64,000 nucleotides of DNA, taken from positions 62,001 through 126,000 of the forward strand of contig NZ_JAAMFN010000005.1 in NCBI RefSeq assembly GCF_013376095.1, written 5' to 3'. The translations under genes and the position numbers were made by a program. Each line of letters begins with the position of its first letter. Within the stretch, counting starts at the first letter, position 1. The stretch is from Arthrobacter sp. SDTb3-6 (GTDB taxonomy: Bacteria > Actinomycetota > Actinomycetes > Actinomycetales > Micrococcaceae). The notes beneath the pieces are model-generated. The model was not told where the DNA came from and did no database searches. It saw nothing but the letters and a program-made list of their open reading frames with translations. Shown here one piece after another: positions 1-64,000 of the stretch.

Positions 1-619
1 AGGCGATGATCGGCACGTGCACGGCGGCGCGGACCAGGCGGATGAGCTCGAGGTCAAAGCCTTCCTTGGTGCCGTCGGCGTCAATCGAGTTGAGCAGGAT
101 TTCCCCGACGCCGCGGTCGGCGGCCTCCCTGGCCCAGTCGATCGCGTCAATGCCGGTGCCCTTGCGCCCGCCGTGCGTGGTCACCTCAAAGCCCGACGGC
201 GTGTGCCCGTCGCGGGTGCGGCGCGCGTCGACGCTGAGCACCAGGACCTGGGAGCCGAATCGCCGGGTGATCTCGTCAATCACCTGCGGACGGGCGATCG
301 CCGCGGTGTTGATGGAGGCCTTGTCCGCCCCGCAGCGCAGGAGCTTGTCGACGTCGGCGACCTCGCGCACTCCCCCGCCCACGGTGAGCGGAATGAAGAC
401 CTGCTCGGCGGTGCGGGACACCACGTCAAAGGTGGTGTCCCGGTTGCCGGAGGATGCCGTGACGTCCAGGAACGTCAGCTCGTCGGCGCCGGCGCGGTCG
501 TAGCGCTGGGCCAGCTCAACGGGGTCGCCGGCGTCGCGCAGGTTCTGGAACTTCACGCCCTTGACCACGCGGCCGGCGTCCACGTCCAGGCACGGGATGA
601 CGCGGATGGCAACACTCAT
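1..619 (-). CDS. hisF: Imidazole glycerol phosphate synthase cyclase subunit HisF (partial, C-terminus outside window)
   Basis: HisF is the (beta/alpha)8-barrel cyclase subunit that, with HisH, makes imidazole glycerol phosphate and AICAR in histidine synthesis. The N-terminus [20 protein letters not shown] carries the catalytic Asp of the CLDVD strand. The second catalytic Asp lies in VLSVDARR, and the phosphate-binding loop VGGGVR is present. About 206 of the usual 255 residues are inside the window. It starts 11 bp after the hisG stop and is the last visible gene of the leftward rib-his gene run. Confidence 0.96.
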
Positions 620-630
620 GGCGGTTCCCC

Positions 631-1476
631 TTAGATGCGGCAGGCGTGGATGCTGCTGACGAGGATGGCGCGGGCGCCCAGGTCGTACAGCTCGTCCATG
701 ACCCGGTTCGTGTCCTTGGTGGGCACCATGGACCGCACCGCCACCCAGTCGGAGTCGCGCAGCGGGGACACGGTCGGCGATTCGAGGCCGGGGGTCAGCG
801 CCGTGGCCTTTTCCATCAGTGCCTTGGGCACGTCGTAGTCCAGGAGCACGTACTGGCGCGCCACGAGGACGCTGTGCAGGCGGCGGATCAGCACCTCGAC
901 GCCGGGGGGCGGGGTGACGCCGCGGCGCCCGATCAGCAGGGCCTCGGAGTTGAGGATCGGTTCGCCGAAGATCTCCATGCCGGCAGCCTTGAGCGTGCTG
1001 CCGGTTTCCACGACGTCGGCGATGGCGTCCGCCACGCCCAGGCGCACCGAGGATTCCACGGCGCCGTCGAGCCGGACCACCTTGGCCTTGATGCCCAGCT
1101 CGGCCAGGTATTCGCGCAGCAGGCCGTCGTAGCTGGTAGCCAGGCGCTTGCCGTCAAGCTCCGCGGCCGTGGTGAACTGCCCCACCGGACCGGCAAAGCG
1201 GAAGGTGGACACGGCGAACCCCAGCGGCAGCAGTTCGTCGGCCTCCACCTGTGCGTCCAGCAAAAGGTCGCGGCCGGTGATGCCGACGTCGAGCGTGCCG
1301 GCGCCCACGTACACCGCAATGTCGCGGGGGCGCAGGAAGAAGAATTCAACGTTGTTCTCCGGGTCCACCATGACCAGCTCGCGGCTGTCGCGGCGTTGGC
1401 GGTAGCCGGCTTCGGCCAGCATGGCGGAGGCGGATTCGGACAGGGCGCCCTTGTTGGGCACGGCAACTCTCAGCAT
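631..1476 (-). CDS. hisG: ATP phosphoribosyltransferase HisG (long form)
   Basis: HisG catalyses the first committed step of histidine synthesis, condensing ATP with PRPP. The protein is 281 residues, the length of the HisZ-independent long form with a C-terminal regulatory domain. It begins [14 protein letters not shown], and the PRPP-binding loop reads [13 protein letters not shown]. The C-terminal part (about residues 205-281, ending in SSIHACRI) fits the histidine-binding ACT-like domain known in this family. It lies between hisE (85 bp upstream) and hisF on the same strand. Confidence 0.96.
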
Positions 1477-1561
1477 GGGAAACGTCTTTCAGGTCGGAAC
1501 GGCAAGGATCGGCGCCGGCACCCGGCGCACGTTCAGGGGTTTGGCAAGCCACGGCGTGTGG

Positions 1562-1825
1562 CTAGAGATGCTTGTAAACGTCCTGAAGCGTCAGGCCCTT
1601 GGCGATCATCATGACCTGAAGGTGGTAGAACAGCTGGGAAATCTCCTCCGCGCAGGCCTCATCCGATTCATATTCGGCGGCCATCCACACCTCGGCGGCT
1701 TCCTCAACCACTTTCTTGCCGATACCGTGGATGCCCGACTCCAGTTCGGCCACGGTACGGGAGCCGGCGGGCCGGGCTGCGGCTTTCTCACTCAGCTCGT
1801 CAAAAAGGGATTCGAAGGTCTTCAC
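1562..1825 (-). CDS. hisE: Phosphoribosyl-ATP pyrophosphatase HisE
   Basis: HisE hydrolyses phosphoribosyl-ATP to phosphoribosyl-AMP and pyrophosphate, the second histidine step. The 87-residue protein is the usual length for a stand-alone actinobacterial HisE. It shows the MazG-like metal-binding helix [17 protein letters not shown] and a second acidic helix. The gene starts only 10 bp after ribH, so it is probably transcribed with the riboflavin genes and joins them to hisG-hisF. Confidence 0.95.
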
Positions 1826-1835
1826 GGTCTCCAGC

Positions 1836-3029
<1,194 letters not shown>

Positions 3030-3037
<8 letters not shown>

Positions 3038-3707
3038 GGCGGTTTCCTGCCGCTCCGGCCGTGGCACCGGCTGTGGCCGGGGCGTTGAGGTGCGCCACGA
3101 GGTCGGCGATGGAAATCAGCACGAGGGAGTTGGCGTCGGCAAAGTCCCGCAGGCCCTCGAGCCTGACCATTTGCCCGGCGTCGTCCACCACCTCTGCAAT
3201 GACGGCCACCGGTTCGCAGCCGGCCAGCTTGCACAGTTCAACGGAGGCTTCGGTATGGCCGGGCCGCTGGCGCACTCCGCCGGGCACGGCGCGCAGGGGG
3301 AACATGTGGCCGGGGCGGGTGACGGCGTCGGGCCCGGAGGCCGGGGCGGCCAGGACATTGGCGGTGAGCGATCTGTCGGTGGCACTGATGCCGGTGCTGA
3401 CACCGACGGCGGCGTCGCAGCTGACGGTGTACGCCGTGCCCTTGGCGTCCTGGTTGTGCGCCACCATGGGCGGCAGCGCCAGGGCGTCCGCCCGGACGTC
3501 TTCCATGGGGACGCAGATGACGCCGGAGCTGTGCCTGATGGTCCAGCCCATCAGGGCGGGGGTGCTGTGCTGGGCGGCGAAGATGATGTCGCCCTCGTTT
3601 TCGCGGTTCTCGTCGTCCACGACCAGCACGGCCTGGCCGTTGGCGATGGCTTCGACGGCTGCGGCAACGGGGTCCAGCAGCGTGGCCGGGTTGGTCAGGG
3701 CGCTCAT
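3030..3707 (-). CDS. ribB: 3,4-dihydroxy-2-butanone-4-phosphate synthase RibB
   Basis: RibB converts ribulose 5-phosphate to 3,4-dihydroxy-2-butanone 4-phosphate plus formate. The signature acidic loop VDDENRENEGD sits near residue 33. TRPGHMFPL and the later PGHTEASVELC complete the metal and substrate site. The 225-residue length is that of a stand-alone enzyme with a short Ala/Gly-rich tail. Start and stop overlap ribE and ribA by a few bases, so it is part of the tightly coupled rib operon. Confidence 0.94.
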
Positions 3708-4387
3708 TGCCGTGCCCCCTCGGTGTCCGAAACGGTGGCCACAAGGGCGGCGGTGCCGGTGGCGGGGACCGCGAACTGGAGCAGACGTTCGGCGTATTTG
3801 GCCAGCACGTCAACCTCGAGGTTCACCTGCCCGCCCACCTCCTTGCCGCCCAGGCCGGTGTTGGCGAGTGTGACCGGGATCAGCCCCACCTCAAACCACT
3901 GCTGCGGCTCCTGTGGCGGGCTCACTGCGGTCACGGTGAGCGAGACGCCGTCGACGGCGATGGAGCCCTTTTCGGCGATGTAGCGCGACAGGGCGGTGGG
4001 CACCGAGAAGCGCAGCCGGTCCCAGTTGCCCTGGTTTTCGCGTTCCAGGAGGGCGCCCACGCCGTCCACATGGCCCTGGACCACGTGCCCGTCCAGGCGT
4101 CCGCCGGCCGGCACGCAGCGTTCGAGGTTGACCGTGCCGCCCGCGGCCAGGGAACCGGTGGTGGTGCGCTGCAGTGTTTCGCCCATGACGTCGACCTCCA
4201 CCGTGGCGCCGTCGATGCGCACGGCCGTCAGGCACACGCCGTTGACCGCGATGGATCCGCCCAGGGGCAGGCCGGCGGCGGTGTTGCCGGCGGCACCGGT
4301 GTCCAAGACCAGAGTGGCGCTGTCCGAATCCTGATGGTTCTCGAGTCGGACCACGGTGCCGCGGCCCTCAATGATTCCGGTGAACAT
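3704..4387 (-). CDS. ribE: Riboflavin synthase alpha chain RibE
   Basis: Riboflavin synthase dismutates two lumazines to riboflavin. The N-terminus MFTGIIEGRG is diagnostic. Two lumazine-binding barrels follow, each with a CLT/SLT element (NGVCLTAVRI and DGVSLTVTAV). The length of 227 residues is slightly over the typical value because of a C-terminal Ala/Thr-rich tail. Its ATG follows directly on the ribD stop codon (TAA-ATG). Confidence 0.95.
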   Translation of the reverse strand: MFTGIIEGRGTVVRLENHQDSDSATLVLDTGAAGNTAAGLPLGGSIAVNGVCLTAVRIDGATVEVDVMGETLQRTTTGSLAAGGTVNLERCVPAGGRLDGHVVQGHVDGVGALLERENQGNWDRLRFSVPTALSRYIAEKGSIAVDGVSLTVTAVSPPQEPQQWFEVGLIPVTLANTGLGGKEVGGQVNLEVDVLAKYAERLLQFAVPATGTAALVATVSDTEGARQ

Positions 4388-5494
4388 TTAGTGCAGTCCT
4401 TCTTCAGTGGTGGTTTCCGGCACCCTTGCCGGCATGAGTGTGAGTTTCAGGTCCGGGCCGAGCCGCTCGACCGGGCCGGAGGTGGTGGCGTCCCATTCCC
4501 ATTGCTGGGCCTGCGCCAGGGTGCCGATGCCGAGGTCGTTCAGCGCCGGGATGCCGGAGCCCAGGAGTGTGGGCGCCAGGTAGACGACGAGTTCGTCCAC
4601 CAGCCCGGCAGCCAGGAACGCGGCGCTGATCTTGGACCCGCCCTCGACCATGAGGTGGTCCACGCCGCGGTCGTGCAGGACGCGTACGACGTCGGCCGGA
4701 TCGTGGGTGCGCAGCTGCAGGAAGCCGGGGGCGCTCCGCTGCCGCACCGCCGCGTCTTCGGGGATCTCACGCATCCCCATGACGACGCGCAACGGCTGGT
4801 GCCCGGCGTCGCCGTCGTCGGCGTCCCGGGCCGTCAGGCGCGGGTTGTCCACAAAAATGGTTTCGGTGCCGACCACGATGGCATCGACGCGCGCCCGCAG
4901 CTTGTGCGAGTCCAGCCGGGATTCCGGCGAGGTGATCCACTGGCTGGTGCCGTCGGCCGCCGCGATCCTGCTGTCCAGGGTCTGGGCCAGCCGGGCCGTG
5001 ACAAAGGGCCGCCCGGCCTTCACCGCTGCAAACCATTGCCGGTTCAGCTCCCGGGCCGCTTCCGCCATGAGGCCGGAGCGGACGTTGATGCCTTCGCGGC
5101 GGAGCCTGTCCGCGCCGCCTGCGGCCGGGGAGTGCGGATCGTCCACGGCATAGACCACGTTGCCGATGCCGGCGTCAATGATGGCCTGGGAACAGGCCGG
5201 CGTGCGGCCCTGGTGGTTGCAGGGTTCCAGCGTGACCACCATGGTGGCGGCGGACAGTTCCCGCCGCGTGCCGCGCAGTGAGTTGATGGCATCCGCCTCG
5301 GCGTGGGGCGTGCCGGCGCCCAGGTGCCTGCCAATGGCCAGGACCGTGCCGTCGGCATCAATGATGACGGCGCCCACCAGCGGGTTGGCACCGCGCACAC
5401 CCTGCCGTGCCACGGCCAGGGCCGTCTCCATGGCGACGACGACGGGGTTGCTGAAGGATTCTGGATCAAGGTGGCGCTCTGCCCTGGGAGTCAC
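4388..5494 (-). CDS. ribD: Bifunctional diaminohydroxyphosphoribosylaminopyrimidine deaminase / uracil reductase RibD
   Basis: RibD performs the deamination and side-chain reduction that follow GTP opening. The N-terminal half has the zinc deaminase motifs TPHAEADAI and LEPCNHQGRTPAC. The C-terminal half is the NADPH-dependent reductase domain, with LRVVMG and VEGGSKISAAFL. The length of 368 residues is normal for the bifunctional enzyme. It overlaps the pnuC-like gene by 4 bp and directly abuts ribE. Confidence 0.95.
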   Translation of the reverse strand: MTPRAERHLDPESFSNPVVVAMETALAVARQGVRGANPLVGAVIIDADGTVLAIGRHLGAGTPHAEADAINSLRGTRRELSAATMVVTLEPCNHQGRTPACSQAIIDAGIGNVVYAVDDPHSPAAGGADRLRREGINVRSGLMAEAARELNRQWFAAVKAGRPFVTARLAQTLDSRIAAADGTSQWITSPESRLDSHKLRARVDAIVVGTETIFVDNPRLTARDADDGDAGHQPLRVVMGMREIPEDAAVRQRSAPGFLQLRTHDPADVVRVLHDRGVDHLMVEGGSKISAAFLAAGLVDELVVYLAPTLLGSGIPALNDLGIGTLAQAQQWEWDATTSGPVERLGPDLKLTLMPARVPETTTEEGLH

Positions 5495-6249
5495 TTCCCG
5501 GCCTCATTTCTGCCCATGGCGCTCATGCCCGCGCCCACCGCGGTGGGGCGGCCCGGGACTGTTGTTGTGGAGGGGGCGGCGTGCCCGGCCCGGCGGCCTA
5601 CACGCCACCAGACAAAGAAGCCGGCCAGGGTGAACGCCCCGTAGAAGATGTACATGAAGGCCGAGGCATAGTAGCCGGCACTGAACAGCAGCGGCACGCC
5701 CACAATGTCAACGGCCACCCAGATGAGCCAGAATTCCACCCACCCCTTGGCCATGCCGTAGGTGGCCAGCAGGGAGCCCATGAAGATCCAGGCATCAGCC
5801 CACACGGGTTCGTAGGAACCCAGGGCCCGGAACACCGGGGTCAGGACGGCGGTGCCCAGCACCATGGCCGCGGCCAGGGACCAGCGCGTCCGGCCCCCGG
5901 CCCAGCGGGGGGCGACGGCGGCACCCGGGGCGGAGCCGTCGTCGTTCTTCGGCGCCCGTGTGGCCCGCCAGCGCTGCCAGCCGTACACGGAGACGGCGAT
6001 GAACACGATTTGGCGCCCGGCCTGGCCCAGCAGGTTCGCGTAGACCGGCGAGCCGAAGACGGAACCCATGAAGACCGTGAAGAGGAGTGCGTTGCCGATG
6101 ATGCCGACCGGCCAGGCCCAGGTTTTGCGGCGCATGCCGCCGAGGGCGCTGGCGAGCCCGAAAAGATTGCCCATGACTTCACGCCACAGGAGGAATCCGC
6201 CGCCGGCGAATTCAAGCTTGGCGTCAAAGAGCCATCGCAGAAAGTCCAC
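5491..6249 (-). CDS. pnuC: PnuC-family vitamin transporter (probable riboflavin or nicotinamide riboside uptake)
   Basis: This is an integral membrane protein of about 252 residues with roughly seven hydrophobic segments and PnuC-type tryptophan-rich motifs (YGWQRW, GWVEFWLIWVAVDIVG). PnuC proteins carry vitamin precursors by facilitated diffusion. I chose the GTG at 6249 because GGGAGGT lies 4 bp upstream; a longer reading to 6309 lacks such a site. It is the first gene behind the FMN riboswitch and is coupled to ribD. That context favours riboflavin uptake (the RibM/PnuX type) over nicotinamide riboside. Confidence 0.85.
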   Translation of the reverse strand: MDFLRWLFDAKLEFAGGGFLLWREVMGNLFGLASALGGMRRKTWAWPVGIIGNALLFTVFMGSVFGSPVYANLLGQAGRQIVFIAVSVYGWQRWRATRAPKNDDGSAPGAAVAPRWAGGRTRWSLAAAMVLGTAVLTPVFRALGSYEPVWADAWIFMGSLLATYGMAKGWVEFWLIWVAVDIVGVPLLFSAGYYASAFMYIFYGAFTLAGFFVWWRVGRRAGHAAPSTTTVPGRPTAVGAGMSAMGRNEAGK

Positions 6250-6355
6250 TGTTACCTCCCTTTCGAACCGCGATGGCTCCGGGGGTAACGTACAGTTTCG
6301 GTCCGGCACAGGCTGCCGCGGGCTGCGGCACCTGGCGCGAAGGCCAAAAGTGTTC

Positions 6356-6495
6356 GTGCTTCTCCCATCCAGACTTTAACTGTCGGTACTGGAATTTCAC
6401 CAGATCAGCCGTGCGCCGCCTGCTGTTTCCAGCCTGCTGCGCTCGGGTCGCGGACTATAACCGCCGGTTCGGAATTACACCGACCCCGGAGCACG
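6356..6495 (-). promoter_or_regulatory. FMN riboswitch (RFN element)
   Basis: Read on the minus strand, the segment matches the RFN consensus. It begins with a CTCCGGGGTCGGTG block and GTAATTCCGAACCGGCGGT. It ends with GATCTGGTGAAATTCCAG, then CCGACAGTTAAAGTCTGGAT and a GGGAGAAG tail. It lies about 105 bp upstream of the pnuC start. FMN binding should reduce expression of pnuC-ribDEBAH and possibly hisEGF. In this phylum the control is usually over translation initiation; I see no clear U-tract terminator between the element and the gene. Confidence 0.95.
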
Positions 6496-6728
6496 TTGAT
6501 GTTGCTATGTTTTTGGCAATGCTAAATGCTTGGTTCCAATTGCTAAAAGCCCTTGGCACTGTTTGGCGCCCGCTGTGGCGGGCGCCTACTTCATTATGGC
6601 ACTTTTGCCCCTGTCGCCAAATTGGCCGGACATTGTTACCATATTTGTCCCAACGCACGCCGGGCCGCCGGCATTCCCAGCCAACCAAATTCCCGGCCAA
6701 CCAAATTTCTGCCTAGCTGAATTCCCGC
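6496..6728. other. Intergenic region between rpe and the rib operon leader
   Basis: This stretch must hold the rib operon promoter (minus strand, near the riboswitch) and the end of the rpe transcript. A hairpin with 8-bp arms GGCGCCCG/CGGGCGCC lies at 6565-6586 and could stop rpe transcription, though it has no U-tract. Short direct repeats (CCAACCAAATT-type and GCCTAGC) lie at 6676-6735. No open reading frame here looks real. Confidence 0.5.
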
Positions 6729-7406
6729 CTAGCCGAAGGCGAGCCGGCCCTTCGCGCGCAGCGAGTCGATGGCCTCCGCGGGCGACGGCCTGCCGTACAC
6801 GGCCGAGCCCGCCACAAAGACGTTGGCCCCGGCCTCGGCGGCACGCGTGATGGTTTCCTCCGTGATGCCCCCGTCGACCTGGATGGCAACATCCACCCCG
6901 GCCCCGTCAATGGCGGCCCGGGCACGCCGGATCTTGGGCAGCATCACATCCAGGAACGCCTGCCCGCCGAAGCCCGGCTCCACCGTCATCACCAGCAGCA
7001 TGTCCAGCTCCGGAAGCAGGTCCAGGTACGGCTCCACCGGGGTGGCCGGGCGCAACGCCATGCCCGCCCTGGCCCCGCGGGCGCGCAGTTCCCGGGCAAG
7101 CTTCACCGGCGCGTCGGAGGCCTCCACATGGAAGGTCACGGACGCGAGCCCGGCGTCGGCGAACTTCGGCGCCCAGCGGTCCACCTCGGAAATCATCAGG
7201 TGCGCATCCAGCGGGACCGGGCTGACCTGTTGGATCCGTTCCACCACCGGCAGCCCGATGGTCAGGTTCGGCACGAAGTGGTTGTCCATGACATCCACGT
7301 GCACGGCGTCGGCGTTGGCGATGCGGGCCAGCTCGGCCTCGAGGTTGACGAAATCCGCCGAGAGGATGCTGGGGTTGATGCAGCACCGGGGCGTGGTGGA
7401 GGGCAT
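6729..7406 (-). CDS. rpe: Ribulose-phosphate 3-epimerase
   Basis: The enzyme interconverts ribulose 5-phosphate and xylulose 5-phosphate in the pentose phosphate pathway. It has the classic (beta/alpha)8 motifs [10 protein letters not shown] at the start, [14 protein letters not shown] with metal-binding residues, and [12 protein letters not shown]. The phosphate loop QVDGGI is near the C-terminus. Length 225 is normal. It is supplied with AAAGGCAGGCATC before the ATG and lies downstream of rsmB. Confidence 0.96.
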
Positions 7407-7428
7407 GATGCCTGCCTTTCGGGAGGGG

Positions 7429-9000
7429 TCAGAGCTTGCGGAAGAGGGCGAGGAACATGGCGTCGGTCTGGTGCAGGTGCGGCCACAGCTGGGCCGTCAT
7501 GCGGCTGACGGGCAGCGGCGACCGCGCGTTCCCGGCGCCAAGGTCCCCGGTCAGGCTGGCGGCATCCAGGGCGGCCCCGGCGTCGAGCAGCTCAAGGTCA
7601 GCGCGCCCGTGCAGGGCGTCCTCGACCACGGCAAGTGTCTCCGCCGTGTGCGGCGAGCACGTCACATAGGCCACCACTCCCCCGGGCTTGACGGCGGCCA
7701 GCGCCGATCCGAGCAGTTCGCGTTGCAGCGGGCCAAGTTCGGAGACGTCGGAGAGCTTCCGGCGCCAGCGGGATTCGGGCCGGCGGCGCAGGGCGCCCAG
7801 CCCGGTGCACGGGGCGTCCACCAGGATCCTGTCGAACGACGCCGGATGGTCCCGTCCCACGTCGCGGCCGTCGCCGGTGCGCACCGTCCAGGTGTCTTCC
7901 GGGATGGCGGCCATGGCCTGGCCCACCAGTTTGGCCCGGTGCGGGGCAGGCTCGTTGGCCAGGATCCAGGCACCCTTTTCCGCCGCAAGGGCGGCCAGCA
8001 GCGCGGCCTTGCCGCCGGGCCCGGCGCACAGGTCAAGCCAGCGTTCCTCGCCGCCGTCGAGCTCCGATTTCAGCTCCACCCCGGCCAGGGCGCGGGCCAC
8101 CAGCTGGGAGCCGACGTCCTGGACGCGGACGGTGCCGTCGCGGACGCTGGAGAGCCGGCCCAGGTCGCCGCCGGAGGACAGTGCGGAGCCGGTGACGAGC
8201 GGGCCGGGCGTGAACCCGGCGTCGAACGCCTCCGCCAGGCTGCCGATCCCGGGCAGGGCCACCAGGTTGACGACGGGGGCGGCGTTGTCGGCCTCGAGCA
8301 GTGCCGTGATTTCGGCGGCGTCGCGGCCGTGGGCCACGAGGGCCTGGCGCAGGGCGCGGACGATCCATTCGGGGTGGGAGTGCTCGACGGCGGCGACCTT
8401 GACGTCGTCGCCCAGCCCGTCGGTCAGATCCGCCAGCCATGCCGGCAGGTCCTTGGCGGATACCTTGCGCAGCACGGCGTTGATCAGTCCGGCCGGGCCG
8501 GCGCCAATGACGGCGCGTGCCAGGCCGACGGTCTGGTCGAGCGCCGCATGCGCCGGGACCCGCATGGCAAGCAGCTGGTGGACGCCGATGCGCAGCGCGT
8601 CCAGGACGGCCGGGTCCAGCTCCGCCAGCGGGCGGTCCACGCAGCGGGCCAGGATGGCGTCGTAGGTGCCCTGGGCGCGCAGTGCGCCGTAGGCGAGTTC
8701 GGTGGCAAACCCAGCGTCGCGGCGGTCCAGGTGGTGGTTGCGGATCCGGGCCGGCAGCACCAGGTTGGCGTAGGCATCGTCGCCGGAGACGGCCCGGAGC
8801 ACCTCGAAGGCGACCAGCCGGGCGGGGTCCGCGGCGCGGGTGCGCTGCGACGGGGCCGATTCCGTGCGGTTGCGCCCCGTGCGCCGGTTGCGTTCACGCC
8901 CGGCGTCGTCGCGGCGCCGCACCCCGGCGTGGCCGCCCGGGCGCCCCTGGTCCCGGGGGTGTCCGGACCGGCCTGCCGGACCGCCTTGTTCGCTGGTCAT
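7429..9000 (-). CDS. rsmB: 16S rRNA (cytosine-C5)-methyltransferase RsmB
   Basis: RsmB methylates C967 of 16S rRNA. After a basic, low-complexity N-terminal extension of about 55 residues there is a NusB-like domain (VAFEVLRAV onward), then a Rossmann methyltransferase domain with [16 protein letters not shown]. The catalytic cysteines are in [17 protein letters not shown] and [13 protein letters not shown]. Length 523 is at the long end for the family. The start overlaps the fmt stop by 4 bp, so the pair is coupled. Confidence 0.94.
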
Positions 9001-9917
9001 TCAAACACCACGTCTTCCTTGTTCGCCAGGCCGCGGGCCCAGTCATTTGCCTTCATCATCTTCTTGCCGCCCGGCTGCACCATGGCCAGTTCCACCGCAT
9101 GTGAGCCCGTCCCCACCAGCACCGCCTTGGCGTCCACCTGCAGCTGCCCCGGGGCCAGCTGCGTGACGTCCGGACGCTGCGTGACGGGGCCGAGCTTGAA
9201 GCGCTGGCCCTGCAGCGTGGTCCAGGCCCCGGGCTCGGCGGTGACGCCGCGGACCCTGCGGTCGATGGCCAGGGCAGGGTCGTGCCAGTTCACGTGGCCG
9301 TCCTCCAGCCCCAGTTTGGGGGCGAGGGAGACCTCCCCCCGCTGCGGCACGGCGGTCAGCCTCCCGGCAGCCAGCCCGTCGATGGTCTGTGCCAGGAGTG
9401 CCGCGCCGCTGTGCGAGAGGCGCTCCAGCAGTGCCGCACTGGTGTCCGTGGAGCGGATGGGTTCGGTCATGGTCCCGTACACGTCCCCCGTGTCCAGGCC
9501 CTTCTCCAGCAAAAAGGTGGAAGCGCCAATGAGCTCATCGCCGTGGATGACGGCGTGCTGGACGGGGGCGGCGCCGCGCCAGGCCGGCAGCAGGGAAAAG
9601 TGCAGGTTGATCCAGCCGTGCGCCGGGATGGCCAGGGCCGATTCCGGCACCAGGGCCCCGTAGGCGACGATGGCGGCCACGTCGGGGCGGGCGGCCGCGA
9701 TGGCTTCCCGGGCGGCGGCGTCGACCTTGTCCGCCTTGATGACAGGCAGGCCCAGTTCGGCGGCGCGGGCGGCGACGGGCGACGGCGTGAGCACCCGTTT
9801 GCGTCCCAGCGGCGCGTCCGGGCGGGTCAGGACCGCGACGACCTGGTGCCCGGCGGCACGCAACGCCTCCAGCGACGGCAGGGCGACGGCGGGGGTGCCG
9901 GCAAAGAGGACCCTCAT
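8997..9917 (-). CDS. fmt: Methionyl-tRNA formyltransferase
   Basis: Fmt formylates initiator Met-tRNA. The 306-residue protein begins MRVLFAGTPAVALPSLEAL, the standard family start, so I set the start at 9917. A longer in-frame extension to 10097 lies entirely within def and is not family-like. The catalytic region reads LHFSLLPAWRGAAPVQHA, with the C-terminal OB-like domain after residue 205. It overlaps the def stop by 4 bp. Confidence 0.95.
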   Translation of the reverse strand: MRVLFAGTPAVALPSLEALRAAGHQVVAVLTRPDAPLGRKRVLTPSPVAARAAELGLPVIKADKVDAAAREAIAAARPDVAAIVAYGALVPESALAIPAHGWINLHFSLLPAWRGAAPVQHAVIHGDELIGASTFLLEKGLDTGDVYGTMTEPIRSTDTSAALLERLSHSGAALLAQTIDGLAAGRLTAVPQRGEVSLAPKLGLEDGHVNWHDPALAIDRRVRGVTAEPGAWTTLQGQRFKLGPVTQRPDVTQLAPGQLQVDAKAVLVGTGSHAVELAMVQPGGKKMMKANDWARGLANKEDVVFE

Positions 9918-10477
9918 CCGGCGGCGCCTGCGCCGAACGCGGAGCCGACCGTGCGGGCACGCTTGGTGAGTGTCTCCGCCGTGACGTTGTGGTAGTTCGC
10001 CGTGCGGATGGCACGCAGGGCGGTTTTGCGGTCCTCGCCCTCGAGCCGGTCCACATAGAGTTTCCCGTCCAGGTGGTCGGTCTCGTGCTGGAAGCACTTG
10101 GCCAGCAGGCCGGTGGCTTCCATGTCCAGCGGCCCGCCGTTTTTATCCACACCGGTGATCCGCACCCACCGGTGGCGTCGGACGCTGAAGCCCAGGCCCG
10201 GAACCGACAGGCAGCCTTCGGGCTCGTCGGGGGCGAAATCGTCGCTGGCGGCAATGACGGGGTTGATGACATGCCCCTCGGCACCGTCCACCGAATACGT
10301 GAAGATGCGCTTGCTGATGCCGACCTGGGGCGCGGCGAGCCCGGCGCCGCGGACGTCCGCCATGGTCTCGGCCATGTCCTCGATCAGCTTGGCCAGTTCG
10401 GGGCCAAACTCGGTCACTTCTTCGGCAGGGGTGCGCAGGACGGGGTCGCCGATGATGCGAATGCTCAAAATGGCCAT
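9914..10477 (-). CDS. def: Peptide deformylase
   Basis: Def removes the formyl group that Fmt adds, and the two genes are adjacent. All three family motifs are present: GAGLAAPQVG, PEGCLSVPG and the metal-binding QHETDHLDG (HExxH). The 187-residue length is typical of actinobacterial type I/III deformylases. The start MAILSIRIIGDP fits the family. Confidence 0.96.
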   Translation of the reverse strand: MAILSIRIIGDPVLRTPAEEVTEFGPELAKLIEDMAETMADVRGAGLAAPQVGISKRIFTYSVDGAEGHVINPVIAASDDFAPDEPEGCLSVPGLGFSVRRHRWVRITGVDKNGGPLDMEATGLLAKCFQHETDHLDGKLYVDRLEGEDRKTALRAIRTANYHNVTAETLTKRARTVGSAFGAGAAG

Positions 10478-10610
10478 GGTGGGGACCTCACTTTGGTGTC
10501 GGTGCGTGCCTGTTCGGGCCGCGGGAGCGCCCAGGCATCCAGTCTAGTTGGCCGTTCCGGCCACCCATGATTCCGCCAGCAGGACAGGCCGGCAGTGCCC
10601 GGGCCGCGAT

Positions 10611-10650
10611 CCTGCCGGCTGAGCCCTGCCCGCAGGGCTCAGCCGGCAGG
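10611..10650 (-). terminator. Perfect 18-bp hairpin overlapping the stop codon of the PD-(D/E)XK gene
   Basis: CCTGCCGGCTGAGCCCTG (10611-10628) and its exact complement (10633-10650) enclose a 4-base loop. The hairpin runs into the last codons of the upstream minus-strand gene and has no U-tract. It is probably a transcription end or mRNA-stabilising structure ahead of def. Confidence 0.6.
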
Positions 10651-11481
10651 AGCTGCGATGGGCAGCAGCGGCGCTCCGGCCTGGGCGGCCTCGAGCGAGG
10701 TCTGCCAGACGCGGCGCAGGGAGGCGAACTTGAACCAGTGCTGTTTGAGCACGGCCGGATTGGCACGCAGGGTGCGGACCTCGGTCTCGCCGATGGCCAC
10801 CCCCAGCAGGACGGGGTCCGTCCCGTATTTCCAGGCCTCCCAGGTGCCGGCGGATTCGTCCACTATGGATTCCTCGGCCTTCATGCCCGCCACGAGCTGC
10901 ATGACCACCTTGGCGTCCAGGCCCTTGACCTGGCCATTGCGGTCGGTGCCCTTCGTCTTGTAGTCGATGATGCACAGCTTGCCGCCGATGGTGGCCACCA
11001 GGTCCAGCGTGCCGGCATAGCCAAGCGTTTCATTCCATACGGTGATTTCCGGCGCCAGCGGCTGGACCTTGTACTCATCCCACCAGGCGTCGAAACGCAC
11101 GGCAAAGTTTTCCTCACCCTTGTCCGCCAGTGCGGCGCGCGCCTCCGGCATTTGGTGGGGCCGGCCCAGGGCGCGCAACGCGACCTGTTCGCAGTAGTGG
11201 TGGACCCGGTCCCCGCGGGAGGCGGCAGCATCCCGGTACTGTTCGGCGGCGTTGGAGCTGTCCCGCACCACGGTGCGCAGGCGGCCCGGATTGCCCACGG
11301 CGTCGCCCAGGTCGGGGTGCCTGGCCACGGCATTGGCCGCCATGTAACCGATCCAGCCGTCCAGGCTCGCCGCCTGCTGGCCGATCACCGTGGTGATCGA
11401 TGGAACCTTGGGCGGTTCCGACAGGGAACGGGCGTACATGCGCCCAAGGTCGGTGGTGTGTGCCAATGCTGGTGCCGTCAT
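10639..11481 (-). CDS. PD-(D/E)XK nuclease superfamily protein (Cas4/RecB-like fold)
   Basis: The protein is 280 residues. A PD-(D/E)XK-like active site is visible in GYAGTLDLVATIGGKLCIIDYKTK (residues roughly 154-177): Asp in TLDL, then D-Y-K on the next strand. The RVHHYCEQVALRAL region resembles the N-terminal helix of RecB/Cas4-type nucleases. There are no iron-sulfur cysteines. It stands alone between def and the prophage. Its exact role is not known to me; it may be a housekeeping DNA-repair-type nuclease conserved in the genus. Confidence 0.7.
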   Translation of the reverse strand: MTAPALAHTTDLGRMYARSLSEPPKVPSITTVIGQQAASLDGWIGYMAANAVARHPDLGDAVGNPGRLRTVVRDSSNAAEQYRDAAASRGDRVHHYCEQVALRALGRPHQMPEARAALADKGEENFAVRFDAWWDEYKVQPLAPEITVWNETLGYAGTLDLVATIGGKLCIIDYKTKGTDRNGQVKGLDAKVVMQLVAGMKAEESIVDESAGTWEAWKYGTDPVLLGVAIGETEVRTLRANPAVLKQHWFKFASLRRVWQTSLEAAQAGAPLLPIAAPAG

Positions 11482-11595
11482 GGTTCCACTATTTCACTAC
11501 CCGCCGACACTTTGCAGGCCGCCAACGCCCGGCTGTGGATAAGACGGGGCCGGCGGATAACGCCGGGTCGGCGCAGGGAAGGGCCACGGCAACGA

Positions 11596-11639
11596 AAAAG
11601 CCCCTCTGACCAGTGTTTGTGCTGGTCAGAGGGGCTTTT
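11596..11639. terminator. Host-side tRNA-Val terminator displaced by prophage integration
   Basis: An 18-bp perfect stem (AAAAGCCCCTCTGACCAG with its complement) around the loop TGTTTGTG, with A and T runs on both sides, reads as a bidirectional intrinsic terminator. It is the original 3' flank of the tRNA-Val gene, now separated from it by the prophage. A near copy with compensating arm changes lies at the other end (49240-49285). Confidence 0.85.
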
Positions 11640-11644
11640 GTGTT

Positions 11645-11688
11645 GGTGGGCGATACTGGGTTCGAACCAGTGACCTCTTCGGTGTGAA
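11645..11688. other. attL: 44-bp core identical to 49291-49334
   Basis: The 44 bases are identical to 49291-49334 and comprise the 3' part of tRNA-Val(CAC), from the anticodon loop to the discriminator base plus two bases. Identity ends abruptly at 11689. The 5' half of the tRNA is absent here, so this is the displaced 3' fragment on the host side. A tyrosine integrase gene lies immediately inside, as expected for attL. Confidence 0.93.
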
Positions 11689-11713
11689 AGACAAGCCCGG
11701 CTAAAAGCGGCAG

Positions 11714-11803
11714 GTAGCCCCGTGTAGCGCGAACGCACTAAATCCGGCTCTGACCTGCGGCAATGCCCTATTTTCCGGGCACTAGCCGTAGTCCCGTGTA
11801 GCG
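11714..11803. repeat. Pair of 16-bp direct repeats near attL (candidate Int/Xis sites)
   Basis: GTAGCCCCGTGTAGCG (11714-11729) and GTAGTCCCGTGTAGCG (11788-11803) differ at one base and share orientation. They lie between the att core and the 22-bp arm repeats, and the second copy is within the 3' end of the integrase gene. Position and spacing fit recombinase or excisionase binding sites; this is inference. Confidence 0.55.
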
Positions 11804-13024
11804 TGGCGGGGTAACGCTTTGCGGTACGTTTGCGGTACGCGAACCGGCCCAGACCCCGCCGGCTGCGGCCGCCCGAACCGGCAAGGCCAACCCCTCGGCA
11901 ACATGCTCGGCGGGCAGCTCAGCCAGGTGGGCGTAGCGTTCCGTCGTCGACGAAGACGCATGCCCCAGCAGCCGTGAAACCTCCGCCAGGGGCACCCCGG
12001 ACTGAATCAACCAAGACGCATAGGTGTGGCGAAGGTCATGCGGACGCAGATCCCCCACCCCGGCAAGTTTCAGCGTCGGCCCCCACACCCGCTTGCGCCA
12101 GTTGTCCAGGTCCGTCATCGCCCCACGCCCATGCAGCACAAGCCCAGACCGGCACCGCCCCACCTGGTGGACATGCCCGCAGTCCGCGCTCGCAGCCGTC
12201 CCCAGTTCGTCCAGCAGGTCCGCCACCCAGTCCAGCAGCGGCACGGACCGGGCCAGCTTCCCCTTCGGGTACGGCTTGATCTTCCCCGAGGCGCTGTCCC
12301 AGGTCTCCACCACGTGGATCATCATGCGCTCGCGGTCCACGCGGTGGGCGTGCAGGCCCATGGCTTCGCCCCAGCGCATCCCGGAGCCGATGAGCAGCCC
12401 GATGATGGCGGCGTCGCGTTTGGAGTCCAGGACGGCGTCGAGGGCCTGGTATTCGGCCTTGGTGAGGTAGCGTTCCTGGGCGGGGGCGCGGCGCGGGAGT
12501 TGGAGCCGGTGGAGCGGGTTGGCATCGATGATTTCGGCGTCGACGGCGGCCATGATGGAGGCGTTGAAGATCCCGAAGATGCGTTGCACGCTGGAGGCGG
12601 CGAGCAGGTGGACGACGGGCTTGTATTTGGGGTCTTCCCGGCGTTTGAGTTCGGCGGCCGGCACGCGCCGTTCGGTGGCTGTGAGTTCGGCCAGCCACTT
12701 TCGGCCGGTGTGGCGTGTGATCTCGTCCAGGGGCGTGTCCTGCCATTTGGGCATGAGGTAGTGGTCCCGCAGGGTCAGCTCTGAGGCGGCGGTGGAGGAT
12801 TCGAGTTTGCGGGTGGGCCACCATTCCTCGCACCATTCCCCCCAGGGCCGGGCGGCGGCGGCAGGGTCGCGCCAGCCGCCGCTGCGGGATTCGGCTTCTT
12901 TGAGCGTGGCCGCGTTCAGGGCGGCCTTTTTGTGGGGGAAGCTGCCGGCGGAGCGTTCCTTGCCGTTGCCGTCCCTGTAGAGGCCCTGGTGTTTGCCGGA
13001 GGGCAGGAGTTTGGTCCATGCCAT
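11768..13024 (-). CDS. int: Tyrosine-type site-specific integrase
   Basis: The 418-residue integrase has an N-terminal arm-binding region (about 1-60), a SAM-like core-binding domain (about 60-190) and a catalytic domain. Catalytic residues seen are Arg in [12 protein letters not shown], His-x-x-Arg in [12 protein letters not shown], the GH of [13 protein letters not shown], and the Tyr of ERYAHL. It abuts attL and is the last gene of the leftward lysogeny transcript. Its last codons overlap the candidate arm-type repeats, so the gene end doubles as attachment-site DNA. Confidence 0.95.
11818..11839 (+). repeat. 22-bp arm-type repeat, left copy
   Basis: TTTGCGGTACG occurs twice in tandem here. 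The same 22 bases recur in the same orientation at 49186-49207, near the other prophage end. Tandem 11-mers near both att cores are typical of arm-binding sites for tyrosine integrases. The copy lies inside the integrase coding region. Confidence 0.7.
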
Positions 13025-13057
13025 GGTGTCCCCTCGTTTCTTCTCAGCCCTGGCGGG

Positions 13058-13462
13058 CTAGCGCGGTTGGTGCTCGACGGCGGCCAGATGGTCTTTTTCG
13101 TCGTCGGTGAGTGTGTCGAGCCGGTCTTGGGCGACGTCCGGGGTGACCCAGAGTTCCTCGGCGAGCTCGTGGAGGTTGTGCGCCCAGGCGCCGTGCCGGC
13201 ACAGGTCATCGATGGTGATCAGGCGCCGCGCCGTCTCGGCACGCACTTGGTATTCGATGCGGGGCCGCTGGCATCCGTCGTGGCCGCGTTCGACGTGAAT
13301 CATCTCGTGGGTGATGGTGCAGCGCCGTTCGACCTGCTGCAGCCGCTTGTCGAGCCAGATGACGCCGCGCCCGTCAGTGCGGCCAGGTTGGCCATCGGGC
13401 ATGCGAACCCAGCTGATGGTGATGTGCGTCAACGCCCGAAGCGTCCCCCAAGGATCGAACAT
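13058..13462 (-). CDS. ImmA/IrrE-type metallopeptidase
   Basis: This 134-residue protein carries the zinc peptidase motif THEMIHVERGH (HExxH). A helix-rich tail with RIEYQVRAETARRL resembles the IrrE/ImmA family. In mobile elements such as ICEBs1, ImmA cleaves the element's own repressor after a damage or quorum signal. Here it lies in the leftward lysogeny operon but is separated from the repressor by two cargo genes. The repressor has no LexA-type self-cleaving domain, so repressor proteolysis is a reasonable inferred role. Confidence 0.8.
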   Translation of the reverse strand: MFDPWGTLRALTHITISWVRMPDGQPGRTDGRGVIWLDKRLQQVERRCTITHEMIHVERGHDGCQRPRIEYQVRAETARRLITIDDLCRHGAWAHNLHELAEELWVTPDVAQDRLDTLTDDEKDHLAAVEHQPR

Positions 13463-13515
13463 GACCTAATGGTATGGGCGCCCCTATGTTACCGGCGCGT
13501 AGGTTCCGCGTGCAG

Positions 13516-14478
13516 TCAGTCTGCGAGTTTGATAATCGTCCGACCCGTATAGGTCGTAGTCGGCTCATCCCCTGGTCGTTGGCTGAGCTTCACATCGGCT
13601 TCAATCTTCACCCTGTCGCCATGGCTGATGGGCTTCAGTGCGTCGTGGTCAATCTTGCCAGGCTTGATGGGAATCAGTGTCTCATCGTCCAGTAGCAGGT
13701 GGATCCGCGCGACGTCCGTAATCGTTTGGATATGCCCAGTCAGCGTTTCCGTGTCACTGTCGAGCTCGCGCGACGTGACCACCTGCACAATTTGGCGCGC
13801 CACGGACTGAACGACATGGACTCGGAGGCTCGGATGGCTCGGTTGCCGCCATTCCAGGTCCATGTCAAAACCAGCCATGTCCAGTGTCTTTGCCAATTCG
13901 GAAAGGGCCGACGCTGCCCGGGGACCCAGGCCGGCGACCTCCCCGAGGAATTCGCTTCCGTCTGCGCTGGGCCCCAACGCCACGGCGTTCTTCATGATGT
14001 TGATCGCCTCGCCGATCGACTCGTCCACCAGCTGCGTGTCGGGTTCATCGAAAACTCCTACTTCCCCGGTGGGCGAAAGTTCGTCGGTCGGCGGCGTTGC
14101 AGGTTGGAATTCGAGAATGACCGATCCCTGGGCTGGGCCGGCGTTAAGTAGGAGTTTGGTCGACGACACTACGCCCGAATTCATTCGGCCTCGAAGGCCC
14201 GTGAAACCACGTTTGGAACCACCGATGGCTGTTACCAGTCGCTGCCACTTGGCCATCAAGTCGCCGACAGCCTCCATGCTGGCCATGGAGACATTGACGG
14301 CATCTCCAGTGAGCCGGAGCGAACCGGTGGATACTGCTGTTCGCCCGATAGTCGCGGCGACCGCCATGGCTTCGACGCTGATTCTAGAGAGGTCAGCGGC
14401 GGTGTCCCAGTGCACCTTCGGAATTTCATTGACGAGCGTTTTAGTCAGCGTAGAAAGGTCCAATTTCCGGGTAGCCAT
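13516..14478 (-). CDS. Unknown 320-residue partner of the nucleotidyltransferase-like gene
   Basis: I do not recognise this family. The protein is mostly soluble, with an N-terminal helical part, a middle low-complexity acidic stretch (about 125-150, PATPPTDELSPTGEVGVFDE), a helical segment (ALSELAKTLDMAGFDMDLEW) and a strand-rich C-terminus ending GRTIIKLAD. Its start has a near-perfect ribosome site (GGAGGTGATC, spacing 4 to the ATG). It overlaps the upstream nucleotidyltransferase-like gene by 38 bp. Base composition looks poorer in GC than the flanking integrase and late genes, suggesting separately acquired cargo. Confidence 0.8.
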   Translation of the reverse strand: MATRKLDLSTLTKTLVNEIPKVHWDTAADLSRISVEAMAVAATIGRTAVSTGSLRLTGDAVNVSMASMEAVGDLMAKWQRLVTAIGGSKRGFTGLRGRMNSGVVSSTKLLLNAGPAQGSVILEFQPATPPTDELSPTGEVGVFDEPDTQLVDESIGEAINIMKNAVALGPSADGSEFLGEVAGLGPRAASALSELAKTLDMAGFDMDLEWRQPSHPSLRVHVVQSVARQIVQVVTSRELDSDTETLTGHIQTITDVARIHLLLDDETLIPIKPGKIDHDALKPISHGDRVKIEADVKLSQRPGDEPTTTYTGRTIIKLAD

Positions 14479-15019
14479 CTAAGATCACCTCCAAATATCC
14501 TCGCCTTGGGTGAGAGTCCAATTTTACAGGTGTAGCACCCTTACTACCAGAACGCATTTTCGACCAGAGATCATCCCAGTATCCACGAGTGCGATAGTAG
14601 TCGCGAACGAAGGGATGCGACATTCCAGTGGTTGCGTCCGGAGCCCACGGAAGGATGAACGTATCCAACTCGAGGCCAAGTCCACGCCGAACCGACTTCC
14701 CACTGGCAAATGCCCCAATGACAGCCGCCGATTCGTTGATCGCAGATTCAGCTGCGGACGCCTCCACGAGGAAGACGCAGTCAATGTCGTCAGGTTCGGG
14801 CTTGATGGTGAAATACGAACCGCCCATCCAAACCGCGCAAACCGGCACGTGGCTACGAAGGAGTGCCGTGGCCGTCAAAAAATCATCCCAGAGTTTGGCA
14901 CGGCGATCCGTTGACGTACCAAATCTGGACTGTACAGCTTCCATCGTTGCGCTATATCGCCCTGCTGGCAGTGCGCCGGTTGCAGCCACGAGTTCCGGGA
15001 TTCCGTTCTCAGAGTTCAC
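14441..15019 (-). CDS. Nucleotidyltransferase-fold protein (DUF6932-like), lysogeny-module cargo
   Basis: The 192-residue protein has the polymerase-beta-type nucleotidyltransferase signature. GGS is at residues 66-68, Asp-x-Asp at 78 and 80 (in KPEPDDIDCVFLV), and a third Asp at about 119 on the strand LGLELDTFIL. The C-terminal GYWDDLWSKMR and RGYLEVIL elements resemble DUF6932 proteins as I remember them. Minimal enzymes of this fold act as toxins, tRNA modifiers or defence effectors. It starts at GTG 15019, 3 bp after the repressor stop and with a GGGGG ribosome site inside the repressor end, so both are made from the lysogenic transcript. Confidence 0.75.
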   Translation of the reverse strand: MNSENGIPELVAATGALPAGRYSATMEAVQSRFGTSTDRRAKLWDDFLTATALLRSHVPVCAVWMGGSYFTIKPEPDDIDCVFLVEASAAESAINESAAVIGAFASGKSVRRGLGLELDTFILPWAPDATTGMSHPFVRDYYRTRGYWDDLWSKMRSGSKGATPVKLDSHPRRGYLEVILDGYPEIGPFYAD

Positions 15020-15022
15020 ACG

Positions 15023-15694
15023 TCAGTCCCCCTGTTCGTGTTCTTGAGTTTCTTCCCCGCGCTCCCCAGCGCGGGTTTCTTCTTCGGCGCCGTAGTTCGT
15101 TGAGCTATCGGCGGCGAGGTCGAAGTAGTTGGCCGGCAGCGGCACATTGCCGGCCGCGTCTGCGTCGGGATGGGCATGCTCATCTACGAATGGCATCTTG
15201 GGTTTCCGTTGCAAATGTGCGTCTTGCAAATTTGAAACGGAATTCGAAGGCAAAAAATTTTTGGGTGCAGGGCTCTCCCCTGCTTGGGTATTGGGGGCGG
15301 GGTGCTTTGCATTGCCCACCACCTCCTTGTCGCTGTCCGTTTGACGGTTGAGTTTCACGAGCTCGTGACCTAATGCGACATATGCGGCGTGTGCAGACTC
15401 GGGGAGTTTGCTTGAGCCGATTACGTGCAGGGAGTCCGGGTCGGAATCTGGGACGACCAGGTCAAGGGATCTGGCGGAGGCCATTACGATTTCCTTGATA
15501 CTGGCGCCGGTTCCTCTGGAGAGTGCCCGGATCGTTGCGGGATCGGGGAAGTTCTTCAAAGGTCCGTTGATCAACTGGTGGAGCCGCTTGTTTGATGGCG
15601 TGCCACCACAGGCGGCGGACAGGGCCTCGTAAGAGAGCCCGGCCGCTGCCTTGGCGTTCGCCAGTAGCGTTGCAAGATCCGGTTGAGTCATCAC
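15023..15694 (-). CDS. Phage immunity repressor (HTH N-terminus, disordered C-terminus)
   Basis: The first 75 residues form a Cro/C1-like helix-turn-helix (LSYEALSAACGG...NKRLHQLI...TIRALSRGTGAS). Residues about 120-223 are polar, acidic and repeat-poor, without a Ser/Lys peptidase site. It is the first gene of the leftward transcript, facing a divergent Cro-like gene across an operator-rich region. This is the normal layout for the repressor that keeps a prophage silent. Inactivation is more likely through the ImmA-like peptidase than by self-cleavage. Confidence 0.82.
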   Translation of the reverse strand: MMTQPDLATLLANAKAAAGLSYEALSAACGGTPSNKRLHQLINGPLKNFPDPATIRALSRGTGASIKEIVMASARSLDLVVPDSDPDSLHVIGSSKLPESAHAAYVALGHELVKLNRQTDSDKEVVGNAKHPAPNTQAGESPAPKNFLPSNSVSNLQDAHLQRKPKMPFVDEHAHPDADAAGNVPLPANYFDLAADSSTNYGAEEETRAGERGEETQEHEQGD

Positions 15695-15975
15695 GTTCCT
15701 AAGACTGCTGGGTCAAAACGGTAGCGCCAAATTACCAATGTTAGGCACCGCCTAAGCATATCGGCGCGCTGCGAGATCCCGCCGTGCCTAACAAGAAGTG
15801 GCGGTTTTTTTCGTCTCCGCGCCGAATATAGGGAGCATGGCAGGGCTGGGGGTTGCGTGACTGCCTAACAACACTTACTATTTCATTACCTAGTAATTGA
15901 CATGACCGCCTAAGGGGGCTTGAATTGGAATCACGCAAACAGCACCGAACCAACCGAAGGAGGTGGCCAGCCGGC
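15695..15975. promoter_or_regulatory. Divergent genetic-switch region with GCCTAA operators and rightward promoters
   Basis: TGCCTAACA occurs three times (15739-15747 on the minus strand, 15785-15793, 15862-15870). ACCGCCTAAG occurs twice (15747-15756, 15905-15914). Two of these form the palindrome TTAGGC-ACC-GCCTAA at 15741-15755. Rightward promoter candidates are TTGACA (15897-15902), 17 bp, TTGAAT (15920-15925), and TTGCGT (15853-15858), 17 bp, TACTAT (15876-15881). Each has one operator in its spacer, so repressor binding would block it directly. Confidence 0.75.
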
Positions 15976-16242
15976 ATGCGAATGAAGCTGGTAGCCCGCG
16001 ATTCCCTCGAAGACCGAATGGACCGCAAGGGCTGGTCGAACCGCCGTCTCGCGAAGTATGCGGATTGCGCGCCAGGCACAATCGACAACCTGATCTCAGG
16101 CCGAACCAAGGCAGTCAATGACGGACGTACGGCCGAACTTATCTGCGAGGCTCTCGATGTTCCCCTAGATGTCTACTTCGTGCCCGAAATCTCAAGCAAC
16201 ACTTCACGATCCATTACCCATAAGAGGAAGGTGGCGTCTTGA
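15976..16242 (+). CDS. Cro-like / early helix-turn-helix regulator
   Basis: An 88-residue XRE-type helix-turn-helix protein (GWSNRRLAKYADCAPGTIDNLISGR...AELICEALDVPLDVYF). I set the start at ATG 15976 because AAGGAGGTGG lies 10 bp upstream; a longer reading from 15925 would begin inside a promoter. It is the first rightward gene and faces the repressor, so it probably acts as the Cro counterpart or an early activator. Confidence 0.78.
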   Translation: MRMKLVARDSLEDRMDRKGWSNRRLAKYADCAPGTIDNLISGRTKAVNDGRTAELICEALDVPLDVYFVPEISSNTSRSITHKRKVAS

Positions 16243-16781
16243 GCATCTATTACGACACCGGTGGTATCGGTGACGACGCCTGGCTCTATCCGGCGGAGTG
16301 GGGTTGCGATGACTGCGGTCTCTATTACTCCTGGCCGGTAACGCCGGGCCTCGCGCCGGTCGATGACCCGCTGCAGAAGGACATGCTGGCGCTGATCGCC
16401 CAGCACACGCCGGAGTCGTGCAAGACAGCCCAGGCCGCCGCCGGCGTCGTCCAGGCGCAGGCCAACACGGCTGATGGCTTCACGGCCGACGACTACGAAT
16501 TCTTCGAGTCCCTGGGCAGCCATCACCCGTTGGAGATCTCGGCAACGCTGACCGTGGCCGAGGCTGAGGATCGGGAACGCCGTGGCATCCCGATGCCGAT
16601 CGGCGGGGACCCGGAGACGGACCTTGCACGCGATATCGTCCAGCGCCGCCATGACAACCGCATCCGGTGGACGCCGGCCCAGGCGAGGGCTCACGCGGCG
16701 CTCGCAGCCAAGCAGCGGCGGGTGGTCATTGGTGGCCAGTTGGTGTGTTGGTCGGACAATACGGACGCGGTGCCGTTGTGA
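16239..16781 (+). CDS. Hypothetical phage early protein with a CxxC pair
   Basis: This is a 180-residue protein beginning MSIYYDTGGIGDDAWLYPAEW and containing one CDDC pair near residue 23. It is acidic in the middle and has a basic, Ala-rich C-terminal helix. I do not recognise a family. The start is TTG at 16239, overlapping the preceding stop, with AAGAGGAAGG upstream. It is coupled to both neighbours. Confidence 0.65.
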   Translation: MSIYYDTGGIGDDAWLYPAEWGCDDCGLYYSWPVTPGLAPVDDPLQKDMLALIAQHTPESCKTAQAAAGVVQAQANTADGFTADDYEFFESLGSHHPLEISATLTVAEAEDRERRGIPMPIGGDPETDLARDIVQRRHDNRIRWTPAQARAHAALAAKQRRVVIGGQLVCWSDNTDAVPL

Positions 16782-17068
16782 GTGCGCAGCCGGTGGATGA
16801 TTTCAGGCCGTTGCCGGGGGCGTTGTCGCCGCGGTTGACGACGGCGGAGGCGGCCGTGGTGGCGCGGCGGCATCCGGTGACGGTGCGGCGGGCGTTGGAG
16901 GGTGGCGAGTTGCATGGTCAGCAGTCGAAGGCTGGTGGTCGGTGGCTGATTCGGGCGGAGTGCCTTGATGCGTGGATGGATGGCGTGAAGTGCGTCCATC
17001 AGTCGAATGTTTCCTCGTTCCGGCGGCGCAGTGGGGCGTCGCAGGCTCGAGTGTCTGGCAGGAAATGA
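16778..17068 (+). CDS. Excisionase-like MerR/Xis helix-turn-helix protein
   Basis: The 96-residue reading from GTG 16778 shows a small winged-helix fold: LTTAEAAVVARRHPVTVRRALEGGELHGQQ...GRWLIRAECLDAWMDG. This matches the excisionase/HTH_17 type that recognises DNA with a short helix-turn-helix and a wing ending in RW.I....L..W. The start overlaps the upstream stop (GTGA). It may be Xis for the integrase or an early regulator. Confidence 0.75.
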   Translation: MSAQPVDDFRPLPGALSPRLTTAEAAVVARRHPVTVRRALEGGELHGQQSKAGGRWLIRAECLDAWMDGVKCVHQSNVSSFRRRSGASQARVSGRK

Positions 17069-17100
17069 GAGTGCCCCCGCCTGAGGGAACGGGCGGGGGC
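17069..17100 (+). terminator. GC-rich hairpin after the excisionase-like gene
   Basis: GCCCCCGCC and GGCGGGGGC form a 9-bp stem around a loop of about 10 bases, just after the stop of the excisionase-like gene. There is no strong U-tract. It is probably an attenuator or partial terminator separating the first early genes from the next group. Confidence 0.55.
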
Positions 17101-17152
17101 GGGCAGAGCAAGTTTTCAGGTTAGTCAAAACTCAATCTAAAGGAATGGTCTC

Positions 17153-17698
17153 ATGAGTGGTTCCGCTAAGCCCAGCCCAGGTTCGGGCCGGCAAGTCCCT
17201 GTGGAGTTGGAAATGCCCGCGGGGATGTTTTTTGAGGGGCATGATTACAACCCCCTGAATGAGAAGACGATGTCCATTTTGGACACTCAGCGGCGGGTGG
17301 TCCGGCATCGGCGGGACCGGAAGTCGGATCTTCACCAGGTCTTGGATGATCTCGTCAGGTTGAATGCGGCGGCCCATGCGGCGGACCGCCAAGGCAATCT
17401 GGCGGCGCATTGGGATTCGCTCCTGTCTGCCGCGGCCCAGCTTTCGGAGCTGGTGAAGAAGGCCGGCAAGCAGATTGACGCTGCGGAGTCCCGTTACGAG
17501 GAGTTCTTTGAGTCTCCTCCCCCAGTACCGCCGGCAGGTGCGTCCTCCCCCTCCGCACCTGCCGGCCCACCACCCGCGGTCGGCAGTGCCGCCATCGTGG
17601 TGACGATGGACAAGCCGTCCAGTATCGCGTTCCCCGGATCGGCCGCCTATCTCTCCCGCCAGGGACAGGTCAATGGCATGATGCGGGGCCGATCATGA
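17153..17698 (+). CDS. Hypothetical phage early protein
   Basis: A 181-residue protein with a central amphipathic helical region (HRRDRKSDLHQVLDDLVRL...AAQLSELVKKAGKQIDAAE) likely to form a coiled coil. A Pro/Ala/Ser-rich linker (about 122-142) follows, then a short tail ending in SRQGQVNGMMRGRS. No family is recognised. AAAGGAATGG lies before the ATG. It overlaps the next gene by 4 bp. Confidence 0.65.
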   Translation: MSGSAKPSPGSGRQVPVELEMPAGMFFEGHDYNPLNEKTMSILDTQRRVVRHRRDRKSDLHQVLDDLVRLNAAAHAADRQGNLAAHWDSLLSAAAQLSELVKKAGKQIDAAESRYEEFFESPPPVPPAGASSPSAPAGPPPAVGSAAIVVTMDKPSSIAFPGSAAYLSRQGQVNGMMRGRS

Positions 17699-17976
17699 AC
17701 CTCACTGTTGAGCAGCTCGTGGAGCGGGCGATCAAGGCGTTGGAGTCCGGCCAGCCTGGTCTGGCGGTGTTGTACATGCGTCGGGCGCTGGTGTTGCTGG
17801 CGGTGGACCGCACCGTGGGCTTAGTGCAGGTCGCGTCGTCGGCCTTGGAGGCCCTGGTCAGTGTCTTCAGTTTCGTGGGCGAGTCGGTGGTGTCGGTCAT
17901 TGATGCGTTTATCGAGGGCGTGAAGGCGTTGTCGAATGTGTCGCAGCAGGATTTCATCCTGGTTGGTGAGTCATGA
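17695..17976 (+). CDS. Hypothetical phage early protein
   Basis: This 93-residue, helix-rich protein (MNLTVEQLVERAIKALESGQ...) has alternating hydrophobic helices (LEALVSVFSFVGESVVSVIDAFIEG) but no clear membrane span. No family is recognised. Both ends overlap neighbours by 4 bp, consistent with one translationally coupled early transcript. Confidence 0.62.
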   Translation: MNLTVEQLVERAIKALESGQPGLAVLYMRRALVLLAVDRTVGLVQVASSALEALVSVFSFVGESVVSVIDAFIEGVKALSNVSQQDFILVGES

Positions 17977-18236
17977 GCAGCTACAGGACCCGGCATCGGG
18001 CGGTGGTGCATCCGTTGAATGGTAAGCCGGTGCAGCCGTTCGCGAATTTGGATTACAAGGATTCGAGGGAGTTGGTGGCCCAGTTGACGACGTACCTGCG
18101 TGGGTTGTGGCCGGCGCCGCAGAAGATCCAGATTGATGTGGCTGCGCGGAAGATCCTGGTCAACGGGGTGGAGCGTGCTGCGTATGAGTTGGTGGCCCCG
18201 GCCGCGGTGAAGAAGTCCTCGGCGGTGATGTTCTGA
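17973..18236 (+). CDS. Hypothetical phage early protein
   Basis: An 87-residue protein with a strand-helix pattern (KIQIDVAARKILVNGVERAAYELVAPAA). No family is recognised. Its stop overlaps the next ATG by one base. Coding character is supported by the tight gene packing and strong third-position GC. Confidence 0.6.
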   Translation: MSSYRTRHRAVVHPLNGKPVQPFANLDYKDSRELVAQLTTYLRGLWPAPQKIQIDVAARKILVNGVERAAYELVAPAAVKKSSAVMF

Positions 18237-18439
18237 TGGCGGCCAGGGTGGTGCGTCCGTCGGGTGCGGTGGCGGCCTGGCGTCGTCGCCTGCTGGTGTG
18301 GTTGCCTTTGTTGCTGGCCGGGATGGCCGTGACGCTGGCGGCGGGCCCGATGGTTGTGTCGTTCAATTCCCTGAACCTGCTGGGCCTGGTCCTGATGGGT
18401 GCCGGTTTGGCGGGGTTCGTCAAGGAGTTGGACCGGTGA
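18236..18439 (+). CDS. Small two-span membrane protein
   Basis: A 67-residue protein with a basic N-terminus (AARVVRPSGAVAAWRRR), two hydrophobic segments (about 19-38 and 44-62) and a short charged tail KELDR. This is a predicted inner-membrane hairpin. Its role is unknown. Small membrane proteins in early phage operons sometimes act in superinfection exclusion, but nothing in the sequence proves this. Confidence 0.62.
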   Translation: MAARVVRPSGAVAAWRRRLLVWLPLLLAGMAVTLAAGPMVVSFNSLNLLGLVLMGAGLAGFVKELDR

Positions 18440-18831
18440 CGGCGTCGTGGCCGATTGGTGGCTTGCCGGAGGGCACGGACTATCAGGTGTGGTTGCGGGC
18501 TGCAGGCATGTCTGGCACGACGGTGCGGGAGTTGTTGCAGGACACGTTGCCGGTCCAGGCGGCGGCTTATCAGAGGGCGGAGGAGGCGTTGGTGGATGAG
18601 CTCGCCACGGTTCCGCCTGTCCCATCGGCGCCGTCGCCGGCGGTGGCTGGGGTCTCGACTGATCGGGCCCGGTGGGATGTGCATTTACGGGCGGAGTCGA
18701 CGATTACGACGGCGTTGCGGCATTTGCAGGACAACGAGGTCAGCGAGTGCATGGTGCTGCTGGTGCAGGCGGCGTCTCAGGTTTTTGAAGTGGTCTTGTT
18801 GGACCGGAACGAGCAGAAGGCGGAGGGGTAG
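18436..18831 (+). CDS. Hypothetical phage early protein
   Basis: The 131-residue reading from GTG 18436 (VTASWPIGGLPEG...) has a Pro/Ser-rich middle (PPVPSAPSPAVAG). A C-terminal helix, RAESTITTALRHLQDNEVSECMVLLVQAASQVFEVVLL, recalls the helices of the protein at 17695. No family is recognised. The start overlaps the previous stop by 4 bp. Confidence 0.58.
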   Translation: MTASWPIGGLPEGTDYQVWLRAAGMSGTTVRELLQDTLPVQAAAYQRAEEALVDELATVPPVPSAPSPAVAGVSTDRARWDVHLRAESTITTALRHLQDNEVSECMVLLVQAASQVFEVVLLDRNEQKAEG

Positions 18832-18833
18832 TT

Positions 18834-20231
18834 GTGACTGTTTATGAGGTTGTGGATATCGCCCGGGTGCGGGCGAATCCGTCGAATATCCGTGAGGATT
18901 TGGGGGATTTGGAGCGGTTGACGGCGGAGGTGAAGACCATTGGGGTGTTGCAGCCGTTGATTGTGTACCCGCATCCGTCGTTGGAGGGTGACTTCGTCAT
19001 CAAGGATGGGCACCGCCGGCGGCAGGCAGCGGTGAACGCTGGTTTGTTGAAGGTGCCGGTGTTGATTGAGGAGGTGTCGGTCCGTGGTGCGCTGGATGAC
19101 ATCGAGACGATGCTGACGACCGGCCGTAACCACCGCCCTTTGGATCTGTTGGAGGAGGCGAAGGGTTTCCAGATGCTGCTGGATCTGGGTTTGAACGAGT
19201 CGACGATTGGGAAGCGGTTTAAGAAGCCAAAGTCGGAGATCGTCACGAAGTCCCGCCTGGTTTCGGCGCCGGAGAAGGTCCAGGACGCGTTCGCCCGGGG
19301 CCGGGTGGATTTGCTGCAGTTGAAGAAGCTCACGGACTTGCAGGCGGCCGGGCAGACGGAGGTCCTCGAGAGAGCTTTGGACAACCGCGAGTTTAATACG
19401 TCGAGCGGCTACGGGATCGATGTGGAACGGGTCATTGCCCAGGCGGAGACGGCTGTGCAGGCTGAGGCGACGACGGAGCGTTTGCTGGCCCTGGGCGCGA
19501 AGGAGATCACCCAGGAGCAGTCGTACAAGCTGACCCGTGTTCCGGATGAGCCGGCCTTGACGGAGGAGGAGCACGTCGCGGCTGAGCACTTTTTCTTCCA
19601 GTCGCCGTATCGTGACGAGACTGACTGGTATTTGAAGACGTCCAAGCAGGCCGATTCGGCCGTGTCCGACGCGGTGAAGGCCGAGCGGGCGACGCTGCGG
19701 GAACTTAGCGCGGGGTTGTTGACGGCGTTCAAGCTCCGCCGCCAGTTCATGGTCCGCACGATCCAGGACACTGGTGCCGGTGTCAGCCTGGAGGCTGACC
19801 TCGAGCTGCTGTTGGATTGCCTGATTTACCCGATCATGAAGCTTGACGTTGAGGTGCTGGCCCAGATCACGGGGATTGAGCCACCGGAGGATAAGGAAAG
19901 CTACAGGGCGCGTGAGCAGTGGCAGGGGAAGGTGCGGGCGTCGTTTGCCCGGATGTCGTGGAAGCAGATCGCCCGTGCTGCTGCGTGGGGCGATTCCCAG
20001 GACACCGATAAGCGCCTCCGCAAGGCGCCGGCGTTCGACCGCACCGAGTACAACTGGTCCCACCACAAGTCCTGGCTGGACAAGCTGCAGCGCCTGTTCG
20101 GGTACCGCCTGGACGAGGCCGAGCGGGACACACTCGAGTTTTTCAAGGCCAAGGGCGGCAAGTACGGCTACGGGGAACTGACCGAGGGCACCAACCGCGA
20201 CGTGAACGATGACGTGGAGATCCTCAATTGA
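18834..20231 (+). CDS. ParB-like nuclease-domain / DNA-binding protein
   Basis: The 465-residue protein opens with a ParB/Srx-type N-terminal domain: VDIARVRANPSNIRED, IGVLQPLIVYP and the CTP-binding motif DGHRRRQAAVNAG. A KorB-like helical region follows (about 100-200, DLGLNESTIGKRFKKPKSEI as helix-turn-helix). The remaining 260 residues are unassigned. No ParA ATPase is encoded nearby, so plasmid-type partitioning is unlikely. Phage ParB-like proteins may instead act in replication or gene regulation. The start is GTG 18834. Confidence 0.8.
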   Translation: MTVYEVVDIARVRANPSNIREDLGDLERLTAEVKTIGVLQPLIVYPHPSLEGDFVIKDGHRRRQAAVNAGLLKVPVLIEEVSVRGALDDIETMLTTGRNHRPLDLLEEAKGFQMLLDLGLNESTIGKRFKKPKSEIVTKSRLVSAPEKVQDAFARGRVDLLQLKKLTDLQAAGQTEVLERALDNREFNTSSGYGIDVERVIAQAETAVQAEATTERLLALGAKEITQEQSYKLTRVPDEPALTEEEHVAAEHFFFQSPYRDETDWYLKTSKQADSAVSDAVKAERATLRELSAGLLTAFKLRRQFMVRTIQDTGAGVSLEADLELLLDCLIYPIMKLDVEVLAQITGIEPPEDKESYRAREQWQGKVRASFARMSWKQIARAAAWGDSQDTDKRLRKAPAFDRTEYNWSHHKSWLDKLQRLFGYRLDEAERDTLEFFKAKGGKYGYGELTEGTNRDVNDDVEILN

Positions 20232-20584
20232 CGAAGCTTAGTGCGAGCTTGCCGAACAATTCGGACGAGAACGGCCTCGACAGTTTGAACGCACCGATGG
20301 TGCGGAACCCGACGGATGAGCACCTGGTCATCGCGGTCCTGGACTGCAAGACGGTCACCACGGACATTGACACGGGCTTTGAAATCGCGACGGCCCGCAT
20401 CCTCCGCATTGAGCCGTTGCAGGGCCGTGAGGCGGAGACCGCCGAGCAGCTCATGCAGGACGCGATGGAGCGCCGCACCGGGGTGAAGAAGCTGGACGGC
20501 TTCGCGAAGCTCCTGCGGGACGGCACGGGCCTGGTCGTCGATGGCATGAACATCGACATCGAAACCGGCGAGGTGGAGGACTGA
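20228..20584 (+). CDS. Hypothetical phage early protein
   Basis: A 118-residue acidic protein (MTKLSASLPNNSDENGL...DIETGEVED) with a strand-rich middle HLVIAVLDCKTVTTDIDTG. No family is recognised. It starts with TTG at 20228, overlapping the ParB-like stop, and ends one base into the next ATG. Confidence 0.62.
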   Translation: MTKLSASLPNNSDENGLDSLNAPMVRNPTDEHLVIAVLDCKTVTTDIDTGFEIATARILRIEPLQGREAETAEQLMQDAMERRTGVKKLDGFAKLLRDGTGLVVDGMNIDIETGEVED

Positions 20585-20892
20585 TGCCCAACATGGAACT
20601 GTTCAAGCCCTTGCAGCCGCTGCCGCCGCCCGTCCTGCCCACAGCAGGCCGGGACGGAAAAACCTACCCGCGGGCCGCCGTCGTCCATTCCGACGACGCA
20701 ACCTGGTACATCAAGGTCTATACCGACCCCCGCAACGCGAGGGTCATGACGACGTGGGACGGCCGGCAGCTGGCCGTTATGCGGTTCGACACCCGCCACG
20801 CTGCCATGAGCCACGCCGCCCACGAAGTCAACGCGCTCCGCGCTCGCCGGCATCCTGCCGGGCAGTCCTGGTTGCGGGGTGAGCCGTCGTGA
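20584..20892 (+). CDS. Hypothetical phage early protein
   Basis: A 102-residue protein with a compact alpha/beta pattern in the centre (DDATWYIKVYTDPRNARVMTTWDGRQLAVMRFDT) that resembles a small DNA- or RNA-interacting fold. There is no recognised family. Both ends overlap neighbouring genes. Confidence 0.6.
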   Translation: MPNMELFKPLQPLPPPVLPTAGRDGKTYPRAAVVHSDDATWYIKVYTDPRNARVMTTWDGRQLAVMRFDTRHAAMSHAAHEVNALRARRHPAGQSWLRGEPS

Positions 20893-21008
20893 CGACGGAT
20901 AATCCGGACCTGTCTGTGTTGCGGCGGGAGGCCCCGGCGGCGCCGGAGCGCTGCCCGTCATGTTTGAAGCCCATTGATCCGCACAACGGCGAATGCCGTT
21001 GCAGCTGA
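20889..21008 (+). CDS. 39-residue mini zinc-ribbon protein
   Basis: A short reading frame from GTG 20889 encodes about 39 residues ending CPSCLKPIDPHNGECRCS. That gives a CxxC-x(11)-CxC arrangement able to bind zinc. Its start overlaps the previous stop (GTGA), and the next gene begins 20 bp later with its own ribosome site. Overlap and cysteine spacing make it credible despite its size. Confidence 0.6.
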   Translation: MTTDNPDLSVLRREAPAAPERCPSCLKPIDPHNGECRCS

Positions 21009-21027
21009 CTACGTAGAGGAGAGTGTC

Positions 21028-21384
21028 ATGGCGTTGGAAATTGAGTGGCGTGAACCGCCCGCATCGTTGGATCCCAAGGATCGGCTGATCGCGGCGTTGA
21101 AGGAAAACCCGCGGAAGTGGGCGCGGGTGAAGGCCGGCATGAAGTCAGGCACCGGCCACCACACGTGGAAGAAACTCGGCCTGGAGGCAGTATCCCGTCC
21201 GAACGACAAGGACGACACCCTGTTCGACGTGTACGCCCGCTTCGTGCCCGCCGTGGGCAAGGCGACAGGCAAGACAGACGTCAACGGCGTCCTCGCCCGC
21301 GAGGGCACCACCCCGCCGCCGAAGACTGGCGGCCCATACAAGTACCGCGGCACCGACGCCACGACGACGGCGGGCACGCCATGA
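21028..21384 (+). CDS. Hypothetical phage early protein
   Basis: A 118-residue protein starting MALEIEWREPPASLDPKDRL at ATG 21028, behind AGAGGAGAG. The centre (KWARVKAGMKSGTGHHTWKKLG) is basic and could touch nucleic acid. The sequence ends in a Thr/Gly-rich tail. No family is recognised. Confidence 0.62.
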   Translation: MALEIEWREPPASLDPKDRLIAALKENPRKWARVKAGMKSGTGHHTWKKLGLEAVSRPNDKDDTLFDVYARFVPAVGKATGKTDVNGVLAREGTTPPPKTGGPYKYRGTDATTTAGTP

Positions 21385-21785
21385 TCAACCTCGACACCGT
21401 ACAAGCCGGCGACACCCCGGACCTCATTGCAGAGATCCGCGACCTCCGCGCCGCGCTCGCGGCCCGGTTCATGTCCGGGGAGCAGCTGAGTTTGCGGGAC
21501 GCGGTCCGGGTGGAGCTGATCAACCAGGGCGCGGAGGCGGCCGCCCAGGTCGACGCAGTCAGGGCCCTGCACGCTCCGGTGGAGCAGCCGCGCGTTTATT
21601 GCGCCTATGTGGGGATGGACCGTCCCGAGTGCGCCGACTGCTACCCCTCGGAGCACGACCTCGGCAAGGGCCACACCCGCATGGTCTGTGGGCACTGCCA
21701 GCTGCGCCGCGACGTCGGATTCACAGATGAGCCGGCATGGCCCTGCGAGACCATCGAGGTCCTCGACCAGGACCCAGCACCATGA
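21381..21785 (+). CDS. Hypothetical protein with zinc-binding cysteines
   Basis: A 134-residue protein. The first half is helical (LIAEIRDLRAALAARF). The second half has CAYVGMDRPECADCYPSEHD and later VCGHCQLRR, a probable zinc-ribbon pair. It starts at ATG 21381, overlapping the previous stop. The function is unknown. Confidence 0.62.
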   Translation: MINLDTVQAGDTPDLIAEIRDLRAALAARFMSGEQLSLRDAVRVELINQGAEAAAQVDAVRALHAPVEQPRVYCAYVGMDRPECADCYPSEHDLGKGHTRMVCGHCQLRRDVGFTDEPAWPCETIEVLDQDPAP

Positions 21786-21937
21786 CAGCCCAGAAGTTCG
21801 TCCTCCGCATCCAAGCACACGCCCGAGAGCTCACGGCCGCCGTCGCCGCCAAACGCGCCGATCGGATCCGCAACAGACTCGCCTACATCACCGCCAACGT
21901 CGACGCGCTTGCCGACCTACTCGAGGAGGAATCATGA
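21782..21937 (+). CDS. Small helical hypothetical protein
   Basis: A 51-residue, almost entirely helical protein (MTAQKFVLRIQAHARELTAAVAAKR...DALADLLEEES). It overlaps both neighbours by 4 bp, and the next gene's GGAGGA ribosome site lies in its last codons. It is too short to assign. Confidence 0.55.
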   Translation: MTAQKFVLRIQAHARELTAAVAAKRADRIRNRLAYITANVDALADLLEEES

Positions 21938-22560
21938 CGTACTCACCACCCGCCAAAGCCGTTGAAGCAGGGGCGCGTGCGCTGTTCTACGGGCTGATTG
22001 TGAGCGCCCCGCCATATCCGCTGTGGGATGACGCGGACGTTGCCGAGAAAGCCAAGTGCTACCAAGACGCGGAACTCGCCCTTACCGCTGCGGCCCCGTT
22101 TATCGCGGCACAAGCGAAGGCCGAGGCGTTGCAGGAAGCGGCGGACGACAGTCGCATGGGTCCAGTTCCCCACGGGTGGAACGCATCAGGAATCGCATCC
22201 TGGCTCAGGGCCCGTGCCGACCGAATTGAACGGCAGAACTCACGAGCAGCCTGGTTCAGAGTAATGGAATCGAGCAGCCTGGTTCCGAGCGGTGAAATCG
22301 AGCAGATCGTGGGCCAGCCGAAGCACAAGGTGGTCCACGATGGGCGTGCTGTCACTGCGGAACAGACGGTGTACATTCTGCACTCACGCATGTGCCTGGA
22401 TTCCGGGATCGACCGTCGGAATTGCGTGTATTCCGTGGCGTTGGATCGCGGTATCGAGTTGGACCGGTGGCAAGGCTTCGAGGACGAAGCCGTTGCCCTC
22501 TACATCGAGCGCGGAAGGCTCCGGCCTCTTGGTAAGCCGCGGCCCGAGGCTGAGAAGTGA
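21934..22560 (+). CDS. Hypothetical phage early protein
   Basis: A 208-residue protein. The N-terminal part (AEKAKCYQDAELALTAAAPFIAAQAKAEALQEAADD) resembles phage proteins that carry a helical segment before a variable domain. The C-terminal half is a separate alpha/beta region with TVYILHSRMCLDSGIDRRNCVYSVALD. No catalytic motif is recognised. GAGGAGGAATC precedes the ATG. Confidence 0.62.
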   Translation: MTYSPPAKAVEAGARALFYGLIVSAPPYPLWDDADVAEKAKCYQDAELALTAAAPFIAAQAKAEALQEAADDSRMGPVPHGWNASGIASWLRARADRIERQNSRAAWFRVMESSSLVPSGEIEQIVGQPKHKVVHDGRAVTAEQTVYILHSRMCLDSGIDRRNCVYSVALDRGIELDRWQGFEDEAVALYIERGRLRPLGKPRPEAEK

Positions 22561-22916
22561 AGGCCCCGGACCCGTACCAGGACGCAGAGGGCATTGCCCT
22601 GGTCGAGGGCATCATGCAGCGCATCGGTTACTGGCAGCAGGCCGAACCTGTCGCCAGCATCGATCTGGAGGATGTTGTCAACGCGCTCGCAGACTGGGGC
22701 GTGGCGTTGCAGGCGTGGCAGCTGCCGTTTTTGAACGCGTCGCGGGCGATGGCGGGTTTCGTCGAGGGCCTCCAAGAGACCGGCGTCCTGCCGGAACCGG
22801 CGCCGTCGGATCCGCGGGCCAGGGCGCTGTGGGCAAAGAAGCACCAGGGGAAGGGCCCGCCGCCGTCGTCCAGCTGGCGTGGCAGGGAACGCAACACGAA
22901 ATACAGGTCTCAATAA
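22557..22916 (+). CDS. Hypothetical phage early protein
   Basis: A 119-residue protein from GTG 22557 with helical segments (ASIDLEDVVNALADWGVALQAWQ) and a basic C-terminus (GKGPPPSSSWRGRERNTKYRSQ). No family is recognised. It overlaps the previous gene by 4 bp and precedes the HNH protein by 18 bp. Confidence 0.58.
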   Translation: MKAPDPYQDAEGIALVEGIMQRIGYWQQAEPVASIDLEDVVNALADWGVALQAWQLPFLNASRAMAGFVEGLQETGVLPEPAPSDPRARALWAKKHQGKGPPPSSSWRGRERNTKYRSQ

Positions 22917-22934
22917 TGAAAGTGGGTACACCTA

Positions 22935-24236
22935 GTGCCATGGGGACGCATAGGCGATACCGCCGCTCATCATCCGATTGCTCTGGCGGTCTTGGAGCAT
23001 GAGGACGCTGATGAGCGGATTGTGAATGAGCTCTTCGGGTTCATCATGCGGTGTGCTGTGCAGTCGGCGGCGCACTTGACGGATTACGTGATCAACCGGG
23101 GCACTGCGGTGTCAATCGCAGGTGTGGCCCGGGCGAATGCGTTGCTGGATTTCGGGCTGTATGCCGGCTACCTGGTCGAGGTGGAAACCGTCGATGAGGA
23201 AAGCCGGGTCCGGAAGGCGTACAAGATTGTGGAAGATCCGGAGTTCATTCACCTGCGCACGAAGGCTGAGGTGGAGTGGGAGCGGCAGCGCCGTAACGAC
23301 GCCGCCCGGCCTGAGCTGGTCATTCCCGTGAGGTTGCGGGACGGCGACGGTTGCCGGTATTGCGGGAAAGTGGTTCGGTGGGGCGCCCAGAATAGCGCCA
23401 TTGGCGGGACCTACGATCATCGTGTGCCTGGCAAGCAGGCCAAGGACGAGAATGACATGTTCGTCTCGTGCCGTGGCTGCAATTCCGGCCGGAAGAACAG
23501 CGACAAGGCTGATGTTGAGTACCCACGGTTGCCAGTTCCGTCCATCGCGTATTTCAGCGAGGGCACGGTCAACTGGCTTGCCGATCATGAGTATGTAAAG
23601 CGGCTGGGCATTCCGGTGCCGAAGCCATCCGGCCGGGCGCTCAAGCCCGGCGATCCAACTGACAACGGCGTTCCATCCGGCCAGACCACCCAGGGCAACG
23701 GCAACTCCGGCCCGCTACAGACTGGCAACGGCGCTTCATCCGGCCAGGCAACTGAGGGCAACGGCAGCATTCCCGGCCCTTCCGACACTGGCAACGGCAA
23801 CTCCGGCCAGGACGACCAGGGCAACGGCAGCTTTTCCGGCCCGGTCACATCTGGCAACGGCGCTTCATCCGGCCAGGGCATCAAGGGCAACGGCGATTCC
23901 GGCCCTGCAGTAACGGCTCCGGCCACTGGTAGCAGCCCCTCAGAGGTTCCCAGTGGCAACGGCACGCCGATAAGCACCACCAAGCCGGTTGAGGCGGTTT
24001 CAAAGCCGCCTGGGACCGCCGAGGAGGCAGGTTGCCAACTTATTGCCAACCCTGCCAACCGCCTGACTGATGGCCCCGGTATTGCCGGGTCGGGTCGGGA
24101 CGGGACGGGTCGGGTAGGGCAGGGACGGGGAGCCAAGCTCTTGCTTTCTCCTGCAGCGGATCTTCTATCGTCTCCCAACCTGCCAGGGCTTCCTCGACCA
24201 TCCATGAAACGTAAGAGGCCCAGGAGGAGAAAGTGA
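22935..24236 (+). CDS. HNH-domain replication-type protein with Asn-Gly repeat linker
   Basis: The 433-residue protein has a winged-helix-like N-terminus (about 20-90, VSIAGVARANALLDFGLYAGYL). An HNH-type zinc domain follows at about 133-190 (CRYCGK, YDHRVPGK, CRGCNSGRKN). Residues about 240-330 carry eight imperfect NG-(x)-SG repeats of 10-11 residues, and the tail ends in KRKRPRRRK. The layout recalls phage DnaD-like replication organisers fused to HNH, but I cannot assign a pathway. GTG 22935 is the best start. Confidence 0.7.
   Translation: MPWGRIGDTAAHHPIALAVLEHEDADERIVNELFGFIMRCAVQSAAHLTDYVINRGTAVSIAGVARANALLDFGLYAGYLVEVETVDEESRVRKAYKIVEDPEFIHLRTKAEVEWERQRRNDAARPELVIPVRLRDGDGCRYCGKVVRWGAQNSAIGGTYDHRVPGKQAKDENDMFVSCRGCNSGRKNSDKADVEYPRLPVPSIAYFSEGTVNWLADHEYVKRLGIPVPKPSGRALKPGDPTDNGVPSGQTTQGNGNSGPLQTGNGASSGQATEGNGSIPGPSDTGNGNSGQDDQGNGSFSGPVTSGNGASSGQGIKGNGDSGPAVTAPATGSSPSEVPSGNGTPISTTKPVEAVSKPPGTAEEAGCQLIANPANRLTDGPGIAGSGRDGTGRVGQGRGAKLLLSPAADLLSSPNLPGLPRPSMKRKRPRRRK
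23662..23912 (+). repeat. Tandem coding repeat (GGCAACGGC units) inside the HNH protein
   Basis: Units of 30-33 bp starting GGCAACGGC recur about eight times. Two copies, around 23724 and 23844, share GGCAACGGCGCTTCATCC and the following GGCCAG. They encode a flexible linker of the form NG-x-x-SG-(Q/P). Such arrays expand and contract by slippage, so linker length may vary among related phages. Confidence 0.75.
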
Positions 24237-24598
24237 GTTCCCCTTTGATAGAAGTCCCTGCAGTTGTTCGGCCCGGGCATCCTATGTGGGTTCCGTCCGT
24301 GGATGAGTGGGCTGCCATGTCTTGGCATCAGCGGCAAAAGTTCGTTCAGGTCCGGCGGGTGCCGTTCAAGGCGCGGGTGTTGATTCCGTGCGAGAAGGCC
24401 CATGTGGAGGATCTCCCGCCGGCCCCGGAGGTTCAGCCGTGGGATGAGGTGCGGATGCATCACGAGATGGTGTTGATGCGTCGTCGTGCCGCGGCCAGGT
24501 TGGCGGCCGAGGTGGTCACGCCGGCCGAGGGTGACCGGAATTGGAATGAGCTGGCCGAGGCGATCGGGAACGAGGTGAACAAGCGCTATGTCTGGTGA
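24233..24598 (+). CDS. Hypothetical phage protein
   Basis: A 121-residue protein (MSSPLIEVPAVVRPGHPMWVPSVDEW...) with a basic helical middle and a C-terminal helix NWNELAEAIGNEVNKRYVW. No family is recognised. It starts at GTG 24233, overlapping the HNH protein's stop, and overlaps the VRR-NUC gene by 11 bp. Confidence 0.6.
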   Translation: MSSPLIEVPAVVRPGHPMWVPSVDEWAAMSWHQRQKFVQVRRVPFKARVLIPCEKAHVEDLPPAPEVQPWDEVRMHHEMVLMRRRAAARLAAEVVTPAEGDRNWNELAEAIGNEVNKRYVW

Positions 24599-24947
24599 GC
24601 AGGTGACCCGGGTGATGACGGGGGCGGAGTTCAGGGCCCAACAGTACGCACGGATGACCGAGGCGGCGTTCCAGTCCCATGTGGAGCGGCTGGCCAGGTG
24701 GCACAGGTGGGACTTCTTCCACGTCTACAACAGCCGTCGCTCACGGCCAGGGTATCCGGACCTGCACTTGTGGCATCCGGTGCATGGGTCGATGTTCCGG
24801 GAGTTGAAGACGATGAAGGGCCGGCAGTCTCCGGCGCAGCTCGAGGTGGAAGCTTCGATGCGGGCGGCGGGGATTGATGTTGGTGTATGGCGGCCGGCTG
24901 ATTTGGACGGGCGGATTGATGATGAGTTGAGGGGGATGAAGGGTTGA
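24588..24947 (+). CDS. VRR-NUC domain endonuclease
   Basis: A 119-residue single-domain protein with the VRR-NUC active site. The N-terminal ESxF-like helix is TEAAFQSHVERLARWHRW, followed by SRPGYPDLHLW and the FRELKT-x-K-GRQSPAQ strand-helix. These enzymes cut branched DNA such as flaps or Holliday junctions. In phages they probably resolve replication intermediates before packaging. The neighbouring HNH and ParB-like genes fit a DNA-metabolism group. Confidence 0.85.
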   Translation: MSGEQVTRVMTGAEFRAQQYARMTEAAFQSHVERLARWHRWDFFHVYNSRRSRPGYPDLHLWHPVHGSMFRELKTMKGRQSPAQLEVEASMRAAGIDVGVWRPADLDGRIDDELRGMKG

Positions 24948-25687
24948 ACACTTGCACCGCACCGGAATGCAACCGCATCACATCGTTGTATCTGTGCACG
25001 ACCTGCGTCTTGGAACTTGACGATCTGCTCAAGGATGTTCCGGTTCTTGTTCAGTTCTTGCCTGGGGCGATCCATCAGACGAGCGTGACCAGGTCGCCTG
25101 GTGCCAGCGGTGGGGGTGGCGGGCACGCGAGTTCCAAGCCGCCCATCAACCTCGATGCTCTCTTGCTGCGGACGTGGCTGTGTCAGCTCCCTGATCGTGC
25201 GTACGGGGTGGCGATGGAAGACCCGGAGGCCGGGCAGACCCTGTTTATGGCACGGCTTTGGGTAGGGCAGGCCCGTGACCTGGTCTGGGGGCCGGAGGAC
25301 AAGCGGGTGTACGGTCACTGTGGGGAGCAACTCGAGGATGATGCTGGGCCGACATTGTGTGATGGCCACTTGGTGGCTCGTCCTGATGATGTGTCGGTGA
25401 AGTGCCAGGCATGCGGGACAGTTCATCACGTCCACGACATCTTGTATCGGCTGCGGTTGAAGGCCCGCGGTCAACCCATGCCGCCCAGGCACGTCCGCGA
25501 GTACCTACAGAAGAAGGCCAAGGCATTCATCTTGAAGAAGGACTTTGAGAACTGGGTGCAGATGGGCCGGCTCGCGTACGTTTTGGATCGCGTGACCACT
25601 GAAGGCCAGGCGCAGAGGATCTACTTCCCAGGTGACGTGCTAGAGGTATTTCAGGACATGCGGGGACGGAGGAGAATCCCGACCTGA
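24944..25687 (+). CDS. Zinc-finger and helix-turn-helix protein, last early gene
   Basis: A 247-residue protein starting at TTG 24944. Three cysteine groups are visible: CTAPEC...CTTC at the N-terminus, GHCGEQL...LCDGH in the middle, and KCQACGTVHH. A C-terminal helical region follows (DILYRLRLKARGQPMPPRHVREYL and VQMGRLAYVLDRVTTEG) that may bind DNA. It sits just before the terminator and the late operon. A late-gene regulator role is possible but unproven. Confidence 0.6.
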   Translation: MNTCTAPECNRITSLYLCTTCVLELDDLLKDVPVLVQFLPGAIHQTSVTRSPGASGGGGGHASSKPPINLDALLLRTWLCQLPDRAYGVAMEDPEAGQTLFMARLWVGQARDLVWGPEDKRVYGHCGEQLEDDAGPTLCDGHLVARPDDVSVKCQACGTVHHVHDILYRLRLKARGQPMPPRHVREYLQKKAKAFILKKDFENWVQMGRLAYVLDRVTTEGQAQRIYFPGDVLEVFQDMRGRRRIPT

Positions 25688-25737
25688 AATGTAGTACCCT
25701 AATTCCGAGGGGATAAGTGTCTCCGAAGACTTGATCT

Positions 25738-25767
25738 GAAGGCCCTGACCATTCGGTCGGGGCCTTC
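25738..25767 (+). terminator. Hairpin between early and late regions
   Basis: GAAGGCCCTGACC (25738-25750) pairs with GGTCGGGGCCTTC (25755-25767) over 13 bp with one G-U pair and a 4-base loop. It is followed by CGTC rather than a U-run. It stands 50 bp after the last early gene and 75 bp before the HNH gene, so it probably ends or attenuates the early transcript. Confidence 0.7.
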
Positions 25768-25843
25768 GTCATGTCCGAGGACGGTGAGCCTGGTGTGAAT
25801 TGGCATCCCTCCCCGGGCCGGCCTTATGGAAGCTGGTGGTCAC

Positions 25844-26197
25844 GTGCCATACGCTGCGCCGAGCAGATGCACCCGCAGATGCGGCCGGCTGGCCACCGAA
25901 GGCGGCCGATGCGATGAGCATAGGCGCAAAGCTTGGGAGAACCGCAGTGCCAATGACCTGAAACTAACAGGGGCTGACCGTCGTCGGATCCGCAAAGAAC
26001 AGCTTCAGCGCGAATCTAGGTGTCGATTGTGCGGCTCAGATGTTGACCTGCAGGCCGACCACATCATAGAGATTGCCGATGGTGGCGCACCTTTTGACGC
26101 TGATAATTTGCAGACTCTCTGCCAAACGCATCACGACGAAAAGAGCAAGGCAGAACGTGCACGACGGGCCATTCAGAGGCGCTCTACCAGAGGGTAG
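25844..26197 (+). CDS. HNH endonuclease next to the terminase
   Basis: A 117-residue protein from GTG 25844 (GGTGG just upstream); ATG 25826 is an alternative. The HNH core is CRLCGSDVDLQADHIIEIADGG followed by FDADNLQTLCQTHHDEKS, with two zinc CxxC/HxxxC elements. An N-terminal zinc-like CTRRCGRL...CDEHR precedes it. In HK97-type phages with cohesive ends, an HNH protein beside TerS/TerL is needed for specific genome cutting; this placement suggests the same role here. Confidence 0.88.
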   Translation: MPYAAPSRCTRRCGRLATEGGRCDEHRRKAWENRSANDLKLTGADRRRIRKEQLQRESRCRLCGSDVDLQADHIIEIADGGAPFDADNLQTLCQTHHDEKSKAERARRAIQRRSTRG

Positions 26198-26284
26198 GGG
26201 CGTTCGGATCGCTGGAAATTCGGCCCGGGAGCGCGTCGGGTGAATTCTCCGCACGATATCTCACATTATTGGAGGGGGGTCTAA
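26198..26284 (+). promoter_or_regulatory. Short region before terS: ribosome site and possible cos or packaging site
   Basis: The 87 bp between HNH and terS end in GGAGGGGGGTCTAA before GTG 26285, a strong ribosome site. Imperfect dyads (GAAATTCGG...GGTGAATTC) lie at about 26215-26245. In related phages the cos or pac site lies close to the HNH/terS genes, so this stretch is a candidate, not a demonstrated site. Confidence 0.4.
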
Positions 26285-26744
26285 GTGGGTGCACGTGGGG
26301 CAGCGGCCAAGCCAGCCCGACTGAAATTGATCCAGGGGCGAGGAAACGGCACAGACTCCGGTGGCCGCCCAGTCAACCTAGGTCCCGAGTTCAAGCGGAC
26401 CGCACCGGAGATGCCCGACTGGCTGACCGCCGAGGCGAAGGACGAGTGGCAGCGCGTTGTTCCCGGGCTGCAGGCCTTGGAGCTCCTGAAGCCGGAAGAC
26501 CGGGCAGTTCTCGCCGCATACTGCGAAACATGGGCGGAGTTCCGCAATGCCACCCGGGCCATCCAGGAAAACGGGTCACTTCTCATTGATGCGGCCCAGG
26601 GGACCATCCCACATCCGGCCGTGGCCCCGCCGCAATGCGGGCGCCCGCCTGCAATCCCTGGCGAAGGAATTCGGCATGACACCTTCCTCGGAGCAGGACC
26701 TGGCGAGGAGTGACACCGGTGGCGACGAAGACAACCCGTTCTAA
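26285..26744 (+). CDS. terS: Terminase small subunit (P27 family), apparent +1 frameshift
   Basis: TerS binds phage DNA and directs TerL to the packaging site. From GTG 26285 the protein matches the P27 type (MGARGAAAKPARLKLIQGRG, PEMPDWLTAEAKDEWQRVVP, IQENGSLLIDAAQGTIPHPA) up to about residue 115. The reading frame then turns un-family-like and stops at 26713. The expected C-terminus (RNAGARLQSLAKEFGMTPSS...DEDNPF) continues in the +1 frame to 26744. The switch lies at GCCCCGCCG, about 26622-26632. This may be a mutation, a sequencing error or a programmed shift. Confidence 0.85.
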
Positions 26745-28485
26745 GACAGGCCTCAAGCCAGAAGACTCCGATGCGTTCGGGCTGCCGACCACCGCGGTGC
26801 TCCGGCGTTTGAAGATCAGCCCCGAAGTCGCCTACTTCATGGTCTCCAGGGGCATCCCCCTGCCGGAGATACCGCCGAACATCAAAACCCCGGAGGGGCG
26901 CAGCCTCCGTAACGCCGTGTTCGACCCCGAACGCGTAGACAAGGTACTCAAGGCCTTCTCCCTCCTCCGGCACACCCAGGGCCGCCTGGCGGGGCAACCG
27001 CTGGTTCCGGACTCGTGGCAGGTCGCCTACATCATCGCCCCCGTTTTTGGGTGGGTGAAGAAGAACGAACACGGGGAATGGGTCCGTGTTGTTCGGACCC
27101 TCTACGTGGACGTTCCACGCAAGAATGGCAAGTCCACCATTTGCGGAGGGCTGGCGATCTACCTGACAGCAGCCGACGGTGAGGCCGGCGCGCAGGTCAT
27201 TGCGGCCGCAACGACGAAGGACCAGGCGTCGTTCGTGTTCGCTCCGATCAAGAAACTGGCGGAGTCCGCCCCAGCCCTCCGCGGCCGGGTCAAGGCCGTC
27301 ACCGGACGCATTATCCATCCCAAGTCGAATTCCTATTTCGGCGTGATCAGCTCCACCGCTGACGCCCAGCACGGCGCGAACCTTCACGGCGCGATCATTG
27401 ACGAACTACACATCCACAAGACGCCAGACCTGGTCGAAACCATCGAGACTGGTACAGGCTCCCGCGACCAGCCCCTGGTCGTGAAGATCACGACGGCCGA
27501 CACAGGCAAGCCGAACACGATCTACGCCCGCAACCGCAGGTATGTCGAGCAGCTCGCCCGTGGCGTGTTCAAGGACGCATCAACGTTCGGTGTCGTCTTT
27601 GCCGCCGATGAAACCGATGACCCGTTTTCCGAGCACACTCAGCGCAAGGCCAACCCCGGGTTCGGGATCAGCCCGACGCGGGAGTACTTGGAGACGGCTG
27701 CGAAGAAGGCCCGCAACTCGCCTGCCGAGCTGGCAAGTTACAAGCGCCTCCATCTTGGTCTGAGGACGAAGCAGACCACAAAGTTCATTGAGCTGAAGGC
27801 GTGGGAACGCAACGCTGGCGCTCGCATCCTTGAGGCCGATCTGCAAGGGCGTCATTGCTATGGCGGTCTTGACCTCGGTTCGGTGTCCGACTTGACCGCG
27901 TTGTGTTGGCTGTTCCCCAAGCCTGACGGGGTTGGGTACGACACGATTTACCGGTTTTGGACGCCTGAAGAAAACGTGGAGGCCCTGAACGAGAGGACGG
28001 CCGGTAATGCGGCGGACTGGGTCAGGAAGGGCTGGTTGGAGACTACTCCGGGCGACGTCACGGACTACGACTTCATCAAGACGAAGATGCTCGCGGACAT
28101 GCAGTCGTTCGATGTGGTTTCTGTCGGCTTCGACCGGTGGAACGCGACGCAGCTGGCCAATGATTTGCTCGGTGAGGGCGTGCCCTTGGTGAAGACGGGC
28201 CAGGGCTTCCTGACCATGTCTCCCCCGCTGAAGGAGATCCAGCGCCTTGTCCTCATGGGCAAGCGCGGTGATCCGAAGCTGACCCATGGCAGCAACCCCG
28301 TCATGCATTGGATGATCGACAACTTGGCTGTCGCGACGGATGCGGCGGGCAACGTGAAGCCGGACAAGGCCAACAGTGCCGACAAGATCGATGGAGTTTC
28401 GGCCCTGTGCAATGCCTTGAGCGAGGCGCTCAGCCTGGACTCCGGCCCGTCATCTTACAACGACCATGACTTGATCATCGCTTAG
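26710..28485 (+). CDS. terL: Terminase large subunit (HK97/Terminase_1 type)
   Basis: TerL is the packaging motor ATPase and nuclease. The 591-residue protein has a Walker A variant DVPRKNGKST, a Walker B GAIIDELHIH followed by the ITTAD coupling motif, and an RNase H-like nuclease domain beginning GLDLGSVSDLTALCW. A later acidic residue lies in VGFDRWNATQL. The start is GTG 26710, overlapping the terS reading frames; GTG 26722 is an alternative. It is followed by a small gene and the portal. Confidence 0.96.
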   Translation: MTPVATKTTRSKTGLKPEDSDAFGLPTTAVLRRLKISPEVAYFMVSRGIPLPEIPPNIKTPEGRSLRNAVFDPERVDKVLKAFSLLRHTQGRLAGQPLVPDSWQVAYIIAPVFGWVKKNEHGEWVRVVRTLYVDVPRKNGKSTICGGLAIYLTAADGEAGAQVIAAATTKDQASFVFAPIKKLAESAPALRGRVKAVTGRIIHPKSNSYFGVISSTADAQHGANLHGAIIDELHIHKTPDLVETIETGTGSRDQPLVVKITTADTGKPNTIYARNRRYVEQLARGVFKDASTFGVVFAADETDDPFSEHTQRKANPGFGISPTREYLETAAKKARNSPAELASYKRLHLGLRTKQTTKFIELKAWERNAGARILEADLQGRHCYGGLDLGSVSDLTALCWLFPKPDGVGYDTIYRFWTPEENVEALNERTAGNAADWVRKGWLETTPGDVTDYDFIKTKMLADMQSFDVVSVGFDRWNATQLANDLLGEGVPLVKTGQGFLTMSPPLKEIQRLVLMGKRGDPKLTHGSNPVMHWMIDNLAVATDAAGNVKPDKANSADKIDGVSALCNALSEALSLDSGPSSYNDHDLIIA

Positions 28486-28500
28486 AGGAAGGGACGCCGT

Positions 28501-28701
28501 ATGCGCCTAAAAATTGGTTCCAGTGTCCGTGTCGTTTTGGTGGACGGGACTACTTTGGTGGGGACAGTGCGTTTCTCCTGGCGGTTCAGGGTGCTGAAGC
28601 TGACCAATGTTTACAGTCACGTCCGTGACGGCGAGATTCAAGCCGACGGATACATGCTGGTCCCGACCCGCAGCGTCCTGTTTGTCCAGGTGAGTTCGTG
28701 A
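28501..28701 (+). CDS. Small beta-rich protein between terL and portal
   Basis: A 66-residue protein (MRLKIGSSVRVVLVDGTTLVGTVRFSW...VPTRSVLFVQVSS) with the strand pattern of an SH3/LSm-like barrel. Small genes in this slot are common in actinobacteriophages, but their function is unknown to me. AGGAAGGGACGCCGT precedes the ATG. It overlaps the portal start by 4 bp. Confidence 0.65.
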   Translation: MRLKIGSSVRVVLVDGTTLVGTVRFSWRFRVLKLTNVYSHVRDGEIQADGYMLVPTRSVLFVQVSS

Positions 28702-29990
28702 TGGGGCCGGTGATCAAGTCCGCCGGTGAACTGGTGACCATTGGCAGTTTCGCCGGCGGCTACCCCACACAGACCACAAAGGGGTCACGGATCACCGTGG
28801 CAGACGCCGGGGTGCCGCTGGCAAACTACTCCCCCGCGGCCACGGACCCGTTGACGCTGTGGAAGACGCAACCGGCGCTGCGTAAGGTCGTCGGCTATGC
28901 GGCCCGGCAGGTCGCCAGCATCCCGTGGCATGCCTATCATCGCGTCTCGGACACGGACAGGCAGCGGGACGCCGGCGGGCGGGCAGAACGGCTCCTGAAC
29001 GCTCCGGCCCGGTTCATTACAGGATTCAAGTTGTGGCGGGACGTTGCCATTGACGCGATGATCTACGACCTGTTTTGTGTGCTGTACCTCGAAGGCACCA
29101 GCGGGAAGCCAGCCACGCTGGTAAGGATCCCGCCGCGGCTGTTGACGGTCAAGTCCGACTTCCTGGGGCAAGTCACCCAAATCATCCTGGAGACCCCGGC
29201 GGGCACGCCCGACGTTGACCTGACGGATGCGCCCATTGCTGTGGGCTGGGGATGGCACCCGTCCACGGCTGGCGGCGTGTCACCCATGCTGACGCTGTCC
29301 CAGATCTTAGAGGAAACCCGGCGGTCCGTGGAGTGGCGGAATGCCCAATGGCATAACTCGCCAAAGATCGGCGGCCTGCTCAAACGGCCGGTGGAGGCCA
29401 AGAAATGGGATGAGAAGAACCGGGACCGGTTCCTGCAGTCCTGGCGGACATGGCGTGACACGCCACGCGCTGGCGGGACGCCGATCCTTGAAGACGGCAT
29501 GCAATACGAGAAGCTCGACGGGCTCAACCCGAAGGAGGCCAAGGACATTGAGGGGCGCCAGCTCACCGATGCCGAAGTTGCTTCCGCGTTCTATATCCCG
29601 CCGGAGTTGGTGGGGGCCAGGCCGGGGAACTTCTCGAACATCTCCGCATTCCGGCAAATGCTGTTCGGCCCCATCCTGGGGCCACTGTTCACGGAGCTGC
29701 AGCAGTCCGTGAACCAGGGCTTGCTCGGCTCTCTCGACTCCGCTGCGGGCTCGTATGTGGAGATGGACCGGGACGCGGCCATCAACGGCTCCTTCCTCGA
29801 GCAGGCGCGCCTGCTATCCACCCTGGTAGGCGGGCCGGTCATGACCCGGGCCGAGGGCCGGGCCAAGCTCAACCTGCCCCACATCGATGGTTCAGACGAG
29901 CTCATCGTGCCGTTGAACGTGACGGCAGGCGGGCAGGCGTCTCCGCAGGACACCGGATCGCAAAACATCAGCGACACCACCACAGCATGA
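28698..29990 (+). CDS. Portal protein (HK97 family)
   Basis: The 430-residue portal forms the dodecameric ring through which DNA enters the head. Family-typical elements are YAARQVASIPWHAY near the start, the APARFITGFKLWRD helix, and the C-terminal motif SAFYIPPELVGARPGNFSN. It begins with the ATG at 28698 and is followed 15 bp later by the protease, the standard HK97 order. Confidence 0.94.
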   Translation: MMGPVIKSAGELVTIGSFAGGYPTQTTKGSRITVADAGVPLANYSPAATDPLTLWKTQPALRKVVGYAARQVASIPWHAYHRVSDTDRQRDAGGRAERLLNAPARFITGFKLWRDVAIDAMIYDLFCVLYLEGTSGKPATLVRIPPRLLTVKSDFLGQVTQIILETPAGTPDVDLTDAPIAVGWGWHPSTAGGVSPMLTLSQILEETRRSVEWRNAQWHNSPKIGGLLKRPVEAKKWDEKNRDRFLQSWRTWRDTPRAGGTPILEDGMQYEKLDGLNPKEAKDIEGRQLTDAEVASAFYIPPELVGARPGNFSNISAFRQMLFGPILGPLFTELQQSVNQGLLGSLDSAAGSYVEMDRDAAINGSFLEQARLLSTLVGGPVMTRAEGRAKLNLPHIDGSDELIVPLNVTAGGQASPQDTGSQNISDTTTA

Positions 29991-30004
29991 AAGGCGGTTA
30001 GGTA

Positions 30005-30733
30005 GTGGACCACATCAATATCAGCAAGTCATACTCGGCCAAGGCCGAACCAACTGGGACGCCGGGTGAGTTCCTGGCCCTCGTCTCGGCTTTCGGCAAT
30101 GAGGACTCCCAGGGTGACATCATCCAGGCCGGCGCGTTCACCAAGACCCTGGCGGAGTGGACGCTCAAGGACCGGCCCATCCCTGTGGTGTGGTCGCACC
30201 AGTTCACCGACCCGGAATCGATCCTTGGTAAGTACGTCGAGGCGCAGGAGACGGATGCCGGGCTGCTCCTGAAGGGCCAGCTCGACCTTGACCACCCGAA
30301 GGCGGCCCGGATCCACAAACTGATGCTCGACGGCCTCATTGTCGAGTTCAGCATCAGCGGCCAGGTCAGGGATTACGAGCTCATCAAATCCGATGGAGAG
30401 GAATCCTGGTGGCCCTCCCTCCTGATCAAGGACATTGACCTGTGGGAGGCCGGGCCCTGCTTCAAGGGCGCCAATCCAGACACGGAGCTGCTTTCCATCA
30501 AGTCGGACGGCCGCCTGACCGGCGCGGTCCGCACGGTGGCGAAGGAAGGCCGGGTGCTGGCTCAAAAGCACGTGACCGCGTTGAAGGACGCACACGCCCA
30601 GCTCGGCGAGATCATCGCCGCAGTTGACACGCAGGATGCGGACAAAACCAAGACTGCTCCTGTCCCAGCAGTTCCGGCGGCAAAGTCGGTTCTGTCCCCC
30701 AATGTTCGGGCGCTGCTCGATCTCTCGCTCTAA
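30005..30733 (+). CDS. Prohead protease (HK97 family)
   Basis: The 242-residue serine protease (GTG 30005) cleaves the capsid delta domain during head maturation. The catalytic His lies in PVVWSHQ and the catalytic Ser in IVEFSISGQV, with the family GEFLALVSAFGNEDSQGD opening. The C-terminal 60 residues are charged and helical and probably serve as a scaffold contact. It sits directly upstream of the capsid gene. Confidence 0.92.
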   Translation: MDHINISKSYSAKAEPTGTPGEFLALVSAFGNEDSQGDIIQAGAFTKTLAEWTLKDRPIPVVWSHQFTDPESILGKYVEAQETDAGLLLKGQLDLDHPKAARIHKLMLDGLIVEFSISGQVRDYELIKSDGEESWWPSLLIKDIDLWEAGPCFKGANPDTELLSIKSDGRLTGAVRTVAKEGRVLAQKHVTALKDAHAQLGEIIAAVDTQDADKTKTAPVPAVPAAKSVLSPNVRALLDLSL

Positions 30734-30750
30734 AGAAGGAGACCCCAGAA

Positions 30751-32001
30751 ATGGACCCCAAGGTAAAGCTCGCAGCGCTCAACAACGAGGCTGCCGCACT
30801 GCGCAAGAAAGCACTTGAAAACGCCGCCGAATTCACGGAGGCGGACGCCACCCGGGCTGCCGAGATCGCAAAGGAACACGGTGAGCTCACGGCCCTGATC
30901 GAACGACAGAAGGCCGCCGCGGCGTCCCTGAACTTCGCCGGCGCCGGCACGTCCAGCCAGGAGAACACAGACACCCCGGACCAGTCCGCTGTCGGCAAGT
31001 CCATCGGCGCCCAGTTCGTCAAGTCGGAAGCCTACCGCGGCTTCCGCAAGAAGCACCCCTCCGGCGTCGGCAAAGACACCCCCATCAGCATCAAGGCCGA
31101 ACACCTCCGCGGCAGCGTAATCGCCAAGGTGGACCCTGCCCCGCTGGGCACGGCCGGGGCCGGCAACGCCCGCGCCGTCCGCACCAACGAGGTCGACGAC
31201 CTGGTCTACCGGCCCGCCCGTCGGCTGCTGGACCTGATCACCCGCGGCAACACGAACCTGCCCTGGTTCCAGTACCGCCAGGTCATCTCCAAGACCAACA
31301 ACGCCTCCATCGTGGCCGAGGCAGCTACCACGGCCGGCACCACGCCCGCGACCGGACTCAAGCCACTGTCCACGCTCACGACCACTACGGCGGACGCCAA
31401 GGCATTCACCTACGCGGACGGCATGGAGGTCACCAATCAGGAGCTCTCTGACGACGGCGTCATCCAGTCGCTGATCGACTCCACGCTGACGGAGAACCTC
31501 GAGATCGAGATCGAGAACATTCTCCTCAACGGTGCCGGCACGGCCGACGAGCCCGCAGGCATCTTCAACACCAGCGGCGTCCTCCAGCAGGCGTGGGCAA
31601 CGGACGTACCCACCACGGTCCGCAAGGCCATCACCAAGCTCCGCAATGCCTCCGGGGCGAACATCCGCGGCGTCCTCCTCAACCCGGAGGACGACGAGAC
31701 CTGGGACCTGCTCAAGGACTCCCAGGGCCGTTACCTGGGCGCCGGCCCGTTCGCATCCGGACCAAGCACGGCATGGGGGTACGAACGCATCAACTCCCAG
31801 GCGGTCCCGGTCGGCCAGGCCATCGCCGGTGACTTCGCCACCATCCACCTCCTGCAGCTCGAGGCGCTGTCCATCATGGCGTTCAACCAGCACAAGGACT
31901 ACGCCCAGCGCAACCTCACATACATCCGGGCGGAAGAGCGTGCCGTTCAGCTCATCCGCAATGCTGCCCGCCTGATCGTCATCGACCTGACGGCCGCCTA
32001 A
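30751..32001 (+). CDS. Major capsid protein (HK97 fold)
   Basis: The 416-residue capsid precursor has an N-terminal coiled-coil delta domain (about 1-65, LAALNNEAAALRKKALENAAEF...LIERQKAAAASL) that normally acts as a scaffold and is removed by the protease. The HK97 body follows, with DLITRGNTNLPWFQYRQV, a long backbone helix region and the C-terminal HLLQLEALSIMAFNQHKDYAQRNLTYIRAEER. AGAAGGAGACCCCAGAA precedes the ATG. Confidence 0.95.
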   Translation: MDPKVKLAALNNEAAALRKKALENAAEFTEADATRAAEIAKEHGELTALIERQKAAAASLNFAGAGTSSQENTDTPDQSAVGKSIGAQFVKSEAYRGFRKKHPSGVGKDTPISIKAEHLRGSVIAKVDPAPLGTAGAGNARAVRTNEVDDLVYRPARRLLDLITRGNTNLPWFQYRQVISKTNNASIVAEAATTAGTTPATGLKPLSTLTTTTADAKAFTYADGMEVTNQELSDDGVIQSLIDSTLTENLEIEIENILLNGAGTADEPAGIFNTSGVLQQAWATDVPTTVRKAITKLRNASGANIRGVLLNPEDDETWDLLKDSQGRYLGAGPFASGPSTAWGYERINSQAVPVGQAIAGDFATIHLLQLEALSIMAFNQHKDYAQRNLTYIRAEERAVQLIRNAARLIVIDLTAA

Positions 32002-32039
32002 ACGCCAGCACTCGGGACATTTCCGAAAGGAGCATCACC

Positions 32040-32414
32040 ATGCACGAAATAGTCATCGTAGGTGGCGTCAGATTCCGGGCCGACGACGCCGCCAGGCTCA
32101 AGCTCACAGCCGACGCCAAAGCCAAGACGAACGCCCCGGCACCCATCACCACCACGGCGTCCCAGTACACCGCCCAGCAGGAAGCAGCCGCTGCGCTCGC
32201 CGCCAGCACGACCGCCGACGCGGAACAAATCCTTGCGGATGCCCGTGAGGAGGCTGCGCGGATCGTGGCAGATGCTGCGGCCGAGGCGGCGAAGATCCAG
32301 GAAGGAGCCGGTAATGCCGGAAACGTATCTGGCGACGCTGGAGGACCTGGCGACGCTGACAAGCCTGCCAGCGACCAGCCCAAAACTGGCTCTCGCGCTA
32401 AGCCGGGCAAGTAA
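32040..32414 (+). CDS. Ala-rich helical head-associated protein
   Basis: A 124-residue protein beginning MHEIVIVGGVRFRADDAARLKL. A long Ala/Glu helix follows (TTADAEQILADAREEAARIVADAAAEAAKIQ), then a Gly/Lys tail. It is encoded right after the capsid gene with ribosome site AAAGGAGCATCACC. No family is recognised. Its last 101 bp overlap the next gene in another frame. Confidence 0.65.
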   Translation: MHEIVIVGGVRFRADDAARLKLTADAKAKTNAPAPITTTASQYTAQQEAAAALAASTTADAEQILADAREEAARIVADAAAEAAKIQEGAGNAGNVSGDAGGPGDADKPASDQPKTGSRAKPGK

Positions 32415-32859
32415 CCGGTTCCGGGACGCCGTCGGCTACCCCGTCCACCAGGTCAGCGATGAACTGATCTGGCTGGACGGGGACGGCACGACGACGCTGC
32501 TCTTGCCGGCCGCTCCGGTCCAGGCGTTCGAGGTTTCCGTGAACGGCGAGGTGCTGCCTGATTCGGCGTATGAAATTTCACGCAGAATCGGGGTAGTCCG
32601 CAAAGTGGGCGGGATCTGGCCGGACGGGCTGGGAAACATTCAGGTGACTTACTCGCACGGCTGGGCGCAGATTCCCGGTGGCATTCAGGACGCAGTGCTT
32701 GAACAGGCACAGATTCAGGCGACGATTCTTGCCGGTGTTCAGCAGCAGAGCGCCGGCCCCTACGGCGTGACCTACGGCGTCCAAGCGACGGTGGGCGTCA
32801 CGCAGAAGTGGACGGACGCGGTGGCAAAGTACAGCCTGGGATCAGGTGACCGCTCGTGA
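32314..32859 (+). CDS. Head-tail connector (adaptor) protein
   Basis: A 181-residue protein starting MPETYLATLEDLATLTSLP at ATG 32314, with AGGAAGGAGCC upstream. It matches gp6/gp15-like adaptors that bind below the portal: an N-terminal helix pair (LALALSRASNRFRDAVGYPV), a strand-rich middle, and TYSHGWAQIPGGIQDAVLEQA. The family-like start lies 101 bp inside the previous gene, giving an unusually long overlap. Confidence 0.82.
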   Translation: MPETYLATLEDLATLTSLPATSPKLALALSRASNRFRDAVGYPVHQVSDELIWLDGDGTTTLLLPAAPVQAFEVSVNGEVLPDSAYEISRRIGVVRKVGGIWPDGLGNIQVTYSHGWAQIPGGIQDAVLEQAQIQATILAGVQQQSAGPYGVTYGVQATVGVTQKWTDAVAKYSLGSGDRS

Positions 32860-33203
32860 TGTTCGATCAGGGTGAGACCATTGTCCGGCTCCGCCGCCAA
32901 ATGGTGGCGGACCCCTACTCGGGCGAGCTGACGCAGGGGTCCTGGGAGGCGGCCGACGAGCTGCCCATCGAGGGTGCTGCGGTGGCCCCGTCCTCGACGA
33001 CGGAGCCGGCGTCGGCGAACCGGCAGATGGTCATCACGTCGATGAGTGTCTACGGCCCGCCGGGCATGGATGTGCTGCGGGCGGATAGGATCCGGGCCCG
33101 TTCTGGTTTGTGGGAGGTGGCCGGCGAGAATGCTGCGTGGGTGAATCCTTTCACGGGCTGGGCGCCGGGCGATGAGTTCCCGCTGCGGAAGGTGGCTGGC
33201 TGA
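32856..33203 (+). CDS. Head closure / head-tail joining protein
   Basis: A 115-residue beta-barrel-type protein (ETIVRLRRQMVADPYSGELTQGSW...MDVLRADRIRARSGLWEVAGE). Gene order (connector, then this, then the gp10-like gene) and size match head-closure proteins of siphophages. It overlaps both neighbours by a few bases. Confidence 0.75.
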   Translation: MMFDQGETIVRLRRQMVADPYSGELTQGSWEAADELPIEGAAVAPSSTTEPASANRQMVITSMSVYGPPGMDVLRADRIRARSGLWEVAGENAAWVNPFTGWAPGDEFPLRKVAG

Positions 33204-33475
33204 TGAAGTGGAACGAGGGCTTCTTCTCAGAGGTCTTGAATTCGGCTCCGGTGGTCGGCATTGTCACGGGCGTGGCCCACAAGGTGGAGGCCGAGGCGAA
33301 GGCAGCTGCCCCGGTGGACACGGGCGAGTACCGGGACGGCATTCATGTGGAGGTCAAGCGCCGCGGGAAGCGGACGGTCGCGGTCGTGGTGGCGTCCAGC
33401 CGGCATTCGATGATTGTGGAGTCCCGGACGGGGAATTTGGCCCGGGCGCTAGGGCGGGTGGCTGGCGGTGGGTAG
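33203..33475 (+). CDS. HK97 gp10-like tail-completion protein
   Basis: A 90-residue protein (MKWNEGFFSEVLNSAPVVGIVTGVAHKVEAEAKAAAPVDTGEYRDGI...) with the APVDTG(E/X)YRDGI motif typical of HK97 gp10-like and neck proteins, followed by basic strands. It lies between the head-closure and tail-terminator genes, the expected place. Confidence 0.78.
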   Translation: MKWNEGFFSEVLNSAPVVGIVTGVAHKVEAEAKAAAPVDTGEYRDGIHVEVKRRGKRTVAVVVASSRHSMIVESRTGNLARALGRVAGGG

Positions 33476-33893
33476 CCGTGTCTTGGACGCTGACCTGGAG
33501 TTGTTCCTGACGGGGTTCATCCGCTCGGAGCTGGCGCTGATCGGCACACCGGTCACTCAGGGCGTGTTTGTCTCGAACGCCTTTCCTGCGGATGCCAGGC
33601 CGAAGCTGGTGGTCGTGATGGACAATGGCGGGCCGTCGACGTCGATCATCACGTCCCAGCCGAGCGTTGGCATCACGGTGATGGCCGGGGATGATCCTTC
33701 CCAGGGTGCCGAGGCCAAGGAGCTGGCGCGCCTGGTGAAGATGATCGTCAAGGATTCGGCCCGGGCTGATCCGGGCAACCCGGTCGCCGCGGTCCTGAAT
33801 TCGTCCGGCCCGTTCCGGATCACGGAGGAGGGTGGCCAGCCCAGCTACTACTTGACCTTCGAGTTAGCCGTTGTCGGCCAGCCGTTCGAATAA
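33468..33893 (+). CDS. Tail terminator protein
   Basis: A 141-residue protein from GTG 33468. Order and size match the siphophage tail terminator that caps the tail tube. The N-terminal helix (DADLELFLTGFIRSELALIG) and the alternating strands around KLVVVMDNGGPS and PSVGITVMAGDD fit that fold. It overlaps the preceding gene by 8 bp. Confidence 0.75.
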   Translation: MGSRVLDADLELFLTGFIRSELALIGTPVTQGVFVSNAFPADARPKLVVVMDNGGPSTSIITSQPSVGITVMAGDDPSQGAEAKELARLVKMIVKDSARADPGNPVAAVLNSSGPFRITEEGGQPSYYLTFELAVVGQPFE

Positions 33894-33926
33894 GCCTCAC
33901 CGGCCTTAATCAACCATTCATTTCAT

Positions 33927-33950
33927 GCCATCCACGCTGTGGGTGGCTTT
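33927..33950 (+). terminator. Intercistronic hairpin before the major tail gene
   Basis: GCCATCCAC (33927-33935) and GTGGGTGGC (33939-33947) form a 9-bp stem with one G-U pair and a 3-base loop, followed by TTTCC. It lies 22 bp ahead of the major tail start, so it may act as an attenuator or as an RNA 5'-end stabiliser. Confidence 0.6.
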
Positions 33951-33971
33951 CCTATTTTGGAGGACACCACA

Positions 33972-34787
33972 ATGGCTAAAGACGCCAAAGGCAATGATGT
34001 TTCCGCTGTCGGTATTCCGGTTACGGGGCGGCTTGGTTTCGCCCCGATCGGTACCGCCGGCCCTTCCCCGGTGGAGGGCGCGTCGCCGTCGTTCACCCTT
34101 GATCCCGCGTTCCAGATCCCGGGCCTTCTGACGGAGGACGGCGGCATGGAGTGGACGCTGGAGGCCGACGGCGACCCGATCACGTTCTGGCAGGAAGGGT
34201 ATTCCATTCCGTCCGGCCTGGCTAAGGCCGAGGTGGTCCAGACGTTCGCCCAGACGGATGAGATTGTCCGGTCCATCGTTCGAGGCCAGACGGCGGATGT
34301 GAACGGGTACATGGAGATCGACGCGGGCGGCACGGACGTCCAGTACTCGTTGTTCTCGGAGGAGATCTTCAAGAACGGTGTGATCCGCCGCCGCTGGGCC
34401 CCGGACGTGAACATCCAGGGCGTGAAGGAAGTGAAGTCCAAGCGCGGCGACGTGATGGGCTACGAGACCACTGTCAAGATCAACCGTTCCGACCTGGTAG
34501 GCGGCAAGCACTTTGGTGAGTGGCTGATCTTCCCGGGCGGCGTGGTTGTCACGATCACCGGCGCGACACCGTCCGGCGCTGCGGCTACCGAGACGGTGAC
34601 CATCTCCGGTTCGGGCTTCACTGGCACGACGGGCGTGAAGTTCGGCGCGTCGAACGCGACGTCCTTCCAGGTTGTCTCCGACACGTCGCTGACGGCTGTC
34701 ATGCCGGCCGGGTCGGCCGGTTCGGCGCAGATCACGGTCACGACACCGAACGGCACGGCCACCCTGGCCTACAACCGCGGCGCGTAG
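33972..34787 (+). CDS. Major tail (tube) protein with C-terminal Ig-like domain
   Basis: A 271-residue protein starting MAKDAKGNDVSAVGIPVTGR at ATG 33972 (GGAGGACACC upstream). Residues 1-190 are the tube domain. Residues about 195-270 form an IPT/TIG-like Ig domain (VVTITGATPSGAAATETVTISGSGFTG...ITVTTPNGTATLAYNRG). Such added domains project from the tail surface and often bind carbohydrates. It is followed by the tail chaperone genes, the standard order. Confidence 0.88.
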   Translation: MAKDAKGNDVSAVGIPVTGRLGFAPIGTAGPSPVEGASPSFTLDPAFQIPGLLTEDGGMEWTLEADGDPITFWQEGYSIPSGLAKAEVVQTFAQTDEIVRSIVRGQTADVNGYMEIDAGGTDVQYSLFSEEIFKNGVIRRRWAPDVNIQGVKEVKSKRGDVMGYETTVKINRSDLVGGKHFGEWLIFPGGVVVTITGATPSGAAATETVTISGSGFTGTTGVKFGASNATSFQVVSDTSLTAVMPAGSAGSAQITVTTPNGTATLAYNRGA

Positions 34788-34800
34788 CCGCCTCTCTGAC

Positions 34801-34841
34801 CTGGTCCCGGCGTCCCTTTGATGGGTGGGCGCCGGGGCCAG
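34801..34841 (+). terminator. Intercistronic hairpin before the tail chaperone
   Basis: CTGGTCCCGGCG (34801-34812) pairs with CGCCGGGGCCAG (34830-34841) over 12 bp with one G-U pair and a 17-base loop. No U-tract follows. It separates the strongly expressed tail tube gene from the chaperones and could reduce read-through. Confidence 0.6.
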
Positions 34842-34881
34842 CACCAACCCATCTCCCACCCATCGTTGAAGGAGCATCACC

Positions 34882-35319
34882 ATGACAACCACCCAAGACA
34901 CTGCGGCAACTGCTGCCGGCCCCGTGAAGGCCGCCACAGCGTCCAAGAAGGCAGCGACGGCACCGAAGGGTGTCCCGACACCGAAGCGTGCGGCTGCGAA
35001 GCCCAGGGCTGCGGGGACCAAGCCGCGGTTCGCCGTCGTCGAGCACGCGCTCAAGTGCCAGACCAGTGAGGGTGAAGTGTCCTTGGATCTGCGGATCCCG
35101 CTGGACTCGTTTGAGAAGCTCGCCGGGCTCGAAGGGATGTCGGAGCGGGAGTCCCTGCCGTTCATCCGCAAGGAGATCATGCCGGCCGACGTCCGCGACC
35201 CGATCATGGGGTTGCGTGATGGTGCGGAATCAATGGAGCTGATTCTGAAGTGGATCGAGGCCGTGGGTGAGAGGTTTGATGCCTCAATGGGGGAATTGGG
35301 TGGCTCCTCCGCCTCGTAG
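34882..35319 (+). CDS. Tail assembly chaperone, short (gpG-like) product
   Basis: A 145-residue chaperone that coats the tape-measure protein during tail assembly. The first 50 residues are Lys/Ala/Pro-rich; the folded part includes VSLDLRIPLDSFEKLAGLEG and DVRDPIMGLRDGAESMELILKWIEAVG. Its last codons contain the GGGGGAA slippery run where the longer gpGT-like product branches off. Confidence 0.85.
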   Translation: MTTTQDTAATAAGPVKAATASKKAATAPKGVPTPKRAAAKPRAAGTKPRFAVVEHALKCQTSEGEVSLDLRIPLDSFEKLAGLEGMSERESLPFIRKEIMPADVRDPIMGLRDGAESMELILKWIEAVGERFDASMGELGGSSAS

Positions 35320-35687
35320 AGGAGCACAAACCAGCCATTACTTACGACTTTCAGGCCCGGTTCGGCCTGGACGCTGACGGCATCGGCACTACGATCACGT
35401 GGCGCCGTGCCATCGACTTTGCCACCGGTCTCCTGAATGAGCAGGGCTCCCACCTGCACGCCTCCGTCAATGGGTGGACCTACCCGATGTCCATGGACAC
35501 GATGTTTGCCGGCGCCTTGTATGTGGCCGTGCAGAACGCGCTCCTGGGCGAGGACCAGAAGCCCGTGACGATGCCGTGGCCGTGGGATGTCGAAGAGCAG
35601 GCCCCCGAGGTCTCAGCCGACGAGCTGGCCGCCTTGAAACACACTCTCAACGCTCACTCGGCTTTCGGGCAGGTGCGTCCCCAGTAG
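34882..35687 (+). CDS. Tail assembly chaperone, long (gpGT-like) -1 frameshift product
   Basis: A -1 slip at GGGGGAA (35289-35295) joins the short chaperone to an open frame running to 35687. The predicted fusion is 268 residues. The added part starts GIGWLLRLVEEHKPAITYDF and includes GTTITWRRAIDFATGLLNEQGS and WPWDVEEQAPEVSADELAALK. The open frame has no start codon of its own near the overlap and reads cleanly from the slip site, which fits the programmed frameshift conserved in long-tailed phages. Confidence 0.88.
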
Positions 35688-35705
35688 GAAAGCGAGGCGT
35701 CCTCG

Positions 35706-38700
35706 ATGTCTAAAGCCGGTCAGGGTGAAGTTGACATTGTCCCGGTCATGGGCGGTTTCCGGTCCAAGGTCACCTCCGAGGTTGACGGGGCAGGGAAGGA
35801 ATCCTCCAACCGGTTCGCGGCGGCCTTCGGGAACGGCGTCAAGGGCCTCGGCTCCTTCGTGGGCAAGTCCCTTGCTGTAGCTGGCGGCCTGGCGGCCGGC
35901 ATCGCCGCGATTGCGGTGAAGGGTGGCATCAGCCGCCAGCTGCAGATCGAGGACGCCACCGCGAAGATGACGGGCCTGGGCAACTCGACGTCCACGGTCA
36001 AGCAAACCATGGACAACGCGCTCTCCGCGGTCAAGGGCACCGCTTTCGGAATGGGCGAGGCCGCCACGGTCGCATCCACCGCGCTCGCGTCCGGCATCAA
36101 GCCGGGCCAGCAAATGTCCAAGTACCTGACCCTAGTCGCTGATGCGGCCACCATCGCCGGGACCGGCATGGGTGAAATGGGCCAGATCATGGGCAAGGTC
36201 ACCAACTCCGGGAAAGTCACCAACGACGTCCTGAACCAGTTCGGTGACCGCGGCGTCGGTGTGCTGCAGATGCTCGCCAAGCACTACGGTGTGACGGCCG
36301 AGGAAATGACCAAGATGGTCTCCAAGGGCAAGGTCGACGCCGCCACCTTTGAGAAGGTCCTTACAGAGAACGTGGGCGGGGCGGCACAGAAGTCCGGCGA
36401 TACCACCAAGGGTGCGTTCTCGAACATGGGCGCCGCACTCTCCCGCGTCGGCGTAACCCTCTCATCGGCGTTCTTCCCGCTCTTCAAGAACGTGTTCAAC
36501 CAGGTCACCAAGACCCTGGACGGCATGAACGACAAGATCAAGCCCGCCGCGGAAGCCTTCGGCAAATGGTTTCAGGGCAAAGCCGGCCCAGCCATCGAGG
36601 GCTTCTCCACCAAGGCGCTAGCAGCCTTTGACAAGGTCATTGGCTCGGTTTCCGCTTTTGTCCTGGCGTTCCAGGCTGGCGGCACGGATGTCACGTCCTC
36701 CGGGTTCAATGGCTTCCTGGAGCGCATGGGGCTGGTGTCGAGGTTCGTCTTTGACGAGATGCGCGGCGGGATCCTTGCCTTTCGTGCGGCGTGGGTGGCC
36801 AACGACGGCGATGTGACGTCCTCTGGGTTCCCCGGGTTCATGGAGAGGGTCGCCAACGCGACTCGGCCGCTGGTGGATGCCCTCAAACAGCTGGATTTCT
36901 CGAGCTTTTCCGCTTTCACGGCTTCCCTGTCGACGGCGGGCGGCAGTGTTGGGAAGTCGCTGGGCAGCATTGGCGAGTCCGTCAAGACGCTGGCGCCGGC
37001 TTTCAAGGCATTCGGTGAGCAGCTGCCCAACATTGGCGGGGCGCTGGTCAAGCTCGGCGGGGTGAGCCTGAACATCCTGACGGTCTCGCTCGGATTCCTG
37101 GCCAAGCACGTGGACACGATCATCAAGTTCATGCCGGCCATCGTCGCCGGGTACATCGCGTGGCGGGTCGCGAGCAGCGCCCTGGGCAACGCACATATTG
37201 CGTTGACGGCGGCGCAGGTGGCGATGACGCCGGTGAACCTTGCCAACAATGTGGCAAGGATCGTCGCGGTGACGCTGGAGAACCAGCATGCCCGGGCCAT
37301 CGGCACAACCACGACGGCGCTGAACCTGAACCTGGTCACCATGGCCCGGCAGAAGGTCGCCATGGTCGCCCAGAATGTGGCGATGGTGGCGGGCAAGGTC
37401 GCCATGGGTGTGGCAACGGCGGCGCAGTGGGCCTGGAACGCGGCGATGTCGGCGAACCCGATCGGCCTCGTTATTCTCGCGATCGTGGCGCTGATTGCCG
37501 GGATCGTGCTGCTGGTAAAGAACTGGGGTGCGGTCACCGGGTTCCTGCAGACCGTCTGGCAGGGGTTCGTTACCTGGTTCCAGGGGATCATGGCCGGGTT
37601 CCTGGGCTGGTGGGGCGGGGTCTGGCAGGGCTTCCTGGGATTCATCACTCCGGTGTGGGCTGCGATCCAGCAGATCATCCAGGTGGCGTGGCAGGTCATC
37701 GTCACGGTTGTCCAGACGTACATTGCCATGGTCCTGACGATCATCCAGACGGTCTGGGCCGTCATCCAGGTGGTGTTCTCCACTGCGTGGAACATCATCC
37801 AGACCATTGTGGCGACGGCCCTGGCTATTTTGATCGCGGTCTTCACCGGCCGCTTCGACCTGATCGCCGGGTACATTTCGTCGGCGTGGGAGAAGATCAA
37901 GGGCTATTTCACCGGTGCGTTCGCCGCGATCAGTTCGATTGTCGGCAATGCTTGGGCCAGGCTCACCCTGATTTTCAATGTCGCGATGGCGACCGTCAAG
38001 GCGCTGCTCTCTGGCGGGTGGAATGCGGTCAGCTCCACGGCAATGGCCGTGTGGAACGCGATTGTCTCGTGGATCGCTGGGATTCCGGGGCGCATCCTGA
38101 ACGGGATTATCGCCCTGGCGTCGCTGTACATCCGGGTGGGCCAGTGGATTGGGTCTGTGAAGGACGCAGCAGTATCGAAGTTCCTGGAGCTCGTGTCCTG
38201 GGTGACCGGGCTGCCGGGCCGGATACTCGGCGCCCTCGGCAACCTCAGTGGAATGCTCGTCGACGCCGGCGGGCAGATCATCGACGGCTTCCGTCGGGGG
38301 CTGGAGGCCGGTTTCGAGTCCGTGAAGAACTTCGTGGGCGGCATCGGCCAGTGGATCAAGGACCACAAGGGCCCGGAGGCCTACGACCGGGCTCTCCTGG
38401 TCCCGGCCGGCGGCTGGATCATGGGCGGGCTGAACAAGTCCCTGCGGGCCGGGATACCGGACCTGAAATCAACGCTCGGGGACGTCTCGGCAACGATACG
38501 GGCCGGGGTGACCGGACCGTCGTCGTCCCTCAGGGGCACGGCAGGCACTCAGGCCGGCACACCCCAGAGTGCCGCGGCGCTCGCCGGGGTGCAGGTCACC
38601 ATCAACGGCAATGTCGGATGGGATCAGGAGCGGGTGGCGGATGAGTTGTTCACGAAGATCCGGCGTTCGTCGTCGTTGGCTAATTTGCGGAAGGTGGCGG

Positions 38701-38711
38701 TCGGGGTATGA
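35706..38711 (+). CDS. Tape measure protein
   Basis: The 1001-residue protein sets tail length; at roughly 0.15 nm per residue it predicts a tail of about 150 nm. It begins with [18 protein letters not shown], then a TP901-type region ([44 protein letters not shown]). Hydrophobic segments lie at about 480-600, including [26 protein letters not shown]. Trp-rich repeats in [21 protein letters not shown] follow. It starts at ATG 35706 after GAAAGCGAGG. Confidence 0.95.
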
Positions 38712-39658
38712 GCGTGAACGTCGTCTATGGGCTGCCGTATGTTCCGCCCGTCCCGGACGTGTTTGTGCCCTGGCAGGGGCTCAAGCACACCTGGACGGGC
38801 TGGGACGGGTCGGTGTGGCCCATCAGTGACCCGCGGTCTGGTGCGGCGCTTCTGGCCGATGGGCTGGAGGGTCTGGGTATGCCGGAGATCCTGAATTACA
38901 CGCATGATTCGCCGGTGGTTCATGGTCTGGAGTGGGACGGGTGGTTGGCGACGGGCCGGAAGGTCTATTGGCATTTCATCATCTATTCCGGTTCCGCCAC
39001 GGACGACCAGCCGAGTTCGAAGGCGTGGCTGGCCCGCCATCGCGCTTTTTGGAAGACGATGCGCCCGGGCACCTCGGGTGTGTGGACGGTGGAGATGCCT
39101 GACACGGGTGAGAAGTTCTCGCTGCGGCTGCGGTTCGCTTCTGATGGCGGGCATTCCTACGCGACGGACCCGGCGAAGCGGGGTTGGGAGGCGTATGGGA
39201 TCGAGTTTTTTGTGGAGCAGCCGTTCTGGGAGGGCACACCGGTGGTGGAGTCGTGGGAGGCCGGCGAGCAGGTTGACTTTTACGGGCCGACCGGGTTTGG
39301 TCCGGATTTCTTCATTTCCTCCTCGCGTCAACTGTCGACAGCGGTCGTGACGAATCCTGGCGATGTGGAGTCCTTTGTGGAGTGGACGATTAATGGCCCG
39401 ACGACGAGTGCTGTGGTCGGCATTGGTGCGGATACGACGACGGTGCCGTTTGCGGTGCCAGAGGGCTCGAAGCTGATCTTGGACACGGACCCGCGCCGGC
39501 TGACGGCGGAGCTGGACGGCGTGGATGTCATGGACCAGCTGACCGAGTTCAATTACCCGGCGCTGCCGCCGGGGCAGGACGTGCAGTTGAACCTGTCCAT
39601 GGACGGCAGTGGCGGGGTCGAGGCTAAGTTCTCGACGTACTACCTGATGGGGGTGTGA
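38708..39658 (+). CDS. Distal tail / minor tail protein (Dit-like)
   Basis: A 316-residue protein directly after the tape measure, the position of the distal tail protein that joins tube and tip. It opens with strands around [19 protein letters not shown]. The second half looks like a beta-sandwich ([42 protein letters not shown]). It overlaps the tape-measure stop by 4 bp. Confidence 0.82.
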
Positions 39659-39659
39659 G

Positions 39660-40787
39660 GTGGCCGGCCCGTTCAGGATCGACATTTACGACAAGGGCTG
39701 CCGGTGGCTGGCCCCGCTCGGTGATTTGAAGTCAATCGAGGGGACAGTGCGGCACAATGAGATCTCCGAGGCGACACTGAAGGTTCCGGCGAACCATCAT
39801 CGGGCGGACCTGCTGGGCGCCCAGGGTGCCCGGCTCGGGATCAAGTTCCGTGGCGAGACGCTGATGACGGGCCCCATCAGGCAGCCCTCGGGTGCTGGCC
39901 CGGCCGTGGCCGGGGACCTGGTCTATGGTGTGCAGTCTGACTTCCGGTTGTTGCACAACGTCCTGGGCTGGCCGTCGCCGTCGAAGCCGTTGACGCAGCA
40001 GGGCGACGATGGCGCCTACTACACCATTGGCAAGTGGCCGGCCGAGACAATCGTCAAGGACGTGGTGGCCCGCAACATCGCGGACCGGCTCGGGTTCCCC
40101 CTCACGATCGCCCCTGACCAGGGACGCGGTGCCGTCATGGAGGCATCTTTCAGGATGCACCCGCTGTACGACAGGCTCTTCCCGGCTGTGGACACCGCGG
40201 GGATCGGCGTGACGGTGGCCATGGCCGCCGGCGGGCTGGTCTTGGACGTCTACGTCCCTCGCGTCTACCCGAACGTCCTGACGGAGCAGTCCCGGGTAAT
40301 CCAAAAATGGTCCTTCAGCGGGACGGGCCCGGAAGCGACTAGGGTCGTCATCGGTGGTCAGGGCCAGGGCAACCTGCGAACCTTCGACGCGGTCACGGAC
40401 GCCGTGCGGGAAACAGCGTGGGGTGACCTGATCGAGGTGTTCCGGGACGCCCGGGACACCGCCGACGGAACGACCTATCAGATGCGCGGCCAGGAAACCC
40501 TGGACGAAGCCGCACCCCGCGGCACCCTGACCGTGGAACTGGCCGAGACCGAACGGTTCCGCTACGGCGGGCCCAAAGGCGTCCACGTCGGGGACCTGGT
40601 CACCGCCCGCGTAGGTGCCGGCATCACCGTCACCGACGTGCTGCGGGAAATGTCGTTCTCCTTCGATCGCGACAACGGGTTGAAGCTCTCCTCCACGATC
40701 GGGCCCAAGGACGACGCCCTCGACCAACTCATGCAAGCAATCACGGCCCTCGCCCGAGGCGTCCACGACCTGAAAGCAGGGACCTAA
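39660..40787 (+). CDS. Tail hub protein (Gp37-like)
   Basis: A 375-residue protein from GTG 39660. Segments FRIDIYDKGCRWLAPLGDLKSI, DLVYGVQSDFRLLHNVLGWPSPSKP and GVHVGDLVTARVGAGITVTDVLREMSFSF match the siphovirus Gp37-like minor tail family that builds the tip hub. It is immediately downstream of the Dit-like gene with a 1-bp gap. Confidence 0.84.
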   Translation: MAGPFRIDIYDKGCRWLAPLGDLKSIEGTVRHNEISEATLKVPANHHRADLLGAQGARLGIKFRGETLMTGPIRQPSGAGPAVAGDLVYGVQSDFRLLHNVLGWPSPSKPLTQQGDDGAYYTIGKWPAETIVKDVVARNIADRLGFPLTIAPDQGRGAVMEASFRMHPLYDRLFPAVDTAGIGVTVAMAAGGLVLDVYVPRVYPNVLTEQSRVIQKWSFSGTGPEATRVVIGGQGQGNLRTFDAVTDAVRETAWGDLIEVFRDARDTADGTTYQMRGQETLDEAAPRGTLTVELAETERFRYGGPKGVHVGDLVTARVGAGITVTDVLREMSFSFDRDNGLKLSSTIGPKDDALDQLMQAITALARGVHDLKAGT

Positions 40788-41737
40788 TGGCCACCCCACC
40801 CGTCAGCTACGGCTACCCCGGATCCATCAACGCCGCCGCGCTCGCGGCCTGGCTGCCGGCGACGGCAGCAGCCCGCTTCAGTGTGGTGGGCGCCGACGAC
40901 TGGGCCGTGTCGGCGCTGGGCGGGCTGGACCGCGGCATCCGGATCAATGCCGGCACCGGCTGCGGTGACGGCATCATGGACGTCACGGCCGAGTACGAGA
41001 CGCTTTCACTGCCTCTTGTGGCATCCGGTTCCCAGTGGTTCCTGGTGGTGCGCCGCCGCAACTGGGCCACACCCGCGACCACGTCGCTGGCCATCATCCC
41101 TGGCACGTCGGAGAAAAAGTTGCCGGACCGTTCAGACACGCCAGGCCAGGAATCGGACCAGCCGCTGGCATTGTGCCGCGTCCAGGACGGCCAGACCCTC
41201 GTCCAGGAAATCATTGACCTGCGATGCTGGGCGGGTAATGGCGGCGTCGTCGTGGCGGACCTGCTGGCACGAGATTATTTGGCCCGGCCCGGCGCGGACC
41301 TGTTGTGCGGTTCCACCAGTTACCGCTACACGATGGGCGCCAACGGGGTGTGGTCATGGATTGACCAGTCCTCGACGCTCGTGAAGTCAGCCCCATTGGC
41401 TGGTGCCGTACGGCCAAGCTGGGCGCCACTCCGGACGTTCAACGGCGTCATTGACGCGAGCTCAGGTGCGGGCGGTGAGAACCGGACCGCCACATGGGCG
41501 ACGGACGCTGGCGGCGTGGGCGGGCTGTGGTTCGGCTACAACGGGCTTCCAACGTTCCAGGGCATATACAGCGTCCAGCTGACCGGTTACCACCCGCTCG
41601 TCGCGTTCATGCACCTGCCATCCCTCATGACAGTTTCCACCTCCCGGATCAAGTTCAAGGCCCGCCGGCTCGACAACAGCGGATGGGCCAACAACTACGG
41701 GCAGATCTCCATGGCCGTAGCCGTCACCGGCTGGTAG
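40787..41737 (+). CDS. Minor tail protein
   Basis: A 316-residue protein (MATPPVSYGYPGSINAAALAAWLPATAAARFSVVGAD...) whose N-terminal half resembles short baseplate-type proteins of actinobacteriophages. Its C-terminal half is beta-rich (LWFGYNGLPTFQGIYSVQLTGYHPLVAFM). It lies between the hub and spike genes and overlaps the hub stop by one base. It is likely part of the tail tip. Confidence 0.7.
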   Translation: MATPPVSYGYPGSINAAALAAWLPATAAARFSVVGADDWAVSALGGLDRGIRINAGTGCGDGIMDVTAEYETLSLPLVASGSQWFLVVRRRNWATPATTSLAIIPGTSEKKLPDRSDTPGQESDQPLALCRVQDGQTLVQEIIDLRCWAGNGGVVVADLLARDYLARPGADLLCGSTSYRYTMGANGVWSWIDQSSTLVKSAPLAGAVRPSWAPLRTFNGVIDASSGAGGENRTATWATDAGGVGGLWFGYNGLPTFQGIYSVQLTGYHPLVAFMHLPSLMTVSTSRIKFKARRLDNSGWANNYGQISMAVAVTGW

Positions 41738-41750
41738 CCACCCAATTACC

Positions 41751-41770
41751 GCGGCGCCCCGAGGGGCCGC
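41751..41770 (+). terminator. Intercistronic hairpin before the spike gene
   Basis: GCGGCGCCCC and GGGGCCGC form an 8-bp stem interrupted by a CG bulge, with a 2-base loop, 10 bp ahead of the AGGAGG ribosome site of the spike gene. It belongs to a set of late-operon hairpins placed just before ribosome sites. Confidence 0.5.
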
Positions 41771-41791
41771 ACTATCTTCAGGAGGCAACTC

Positions 41792-43891
41792 ATGCCCGGA
41801 CCGTACCCCTACGAACCATTTTTCGCGGTCGACCCATCGAACGTGGCCAACGTGGCGACCAACGCGCAAATCGTGGTCTACGCTCCCGGTGATCCGACCA
41901 AGACGCCAGTGGACCTATGGAACCTGAGCCGGACCATGCCACTGCCAAACCCGTTCGCGACCGACGCGAGGGGCTTTGCCGAGGCACCCCTTCATGACAC
42001 CCTGCCCGTGCTCGTCTGGGACGGCGGAGGCTTCTCCAACACCATCGTCTCCGTCCAGGGACTGAAAGACGACGCGGAAGCTGCAGCCGGTGCCTCCCAG
42101 GCCTCGGCGGACTCGGCAGCAGTAGCCGCCGCGAACGCCACTGCCGCCGTGGATGCCAACATGTCTGCCGCCGTGGCTGATGCACAGTCTGCCGCCGACT
42201 CTGCCGCCACGTCCGCCGCGCTCGTGAACGCACCCGCCGACAACGTTACGGCGGCACTCGTGCGGAATCCGGCCACGGCTACAGCTGCAGCACTTGATGC
42301 CAGTATTGGCCCCGTTGCAGCAGGCAAAATTGAGAGTCGGCTGGCTGACTATGCGGCATCACTACGATCCGTCAGACTGGAGCTGGCTACCTATGACGGA
42401 AACCCCTCTACCACGCATCCGACCGTGGTAGATGCTGGTGTTGCTGGCTGGAATGGATACCGCTACTGGATGGCCCACACCCCCTACCCCGCGCAAGCGC
42501 GAGAGAACCCCTCAATTCTGGCCTCAAAGGACGGCGTGAACTGGGTTACCCCTGCCGGGCTTGTAAACCCCGTGGTGAGCTACGCGCAATACACGGGGCT
42601 TGGATACGACTATGGCTCTGACCCGGAACTTGTTTTGGTCGGCTCCAAATTGGTTATGTTTCACCGCCCCTCATCCGAGCTGAACGGCGTAAAGAAGGAA
42701 GCCGTCTACCGCATGGAATCCAGCGACGGGGTGACTTGGAACAGTCCCGGTGTGAAGGTGTTGGAAATGCCGACGCTCAACGCGTCGCTCATCGCACCGT
42801 CAATTTCCTACGACGGCACAACCATGACCATGTGGGTTGTCAACGGTGACGCGGTTCCATTGCGCATTGACAGGCGAACCAGCACCGACGCCGGGCTAAC
42901 TTGGTCCTCACCGACCGCGTGCACACTCAACAGCGGCTCGCACGTGCCTTGGCATATCGGCGTCACCAAAATGGGCGGCGTCTATTACATGGCGTCAAAC
43001 TCAAAAGCGGCACCGGCCAATGAGTGCGTCCTACTCACATCCACCGATGGATTGACATGGAATATCGTCAAAGGTTCGGCATTGCCACGCTCCGGCGACT
43101 GGTACGACGCATACGGCTACTACCGAACCTGCCTCATTCCATCCACCGCCATGCCCGGGCGCTTTGATGTATACGCATCAACAATGACAAGCGTTTCCGG
43201 CCAGCGCAGCATCTCCCTATACAAGTCATTCGACTGGGTTAGTAGCGGGAATACCTCCCTCAAGGCGGCAGTGGACGCCATCAAGGCACTTGATGATCCC
43301 TACAAACTCATCGACTCATTCGACGGTAGGGTCAGCGCTGACAGCAACATTGGCATGCCAGACATCGGGCCCGCATGGGTGCCAGTCAATGTGGCTTCAT
43401 CGGCCGTCAGGTTGCTGGGCGGGGTGATGTTTCTTGCCCAAGGAGCAACCCCGTCAGGATGTCACCTCTCAAGCAACGTTGAAACCGGCAACGGCGAATT
43501 GTCAGCCGACATCATTGCCCGCCCCTCCGGCCAAGTTGATTGCGGCCTCACCGCCCGATACTTGGACGAAAACAACTTCATTGGCGCGTCCCTAGTGATC
43601 AGTATCGACAACACGACCACCAACCGGCTCAGGCTCAAGACCCGAATCGCCGGGGTCGAAACAACACTCATTGACGTCACGAATCCTGGGTTTGTTCGAG
43701 GTACTGCCAAGCGCCTGAAAATGAAGATCGTTGGTGATCAACTCGCGGCATATGTCGCAGGCAAACAGGTTGCCACGGCAACCATCCCTCCCAGTGCTAT
43801 GACGGCTTTGACGGCGGCAACAAAGGTCACCTGTCAGGGTTACAACGACAACACCAGTGGGTTCGATAACGTCAGCTTCAAGGCGCTCTAG
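41792..43891 (+). CDS. Tail spike / receptor-binding protein with propeller-like domain
   Basis: A 699-residue protein. Residues 1-95 are a tail-attachment domain (MPGPYPYEPFFAVDPSNV, RTMPLPNPFATDARGFAEAP). Residues about 95-190 are an Ala/Ser-rich coiled coil (AEAAAGASQASADSAAVAAAN). Residues about 200-500 resemble a sialidase-type beta-propeller with Asp-box-like repeats (ILASKDGVNWVTP, RMESSDGVTWNSP, STDAGLTWSSP, LTSTDGLTWNIV). The last 180 residues form a concanavalin-like sandwich. It probably binds or trims host surface glycan. Confidence 0.82.
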   Translation: MPGPYPYEPFFAVDPSNVANVATNAQIVVYAPGDPTKTPVDLWNLSRTMPLPNPFATDARGFAEAPLHDTLPVLVWDGGGFSNTIVSVQGLKDDAEAAAGASQASADSAAVAAANATAAVDANMSAAVADAQSAADSAATSAALVNAPADNVTAALVRNPATATAAALDASIGPVAAGKIESRLADYAASLRSVRLELATYDGNPSTTHPTVVDAGVAGWNGYRYWMAHTPYPAQARENPSILASKDGVNWVTPAGLVNPVVSYAQYTGLGYDYGSDPELVLVGSKLVMFHRPSSELNGVKKEAVYRMESSDGVTWNSPGVKVLEMPTLNASLIAPSISYDGTTMTMWVVNGDAVPLRIDRRTSTDAGLTWSSPTACTLNSGSHVPWHIGVTKMGGVYYMASNSKAAPANECVLLTSTDGLTWNIVKGSALPRSGDWYDAYGYYRTCLIPSTAMPGRFDVYASTMTSVSGQRSISLYKSFDWVSSGNTSLKAAVDAIKALDDPYKLIDSFDGRVSADSNIGMPDIGPAWVPVNVASSAVRLLGGVMFLAQGATPSGCHLSSNVETGNGELSADIIARPSGQVDCGLTARYLDENNFIGASLVISIDNTTTNRLRLKTRIAGVETTLIDVTNPGFVRGTAKRLKMKIVGDQLAAYVAGKQVATATIPPSAMTALTAATKVTCQGYNDNTSGFDNVSFKAL

Positions 43892-43902
43892 GGTCGAGGG
43901 GC

Positions 43903-43918
43903 AGAGCCGGTCGGCTCT
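43903..43918. terminator. Hairpin between convergent spike and acyltransferase genes
   Basis: AGAGCC and GGCTCT form a 6-bp stem with a GGTC loop in the 27-bp gap between the two convergent stops. It is short but could serve both transcripts. Confidence 0.45.
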
Positions 43919-45967
43919 TCACTTTAGATGAAGGGTCGCTTGGATTTCTTTCCATAGGGGCGTCACCATTTGCCGGCTGAAGGTTGCAGTGAGGTGGTCA
44001 GCATCTCGGTAGACGAGTGTGTCTCCAAAAATGACGGGACATGTCGTGGCATTGCAAAAGTAATGCACAAAATCGACATATCGGGCGCCAGTGGATCTGG
44101 CTGCGGCTCGTTCGGCCTCGATAATATCCGTCGAGAGCGCAGAGACACGGTCCCTGTCACACCGAACTGTTGACTCGAGGTGCATTGAAAGGCAGACTGC
44201 CGGGGTGCCGGCCTGAGTTGGAACGTCGGAAATGACCATTGTTTTACTTGTACCAAATGCGAAAATTGTAGATTCAAGCCCTTTTTGCCAACGAGCAGAA
44301 AAGTTGCCATTGCCGCCCACGAGTTGCACATTCCTGTAATTGGCCAGGACCACAATATCCGGGTGTAGTGCGGTCATCCGCTTGACGGCAGCCTCGCGCC
44401 ACACCTGGCAAGCCTTGTACGCAACGCCATTATGAAGTGTCGGTATGTTGACTGAGGGGCATGCGTTCTTTGTGCTGCTGTCAAGCCGAATCTTCCCGGC
44501 CTTGGCCAATTGCTCGAGTGCCGGATACCAGCTTGATGAGTGGGAATCTCCAAACAAGACGACAAGCGGTGCGGCGGCATTGGTTCCAACTTGGCAGCCT
44601 GACGCATCGGTACTGTCGAAACTGACATGGCATCCCAGCGCATAGGATGCCGCGGTGTCTTCGAATGCCAGTCGAAGGGAGGGTTTTAGGTTGGAGGGCA
44701 CGAAGGGAGTCCCGGTCGGCTGGACCTCGATGGCTTTCTGGCTCGCGGTTTGGTTGGTGGAGAGTTGAATTTGATTCGAGGCGGTGAATGCGGTGAACGC
44801 AAGCGCGATGACAAGGCCGGAGGCTGCGAGAGCAACAACGAACGTATTCCGTGGCCGTCCGTGCGCCAGTGGCCGGTACCTCATGGCAGGCTCTTCAACC
44901 CATCGGAAAAGGAGCCATGCCAGCGGAACGGAAGCCAGCCCAAGCAGCAACCGGACAAGCAATGGCAGGGGTTCGCCGCTGCCAACGAACGCTTGCGGTA
45001 TGACCTGCAATGGCCAGTGAACAAGGTAGAGCGAGTACGAAATCTTTCCAATGAACTGCAAGATACCTGCGCCCAGTAACCGACCGCTCGACAGCCGGCT
45101 TTCGGCGCCGCCGCCGACAATGAGCAGGGCCGTGGCAAGCACTGGGAGCGCGGCGTAGAACCCGGGAAAAGGAGTTGACGAATCGTAGCTGAATCCAATG
45201 ACGAGAAGCGACACTAGTCCGATCCACGCAAGCAATCCGGTCGAGGGGCGTTTCAGCCATGCCCATCCAGATCGAACTACGAACGCAACCAAGGCGCCGA
45301 CCCCCAGCTCCCATGCGCGGGTGGGAAGCGAGAAGAACGTCCATGGTTGGGAAATGTCCATGCCGACAACGCAAAGAACGAATGAGGCTAAAGTCAATGC
45401 TGCCACCATGGCAAGGAGCACTCGTTGATTGCGCCTGAAAATCCAGAATCCGACAGCCAGGATTGCTGGCCAAAAAATGTAGAACTGTTCCTCAATCCCA
45501 AGGGACCAGTAATGCTGGAAAACGGATGGGGTGCTCTCGCTGAGATAGTTCGTTCCCTGGTAGGCGAACAACATGTTCGGAGCGTACAGGGCAGTCGCGA
45601 CCGCGCCGTGCCAAACCTCTTTCATAAGCAATGGCGGCATCCAGATCCAGGACGCGACTGTCGTAAGCCCGGCTACAAGAAGCGCGGCCGGCAGAATTCT
45701 CCTCGCACGCTTGGCGTAGAAATTACCGAACCGGATCGATCCCTCGCGATCCAGCATCCGCAGGAGTTGCCCTGTTATCAGGAAGCCAGATATGACAAAG
45801 AAGACGTCAACCCCGACATACCCACCACTCAAGGGCTTAAGACCAGCGTGGTAAGCGACAACAAAGAGCACGGCAATGGCGCGAAGCCCCTGTATGTCGA
45901 GTCTAAATGGTTCCTTGACAGTCGCCCTAGTCGCCAATTCAGCTTGTGCGGTTGCGCCAGACGGCAT
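43919..45967 (-). CDS. Membrane acyltransferase 3 with C-terminal SGNH domain (OafA-like), antisense in the late region
   Basis: The protein is 682 residues. Residues about 20-370 are an acyltransferase-3 domain with about ten membrane spans (FRLDIQGLRAIAVLFVVAYH with the catalytic-type His; GGYVGVDVFFVISGFLITG). The C-terminal extracytoplasmic SGNH domain has FGDSHSSSW and a closing RDADHL (Asp-x-x-His). This architecture O-acetylates surface polysaccharide. I chose ATG 45967 (GGGGG 7 bp upstream), since a GTG at 46018 has no ribosome site. GC is visibly lower than in the flanks, and it is antisense to the late operon: a lysogenic-conversion gene. Confidence 0.9.
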   Translation of the reverse strand: MPSGATAQAELATRATVKEPFRLDIQGLRAIAVLFVVAYHAGLKPLSGGYVGVDVFFVISGFLITGQLLRMLDREGSIRFGNFYAKRARRILPAALLVAGLTTVASWIWMPPLLMKEVWHGAVATALYAPNMLFAYQGTNYLSESTPSVFQHYWSLGIEEQFYIFWPAILAVGFWIFRRNQRVLLAMVAALTLASFVLCVVGMDISQPWTFFSLPTRAWELGVGALVAFVVRSGWAWLKRPSTGLLAWIGLVSLLVIGFSYDSSTPFPGFYAALPVLATALLIVGGGAESRLSSGRLLGAGILQFIGKISYSLYLVHWPLQVIPQAFVGSGEPLPLLVRLLLGLASVPLAWLLFRWVEEPAMRYRPLAHGRPRNTFVVALAASGLVIALAFTAFTASNQIQLSTNQTASQKAIEVQPTGTPFVPSNLKPSLRLAFEDTAASYALGCHVSFDSTDASGCQVGTNAAAPLVVLFGDSHSSSWYPALEQLAKAGKIRLDSSTKNACPSVNIPTLHNGVAYKACQVWREAAVKRMTALHPDIVVLANYRNVQLVGGNGNFSARWQKGLESTIFAFGTSKTMVISDVPTQAGTPAVCLSMHLESTVRCDRDRVSALSTDIIEAERAAARSTGARYVDFVHYFCNATTCPVIFGDTLVYRDADHLTATFSRQMVTPLWKEIQATLHLK

Positions 45968-46006
45968 GCCAATTCCCCCAAAAGTTTTCGAATGGACCTC
46001 GAGCAG

Positions 46007-46012
46007 TTTATA
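46007..46012 (-). promoter_or_regulatory. Candidate -10 element for the acyltransferase
   Basis: TATAAA is read on the minus strand 40 bp ahead of ATG 45967. The -35 region is poor (ATTAGT at 17 bp). It supports transcription of this gene independent of the late operon and the shorter start. Confidence 0.4.
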
Positions 46013-46082
46013 GGCCACTTAGCTCGTCGACTAATCCCTTGGTCCGGGGCCACAAAATTTCCGTTAAGTTCCTCACCCGCCA

Positions 46083-46105
46083 GGCCCCGGATTCCGGGGC
46101 CTTTT
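46083..46105 (+). terminator. Intrinsic terminator before the lysis genes
   Basis: GGCCCCGG and CCGGGGCC form an 8-bp stem with a 3-base loop, followed by TTTT. It lies on the plus strand upstream of the lysis group. The hairpin plus the following CATGCCCGAGAAAGGGGC is echoed at 47095-47138 before the endolysin. Confidence 0.75.
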
Positions 46106-46128
46106 CCATGCCCGAGAAAGGGGCCGCA

Positions 46129-46170
46129 ATGACCGTCGTTCACCGTGAGGGCGTACCCCGGGAGGGCTAA
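46129..46170 (+). CDS. 13-codon leader reading frame
   Basis: ATG 46129 follows GAGAAAGGGGCC, a good ribosome site. It encodes MTVVHREGVPREG and stops at TAA 46168-46170, two bases before the GTG of the next gene. It may couple translation of the membrane protein to ribosomes loaded here, or be the remnant of a lost gene. Evidence is only position and ribosome site. Confidence 0.4.
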   Translation: MTVVHREGVPREG

Positions 46171-46172
46171 AT

Positions 46173-46418
46173 GTGGAGCAGGCAGCATCGACCACCATCA
46201 CCGGCCTGCTGGCCCAGCTGGGCATCGCCGGGATCATCCTCGCGGTGCTCGTTGCCGGGGCGGCGTGGTATCTCAAGACGTCCAAGGAGTTGCGGGAGGA
46301 AAAGCGTGGCGTCATCTCCGATCTCGAGGCGAAGGTCAGGGAGCTCGAGAGTGAAAAGTCCAGGCTCCAGCGGGAGCTTTACAAGTGCCAGTTTCCTGGC
46401 TGGAGGGATGACCAATGA
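46173..46418 (+). CDS. Small single-span membrane protein with coiled coil (lysis region)
   Basis: An 81-residue protein from GTG 46173 (GGGAGGGCTAAAT upstream). It has one membrane span (about 8-33, ITGLLAQLGIAGIILAVLVAGAAWYL) followed by a charged coiled coil (SDLEAKVRELESEKSRLQREL). Location just before the other lysis-region genes suggests a holin accessory or membrane-anchored lysis factor. It overlaps the next gene by 4 bp. Confidence 0.68.
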   Translation: MEQAASTTITGLLAQLGIAGIILAVLVAGAAWYLKTSKELREEKRGVISDLEAKVRELESEKSRLQRELYKCQFPGWRDDQ

Positions 46419-47083
46419 GTCAGCTTGAGCGCAAGAGGAACATTTTGGGGGCGGTCTTGCTGTCCCTGGTCGTGGTCCTGTTGGCGGCCTTGGTGTGGCA
46501 GAACTTCCAGTCGTCGGCGGAGCGGGACACGGCCCAGTCGTCGGCGGCCACCCAGGCGCAGCAAAAGAAGAACCTGGCGGAGGAGGTCGCGGACGCCTGC
46601 GAGTCGGGGCAGGTGGTGAAGTCCTCGGCTGGCGTGGACTTGTGCGCCAGGGCGGCAACGATCGCGCAGCAGCCCGTGACGATCGAGGGGCCTGCCGGTC
46701 CGCCCGGCCCCCGGGGCCTGCCGGGCAGGGACGGGACGGATGGCGCCACCGGCCCTGCGGGGGTGGCGGGCGGGAACGGCCCTGCCGGGACCAACGGCAG
46801 TGACGGCACGGATGGCGCCCAGGGCCCGGCAGGTCCGCCGGGTGCGCAGGGTGTGGCCGGGGCCAACGGCGCCGACGGCGCACCCGGGCAGCCAGGCGCG
46901 GATGGTGCCACGGGAGCCAAGGGAGCGGACGGACGTGGCGTCCAAGGCGTCGAATGCGTCGGCGATGGCGCTGCGTCGTACTGGCTGATCACCTACACCG
47001 ACGGCACCACGGCCCAGTCCACCGGGCCCTGCCGGCTCACCCAGCCCGAACCATCCCCCACCGCGGTGCACACCGCCCCGTAA
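46415..47083 (+). CDS. Membrane-anchored collagen-like protein
   Basis: A 222-residue protein with one N-terminal span (about 10-28, LGAVLLSLVVVLLAALVW) and a coiled-coil stalk (about 30-75). About 30 Gly-x-y triplets follow at roughly 92-178, including GPAGPPGPRGLPGRDG. A small C-terminal domain has two cysteines (VECVGDG, GPCRL). Phage collagen-like repeats usually trimerise tail fibres; a membrane-anchored one beside lysis genes is uncommon. The role is unknown. Confidence 0.82.
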   Translation: MSQLERKRNILGAVLLSLVVVLLAALVWQNFQSSAERDTAQSSAATQAQQKKNLAEEVADACESGQVVKSSAGVDLCARAATIAQQPVTIEGPAGPPGPRGLPGRDGTDGATGPAGVAGGNGPAGTNGSDGTDGAQGPAGPPGAQGVAGANGADGAPGQPGADGATGAKGADGRGVQGVECVGDGAASYWLITYTDGTTAQSTGPCRLTQPEPSPTAVHTAP

Positions 47084-47094
47084 CAGCTCTCAGC

Positions 47095-47120
47095 CCCGGA
47101 CCGTCCTGGCCGGGGTTTTC
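47095..47120 (+). terminator. Intrinsic terminator before the endolysin gene
   Basis: CCCCGGACC and GGCCGGGG pair over 8 bp (one unpaired A), and TTTT follows. The downstream sequence TTATGCCCAGAAAGGGGCACC repeats the arrangement found after the terminator at 46083. Confidence 0.72.
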
Positions 47121-47144
47121 TTATGCCCAGAAAGGGGCACCACC

Positions 47145-48191
47145 ATGGCCAATTACGCCATCAACTATGCACGCCCGGCAAAGTCGCTGCTCAAGCTCCG
47201 CGATGAATTGAACGCGGTGTTCCCCGGCCGGTTCACGGGCACGGACGGCTTCATCACCGGCTACGACTCGCAGGCCAACCCGCGCTACGGGGTGTCCGGG
47301 CACAACCCGAACAGCCTGGGCCACGTCATGGCGTTCGACATTTCCACCACGGCCAACGGCTTGCAGATTGACGAGGCCGCGGGGCGGGCGCTGGCCGAGT
47401 ACCTGCGGACCAAGGCGTACGAAAAGTTCCGCTACCTGATCCATGACATGTCCGCCGGCGCCCCGGACGGGAAGATCGCCGGGGACTTCTCCCAGTGGGC
47501 GTGGTCCGACTACGCCGGCGTGGACCACTCGGACCACATCCATCTCAGCATCACCGACGACTACCAGTGGGGGGAGTCCTGCGGGACGACCCAGGCCGTC
47601 TACGACGATGAATCCTCCTGGGGCATCGCCGCCTGGTGGGCCGCGTTCAAGGCCGGCGCCGCGGCCCCGGTGGTCAAGCCTGCCGGGTCCGTCGTCAAGC
47701 CTGTACCCGTCAATCCTGCCCCGGCCCGGCCCAACACCTTTGTGGCGACCGTGGACCCCGGCGACACGCTCACCTCGATTGCCCAGCAGTTCGGGACCAC
47801 CGTGGCCGCGCTCCTGGCCGTCAACACCATCCCTGATCCCAACCGGATCAGCGCCGGGCAGAAAATGAACATCCCACGCACGCCGGCCGCGAAGCCGCAG
47901 CCTGCACCGGCCAAGCCCGCACCGGCCCCTGCCCCGGCGCTGGTGAACCGCATCGTCACCAACCCCGTCGCCTGGGTACGCACCGCACCACGCTCCGGAG
48001 CCCCCCTCGCCCCCGGATACCCCCGCGGCATCCCCAAGGGCCAGCCCATAGCCGTGAAGGGATTCGTAGTCGGTGAAAACCCGTACGGCACGACCCCGCC
48101 GGACAACGCCTGGTACGTCACCAAATCCGGCTACTACGTCTGGGCCAACGCCGCACAAAACACCATCGCCGGCCTCCGGAACCTCACATGA
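47145..48191 (+). CDS. Endolysin: M15-like peptidase with LysM and C-terminal SH3-like domain
   Basis: A 348-residue protein. The N-terminal domain (1-150) has metal ligands of the D-Ala-D-Ala carboxypeptidase type: His60 and Asp65 in SLGHVMAFDI, and HxH in DHSDHIHLS. A Pro/Ala-rich linker follows, then a LysM peptidoglycan-binding repeat at about 193-237 (TVDPGDTLTSIAQQFGTTVAALLAVN). A further Pro/Ala linker leads to an SH3-like C-terminus (about 262-348). It has no signal peptide, so release depends on a holin. GAAAGGGGCACCACC precedes the ATG. Confidence 0.86.
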   Translation: MANYAINYARPAKSLLKLRDELNAVFPGRFTGTDGFITGYDSQANPRYGVSGHNPNSLGHVMAFDISTTANGLQIDEAAGRALAEYLRTKAYEKFRYLIHDMSAGAPDGKIAGDFSQWAWSDYAGVDHSDHIHLSITDDYQWGESCGTTQAVYDDESSWGIAAWWAAFKAGAAAPVVKPAGSVVKPVPVNPAPARPNTFVATVDPGDTLTSIAQQFGTTVAALLAVNTIPDPNRISAGQKMNIPRTPAAKPQPAPAKPAPAPAPALVNRIVTNPVAWVRTAPRSGAPLAPGYPRGIPKGQPIAVKGFVVGENPYGTTPPDNAWYVTKSGYYVWANAAQNTIAGLRNLT

Positions 48192-48325
48192 AACGCAACC
48201 CCGTCGCCGCCGCCCTGTTCATCCTGCCCTTCGCGCTCGCCGCCTGGGCGGTCCTCATCGCCGTCTGCTGGGCCATTGGCGCCGGGACGGCCGCCGTCAT
48301 CGACATCATCTCAAGGAGCTTGTAG
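48188..48325 (+). CDS. 45-residue membrane protein (holin candidate)
   Basis: The reading MKRNPVAAALFILPFALAAW... is 45 residues with one or two short hydrophobic helices and a basic start. It overlaps the endolysin stop (ATGA) and the next gene start. Tiny membrane genes right after an endolysin are usual holin or antiholin candidates. Confidence 0.6.
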   Translation: MKRNPVAAALFILPFALAAWAVLIAVCWAIGAGTAAVIDIISRSL

Positions 48326-48651
48326 TGCTGACACCGATCCTTCGCACCATCGTCCCCGCCCTCTGGGGATCCTTCATTGGCTGGGCGCTGGCCCTGCTGC
48401 CCATCCTGGAGCCGCTGCGCGGGCAGCTGCTCGCCTACGGGGACCTTGCCGTTCCAGTCATCAGCGCCGTGATCATCGGCGCCTGGTACGCGCTCTGGAA
48501 GTGGCTGGAGCCGAAGCTGCCCGGCTGGCTTACCCGCATCCTGCTCGGTTCCGCTAAGACGCCGACGTACCTCACGGCCGATACCATCCCTGGTGAAGTC
48601 CTCGAGGACTGGCACGAAGTCACCCGACCGCGGCACACCGCCGAAGAGTAA
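48325..48651 (+). CDS. Holin-like membrane protein
   Basis: A 108-residue protein from GTG 48325 with two membrane segments (about 5-27, LRTIVPALWGSFIGWALALLP, and 40-62, LAVPVISAVIIGAWYALWKWL) and a soluble acidic tail. AAGGAGCTTGTA precedes the start. Size, topology and position after the endolysin and the 45-residue protein support a holin. It is the last phage gene before the right attachment site. Confidence 0.72.
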   Translation: MLTPILRTIVPALWGSFIGWALALLPILEPLRGQLLAYGDLAVPVISAVIIGAWYALWKWLEPKLPGWLTRILLGSAKTPTYLTADTIPGEVLEDWHEVTRPRHTAEE

Positions 48652-48665
48652 CCGACTTATGCACA

Positions 48666-48700
48666 GGCCCCGCCCTCCTTCTGGAGGGCGGGGCCTTCTT
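48666..48700 (+). terminator. Strong terminator at the end of the late operon
   Basis: GGCCCCGCCCTCC (48666-48678) and its exact complement (48683-48695) enclose TTCT, and TTCTT follows. The 13-bp perfect stem lies 15 bp after the last lysis gene. Confidence 0.9.
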
Positions 48701-49239
48701 CGCGTTGTGTGCCCCACGTCACGAAAAAACCGCCGGGCACTCGAAAGAGCCAGGCGGTTCACTCGCGTCCTTCCATATTGGGAGATCGGAAGGACAAGCA
48801 GCAGGCTACAGCGGCGCCTGCGAAACAGCCAATCGAGATCACATCCAACGGTTAGGGCACTTTGCGGGTTGTTCCCGGCATGGTGGAAGGTGACGCAGGT
48901 CTCGTAACATAGTTGCGTCCAGCTAATTATGGGTTTATTTTCAGCTTGGGCCGATATGGCTGTGGTCTCAGTTCCCCAACTTCGACCACAGCGCCCGGTC
49001 CAACCCCAATTCGTACGCGTGGTGGCAGTACTCACCTCCACTGGTCCTGCGCGTGCGACACCGCGGCGCCCGTCTTGGCTAATACCAGGGCGGGTGCCGT
49101 CCGTGGTTAAGGGATGTTTTCCCAGAGAGTCCCGTGGTGTGACGCTTCGTTACGCGGCAGTCCCGCCAGGGCTTTGCAAAAACGTTTTGCGGTACGTTTG
49201 CGGTACGTTGCCGATTTCAATCCCAAATTTGAGGCAAAG
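48701..49239. other. Prophage right-end non-coding region
   Basis: I see no convincing gene here. An inverted repeat AACCGCC...GGCGGTT (48728-48734 and 48753-48759) with a flanking A-run reads as a weak terminator on the minus strand. An AT-richer patch lies at 48900-48950. The 22-bp arm repeat sits at the right end. The region probably belongs to the attachment-site arm and may hold a small RNA or promoter. Confidence 0.5.
49186..49207 (+). repeat. 22-bp arm-type repeat, right copy
   Basis: TTTGCGGTACG in tandem, identical to 11818-11839 and in the same orientation, 84 bp inside attR. This makes a P/P' pair of arm sites for the integrase likely. Confidence 0.7.
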
Positions 49240-49285
49240 AAAAAGCCCTCCTGACCAGTGTTTGTGCTGGTCACGAGGGCTTTTT
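49240..49285. terminator. Phage-supplied terminator for tRNA-Val
   Basis: AAAAAGCCCTCCTGACCAG with a near-complement around TGTTTGTG, flanked by A and T runs. It lies inside attR, just 3' of the restored tRNA-Val (minus strand). It resembles the displaced host terminator at 11596-11639 but with altered arms, so the phage carries its own functional copy. Confidence 0.85.
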
Positions 49286-49290
49286 GTCTC

Positions 49291-49334
49291 GGTGGGCGAT
49301 ACTGGGTTCGAACCAGTGACCTCTTCGGTGTGAA
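49291..49334. other. attR: 44-bp core identical to 11645-11688
   Basis: The core is the 3' part of tRNA-Val(CAC). Here it is joined to the 5' part, so the tRNA is intact. Phage DNA lies to the left. The identity ends within the anticodon loop, the usual crossover zone for tyrosine integrases. Confidence 0.93.
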
Positions 49335-49364
49335 CGAAGCGCGCTACCACTGCGCCAATCGCCC
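49293..49364 (-). tRNA. tRNA-Val (anticodon CAC), prophage integration target
   Basis: The 72-nt cloverleaf has the acceptor pair GGGCGAT/ATCGCCC, the T-arm CTGGTTCGAACCCAG and the anticodon stem CTTCG-TTCACAC-CGAAG with anticodon CAC. CCA is not encoded. Its 3' half is supplied by the prophage, preserving function. Confidence 0.96.
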
Positions 49365-49762
49365 AAGTCGGACCGAGTGGACCGTTGTCCGCTTCCGCGG
49401 TGTTCCTTGGTGCGTTCAAAACAATAGCCCAAACCCGCGCGAGTGCATAATCGGGTCCGCCACCCCCCGGCACGGGCCGCCTCCAGCCAGGCAGTGTGAC
49501 CACGCACACAGCACGTATTTTCGCCCGAGCCTCCCAAAAACGGGTCAAACCACCCCAAATGGGCCCCCGAATCACACGCCTGTAATTCACGGCGGACGGG
49601 CAACTTCCGCGCGATTGCTGCGATCCAGGGCCGTCACCCGTCCGAGCCCCGAACGCCGCAGCGCGCCGATTTGGCGTTTGGGAAAAAGCTCAGGTAATGT
49701 TTTCAGCGCAGCAACACGGACTGCCGAAGCGGAGACGCCACAGGCCAGGAAGAAACGCTGAT
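49365..49762. other. Intergenic region between divergent tRNA-Val and tRNA array
   Basis: No gene is visible. A plus-strand promoter candidate for the array is TTGGCG (49671-49676), 18 bp, TAATGT (49695-49700). The minus-strand tRNA-Val promoter must lie near 49400-49460, where TATTGT is a weak -10 candidate. Confidence 0.45.
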
Positions 49763-49835
<73 letters not shown>

Positions 49836-49858
49836 CGCAGGACACCGTACGTACTCAC

Positions 49859-49929
49859 GGTGGGGTGGCCGAGAGGCGAGGCAACGGCCTGCAAAGCCGT
49901 GTACACGGGTTCGAATCCCGTTCCCACCT
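49859..49929 (+). tRNA. tRNA-Cys (anticodon GCA)
   Basis: The 71-nt gene has acceptor GGTGGGG/TCCCACC, discriminator T as usual for Cys, and anticodon stem ACGGC-CTGCAAA-GCCGT (GCA). Confidence 0.95.
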
Positions 49930-49933
49930 CCAT

Positions 49934-49964
49934 TTGGCTGATCCAAGGTATTTTGCTGTATAGT
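49934..49964 (+). promoter_or_regulatory. Candidate internal promoter for tRNA-Val(GAC)
   Basis: TTGGCT (49934-49939) and TATAGT (49959-49964) are separated by 19 bp. The -10 lies 15 bp ahead of tRNA-Val. It may give extra transcription of the distal array. Confidence 0.35.
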
Positions 49965-49979
49965 TCAGCGGGATGCATT

Positions 49980-50051
49980 GGGCGATTGGCGCAGCGGTAG
50001 CGCGCTTCCCTGACACGGAAGAGGTCACTGGTTCGATCCCAGTATCGCCCA
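49980..50051 (+). tRNA. tRNA-Val (anticodon GAC), copy 1
   Basis: The 72-nt gene has anticodon stem CTTCC-CTGACAC-GGAAG (GAC). It is close to the tRNA-Val(CAC) at 49293 in all other arms. It is identical to the copy at 50239. Confidence 0.95.
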
Positions 50052-50106
50052 CGAATGAACGTCACGCGTTCATTTGGCTGAAGCAATGCTTCGGCAAGCA
50101 GTAAAT

Positions 50107-50179
<73 letters not shown>

Positions 50180-50187
50180 CGGAGAAG

Positions 50188-50222
50188 AAACTGCCGGAAC
50201 CTCAAAGGTTCCGGCAGTTTTT
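50188..50222 (+). terminator. Terminator after tRNA-Gly copy 2
   Basis: AAACTGCCGGAACCT (50188-50202) and its exact complement (50206-50220) form a 15-bp stem with a CAA loop and a T-run. Confidence 0.88.
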
Positions 50223-50238
50223 CCAATCCGGCCCCCTG

Positions 50239-50310
50239 GGGCGATTGGCGCAGCGGTAGCGCGCTTCCCTGACACGGAAGAGGTCACTGGTTCGATCCCA
50301 GTATCGCCCA
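50239..50310 (+). tRNA. tRNA-Val (anticodon GAC), copy 2
   Basis: The 72 bases are identical to 49980-50051. It lies beyond the 50188 terminator, so it needs its own promoter or read-through. Confidence 0.95.
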
Positions 50311-50319
50311 CCACCAGCA

Positions 50320-50360
50320 ACGTACGACGGCGACGCAAGCCTTGCGTCGCCGTCGTACGT
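50320..50360. terminator. Near-perfect 41-bp palindrome between tRNA-Val and the SMR gene
   Basis: ACGTACGACGGCGACGCAAG (50320-50339) is followed by one C and its exact 20-base complement (50341-50360). It lies between a rightward tRNA and the leftward SMR gene, so it likely serves as a shared bidirectional terminator. Confidence 0.82.
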
Positions 50361-50365
50361 TTAAG

Positions 50366-50680
50366 CTAGTGCGCCAGCTTCAGCCCCACGATGCAGCACA
50401 CGAGTCCCAGCAGCAACAGGACCTTCAGCAGCGACACCGATTCGGTGCCGGTCGCCATGGCGTAGGCGACCGTCAGGGCCGCGCCAATGCCCACCCACAC
50501 CGCATAGGACGTGCCGACGGGCAGTGTCCGCATGGCCCAGGCCAGGCCCCCCATGCTGGCCGCGAGGGCCGCAACGAAAATGATGCTCGGCAGCGGCTTG
50601 CTGAAACCCTCGCTCCTGCCCAGGGCAGTGGCCCACACGGCTTCCAGCGTTCCGGAGACAATCAAGACAATCCAGGCCAT
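50366..50680 (-). CDS. Small multidrug resistance (SMR) family exporter, SugE/Gdx-like
   Basis: The 104-residue, four-span protein begins MAWIVLIVSGTLEAVWATALG, with the essential membrane Glu at position 14 (TLEAVWA). WAMRTLPVGTSYAVWVGIGA and the C-terminal LLLLGLVCCIVGLKL complete the fold. The TLEAVWATAL form is closer to SugE/Gdx guanidinium exporters than to EmrE. I set the start at 50680, since upstream in-frame sequence is polar and not family-like. Confidence 0.88.
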   Translation of the reverse strand: MAWIVLIVSGTLEAVWATALGRSEGFSKPLPSIIFVAALAASMGGLAWAMRTLPVGTSYAVWVGIGAALTVAYAMATGTESVSLLKVLLLLGLVCCIVGLKLAH

Positions 50681-50779
50681 GGCACAATCCTCCCAAACTC
50701 CGTCTTGTCGCTGGCCGGGTACGGCGCACCTCGTCCGGGTGCCTGATGGCCCTGCCATTGTGGCACACCGGCACCGGCT

Positions 50780-51292
50780 TCAGGGCACCGTACCGTCCCG
50801 GCCGGCCCCGTGCGCCGCTCCCCCGGCAGGTGCAGCCACAGCGTCCCCGGCCGCTTCGGTGGCGGCCGTCATCTCATGCAGGAACCGCGTCAGCAGTTCC
50901 ACCTCGCCCGGGGTGTACTTCCCCAGTGCCCCGCGCATGACGGCGGCCAGCGGGCCGAACATGGCGCGCCCCACCTCCCCGGCATGGTCCGTCATGGCCA
51001 GGTCCACCTGGCGGCGGTCCGTGCGGCTCCGCTGGCGCGTCACATGGCCCGAGCGTTCCAGCCTGTCCACCAGTGCCGTCGTGGCCGGCGAGCTCAGGTT
51101 AAGGGCCGCCCCGAGCTTCCCCGGTGTCAGCGGCTTCTCCCCCACACCCGGGCGCACAAGATACCCCAGCGCATTCAGGTCAGTGCGGTGCAGGCCGTAG
51201 AGGGCGGCAACCCGCTCCACATAGCGGTCTGATTCGAGAGAAAACTCCCGCATTGCAGTCAGGAGTTCTCCGTAGGGGTCGGTCGACATCAT
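50780..51292 (-). CDS. MarR-family transcriptional regulator
   Basis: A 170-residue winged-helix regulator: LYGLHRTDLNALGYL, LTPGKLGAALNLSSPATTALVDRLERSGHVTRQRSRTDRRQV (recognition helix and wing), then a dimerisation helix and an Ala/Gly tail. It is divergent from the MMPL transporter across an 80-bp gap. The pair probably forms a regulator and its target exporter. Confidence 0.9.
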   Translation of the reverse strand: MMSTDPYGELLTAMREFSLESDRYVERVAALYGLHRTDLNALGYLVRPGVGEKPLTPGKLGAALNLSSPATTALVDRLERSGHVTRQRSRTDRRQVDLAMTDHAGEVGRAMFGPLAAVMRGALGKYTPGEVELLTRFLHEMTAATEAAGDAVAAPAGGAAHGAGRDGTVP

Positions 51293-51331
51293 GGAATCAA
51301 TACTCCGCCTTTCCTTACTACTTTGCTGAAT

Positions 51332-51351
51332 TTTGTCTCTTCATGAACAAA
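51332..51351. promoter_or_regulatory. Candidate MarR operator
   Basis: TTTGT (51332-51336) and ACAAA (51347-51351) form a 20-bp interrupted dyad with TTCATGAA inside it. It lies in the gap between the divergent marR and MMPL genes, where the regulator would be expected to bind. Confidence 0.45.
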
Positions 51352-51372
51352 TATCTCCATCGTGGAAGTAAT

Positions 51373-53571
51373 ATGGGGGCCATGAACAGTTTCATGAGGA
51401 CTTCAAGGAAATGGGTGCGGCCGGCGCTGCCGGCCCTGCTGATCCTGCTGTGGCTGGCAGCGGCCGGGGTGGGTGGGCCGACGTTCGGAAAAATCTCCCA
51501 GGTGTCCAGCAACGACCAGGCCGCCTTCCTGCCCGCCAGCGCCGAATCCACCGCGGTCCAGGAATGGCAGCACCGGTTTGTGGACAGCAGCACCGTGCCG
51601 GCCGTGGTGCTGGTCACCGCGAAAAGCAGGCCCACGGACGGCGAACTGGAGGTCCTGGCAGCCCTCCCCCGCACGATGGGCGCCGTCGCCGGTGTCCCCC
51701 AGGGCGCAGCGGGTGCAACAACCGGCATCGCCGGGCCCATCCCGTCCCAGGACGGTCTTGCCGTCGAATACATTGTCCCGGTGGCGGACGCCGGGGACCT
51801 GAAGACGGTCGTGGACGGGCTGCGCAAGGTCCTGGCCGCGAATGTCCCGGACGGCATGAGCTACTACGTCACGGGGCCGGCGGGGCTCGGCGCGGACCTG
51901 GTGGGCGCGTTCGCCGGGATCGACGGCGTGCTTCTGCTGGTGGCCCTGCTCGCCGTCTTTGTGATCCTGCTGCTGGTCTACCGCTCCGTGGTCCTGCCGG
52001 TCCTGGTGCTCTTCACCTCCGTCGCGGCCCTGTGTGCGGCCATTGTGGTGGTGTATTACATGGCCCGCTGGGGTTGGATCAAGCTCAGCGGGCAGAGCCA
52101 GGGTATCCTGTCCATCCTCGTCATCGGGGCAGCCACGGATTATTCGCTGCTGCTGGTGGCCCGCTTTCGGGAAGCCCTGCACCACGTGGAGTCGGCCCGG
52201 GCCGCCCTGGGCCGTGCCCTCCGCGGGGCGTGGGAGCCGATCACCGCCTCCGCCACCACCGTGATCCTCGCCCTGCTCTGCCTGTTGTTTTCCGAGCTGA
52301 ATTCCAACCGCAGCCTGGGCCCCATCGCCGCGATCGGCATCTTCTTCTCCCTTGTGGCCGCCCTGACCTGCCTGCCCGCCCTGCTGGCCGTCTTTGGCCG
52401 GGCCGCCTTTTGGCCGTTCCGGCCCAGGCTGGACACGGCGACCGCCCACAGCATTGCGCCGGGCATCCCCGGCGTCCCCGGTCCGGGCGACGCCACTGCG
52501 GGCCGGGGCCTTGACGGAGTCACCGGGCTGTGGCGGCGCATCAGCCTCGTCATTGCACGCCGGCCCCGCCTGACGTGGGTTCTTTCGCTTGCCCTGCTGG
52601 TGGTTGCCAGCGGCGGCATCCTCCAGCTGCAGGCCCACGGTGTGTCGCAGACCCAGGTCATCCTGGGCCCGAGCAACGCGGTGGACGGGCAGGCCGCACT
52701 GGCGCAGCACTTCAACGCCGGCAGCGGAAGCCCCGTGGTGGTCATTGCGGACCAGGCCAAGGCGGCCCAGGTGGTTTCCGCCGTCGAAAGCTCGGGGGGC
52801 ATTGCCGACGCCGCGGTCTACACGGGAAATTCGCGTCCCGGTCCGGATTCCGTCCCGGTGGCCAGGGACGGCCGGGTGATGGTCAACGCCACGCTGAAGG
52901 ACCAGGCGGACTCCGATGCCGCCGAACGTGTGGTGGTGGCCCTGCGGCGGGACCTGCCCGCCGTCGACGCAGGCGTGCTGGTGGGCGGGGTGTCCGCCAT
53001 TGCCCTGGACACCAACGTCACGGCACAACACGACCTGGCCACGATCATTCCCCTGGTCCTGGCCGTCATCCTGGTGGTCCTCATGGTGCTGCTGCGCTCC
53101 ATCCTGGCCCCGCTGGTGCTGATCGGCTCGGTGGTCCTGTCCTACACCGCGACCATGGGCGTATCCGCCGTGGTCTTCAACCACATCTTTGGTTTTCCCG
53201 GGGCCGACGCCACCGTCCCGCTGTTTGGCTTTGTGTTCCTGGTGGCCCTGGGCGTTGACTACAACATCTTCCTCATGACGCGGGTCCGGGAGGAGGCCCA
53301 GCTCCTCGGAACCCGTGCCGGCGTGTTGCGCGGGCTCGGCAAGACCGGCGGCGTAATCACCTCGGCCGGCGTGGTGCTGGCCGCCACCTTCGCCGCGCTG
53401 GGCGTCATTCCGCTGCTGTTCCTGGCCCAGCTGGCCTTCATCGTCGCCTTTGGCGTGCTGCTGGACACCACCCTTGTCCGTTCGCTGCTGGTCCCCGCAC
53501 TCTCCTATGACCTTGGCGCCCGTATTTGGTGGCCGGGGGCCGCCGGGAAACGCCACGGCAAAAGTGTTTGA
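51373..53571 (+). CDS. MMPL family (RND-like) transporter
   Basis: A 732-residue transporter with two copies of the 1+5 membrane-span layout. Two hallmark GxxxDY motifs sit in GAATDYSLLLVARFREAL and LGVDYNIFLMTRVREEA. The extracytoplasmic loops follow each first span. I chose ATG 51373 (GGAAG 5 bp upstream); ATG 51343 and 51382 are alternatives. Such proteins export lipids or hydrophobic drugs. The divergent MarR gene suggests inducible efflux. Confidence 0.9.
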   Translation: MGAMNSFMRTSRKWVRPALPALLILLWLAAAGVGGPTFGKISQVSSNDQAAFLPASAESTAVQEWQHRFVDSSTVPAVVLVTAKSRPTDGELEVLAALPRTMGAVAGVPQGAAGATTGIAGPIPSQDGLAVEYIVPVADAGDLKTVVDGLRKVLAANVPDGMSYYVTGPAGLGADLVGAFAGIDGVLLLVALLAVFVILLLVYRSVVLPVLVLFTSVAALCAAIVVVYYMARWGWIKLSGQSQGILSILVIGAATDYSLLLVARFREALHHVESARAALGRALRGAWEPITASATTVILALLCLLFSELNSNRSLGPIAAIGIFFSLVAALTCLPALLAVFGRAAFWPFRPRLDTATAHSIAPGIPGVPGPGDATAGRGLDGVTGLWRRISLVIARRPRLTWVLSLALLVVASGGILQLQAHGVSQTQVILGPSNAVDGQAALAQHFNAGSGSPVVVIADQAKAAQVVSAVESSGGIADAAVYTGNSRPGPDSVPVARDGRVMVNATLKDQADSDAAERVVVALRRDLPAVDAGVLVGGVSAIALDTNVTAQHDLATIIPLVLAVILVVLMVLLRSILAPLVLIGSVVLSYTATMGVSAVVFNHIFGFPGADATVPLFGFVFLVALGVDYNIFLMTRVREEAQLLGTRAGVLRGLGKTGGVITSAGVVLAATFAALGVIPLLFLAQLAFIVAFGVLLDTTLVRSLLVPALSYDLGARIWWPGAAGKRHGKSV

Positions 53572-53595
53572 CACCACGGCCGGCGGCATTAGTCT
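53568..53595 (+). promoter_or_regulatory. Candidate promoter of the MT0933-like gene
   Basis: TTGACA (53568-53573), 16 bp, TAGTCT (53590-53595). The -35 overlaps the MMPL stop. It gives the small downstream gene its own promoter. Confidence 0.55.
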
Positions 53596-53643
53596 TGAGG
53601 AAGTTGGGGCGGCAATGGCCCCGTGAGTGAAGGGAGGTGCCTT

Positions 53644-53838
53644 GTGTCTGTATTTGACAACATCAAGGGCAAGGCAGAAGAACTGATCGGCAGCCATGGC
53701 GACCAGGTCAAGGACGGCATCGAGAAGGCCGGCGACTTCGTCGACGAAAAGACCGATGGCAGGTTCCAGGACCAGGTTGACGGCCTGCAGCAGGCGGGTT
53801 CGGACTACGTGGACGGGCAAGCCCAAAACGGTCAGTAA
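53644..53838 (+). CDS. MT0933-like (Rv0909-type) small protein, orphan antitoxin family
   Basis: A 64-residue acidic helical protein (MSVFDNIKGKAEELIGSHGDQVKDGIEKAGDFVDEKT...) of the MT0933-like antitoxin family. GTG 53644 follows GGGAGGTGCCTT. In mycobacteria the family is paired with an SRPBCC-type toxin (Rv0910). No such gene is adjacent here, so a stress-protein or structural role may be more likely. Confidence 0.85.
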   Translation: MSVFDNIKGKAEELIGSHGDQVKDGIEKAGDFVDEKTDGRFQDQVDGLQQAGSDYVDGQAQNGQ

Positions 53839-53873
53839 CACCGACCCTTCGCCCCTGAATTGGCGTCAAAGGA

Positions 53874-53917
53874 GGCGCCGGTCCCGTCGAGAGACGGCAC
53901 CGGCGCCTTTCGCTTTT
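53874..53917 (+). terminator. Intrinsic terminator after the MT0933-like gene
   Basis: GGCGCCGGT (53874-53882) and ACCGGCGCC (53899-53907), with an inner CGTC/GACG stem, are followed by TTTCGCTTTTTT. It is a strong terminator on the plus strand. Confidence 0.88.
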
Positions 53918-53970
53918 TTGGCCGCGGGCTGCTCGCTGGCGCGTGGAGCCGCTGCGTTGGGCGCCCGCTC

Positions 53971-55086
53971 CTATGCGCCCTGGCGTGCCGGCTGCGGCAC
54001 AGCCCCGGATTCGCTGTCGGCAGCGCCGGCCGTACCGGCATCGCCGGCAGCCGGCGCCTCCTGGGCCTCGCGGGCAAGGGCGGTCAGCCTGGACACGGCC
54101 CGGAAGTACTTTTTCTGGTAGCCGCCGGCCATCATTTCCGGCGTGAACAGGGTGTCCAGGGGTGCTCCGCTGCCCAGGATCGGCACGTCCTTGTCATACA
54201 GGCGGTCGGCGAGGACCACGAAGCGCAGGGCCACCGACTGCTCGGTAATGGTGTGCACATTGCGCCAGACGACGGCGTCGATCCCGTCGATCAGCTGCCG
54301 GTAACGGGACGGGTGGACGCCGGCCAGGTGCTCCACGAGCGTGCCGAAGTCATCCACGGCCACGGTCTTGCCGGCAAACTCCCGGCGCATGGTGGTGTCA
54401 AGGTCGCTGTTGGGCAGCGGCTCCGGCGGGGTGGGCAGGCCGCGGTGGCGGAAGTCCTCACCGTCAATGTGCAGGATCTCGAACTGGTCCGCCAGCACCT
54501 GGATCTCGCGCTGGAAGTCAACCGCAGCGAAACGGCCGTCACCCAGGGAACCGGGCAGGGTGTTGGACGTGGCCGTCAGCTTGACACCGGCGTCGGCCAG
54601 TTCACGCATAAGCCGGGACATCAGCACGGTGTCACCGGGATCGTCCAGTTCAAATTCGTCGATGCACACCAGCTTGTAGCTGCTCAGCGCCTCCACTGTC
54701 TTGCGGAAGGACAGGGCACCGACCAGGTTGGTGTACTCCACGAAGGTGCCGATGGCCTTGGGGCCGTCCACCTGGTGCCACAAGGAGGAGAGCAGGTGCG
54801 TCTTGCCGACGCCAAAACCGCCGTCGAGGTAGATTCCGGCGCGCGACTCGGCCTTCCTGGACTTGCCGCCGAAGAGCCTGCGGAGCCCGCCGGCCGGCTT
54901 GGCGGCCACCTGGGAGCCGAAGCCCTCCAGCACGCGCACCGCCTCGGCCTGTGAGGGCTGCGACGGATCCGGGCGGTAGCTGGCGAAGGAAACTTCGCCA
55001 AAGCGTGGCGAGGGAACAAATCCCTTCAGCAGTTCCTCCACCGACACGGCCGGCCGGCGGGTGGAAAGTTGCTCAACGTGTACCAA
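53971..55086 (-). CDS. zapE: ZapE/AFG1-family ATPase
   Basis: A 371-residue AAA-type ATPase: Walker A GGFGVGKTHLL, Walker B VCIDEFELDDPGD, sensor TATSNTLP, and the family stretch RYRQLIDGIDAVVWRNV. In E. coli ZapE acts on the division ring; AFG1 relatives handle membrane protein quality. The best start is TTG 55086 (MVHVEQLSTRRP); no good ribosome site is seen. The C-terminus is an Ala/Gly/Ser-rich tail. Confidence 0.9.
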   Translation of the reverse strand: MVHVEQLSTRRPAVSVEELLKGFVPSPRFGEVSFASYRPDPSQPSQAEAVRVLEGFGSQVAAKPAGGLRRLFGGKSRKAESRAGIYLDGGFGVGKTHLLSSLWHQVDGPKAIGTFVEYTNLVGALSFRKTVEALSSYKLVCIDEFELDDPGDTVLMSRLMRELADAGVKLTATSNTLPGSLGDGRFAAVDFQREIQVLADQFEILHIDGEDFRHRGLPTPPEPLPNSDLDTTMRREFAGKTVAVDDFGTLVEHLAGVHPSRYRQLIDGIDAVVWRNVHTITEQSVALRFVVLADRLYDKDVPILGSGAPLDTLFTPEMMAGGYQKKYFRAVSRLTALAREAQEAPAAGDAGTAGAADSESGAVPQPARQGA

Positions 55087-55336
55087 GGGTTGATCCGTTC
55101 ATCGCAGGAATTCTATGCATGCTTCAGGGCCCCGGCGGGGGCCCCTTCAAGAATACCCACTCCGATATTGCGCCACGTTAACTTCAGGGACTAATCCCCG
55201 GATCCCCGTGGTTACTGTAAAAAGGAAGTCCGGCCGCTTTTTTGGAAGCTGCAGCCGGTAAATACCGCCCCGCCCCATGGATGGCACCGGAAATTCCCGG
55301 TACCGCCCGGTGCGGGCCGTCTAGGGAAGGGGCACC

Positions 55337-56257
55337 ATGCCCGTTGCAGTTGAAAAAAATGAGAAGTTTGCCAGCTACGCCCACCCGGAGCGCCTGGTTT
55401 CCACCGAATGGCTGGCCAAGGCCCTGGCCGACGGCGCCACGAAGGACGGCAGCCTGGTCGTCGTCGAATCCGATGAAGACGTGCTCCTGTACGAGACCGG
55501 CCACATCCCCGGCTCGGTCAAGGTCGACTGGCACACCGACCTGAACGACGACGTGGCCCGCGACTACATCGACGGCGCGGCGTTTGCCAGGCTGGCCGCG
55601 GCCAAGGGCATCTCCCGCGACACCACCGTGGTGGTGTACGGCGACAAGTCCAACTGGTGGGCCGCCTACGCACTGTGGGTCTTCACCCTGTTCGGCCACC
55701 AGGACGTCCGCCTCCTCGACGGCGGCCGTGACAAGTGGATTGCCGAGGGCCGCGAATTGACCACCGAGCGCACGGCCGTCACCCCGGCCGCCGGCTACCC
55801 CGTCGTGGAGCGCAATGACGCCCCCATCCGTGCCTACAAGGAAGACGTGCTAGCACACCTGGGCAAGCCGCTGATCGACGTCCGCTCCCCCGAGGAGTAC
55901 TCGGGCGAGCGCACCCACATGGCCGCCTACCCCCAGGAAGGCACCCTGCGCGGCGGGCACATCCCCACCGCCGCCTCCATCCCCTGGGGCCGCGCCGCGG
56001 ACACCGACGGCACCTACCGCAGCCGCGAGGAGCTTGAGGCCCTGTACCTGGGCGAAGCGGGCCTGAAGGCCGGCGACGACGTGGTGGCCTACTGCCGCAT
56101 CGGCGAGCGTTCCAGCCACACCTGGTTCGCGCTGAAGTACCTGCTGGGCTTCGAGACCGTCCGCAACTACGACGGCTCCTGGACCGAGTGGGGCAACAGC
56201 GTCCGTGTCCCGATCACCAAGGGCACCGAGCGCGGCGAACTGCCCTCGGCGAACTAG
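55337..56257 (+). CDS. Thiosulfate/3-mercaptopyruvate sulfurtransferase (tandem rhodanese)
   Basis: A 306-residue protein with two rhodanese domains. The inactive first domain includes [17 protein letters not shown]. The active second has [13 protein letters not shown] and the catalytic Cys in [16 protein letters not shown]. It transfers sulfane sulfur to cyanide or thiol acceptors. GGGAAGGGGCACC precedes the ATG. The SufE-like gene 50 bp downstream suggests a shared role in sulfur delivery. Confidence 0.93.
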
Positions 56258-56307
56258 CCTGCGTCCCGGTTGTCCCTTCCAGCGGAAAGAAACGTACGCT
56301 TTAGTTG

Positions 56308-56766
56308 ATGACTACTTCACAAGCCCTCCCGCAGGCGCTGGCCGAGATCGTGAACGACTTCCAGGAACTTGAGGAAAGCGACCGCCTGACGCTCCTCCTG
56401 GAATTCTCCCGGTCCCTGCCGGCCCTGCCGGAACGCCTAACGTCCCACCCCGAACTGCTCGAACAGGTGGTGGAATGCCAGTCGCCGCTGTTCCTGACCG
56501 TCGAGGCAGAAAAGACCGACCACGGCGACGTGGTGCGGCTGTTCTTCCAGGCCCCTCCGGAGGCTCCCACCACGCGTGGTTTCGCCTCCGTCCTTTTCGA
56601 AGGGCTGGACGGGCTGACGGCGGAGGAAATCCTGGCCGTGCCGGACGACATGCCCGAACAGCTGGGCCTCACGCGCGCCATTTCGCCGCTGCGCATGCGC
56701 GGCATGTCCGCCATGCTGGGCCGGGTCAAGCGCAAGATTGCCGGCGGACTGCGCCCGGCAGCCTGA
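56308..56766 (+). CDS. SufE-family sulfur acceptor protein
   Basis: A 152-residue SufE-like protein (LAEIVNDFQELEESDRLTLLLEFSRSLP...). The sulfur-accepting Cys is in QVVECQSPLFLTVE. FFQAPPEAPTTRGFASVLFEGLDGLTAEEI matches the family core. SufE stimulates cysteine desulfurases. Pairing with a sulfurtransferase is common in actinobacteria. ATG 56308 is preferred to TTG 56305. Confidence 0.9.
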   Translation: MTTSQALPQALAEIVNDFQELEESDRLTLLLEFSRSLPALPERLTSHPELLEQVVECQSPLFLTVEAEKTDHGDVVRLFFQAPPEAPTTRGFASVLFEGLDGLTAEEILAVPDDMPEQLGLTRAISPLRMRGMSAMLGRVKRKIAGGLRPAA

Positions 56767-56789
56767 CGGCCGCACCGGACGCCACCGGC

Positions 56790-57290
56790 ATGGCCAGGAA
56801 GAAAAGTGCCGGAAGCACAGGCACCCCTGCCACAGCCGCCCTGGCTGCGGCAGGGGTGCCCTTCACCGCGCACGCCTACACGCACGATCCCACCGCAGCC
56901 AGCTATGGGCTGGAAGCCGCCGCCGTGCTGGGCGTGCCGCCGGCGCGGGTGTTCAAGACCCTGATGGCCGACGTCGACGGCTCCCTCACGGTGGCAGTGG
57001 TGCCGGTCAACGGCACCCTGGACCTGAAGGCCCTGGCGCATGCCCTGGGCCTGAAGCGGGCAGCCATGGCGGACCCGGCCCGTGCCCAGCGCCGCACCGG
57101 GTACGTCCTGGGCGGCATCTCGCCCCTGGGCCAGCGCCAACACTCCCCCACTGTCGTGGACGTCTCCGCCCTCCACTTCGAGACCATTTACGTCTCCGGC
57201 GGCCGCCGCGGCTTCGACGTCGAGCTTGCCCCGGCGGACCTCATCGCCCTGACCCAGGCAATGACCGCCCCGATCGGCCACCCGGCGTAG
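56790..57290 (+). CDS. ybaK: YbaK-type aminoacyl-tRNA deacylase
   Basis: A 166-residue single-domain editing protein that hydrolyses mischarged Cys-tRNA(Pro) in the family. Motifs are the conserved Lys in RVFKTLMADVDG, the VNGTLDLKALAHALGLKRAAMADP core and GYVLGGISPLG. It follows the SufE-like gene by 23 bp on the same strand. It is probably part of the same transcript, though functionally separate. Confidence 0.92.
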   Translation: MARKKSAGSTGTPATAALAAAGVPFTAHAYTHDPTAASYGLEAAAVLGVPPARVFKTLMADVDGSLTVAVVPVNGTLDLKALAHALGLKRAAMADPARAQRRTGYVLGGISPLGQRQHSPTVVDVSALHFETIYVSGGRRGFDVELAPADLIALTQAMTAPIGHPA

Positions 57291-57312
57291 CCCGCCGGCC
57301 AGCCACCCGGGC

Positions 57313-58548
57313 TCAGCCCCGGGGCAGCGTGTACCGGCCCAGACGGGGGCGCAGCCAGGTTTCGACGGCGTTCTCCCACCGCTCCGGGTCCATGTTCCAT
57401 TCCTTCGTGTGCCGGGCCTTGCTGAACGGCTCGAAGGTGACCATTTCGGGGTTGCGCCGGGCCAGTTCGGCCGTGGGCTCATACGGGACAAAGTCGTCGT
57501 CAACGCTGTGCAGGACCAGCACGGGGGTGCGCAGTTCGACGGCGCGGGCCACCCAGTCCATGCTCTTGAGGTCCACCGGGGCGGCCAGGCCGGTAATGCG
57601 CCGGCCCACGGGGTGGCTGAGCATGAGCTGGCCATAGCGTCCCACATAGTCGGGGATCCGGTTGAGCTGTGCCTGGTGCGCCAGGACATTGACCCAGTTG
57701 ATGACCGGCCCGTCCAGGACCATGGCCAGGATGTGCCGGCGGTTGCGCGCCAGATCGGCAGCCTGCAGGCAGATGGCACCCCCCATGGAATAGCCGAACA
57801 GGACAACGTCCTTGGCGCCGTGCTGCACGGCGTAGTCGATGGCCGCCTCGACGTCACGCCACTCGGTGACGCCCAGGCCGTACCGCCGGTCCGCCGCGTA
57901 GGGGGCGTCGCCGTCGTTCCGGTAGGAGATGAGGAGGGCATTCATGCCCAGCCGGTGGGCGGCCGGCACCGACGGCAGGCCCTGGCTGCGGGTGGCACCG
58001 CGGCCGTGGACCATGACGGCCCAGGTCGGCAACGCGTTGGGTGCCCGGACCAGCCACGCGGGGGCGGGCCCGTCCGGCAGCTCGATCATGACGTCCTCGC
58101 TGTCCAGCCCCATCTCCTGCGGGTGGGCATAAATGCTCCCGGACCACCAGCCCCGGGTGGCGGTGCGCAGGTCGCCCCCCACGACCTCGAGCACTTCGCG
58201 GGTCACGCTGCCTTCGCGTGGCACATAGGAGATGATCCGGCCCACCACGGCATGGGCCCGGCCGCCGTCGAAGTAAATCGCGTAGCGGCCCTCGATGATG
58301 GTGTCCACGGTGGCCCCCAGGACCACCTGCTGCTCGGGGCCGTTGGCGATCACGGCCAGGATGGACACGTCGTCCGCCCGGGCCTTTTCCGGCGTGACCA
58401 CGCGGCGGGCAAAATAGGCCGCCAGCGCCGAGGTGGCGGTGACCACGGAGAAGCCTGCCGCCCCTGCGGCCCCGGCCGCGAGCATGCCCCACTTCGCCCA
58501 ATGCCGGGACTGCTGCATTGGACCGGACTGCTGCGTTGAAGATGCCAT
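57313..58548 (-). CDS. Membrane-anchored alpha/beta hydrolase
   Basis: A 411-residue protein with an N-terminal span (about 20-46) and an alpha/beta hydrolase domain after residue about 170. The nucleophile elbow is LFGYSMGGAICLQ, an HGRGATR oxyanion loop lies earlier, the acid is in VDDDFVPY, and the His is in KARHTKEW. The start ATG 58548 (MASSTQQSG) is chosen, as the extra upstream frame is Arg-rich and lacks a ribosome site. The substrate is unknown. Confidence 0.86.
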   Translation of the reverse strand: MASSTQQSGPMQQSRHWAKWGMLAAGAAGAAGFSVVTATSALAAYFARRVVTPEKARADDVSILAVIANGPEQQVVLGATVDTIIEGRYAIYFDGGRAHAVVGRIISYVPREGSVTREVLEVVGGDLRTATRGWWSGSIYAHPQEMGLDSEDVMIELPDGPAPAWLVRAPNALPTWAVMVHGRGATRSQGLPSVPAAHRLGMNALLISYRNDGDAPYAADRRYGLGVTEWRDVEAAIDYAVQHGAKDVVLFGYSMGGAICLQAADLARNRRHILAMVLDGPVINWVNVLAHQAQLNRIPDYVGRYGQLMLSHPVGRRITGLAAPVDLKSMDWVARAVELRTPVLVLHSVDDDFVPYEPTAELARRNPEMVTFEPFSKARHTKEWNMDPERWENAVETWLRPRLGRYTLPRG

Positions 58549-58670
58549 GAACCCATTCTGCCCATGCCGCGGCGGGCCCGTCGAGCGGCGCACCGGCCCT
58601 GCCGACCTTTCCCGGGCAACATTTTGGCCACGGACGCGGTTTTGCCCCGGCACCCGCCTAAGCTGGTGCC

Positions 58671-59162
58671 ATGAGCGACGCGATCATTATCCTGACGGAA
58701 GAGCCACTGGGCCCCGGCGATGCCGTAAACATCACCGACCTGTACAGTCCCGGGGACGACGTGGAACTGGTGCTGCTGGTTCCGGCCGACACCAAGCGGC
58801 ACCTGCTGGTGGACGTCATTGACCAGCTGACCATGCTGGACCTGCCGGCCGCGTTGCGGGAGTTCAGGGAAAAGCCGGATGCACAGGCCGTGCGCGCCAC
58901 CGCCGAGGAGACGCTCCAGACGTCGCTGGCCGTGCTGCTGGCCGCCGGCGCCAAGGCCACCGGGCGTGTTGCCGAGGGCGACGCCGTGGCCTCCCTGGTT
59001 GCCCAGGTCACCGAGTCCGGCGCCCGCCAGGCCGTGGTGGTGACCCGCCCGCACGCCGTGGCCGACACCTTCCGGCAGGACTGGGCACACCAGGCACAGC
59101 GCAAGCTGGGGCTGCCCGTGCTGCATCTGTATGCCGGTTCGGGATTTATTGGCGACTCGTGA
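58671..59162 (+). CDS. Conserved actinobacterial protein, universal-stress-like fold
   Basis: A 163-residue alpha/beta protein (MSDAIIILTEEPLGPGDAVNITDL...QAVVVTRPHAVADTFRQDWAHQAQRKLGLPVLHLY). The alternating strands and C-terminal pattern recall universal-stress/Rossmann-like domains, without an ATP-binding GxxGxGxxS motif. Homologues are often mislabelled indole-3-glycerol-phosphate synthase; I see no support for that. It abuts msrB. Confidence 0.7.
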   Translation: MSDAIIILTEEPLGPGDAVNITDLYSPGDDVELVLLVPADTKRHLLVDVIDQLTMLDLPAALREFREKPDAQAVRATAEETLQTSLAVLLAAGAKATGRVAEGDAVASLVAQVTESGARQAVVVTRPHAVADTFRQDWAHQAQRKLGLPVLHLYAGSGFIGDS

Positions 59163-59176
59163 ACGTTGAGCACAGT

Positions 59177-59596
59177 ATGAATGATTTTGTGGCACCTACA
59201 GTGGTCAAGTCCGACGAGCAGTGGCAGCAGGAGCTGACGCCGGAAGAGTTTGCCGTGCTGCGCCGGGCCGGCACGGAGCGGCCGTTCACCGGCGAGTACT
59301 GGGACTCCACCCAGGAAGGGGTGTATGCCTGCCGGGCTTGCGGCGCGGAACTGTTCACGTCCCGTGAAAAGTTTTCCTCACACTGCGGCTGGCCGTCCTT
59401 CTTTGCCCCCCTGGCCGACGGGACCGTGCGGTACCTGCATGACAACTCCCTGGGCATGGAACGGATCGAGGTCCGCTGCGCCGCCTGCGATTCGCACCTG
59501 GGCCACCTGTTCAAGGGCGAAGGCTATGACACCCCCACCGACGAGCGCTTCTGCATCAATTCGGTCTCGTTGACGCTGAAGCCGGCGAGGGCGTAG
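59177..59596 (+). CDS. msrB: Peptide-methionine (R)-S-oxide reductase MsrB
   Basis: MsrB repairs the R form of methionine sulfoxide. The 139-residue protein has two zinc CxxC pairs (CRAC, CAAC), the GWPSFF and HLGHLF motifs, and the catalytic Cys in RFCINSVSL. ATG 59177 is preferred; GTG 59159 would overlap the previous stop. Confidence 0.95.
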   Translation: MNDFVAPTVVKSDEQWQQELTPEEFAVLRRAGTERPFTGEYWDSTQEGVYACRACGAELFTSREKFSSHCGWPSFFAPLADGTVRYLHDNSLGMERIEVRCAACDSHLGHLFKGEGYDTPTDERFCINSVSLTLKPARA

Positions 59597-59781
59597 CACG
59601 GGCCACCGCGGCGGCGCGGGCCAAGCATTTCCAACGCTTGGCCCGCGCCGCTTTTTTGTGCCGCTAAGCGTTACTATTGCTGTCGCTGAGGAATATCCAA
59701 CATAAGTTTTTCTGTTCCATTGGTAGGCTTCAAAAACCGTCCAGGACGGCACGCCACACGATCAGGAAAGGATGTTCGGAC

Positions 59782-61167
59782 ATGAGCATCACCGCGGAAG
59801 CACGGGGCACCGCCCCCGGAACCAACCCCCAGGCACCCGCCACCGATCCCGCGTGGCTGGCGCTCAAGCACGCCGCGACCTCCCTGCAGGAACTCCAGGC
59901 CAAGGACGGCTCCGTGCCCAACCCGGAGGACCACGCCCGGGCCAGGGACCTCATCGCCGCCGTCACCGGCTCCATCCAGGCACTTGCCCCGTACTTCCCG
60001 CACGACGCCGGGTACCTGCGCCTTGCCGTGGAGGACTTCAACAAGTGGGTGGCCGCCGGCCTCGGCGTGCCCGACTTCCTGGACTCCCTGCTGGCCTTCC
60101 AGCCGCAGGAGCACCGCGTCGACGGCCTGGGCCACTTGGTGGTGTTCCCCATGTACACGCAAAACGGCTCCACCTCCCGCTTCGTCGAGGCCGTCCTGGT
60201 GGAGGTCATCTGGCCGGAGTTCATCGGCGAGCTGGAAGCGGGCAGCTACTCCAACAAGCTGTTCGTGCCACTGCGCTTCATCGACTTCACCCCCGGCTAC
60301 GACAGCAACTCGGCCGTGCTGTTCCCGGAAAGCGTGGCCGTCCGCGAAACCCCCACCTTCACCTGGGGCGCCATCTTCCAGGACCGCGAGGCCGCGCGCT
60401 TCCGCCGCGTGGTCCGGGAGGCAGCCGCGGTGACCCGGCTGGAGGTCCCGGCGGACGCCGTCGAACTTTTGGACAGCCAGGCGCTCACGCAGGAAACGTT
60501 CGTGATGTGGGACTTGATCCACGACCGCACGCACATGCGCGGGGACCTGCCGTTTGACCCGTTCATGATCAAGCAGCGCATGCCGTACTTCCTGTATTCG
60601 CTGGAGGAACTGCGCTGCGACCTGACCGCCTACCGCGAGTCCGTGGCTGTGGAGCGCAACGACCAGGCCTCCCCCGAGGCGCGCCGGCATGCCCGGCTGG
60701 TCCAGTACGCGGTGATCTTTGACCGGATCTTCCGCTTCGCGATCACCGGCACCCGCGTGCGCAACTACGACGGGCTGGGCGGGCAGCTGTTGTTCGCCTG
60801 GCTGCACCAGCACCACGTGCTGCACTGGACCGACACGAAGCTTTCCATCGACTGGGCCGAGGTCCCGGACACGGTGATCGCCCTGGGACACGAGATCGAG
60901 GAGCTGTACTGGCGCTCGATTGACCGGCCCAAGCTGGCCCATTGGCTGGCCGCCTACGAGCTGGTCTCCGGCACGCTGACGCCGAACCCGGCCTCCACCT
61001 GGGCCAAGGGACCGGATGCCCTGCCGCTGACGGCGCCGCTGCGCGAGGTCACCGACCAGGTCATGGACGACGAATTCCCGCTCTCCATGTTCTACGAGGC
61101 CCTCTCCAAGAAGATGCGCGCCACCATCGAATCCACCTCCGGCATCACCGGCGCCAGCAAGGCCTAG
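59782..61167 (+). CDS. DUF6421 family protein
   Basis: A 461-residue protein matching the actinobacterial DUF6421 family as I remember it. It contains LIHDRTHMRGDLPFDPFMIKQ followed by YSLEELRCDLTAY, a HxxxH then EExxxD arrangement. This resembles the metal site of gluzincin/DPP III-like peptidases, although the family is uncharacterised. Start ATG 59782 is backed by GGAAAGGATG. It sits directly before an SDR and a threonine-aldolase gene, a trio that appears to travel together. Confidence 0.8.
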   Translation: MSITAEARGTAPGTNPQAPATDPAWLALKHAATSLQELQAKDGSVPNPEDHARARDLIAAVTGSIQALAPYFPHDAGYLRLAVEDFNKWVAAGLGVPDFLDSLLAFQPQEHRVDGLGHLVVFPMYTQNGSTSRFVEAVLVEVIWPEFIGELEAGSYSNKLFVPLRFIDFTPGYDSNSAVLFPESVAVRETPTFTWGAIFQDREAARFRRVVREAAAVTRLEVPADAVELLDSQALTQETFVMWDLIHDRTHMRGDLPFDPFMIKQRMPYFLYSLEELRCDLTAYRESVAVERNDQASPEARRHARLVQYAVIFDRIFRFAITGTRVRNYDGLGGQLLFAWLHQHHVLHWTDTKLSIDWAEVPDTVIALGHEIEELYWRSIDRPKLAHWLAAYELVSGTLTPNPASTWAKGPDALPLTAPLREVTDQVMDDEFPLSMFYEALSKKMRATIESTSGITGASKA

Positions 61168-61185
61168 GTGGGTACTGTAGGAGGC

Positions 61186-61905
61186 ATGACTACCAACACC
61201 GCCCCCCTGGCCCTCGTCGCCGGCGGCAGCAGCGCCGCCGGCACCGCCGTTGCCGCAGCCCTCGTCTCCGCCGGCCTCCGGGTCGTCACCGTGGGTTCCG
61301 ACGCCGGACGGATCGGGGCGGCGGCCGCCCGCACCGGCGGTGCCGTCCCCCTCGTCTGCGACCTCGCCGACCCCGCGGCCGCCTCCGCCCTGGCGGAGAC
61401 GGTGCACCGCGACCACGGCGCCGTCAGCGGGCTCATCCACCTGGTGGGCGGCTGGCGCGGCGGCAGGGACCTGGCCGCGCAGACCGACGCCGACTGGGAC
61501 TTCCTGCACCGCTCCGTGCTCACCACCCTGCGCAACACCACGCGCGCCTTTTATGACGACGTGGCCGCCTCCCCCGCCGGCCGCATCGCGATCGTCTCCT
61601 CCACCGCGGTCACGGCGCCCACCCCCGGCGACGCGAACTACGCCACCATCAAGGCCGCGGCCGAAACCTGGGTCCGCGCGCTGGCTGCGGGGCTGGACCC
61701 TGACGCCGGGCCGGCCGCCGTCGTGCTGGTGGTCAAGGCCCTGGTGGACGACGCCATGCGTGCCGCCGCCCCCAACCGCAAATTCCCCGGCTTCACCGAC
61801 GTCACCGACCTGGGCCAGGCCGTGTCGGAACTCTTTTCCACCCCTGCGGCGCAGCTCAACGGCGCCCGCATCGTACTCAACCAGAAGGCTTCCAGTGACC
61901 ACTGA
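61186..61905 (+). CDS. Short-chain dehydrogenase/reductase
   Basis: A 239-residue SDR. The cofactor loop is a Gly-rich ALVAGGSSAAGTAVAAAL, the catalytic Ser lies in IAIVSSTAVTAP and YxxxK is ANYATIKAAAE. Length is standard. ATG 61186 follows GTAGGAGGC. It overlaps the threonine-aldolase gene by 11 bp and follows DUF6421 by 18 bp, implying one transcript. The substrate is unknown; a hydroxyamino-acid-derived aldehyde or ketone is conceivable. Confidence 0.9.
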   Translation: MTTNTAPLALVAGGSSAAGTAVAAALVSAGLRVVTVGSDAGRIGAAAARTGGAVPLVCDLADPAAASALAETVHRDHGAVSGLIHLVGGWRGGRDLAAQTDADWDFLHRSVLTTLRNTTRAFYDDVAASPAGRIAIVSSTAVTAPTPGDANYATIKAAAETWVRALAAGLDPDAGPAAVVLVVKALVDDAMRAAAPNRKFPGFTDVTDLGQAVSELFSTPAAQLNGARIVLNQKASSDH

Positions 61906-62968
61906 CACCGTTTCCACCCCGGCCCGCCTCCACGACCCGGCCGTGCGCAGCTTTGCCTCGGACAACTATTCCGGGGTCCACCCGGAGGTGCTGGCCGCCC
62001 TGGCCGCCGCCAACGGGGGGCACCAGGTCTCCTACGGCGAGGACGTGTACACGGCACGGCTGCAGGAGCGGATGTCGGAATTGTTCGGCACGGCCGTGGA
62101 GGTGTTCCCGGTGTTCAACGGCACGGGAGCCAACGTCACGGCCCTGCAGTCCCTGCTGCCGCGGTGGGGGGCCGTGGTCTGCGCCGCCACCGCCCACATC
62201 AACTGCGATGAAAACGGGGCCCCGGAGCGGGTGGGCGGCATGAAGCTGCTGGCCGTGCCCGCCCCGGACGGCAAGCTGACCCCGGAGCTGATCGACAAGG
62301 AGGCGTGGGGCTTTGGCGACGAACACCGTGCCCAGCCACTGGCCGTCTCCATCACCCAGACCACGGAGCTGGGCACCTGCTACACGCCCGCCGAGGTCAG
62401 GGCCATCTGCCACCACGCCCATTCCCTGGGCATGAAGGTCCACATGGACGGCGCCCGGCTGGCGAACGCCGCCGCCTTCCTTGACGTGCCGGTGCGCGAG
62501 TTCACCTCCGACGCCGGCGTGGACATCCTCTCCTTTGGCGGCACCAAGAACGGCATCATGTTCGGCGAGGCCGTGGTGGCGCTCAACCCGGAGGCCGCGG
62601 ACGGGCTGGTCTTCCTGCGCAAGATGAACATGCAGCTGGCCTCCAAGATGCGCTTCATCTCGGCCCAGCTGCTGGCCCTGCTGGAGGACGGCCTGTGGCT
62701 GAAGTCCGCCGCGCACGCCAATGCCATGGCTGCCAGGCTGCGTGCCGCCGTTGACGCCATCCCCGGCGTCCGGCCGACCCAGGCCACCGAGTCCAATGGC
62801 ATCTTCGCCGTGCTGCCCGAAGGCGTGGCGGACCGCCTGCGCACCCGTTTCCGTTTTTACGACTGGAACGAGGCCGCCCGGGAGGTGCGGTGGATGTGCT
62901 CCTTCGACACCACGGCCGAGGACATCGACGCCTTCGTGGCGGCCATCCGCAGCGAGGTTGGCGCCTAG
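61895..62968 (+). CDS. Threonine aldolase-type PLP enzyme (beta-eliminating lyase family)
   Basis: A 357-residue PLP enzyme. It opens with SFASDNYSGVHPEVLAAL, has CAATAHINCDENGAPE (stacking His), HMDGARLANAAAF and the PLP Lys in LSFGGTKNGIMFGEA. The family cleaves beta-hydroxy amino acids to glycine and aldehyde. It starts at GTG 61895 inside the SDR end. Together with the SDR it could make or process a hydroxy amino acid. Confidence 0.92.
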   Translation: MTTDTVSTPARLHDPAVRSFASDNYSGVHPEVLAALAAANGGHQVSYGEDVYTARLQERMSELFGTAVEVFPVFNGTGANVTALQSLLPRWGAVVCAATAHINCDENGAPERVGGMKLLAVPAPDGKLTPELIDKEAWGFGDEHRAQPLAVSITQTTELGTCYTPAEVRAICHHAHSLGMKVHMDGARLANAAAFLDVPVREFTSDAGVDILSFGGTKNGIMFGEAVVALNPEAADGLVFLRKMNMQLASKMRFISAQLLALLEDGLWLKSAAHANAMAARLRAAVDAIPGVRPTQATESNGIFAVLPEGVADRLRTRFRFYDWNEAAREVRWMCSFDTTAEDIDAFVAAIRSEVGA

Positions 62969-63023
62969 CTGCCGTGCGGCGCGCCTCCGGCAAATCGGGG
63001 CAGGGACGCCATAACCTGCGTAC

Positions 63024-63593
63024 GTGAGCGCAGAACCGCAGCTTCCCGCCGACTTCCAGGCCGCCCTGGCGTCGTTGCGTGCCGCAGGCACCCGTCCCGA
63101 GCTTAAGCTTGCGGAAATACCCGCCCCTTCCCGGCTGGCCCCCTATGGGGTGGCCCTCGGCGCCGAGGTCATGTCCGGCGGCGAGGAAATCGCCACCGGG
63201 CGCTTCATCCTGCTGTACGACCCCAGCGGCTCGTCCCTGTGGGAGGGCACCTTCCGCGTTGTCACCTACATCCGGGCCGAACTGGAACCGGACATCGGCA
63301 ACGACGCCCTGCTGGGGAACGTGGCCTGGGCCTGGCTGGCCGAGGCCTTGGACGAGCACGGCGCCGGGCACCGTGCCGCCGGGGGCACTGCCACCCGCAT
63401 CCTCTCCGAAAGCTACGGCACCCTGGCCGGACGCCCGGACGCGGTGGACCTGGAACTGCGTGCCTCCTGGACCCCCACCAGTGCAGCCGTAGGGGGCCAC
63501 CTGGAGGCCTGGTCCACCATGGTGTGCACCTTCGCGGGCCTGCCGCCCATGCCCGACGGCGTGACCCTCCTGCCGCGGCGGCGCCGGGGCTGA
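63024..63593 (+). CDS. DUF3000 family protein
   Basis: A 189-residue protein from GTG 63024. LAPYGVALGAEVMSGGEEIATGRFILLYDP and ILSESYGTLAGRPDAVDLELRASWTP match the actinobacterial DUF3000 family, which typically lies just before rnd. The function is unknown. Confidence 0.88.
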   Translation: MSAEPQLPADFQAALASLRAAGTRPELKLAEIPAPSRLAPYGVALGAEVMSGGEEIATGRFILLYDPSGSSLWEGTFRVVTYIRAELEPDIGNDALLGNVAWAWLAEALDEHGAGHRAAGGTATRILSESYGTLAGRPDAVDLELRASWTPTSAAVGGHLEAWSTMVCTFAGLPPMPDGVTLLPRRRRG

Positions 63594-63653
63594 AGGGCGG
63601 CCGCCGGGCCACCGCCGGCCGCTGCCGGGGCGGTTCGTTAGACTGGAGGCATC

Positions 63654-64000
63654 ATGAGTGAACCTGCCACCACAGCACACAGCCGCGTCCGGATCAAAAA
63701 GTCCACCGGAACAGGCACCCCGGGCCACACCAACCGGGCAGCTGCAGCCGGCACGGTGCCAGCCCCCGGCGAATCCTCACCCGCCCCGCTGACCTCCGTG
63801 GTGATCGACGGCGTGCGCGTGGAGCTCGGGGACCTGCCCGCCCTGGTGGAGCTGGACATGCCGCGCGAGGGCGTGCCCGAGGTCATCTCCTCCCAACCGG
63901 CGCTCGAGCGCTGCGCGGCCGCCCTGGCCGCCGGCCACGGCCCGGCGGCAGTGGACACCGAGCGGGCCTCCGGATTCCGCTACGGGCAACGCGCCTTCCT
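63654..64000 (+). CDS. rnd: Ribonuclease D-like 3'-5' exonuclease (partial, N-terminus only)
   Basis: About 115 codons are inside the window. After a polar Ala/Thr-rich extension of about 50 residues, the exonuclease domain begins. The first DEDD motif is AAVDTERASGFRYGQRAFL (Asp and Glu of DxE). GACTGGAGGCATC precedes the ATG. The DUF3000-rnd order is typical of Arthrobacter and relatives. Confidence 0.9.
   Translation, partial: MSEPATTAHSRVRIKKSTGTGTPGHTNRAAAAGTVPAPGESSPAPLTSVVIDGVRVELGDLPALVELDMPREGVPEVISSQPALERCAAALAAGHGPAAVDTERASGFRYGQRAF

What the first reader, a model, noticed from the sequence alone, without database searches (positions are those of the whole stretch)
43919..46018. 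Antisense surface-acylation gene between tail and lysis genes: lysogenic conversion
A complete OafA-like acyltransferase with a C-terminal SGNH domain (FGDSHSSSW, DADH) lies on the minus strand inside the plus-strand late operon. It has lower GC and its own -10 candidate. It sits next to the spike gene, whose propeller-like domain may recognise surface glycan. The likely effect is O-acetylation of host surface polysaccharide, blocking adsorption of the same phage type.
Basis: partly seen in the sequence, partly recalled or inferred. Interest (0 to 1): 0.68.

Follow-up and report, generated by a model that had tools for sequence, protein, structure and literature searches.

The report
Prophage acetyltransferase beside deacetylase-like tail spike
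A dormant virus inside a bacterium carries, back to back with the gene for its host-recognising spike, a gene that probably adds acetyl groups to the cell-surface sugar coat; many related viruses keep other sugar-modifying genes at this same spot, most likely so that infected cells become unrecognisable to similar viruses.

Summary
An intact AT3-SGNH acyltransferase gene lies antisense between the tail spike and the lysis genes of an apparently complete prophage (11645-49334, in tRNA-Val); the likelier start is ATG 45967 (682 aa). Lysogenic conversion is well supported by comparison, not proven. Of 32 phages and prophages sharing the spike's N-terminal domain, 22 carry a surface-glycan enzyme after the spike genes (AT3, GDSL esterase, Wzy_C, hexapeptide acetyltransferase or glycosyltransferase), 18 of the 22 antisense; the 14 isolated phages among the 32 all carry an integrase. 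In close relatives the spike tip and the region after it are replaced together. AT3-SGNH genes at this kind of position fall in at least three clades. New: the spike's propeller matches the Flavonifractor GalNAc deacetylase (profile E 7e-49; Z 34, next entry 24.7), so the spike may itself be a deacetylase. Best reading: in the lysogen the enzyme O-acetylates the glycan that the spike recognises, excluding related phage. Known principle (Sf6, Acinetobacter prophages); new variant in Gram-positive actinophages. Target glycan, expression and phenotype are untested.

The parts
43919..45967 (-). AT3-SGNH surface-glycan O-acyltransferase (682 aa; listed ORF runs to GTG 46018)
45968..46030 (-). leader: Shine-Dalgarno GGGGG 45979-45975; -10-like TATAAACT 46012-46005 (unproven)
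   Evidence: sequence, by eye; scan found no consensus promoter
43892..43918 (.). 27-bp gap between the convergent stops, with short hairpin AGAGCC-GGTC-GGCTCT (43903-43918), by eye
41792..42298 (+). spike gene, conserved N-terminal part (virion attachment inferred); its first 107 codons are shared by 32 loci
42299..43891 (+). spike gene, exchangeable C-terminal part: propeller domain homologous to GalNAc deacetylase (about 42359-43260) plus a poorly modelled beta-rich C-terminus
   Evidence: low GC
40787..41737 (+). virion structural protein before the spike (phrog_13571)
39660..40787 (+). Gp37-like minor tail protein
46173..46418 (+). small protein (membrane/coiled-coil by eye) at the start of the lysis-side genes
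   Evidence: only a sub-cut-off Pfam match
46415..47083 (+). collagen-like tail protein
47145..48191 (+). endolysin with LysM
11768..13024 (-). integrase
15023..15694 (-). transcriptional repressor-like
26710..28485 (+). terminase large subunit
30751..32001 (+). major capsid protein
11645..11688 (.). attL core, 44 bp identical to the 3' end of tRNA-Val
49291..49334 (.). attR core inside tRNA-Val(cac) 49291-49364

Best explanation
The gene encodes a membrane O-acyltransferase. The AT3 domain passes an acyl group (most likely acetyl) from CoA across the membrane, and the outward SGNH domain puts it on a surface glycan. It is cargo of a temperate phage, read opposite to the late genes, so it can be expressed from its own promoter in the lysogen. 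It sits in a conversion slot: in related phages the spike tip and the slot region are exchanged together. The spike next to it is probably a glycan deacetylase or a deacetylase-derived glycan binder. O-acylation of its glycan in the lysogen would stop spikes of the same phage type from recognising or processing the receptor (superinfection exclusion, and release of virions from debris). Shown: gene, domains, catalytic residues, prophage, slot, co-exchange in several pairs, spike homology. Inferred: expression, acyl = acetyl, target glycan, effect on adsorption.
For: AT3-SGNH domains with all catalytic motifs; best solved match is the OafB SGNH domain 6SE1 (Z 20.5, 238 residues, 3.5 A; membrane part to HGSNAT Z 14.4, 271 residues, 5.0 A). 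Slot census: 22 of 32 loci with a surface-glycan enzyme, 20 of them over the Pfam cut-off; base rate in this genome 3 AT3, 9 GDSL_2 and 0 Wzy_C matches in 4.31 Mb. 18 of the 22 antisense. 14 of 14 phages have an integrase. Co-exchange: Zucker/Bauer 99.1% identical to about nt 489 of the spike, no match through spike tip and slot, 87.9% again before the integrase; similar breaks at spike nt 510-521 in Pitbull/Hum25 and Shoya/BrayBeast/Sarge, and at nt 317 in window/G001a. Repeated recruitment: AT3-SGNH genes at this kind of position fall in at least three separate supported clades. The 64% homologue lies near GMP/PMI-, pyruvyl transferase-, flippase- and TuaC-like genes. Spike propeller to GalNAc deacetylase. 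Precedents: Sf6 Oac blocks Sf6 superinfection (PMC9558356, passages); OafB gives phage resistance (PMC12423673, passages).
Against: No expression, chemical or adsorption data. No consensus promoter found. 10 of 32 loci have no recognised cargo. In Pitbull/Hum25 and in Shoya against BrayBeast or Sarge the endolysin region is replaced too, in window/G001a the lysis side also differs, and BrayBeast and Sarge have no recognised cargo, so only Zucker/Bauer is a clean swap of spike tip plus slot within the 16 kb compared. Pairing is not strict: spikes of G227 and Bauer are alike (39% over 352 aa) but their slots are AT3 and GDSL; slots of G167 and Bauer are 66% alike but their spikes show no match beyond residue 220. 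The acceptor is unknown, and OatA-like peptidoglycan acetylation has the same architecture. The spike is only 26% identical to the deacetylase, and activity may be lost.
Confidence: 0.67

Rival explanations
1. The enzyme is an OatA-type peptidoglycan O-acetyltransferase: it protects the lysogen's wall from lysozyme or from endolysins of competing phages, not from adsorption.
For: Same AT3-SGNH architecture as OatA (PMC9558356, passages); host is Gram-positive (inferred from relatives); the endolysin gene is close by, and in some relatives the endolysin is replaced together with the spike tip.
Against: Best solved match is the O-antigen enzyme OafB; the closest homologue lies in an exported-polysaccharide locus; other slots hold Wzy_C and glycosyltransferase genes that do not fit peptidoglycan. 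The SGNH comparison is not decisive: PatB structures follow at Z 14-15.
Confidence: 0.15
2. A host-fitness moron: acylation changes surface charge, desiccation or grazing resistance and has nothing to do with phage receptors; the slot is only a tolerated insertion point.
For: 21 of 23 genomes of the genus, this one included, have an AT3-SGNH or AT3 homologue (the surroundings of most were not examined); the slot lies at a transcription boundary where insertions do little harm (gene orders).
Against: Recognised cargo at the slot was always surface-glycan chemistry (22 of 22; the other 10 loci had none recognised), and spike tip and slot region change together.
Confidence: 0.15
3. A passenger gene copied from a host polysaccharide locus, silent or without function in the prophage.
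For: Sister to a chromosomal gene of G001 (support 100/99); low GC3 (0.616); no consensus promoter.
Against: Intact frame with all catalytic residues; good Shine-Dalgarno; recurrent presence of such genes at the site.
Confidence: 0.05

Closest known systems
OafA/OafB AT3-SGNH O-antigen acetyltransferases (Salmonella); 6SE1 = OafB SGNH domain
   Same: Domain order, catalytic motifs, fold; OafB is reported to give phage resistance (PMC12423673, passages)
   Different: Host makes no LPS O-antigen (inferred); acceptor unknown; here on a prophage beside the spike
Phage-borne O-antigen acetylases (PHROG 6705; Sf6 Oac; D3, PMG1, Lederbergvirus homologues)
   Same: Temperate-phage cargo, family match 1.8e-128; homologues annotated in D3, PMG1 and others; Sf6 Oac blocks Sf6 superinfection (PMC9558356, passages)
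   Different: Gram-positive host; the Shigella phage enzyme is AT3-only; of 68 phage records matched, the 9 covering 80% or more of this protein are actinophages or unnamed faecal phages; the spike here resembles a deacetylase, not an endoglycosidase
Acinetobacter prophages with depolymerase plus Wzy (PMC13228068, passages)
   Same: Receptor-degrading spike and capsule-altering gene in one prophage; the authors speculate protection from relatives and report the wzy gene shared together with the depolymerase C-terminal end between prophages
   Different: Gram-negative capsule; Wzy instead of acyltransferase (though Wzy_C genes fill some related slots here)
AT3-SGNH genes of actinophages Peas, LonelyBoi, Murp, BritBrat
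   Same: Gene at the end of the tail gene run (directly after an annotated tail gene in three, after hypothetical genes in Murp), antisense in Peas, LonelyBoi and Murp, sense in BritBrat; all four have an integrase
   Different: Different AT3-SGNH clade; no role is discussed in the passages found in PMC5559632 (BritBrat)
Flavonifractor plautii GalNAc deacetylase (6N1A/6N1B), for the spike
   Same: Propeller domain, profile E 7e-49, Z 34.0 over 295 residues at 2.6 A
   Different: 26% identity; part of a phage spike; substrate unknown
TarP, prophage-encoded teichoic acid glycosyltransferase of Staphylococcus aureus (PMC9650247, search listing only)
   Same: Gram-positive prophage enzyme altering a surface polymer
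   Different: Glycosylation, not acylation; the listing says nothing of a spike

Membership tests
AT3-SGNH carbohydrate O-acyltransferases (OafA/OafB type) | AT3 domain followed by C-terminal SGNH domain | tested here: met
   PF01757 41-371 and PF19040 463-685 of the 699-aa ORF
AT3-SGNH carbohydrate O-acyltransferases (OafA/OafB type) | R/K-x10-H in TM1 and RxxR (motifs from PMC9558356) | tested here: met
   R29, H40, R87, R90 invariant in 23 rows
AT3-SGNH carbohydrate O-acyltransferases (OafA/OafB type) | SGNH catalytic Ser, Asp, His | tested here: met
   GDSH 473-476; D655 and H658 of DADH
AT3-SGNH carbohydrate O-acyltransferases (OafA/OafB type) | Transfers an acyl group to a surface glycan | not testable with these tools
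   needs enzymology or NMR
OatA peptidoglycan O-acetyltransferase | Acetylates peptidoglycan sugars | not testable with these tools
   same architecture; nearest solved match is OafB, PatB lower, which does not decide the acceptor
Lysogenic (sero)conversion system | Carried by a temperate phage | tested here: met
   integrase, 44-bp att repeat at tRNA-Val
Lysogenic (sero)conversion system | Surface-polysaccharide-modifying enzyme expressed in the lysogen | not testable with these tools
   enzyme class yes; expression unknown; promoter scan negative
Lysogenic (sero)conversion system | Changes the receptor and blocks the same phage type | not testable with these tools
   only comparative support
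GalNAc deacetylase family of 6N1A (spike) | Sequence and fold homology over the propeller | tested here: met
GalNAc deacetylase family of 6N1A (spike) | Active-site residues kept | tested here: inconclusive
   conserved His, Glu, Asp and Trp-His positions of alignment A3 line up with 6N1A, but which residues are catalytic was not read from a source

The most novel reading that the evidence does not exclude
Temperate phages of the window's bacterial family carry an exchangeable cassette: a spike tip that edits acyl groups on a surface glycan (deacetylase or esterase) and, back to back, a lysogen-expressed enzyme that writes, erases or rebuilds the same glycan (acyltransferase, secreted esterase, polymerase, glycosyltransferase). 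Phages thereby swap receptor specificity and the matching self-exclusion in one recombination event; in the window a GalNAc-deacetylase-like spike is matched by an O-acyltransferase.
Probability: 0.32. Interest if true: 0.78.

Novelty: new variant of a known kind. Interest (0 to 1): 0.6.

Why it matters
Receptors of most actinophages are unknown (established knowledge, not searched). If the slot gene regularly alters what the neighbouring spike reads, each cassette hints at the chemistry of its receptor. Nine isolated Arthrobacter phages here have a recognised slot enzyme, most of them isolated on one laboratory host, Arthrobacter globiformis B-2979, so receptor identity and superinfection exclusion become directly testable in a Gram-positive host. 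It would also show that the Sf6/Acinetobacter principle was reached repeatedly, with acyl editing as a common currency.

Tried and rejected
Chance ORF: rejected. GTG 46018 as start: set aside in favour of ATG 45967. Sialidase reading of the spike (Pfam BNR_2, 28.8 bits, below its 31.4 cut-off): replaced by the deacetylase match. Idea that slot esterases are copies of their own spike's esterase domain: not supported; of eight GDSL slots whose own spike was in the comparison, only that of G050 has its own spike as best spike match. Strict one-to-one pairing of spike type and slot type: contradicted by two cases. Spike N-terminus outside the family: an order-wide sample gave 5 of 396 genomes, all five in the window's own family; the tool scores at most 12 candidates a genome, so absence is not proven. 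Viral contigs with the spike N-terminus: 8 pattern matches, none confirmed. The 27 viral-contig loci with an AT3 relative were not examined for context, apart from two used in alignment and tree.

Limits of the census: spike matches of G083, G337, G226, G165 and G383 are weak (E 1.8e-9 to 2.7e-7), and my tblastn did not see those of G337, G226 and G383; for these one search's coordinates were used. 'After the spike' includes spikes split over several genes (Hum25, Bauer, AbbyDaisy, Maja, G238, G227, G383 and others), and small ORFs lie between spike and slot gene in Bauer, MrSmee, G227 and G337. Loci counted as without recognised cargo: G001b (L154), G094, G031, G083, G226, BrayBeast, Sarge, ArV2, MargaretKali, Kumotta. 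Small unknown ORFs in BrayBeast (131 aa), Sarge, ArV2, G031 and G226 were not scanned; the 85-aa one of BrayBeast had no match; MargaretKali's next gene matches Laminin_G_3 and was taken as spike material. MargaretKali and Kumotta are near-identical (99.95%) and three prophages come from one genome (G001), so the 32 are not independent. L156/G016 lacks the spike N-terminus by tblastn and was dropped before the census. My gene calls in the G loci come from a simple codon score, not a gene finder. In one search one query (hol48073) was taken in a wrong frame; its lack of hits is not used.

Literature: searches for actinophage acetyltransferase conversion found nothing describing it (term finds in PMC5559632 and PMC5513430); this covers only the held open-licence library.

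Full report
WHAT IS THERE. The minus-strand ORF 43919-46018 is real. It has an Acyl_transf_3 domain and a fused SGNH domain, both well over the Pfam cut-offs, and matches the phage family PHROG 6705, 'O-antigen acetylase', at 1.8e-128. The more likely start is ATG 45967, behind a strong Shine-Dalgarno; the GTG at 46018 lies just before a -10-like TATAAACT. The homologue in genome G001 (64% identical) begins at the corresponding ATG. The 682-aa model has mean pLDDT 90.7. Its SGNH part fits OafB (6SE1; Z 20.5, 238 residues, 3.5 A) and its membrane part fits HGSNAT (Z 14.4, 271 residues, 5.0 A). The residues of R29-x10-H40, R87xxR90, GDSH and DxxH are invariant in 23 aligned proteins; the AT3 motifs are those named in the review PMC9558356 (passages).

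THE ELEMENT. A 44-bp repeat equal to the 3' end of tRNA-Val(cac) bounds 11645-49334. Inside are an integrase next to attL, a repressor-like gene, a ParB-like gene, terminase and capsid genes, minor tail genes, the spike, the acyltransferase, a collagen-like protein and the endolysin. About 5.7 kb from terminase to capsid is 74.6% identical in DNA to Arthrobacter phage RootBeer.

THE SLOT. The spike's N-terminal domain (107 aa) was found at 18 places in 16 of 395 genomes of the family (the window is one of the 18) and in 14 distinct Arthrobacter phages. I looked at what follows the spike gene or genes in all 32 and scanned candidate slot genes with Pfam. Genomes, 13 of 18: AT3-SGNH in the window, G272 and G337; AT3 in G001c, G227 and G052; GDSL esterase in G238, G284, G050, G167 and G165; Wzy_C in G001a; GT4 glycosyltransferase in G383; nothing recognised in G001b, G094, G031, G083 and G226. 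Phages, 9 of 14: AT3 with a GDSL-like C-terminus in Hum25; AT3 in MrSmee; GDSL in Bauer, AbbyDaisy and Shoya, and below cut-off in RootBeer; Wzy_C in Maja, and below cut-off in Zucker; hexapeptide acetyltransferase in Pitbull; nothing recognised in BrayBeast, Sarge, ArV2, MargaretKali and Kumotta. Total 22 of 32, 20 over cut-off. 18 of the 22 are antisense to the spike; G001a, G001c, G337 and MrSmee are not. 8 of the 9 slot esterases show an N-terminal hydrophobic segment, fitting export. For scale, this genome has 3 AT3, 9 GDSL_2 and 0 Wzy_C matches in 4.31 Mb, the window's own gene included, while those three families fill 18 of 32 slots over cut-off. All 14 phages have an annotated integrase. 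Four further actinophages with other spikes (Peas, LonelyBoi, Murp, BritBrat) have an AT3-SGNH gene at the end of the tail gene run, antisense in the first three, all four with an integrase. Limits of this census are listed under Tried and rejected.

EXCHANGE AS A UNIT. In the 16 kb compared, Zucker and Bauer are 99.1% identical up to about nucleotide 489 of the spike gene, share nothing through spike tip and slot, and match again (87.9%) before the integrase. In Pitbull/Hum25 the match stops at spike nucleotide 520 and resumes after the slot; in Shoya/BrayBeast/Sarge it stops at 510-519 and resumes further right. These are less clean: the endolysin region differs too in Pitbull/Hum25 and in Shoya against the other two, and BrayBeast and Sarge have no recognised cargo. 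The window and prophage G001a are 75.3% identical to 42108 (spike nucleotide 317) and then differ, lysis side included, until the tRNA. MargaretKali and Kumotta are identical throughout, spike included. In the window the spike's C-terminal part (GC 0.571) and the acyltransferase (0.562) form one low-GC block between the spike N-terminus (0.661) and the lysis side (0.62-0.73). The coupling is not strict: similar spikes with different slots and similar slots with different spikes also occur.

ORIGIN. In a tree of 38 AT3-SGNH proteins the window's gene is sister to a chromosomal gene of G001 (100/99), then Glaciibacter and Rhodococcoides genes. The genes of G337, BritBrat, Peas, LonelyBoi and Murp form another clade (100/100); G272 falls in a third with a Mycobacterium and a viral-contig gene (100/99); Hum25 is apart on a long, unsafe branch. 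Such genes thus came to this kind of position at least three times. Near the G001 homologue are GMP/PMI-, pyruvyl transferase-, flippase- and TuaC-like genes, matched below the NCBIfam cut-offs. The host's own, more distant AT3-SGNH gene (31%) sits with UDP-galactopyranose mutase, galactofuranosyltransferase and an ABC transporter ATPase. Both contexts point to exported polysaccharides as candidate acceptors.

THE SPIKE. The propeller part of the spike matches the N-acetylgalactosamine deacetylase of Flavonifractor plautii by profile (E 7.1e-49; next best 5.4e-6) and by structure (Foldseek top hits 1.8e-16 and 4.3e-16; Z 34.0, 295 residues, 2.6 A, against Z 24.7 for the next entry). The model is good only in the propeller (blocks 76-94 for residues 11-240; overall 65.5). 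That this is an active deacetylase, and on which sugar, is not shown. Of 26 other spikes or spike-tip genes scanned with Pfam, 14 have an acyl-removing domain over cut-off: GDSL in G284, G050, G165, G052, G227, G083, Hum25, Bauer, BrayBeast, RootBeer and Maja; SASA in MrSmee; polysaccharide deacetylase in G272 and Kumotta. Seven had no match (G001a, G001b, G001c, Zucker, Pitbull, Sarge, AbbyDaisy gp28), and five (G167, Shoya, G031, G337, ArV2) had other or sub-cut-off matches. The spikes of G238, G094, G226, G383 and MargaretKali were not scanned. Klebsiella prophage spikes with SGNH domains have been shown to be esterases (PMC13123978, passages).

MECHANISM. Most likely the lysogen O-acylates its surface glycan so that the spike of the same phage type no longer binds or processes it. 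Sf6 Oac does this for Sf6 (PMC9558356, passages), OafB gives phage resistance (PMC12423673, passages), and the Acinetobacter authors speculate the same for prophages with Wzy and depolymerase (PMC13228068, passages). Expression, acceptor and phenotype are inference. The promoter is not shown.

NOVELTY. The principle is known in Gram-negative phages, and joint transfer of a depolymerase end with its wzy gene is reported in Acinetobacter. What I did not find in the papers searched (listings, with passages read only where named) is a conversion slot in Gram-positive Arthrobacter-type phages, its exchange with the spike tip, and its pairing with deacetylase-type spikes. Hence a new variant of a known kind.

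Noticed in passing
41792-43891: The spike's propeller is homologous to the Flavonifractor GalNAc deacetylase, not a sialidase, so the phage may deacetylate its receptor.
   Followed up: yes
11606-11628 and 49251-49273; 11818-11839 and 49186-49207: Besides the 44-bp att core there are a 23-bp repeat and a 22-bp repeat (tandem TTTGCGGTACG) near both ends, candidate extension of att and integrase arm sites.
   Followed up: no
L152 10793-13760: The 64% homologue of the acyltransferase in G001 has a transposase-like ORF (by eye) just downstream, so it may be mobile within the polysaccharide locus.
   Followed up: no
L227 4923-11877: The host's own AT3-SGNH gene is in a galactofuran locus (Glf, GlfT2, ABC ATPase) and clusters with genes of four other genomes of the genus.
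   Followed up: partly
L030 9260-13348: In Glaciibacter the 51% homologue lies between a GDSL esterase gene and, convergently, a pectate-lyase-like gene, an arrangement like the spike slot; whether it is in a prophage was not tested.
   Followed up: partly
18834-20231: ParB-like partition gene in the early region of the prophage.
   Followed up: no
L190 1779-3836: In G050 the slot esterase is most similar to the esterase domain of its own spike among the spikes compared, a possible duplication.
   Followed up: partly
L178 6720-7667 and L179 6935-7657: Between otherwise near-identical phages Pitbull and Hum25 the endolysin gene is replaced as well as the spike tip.
   Followed up: no
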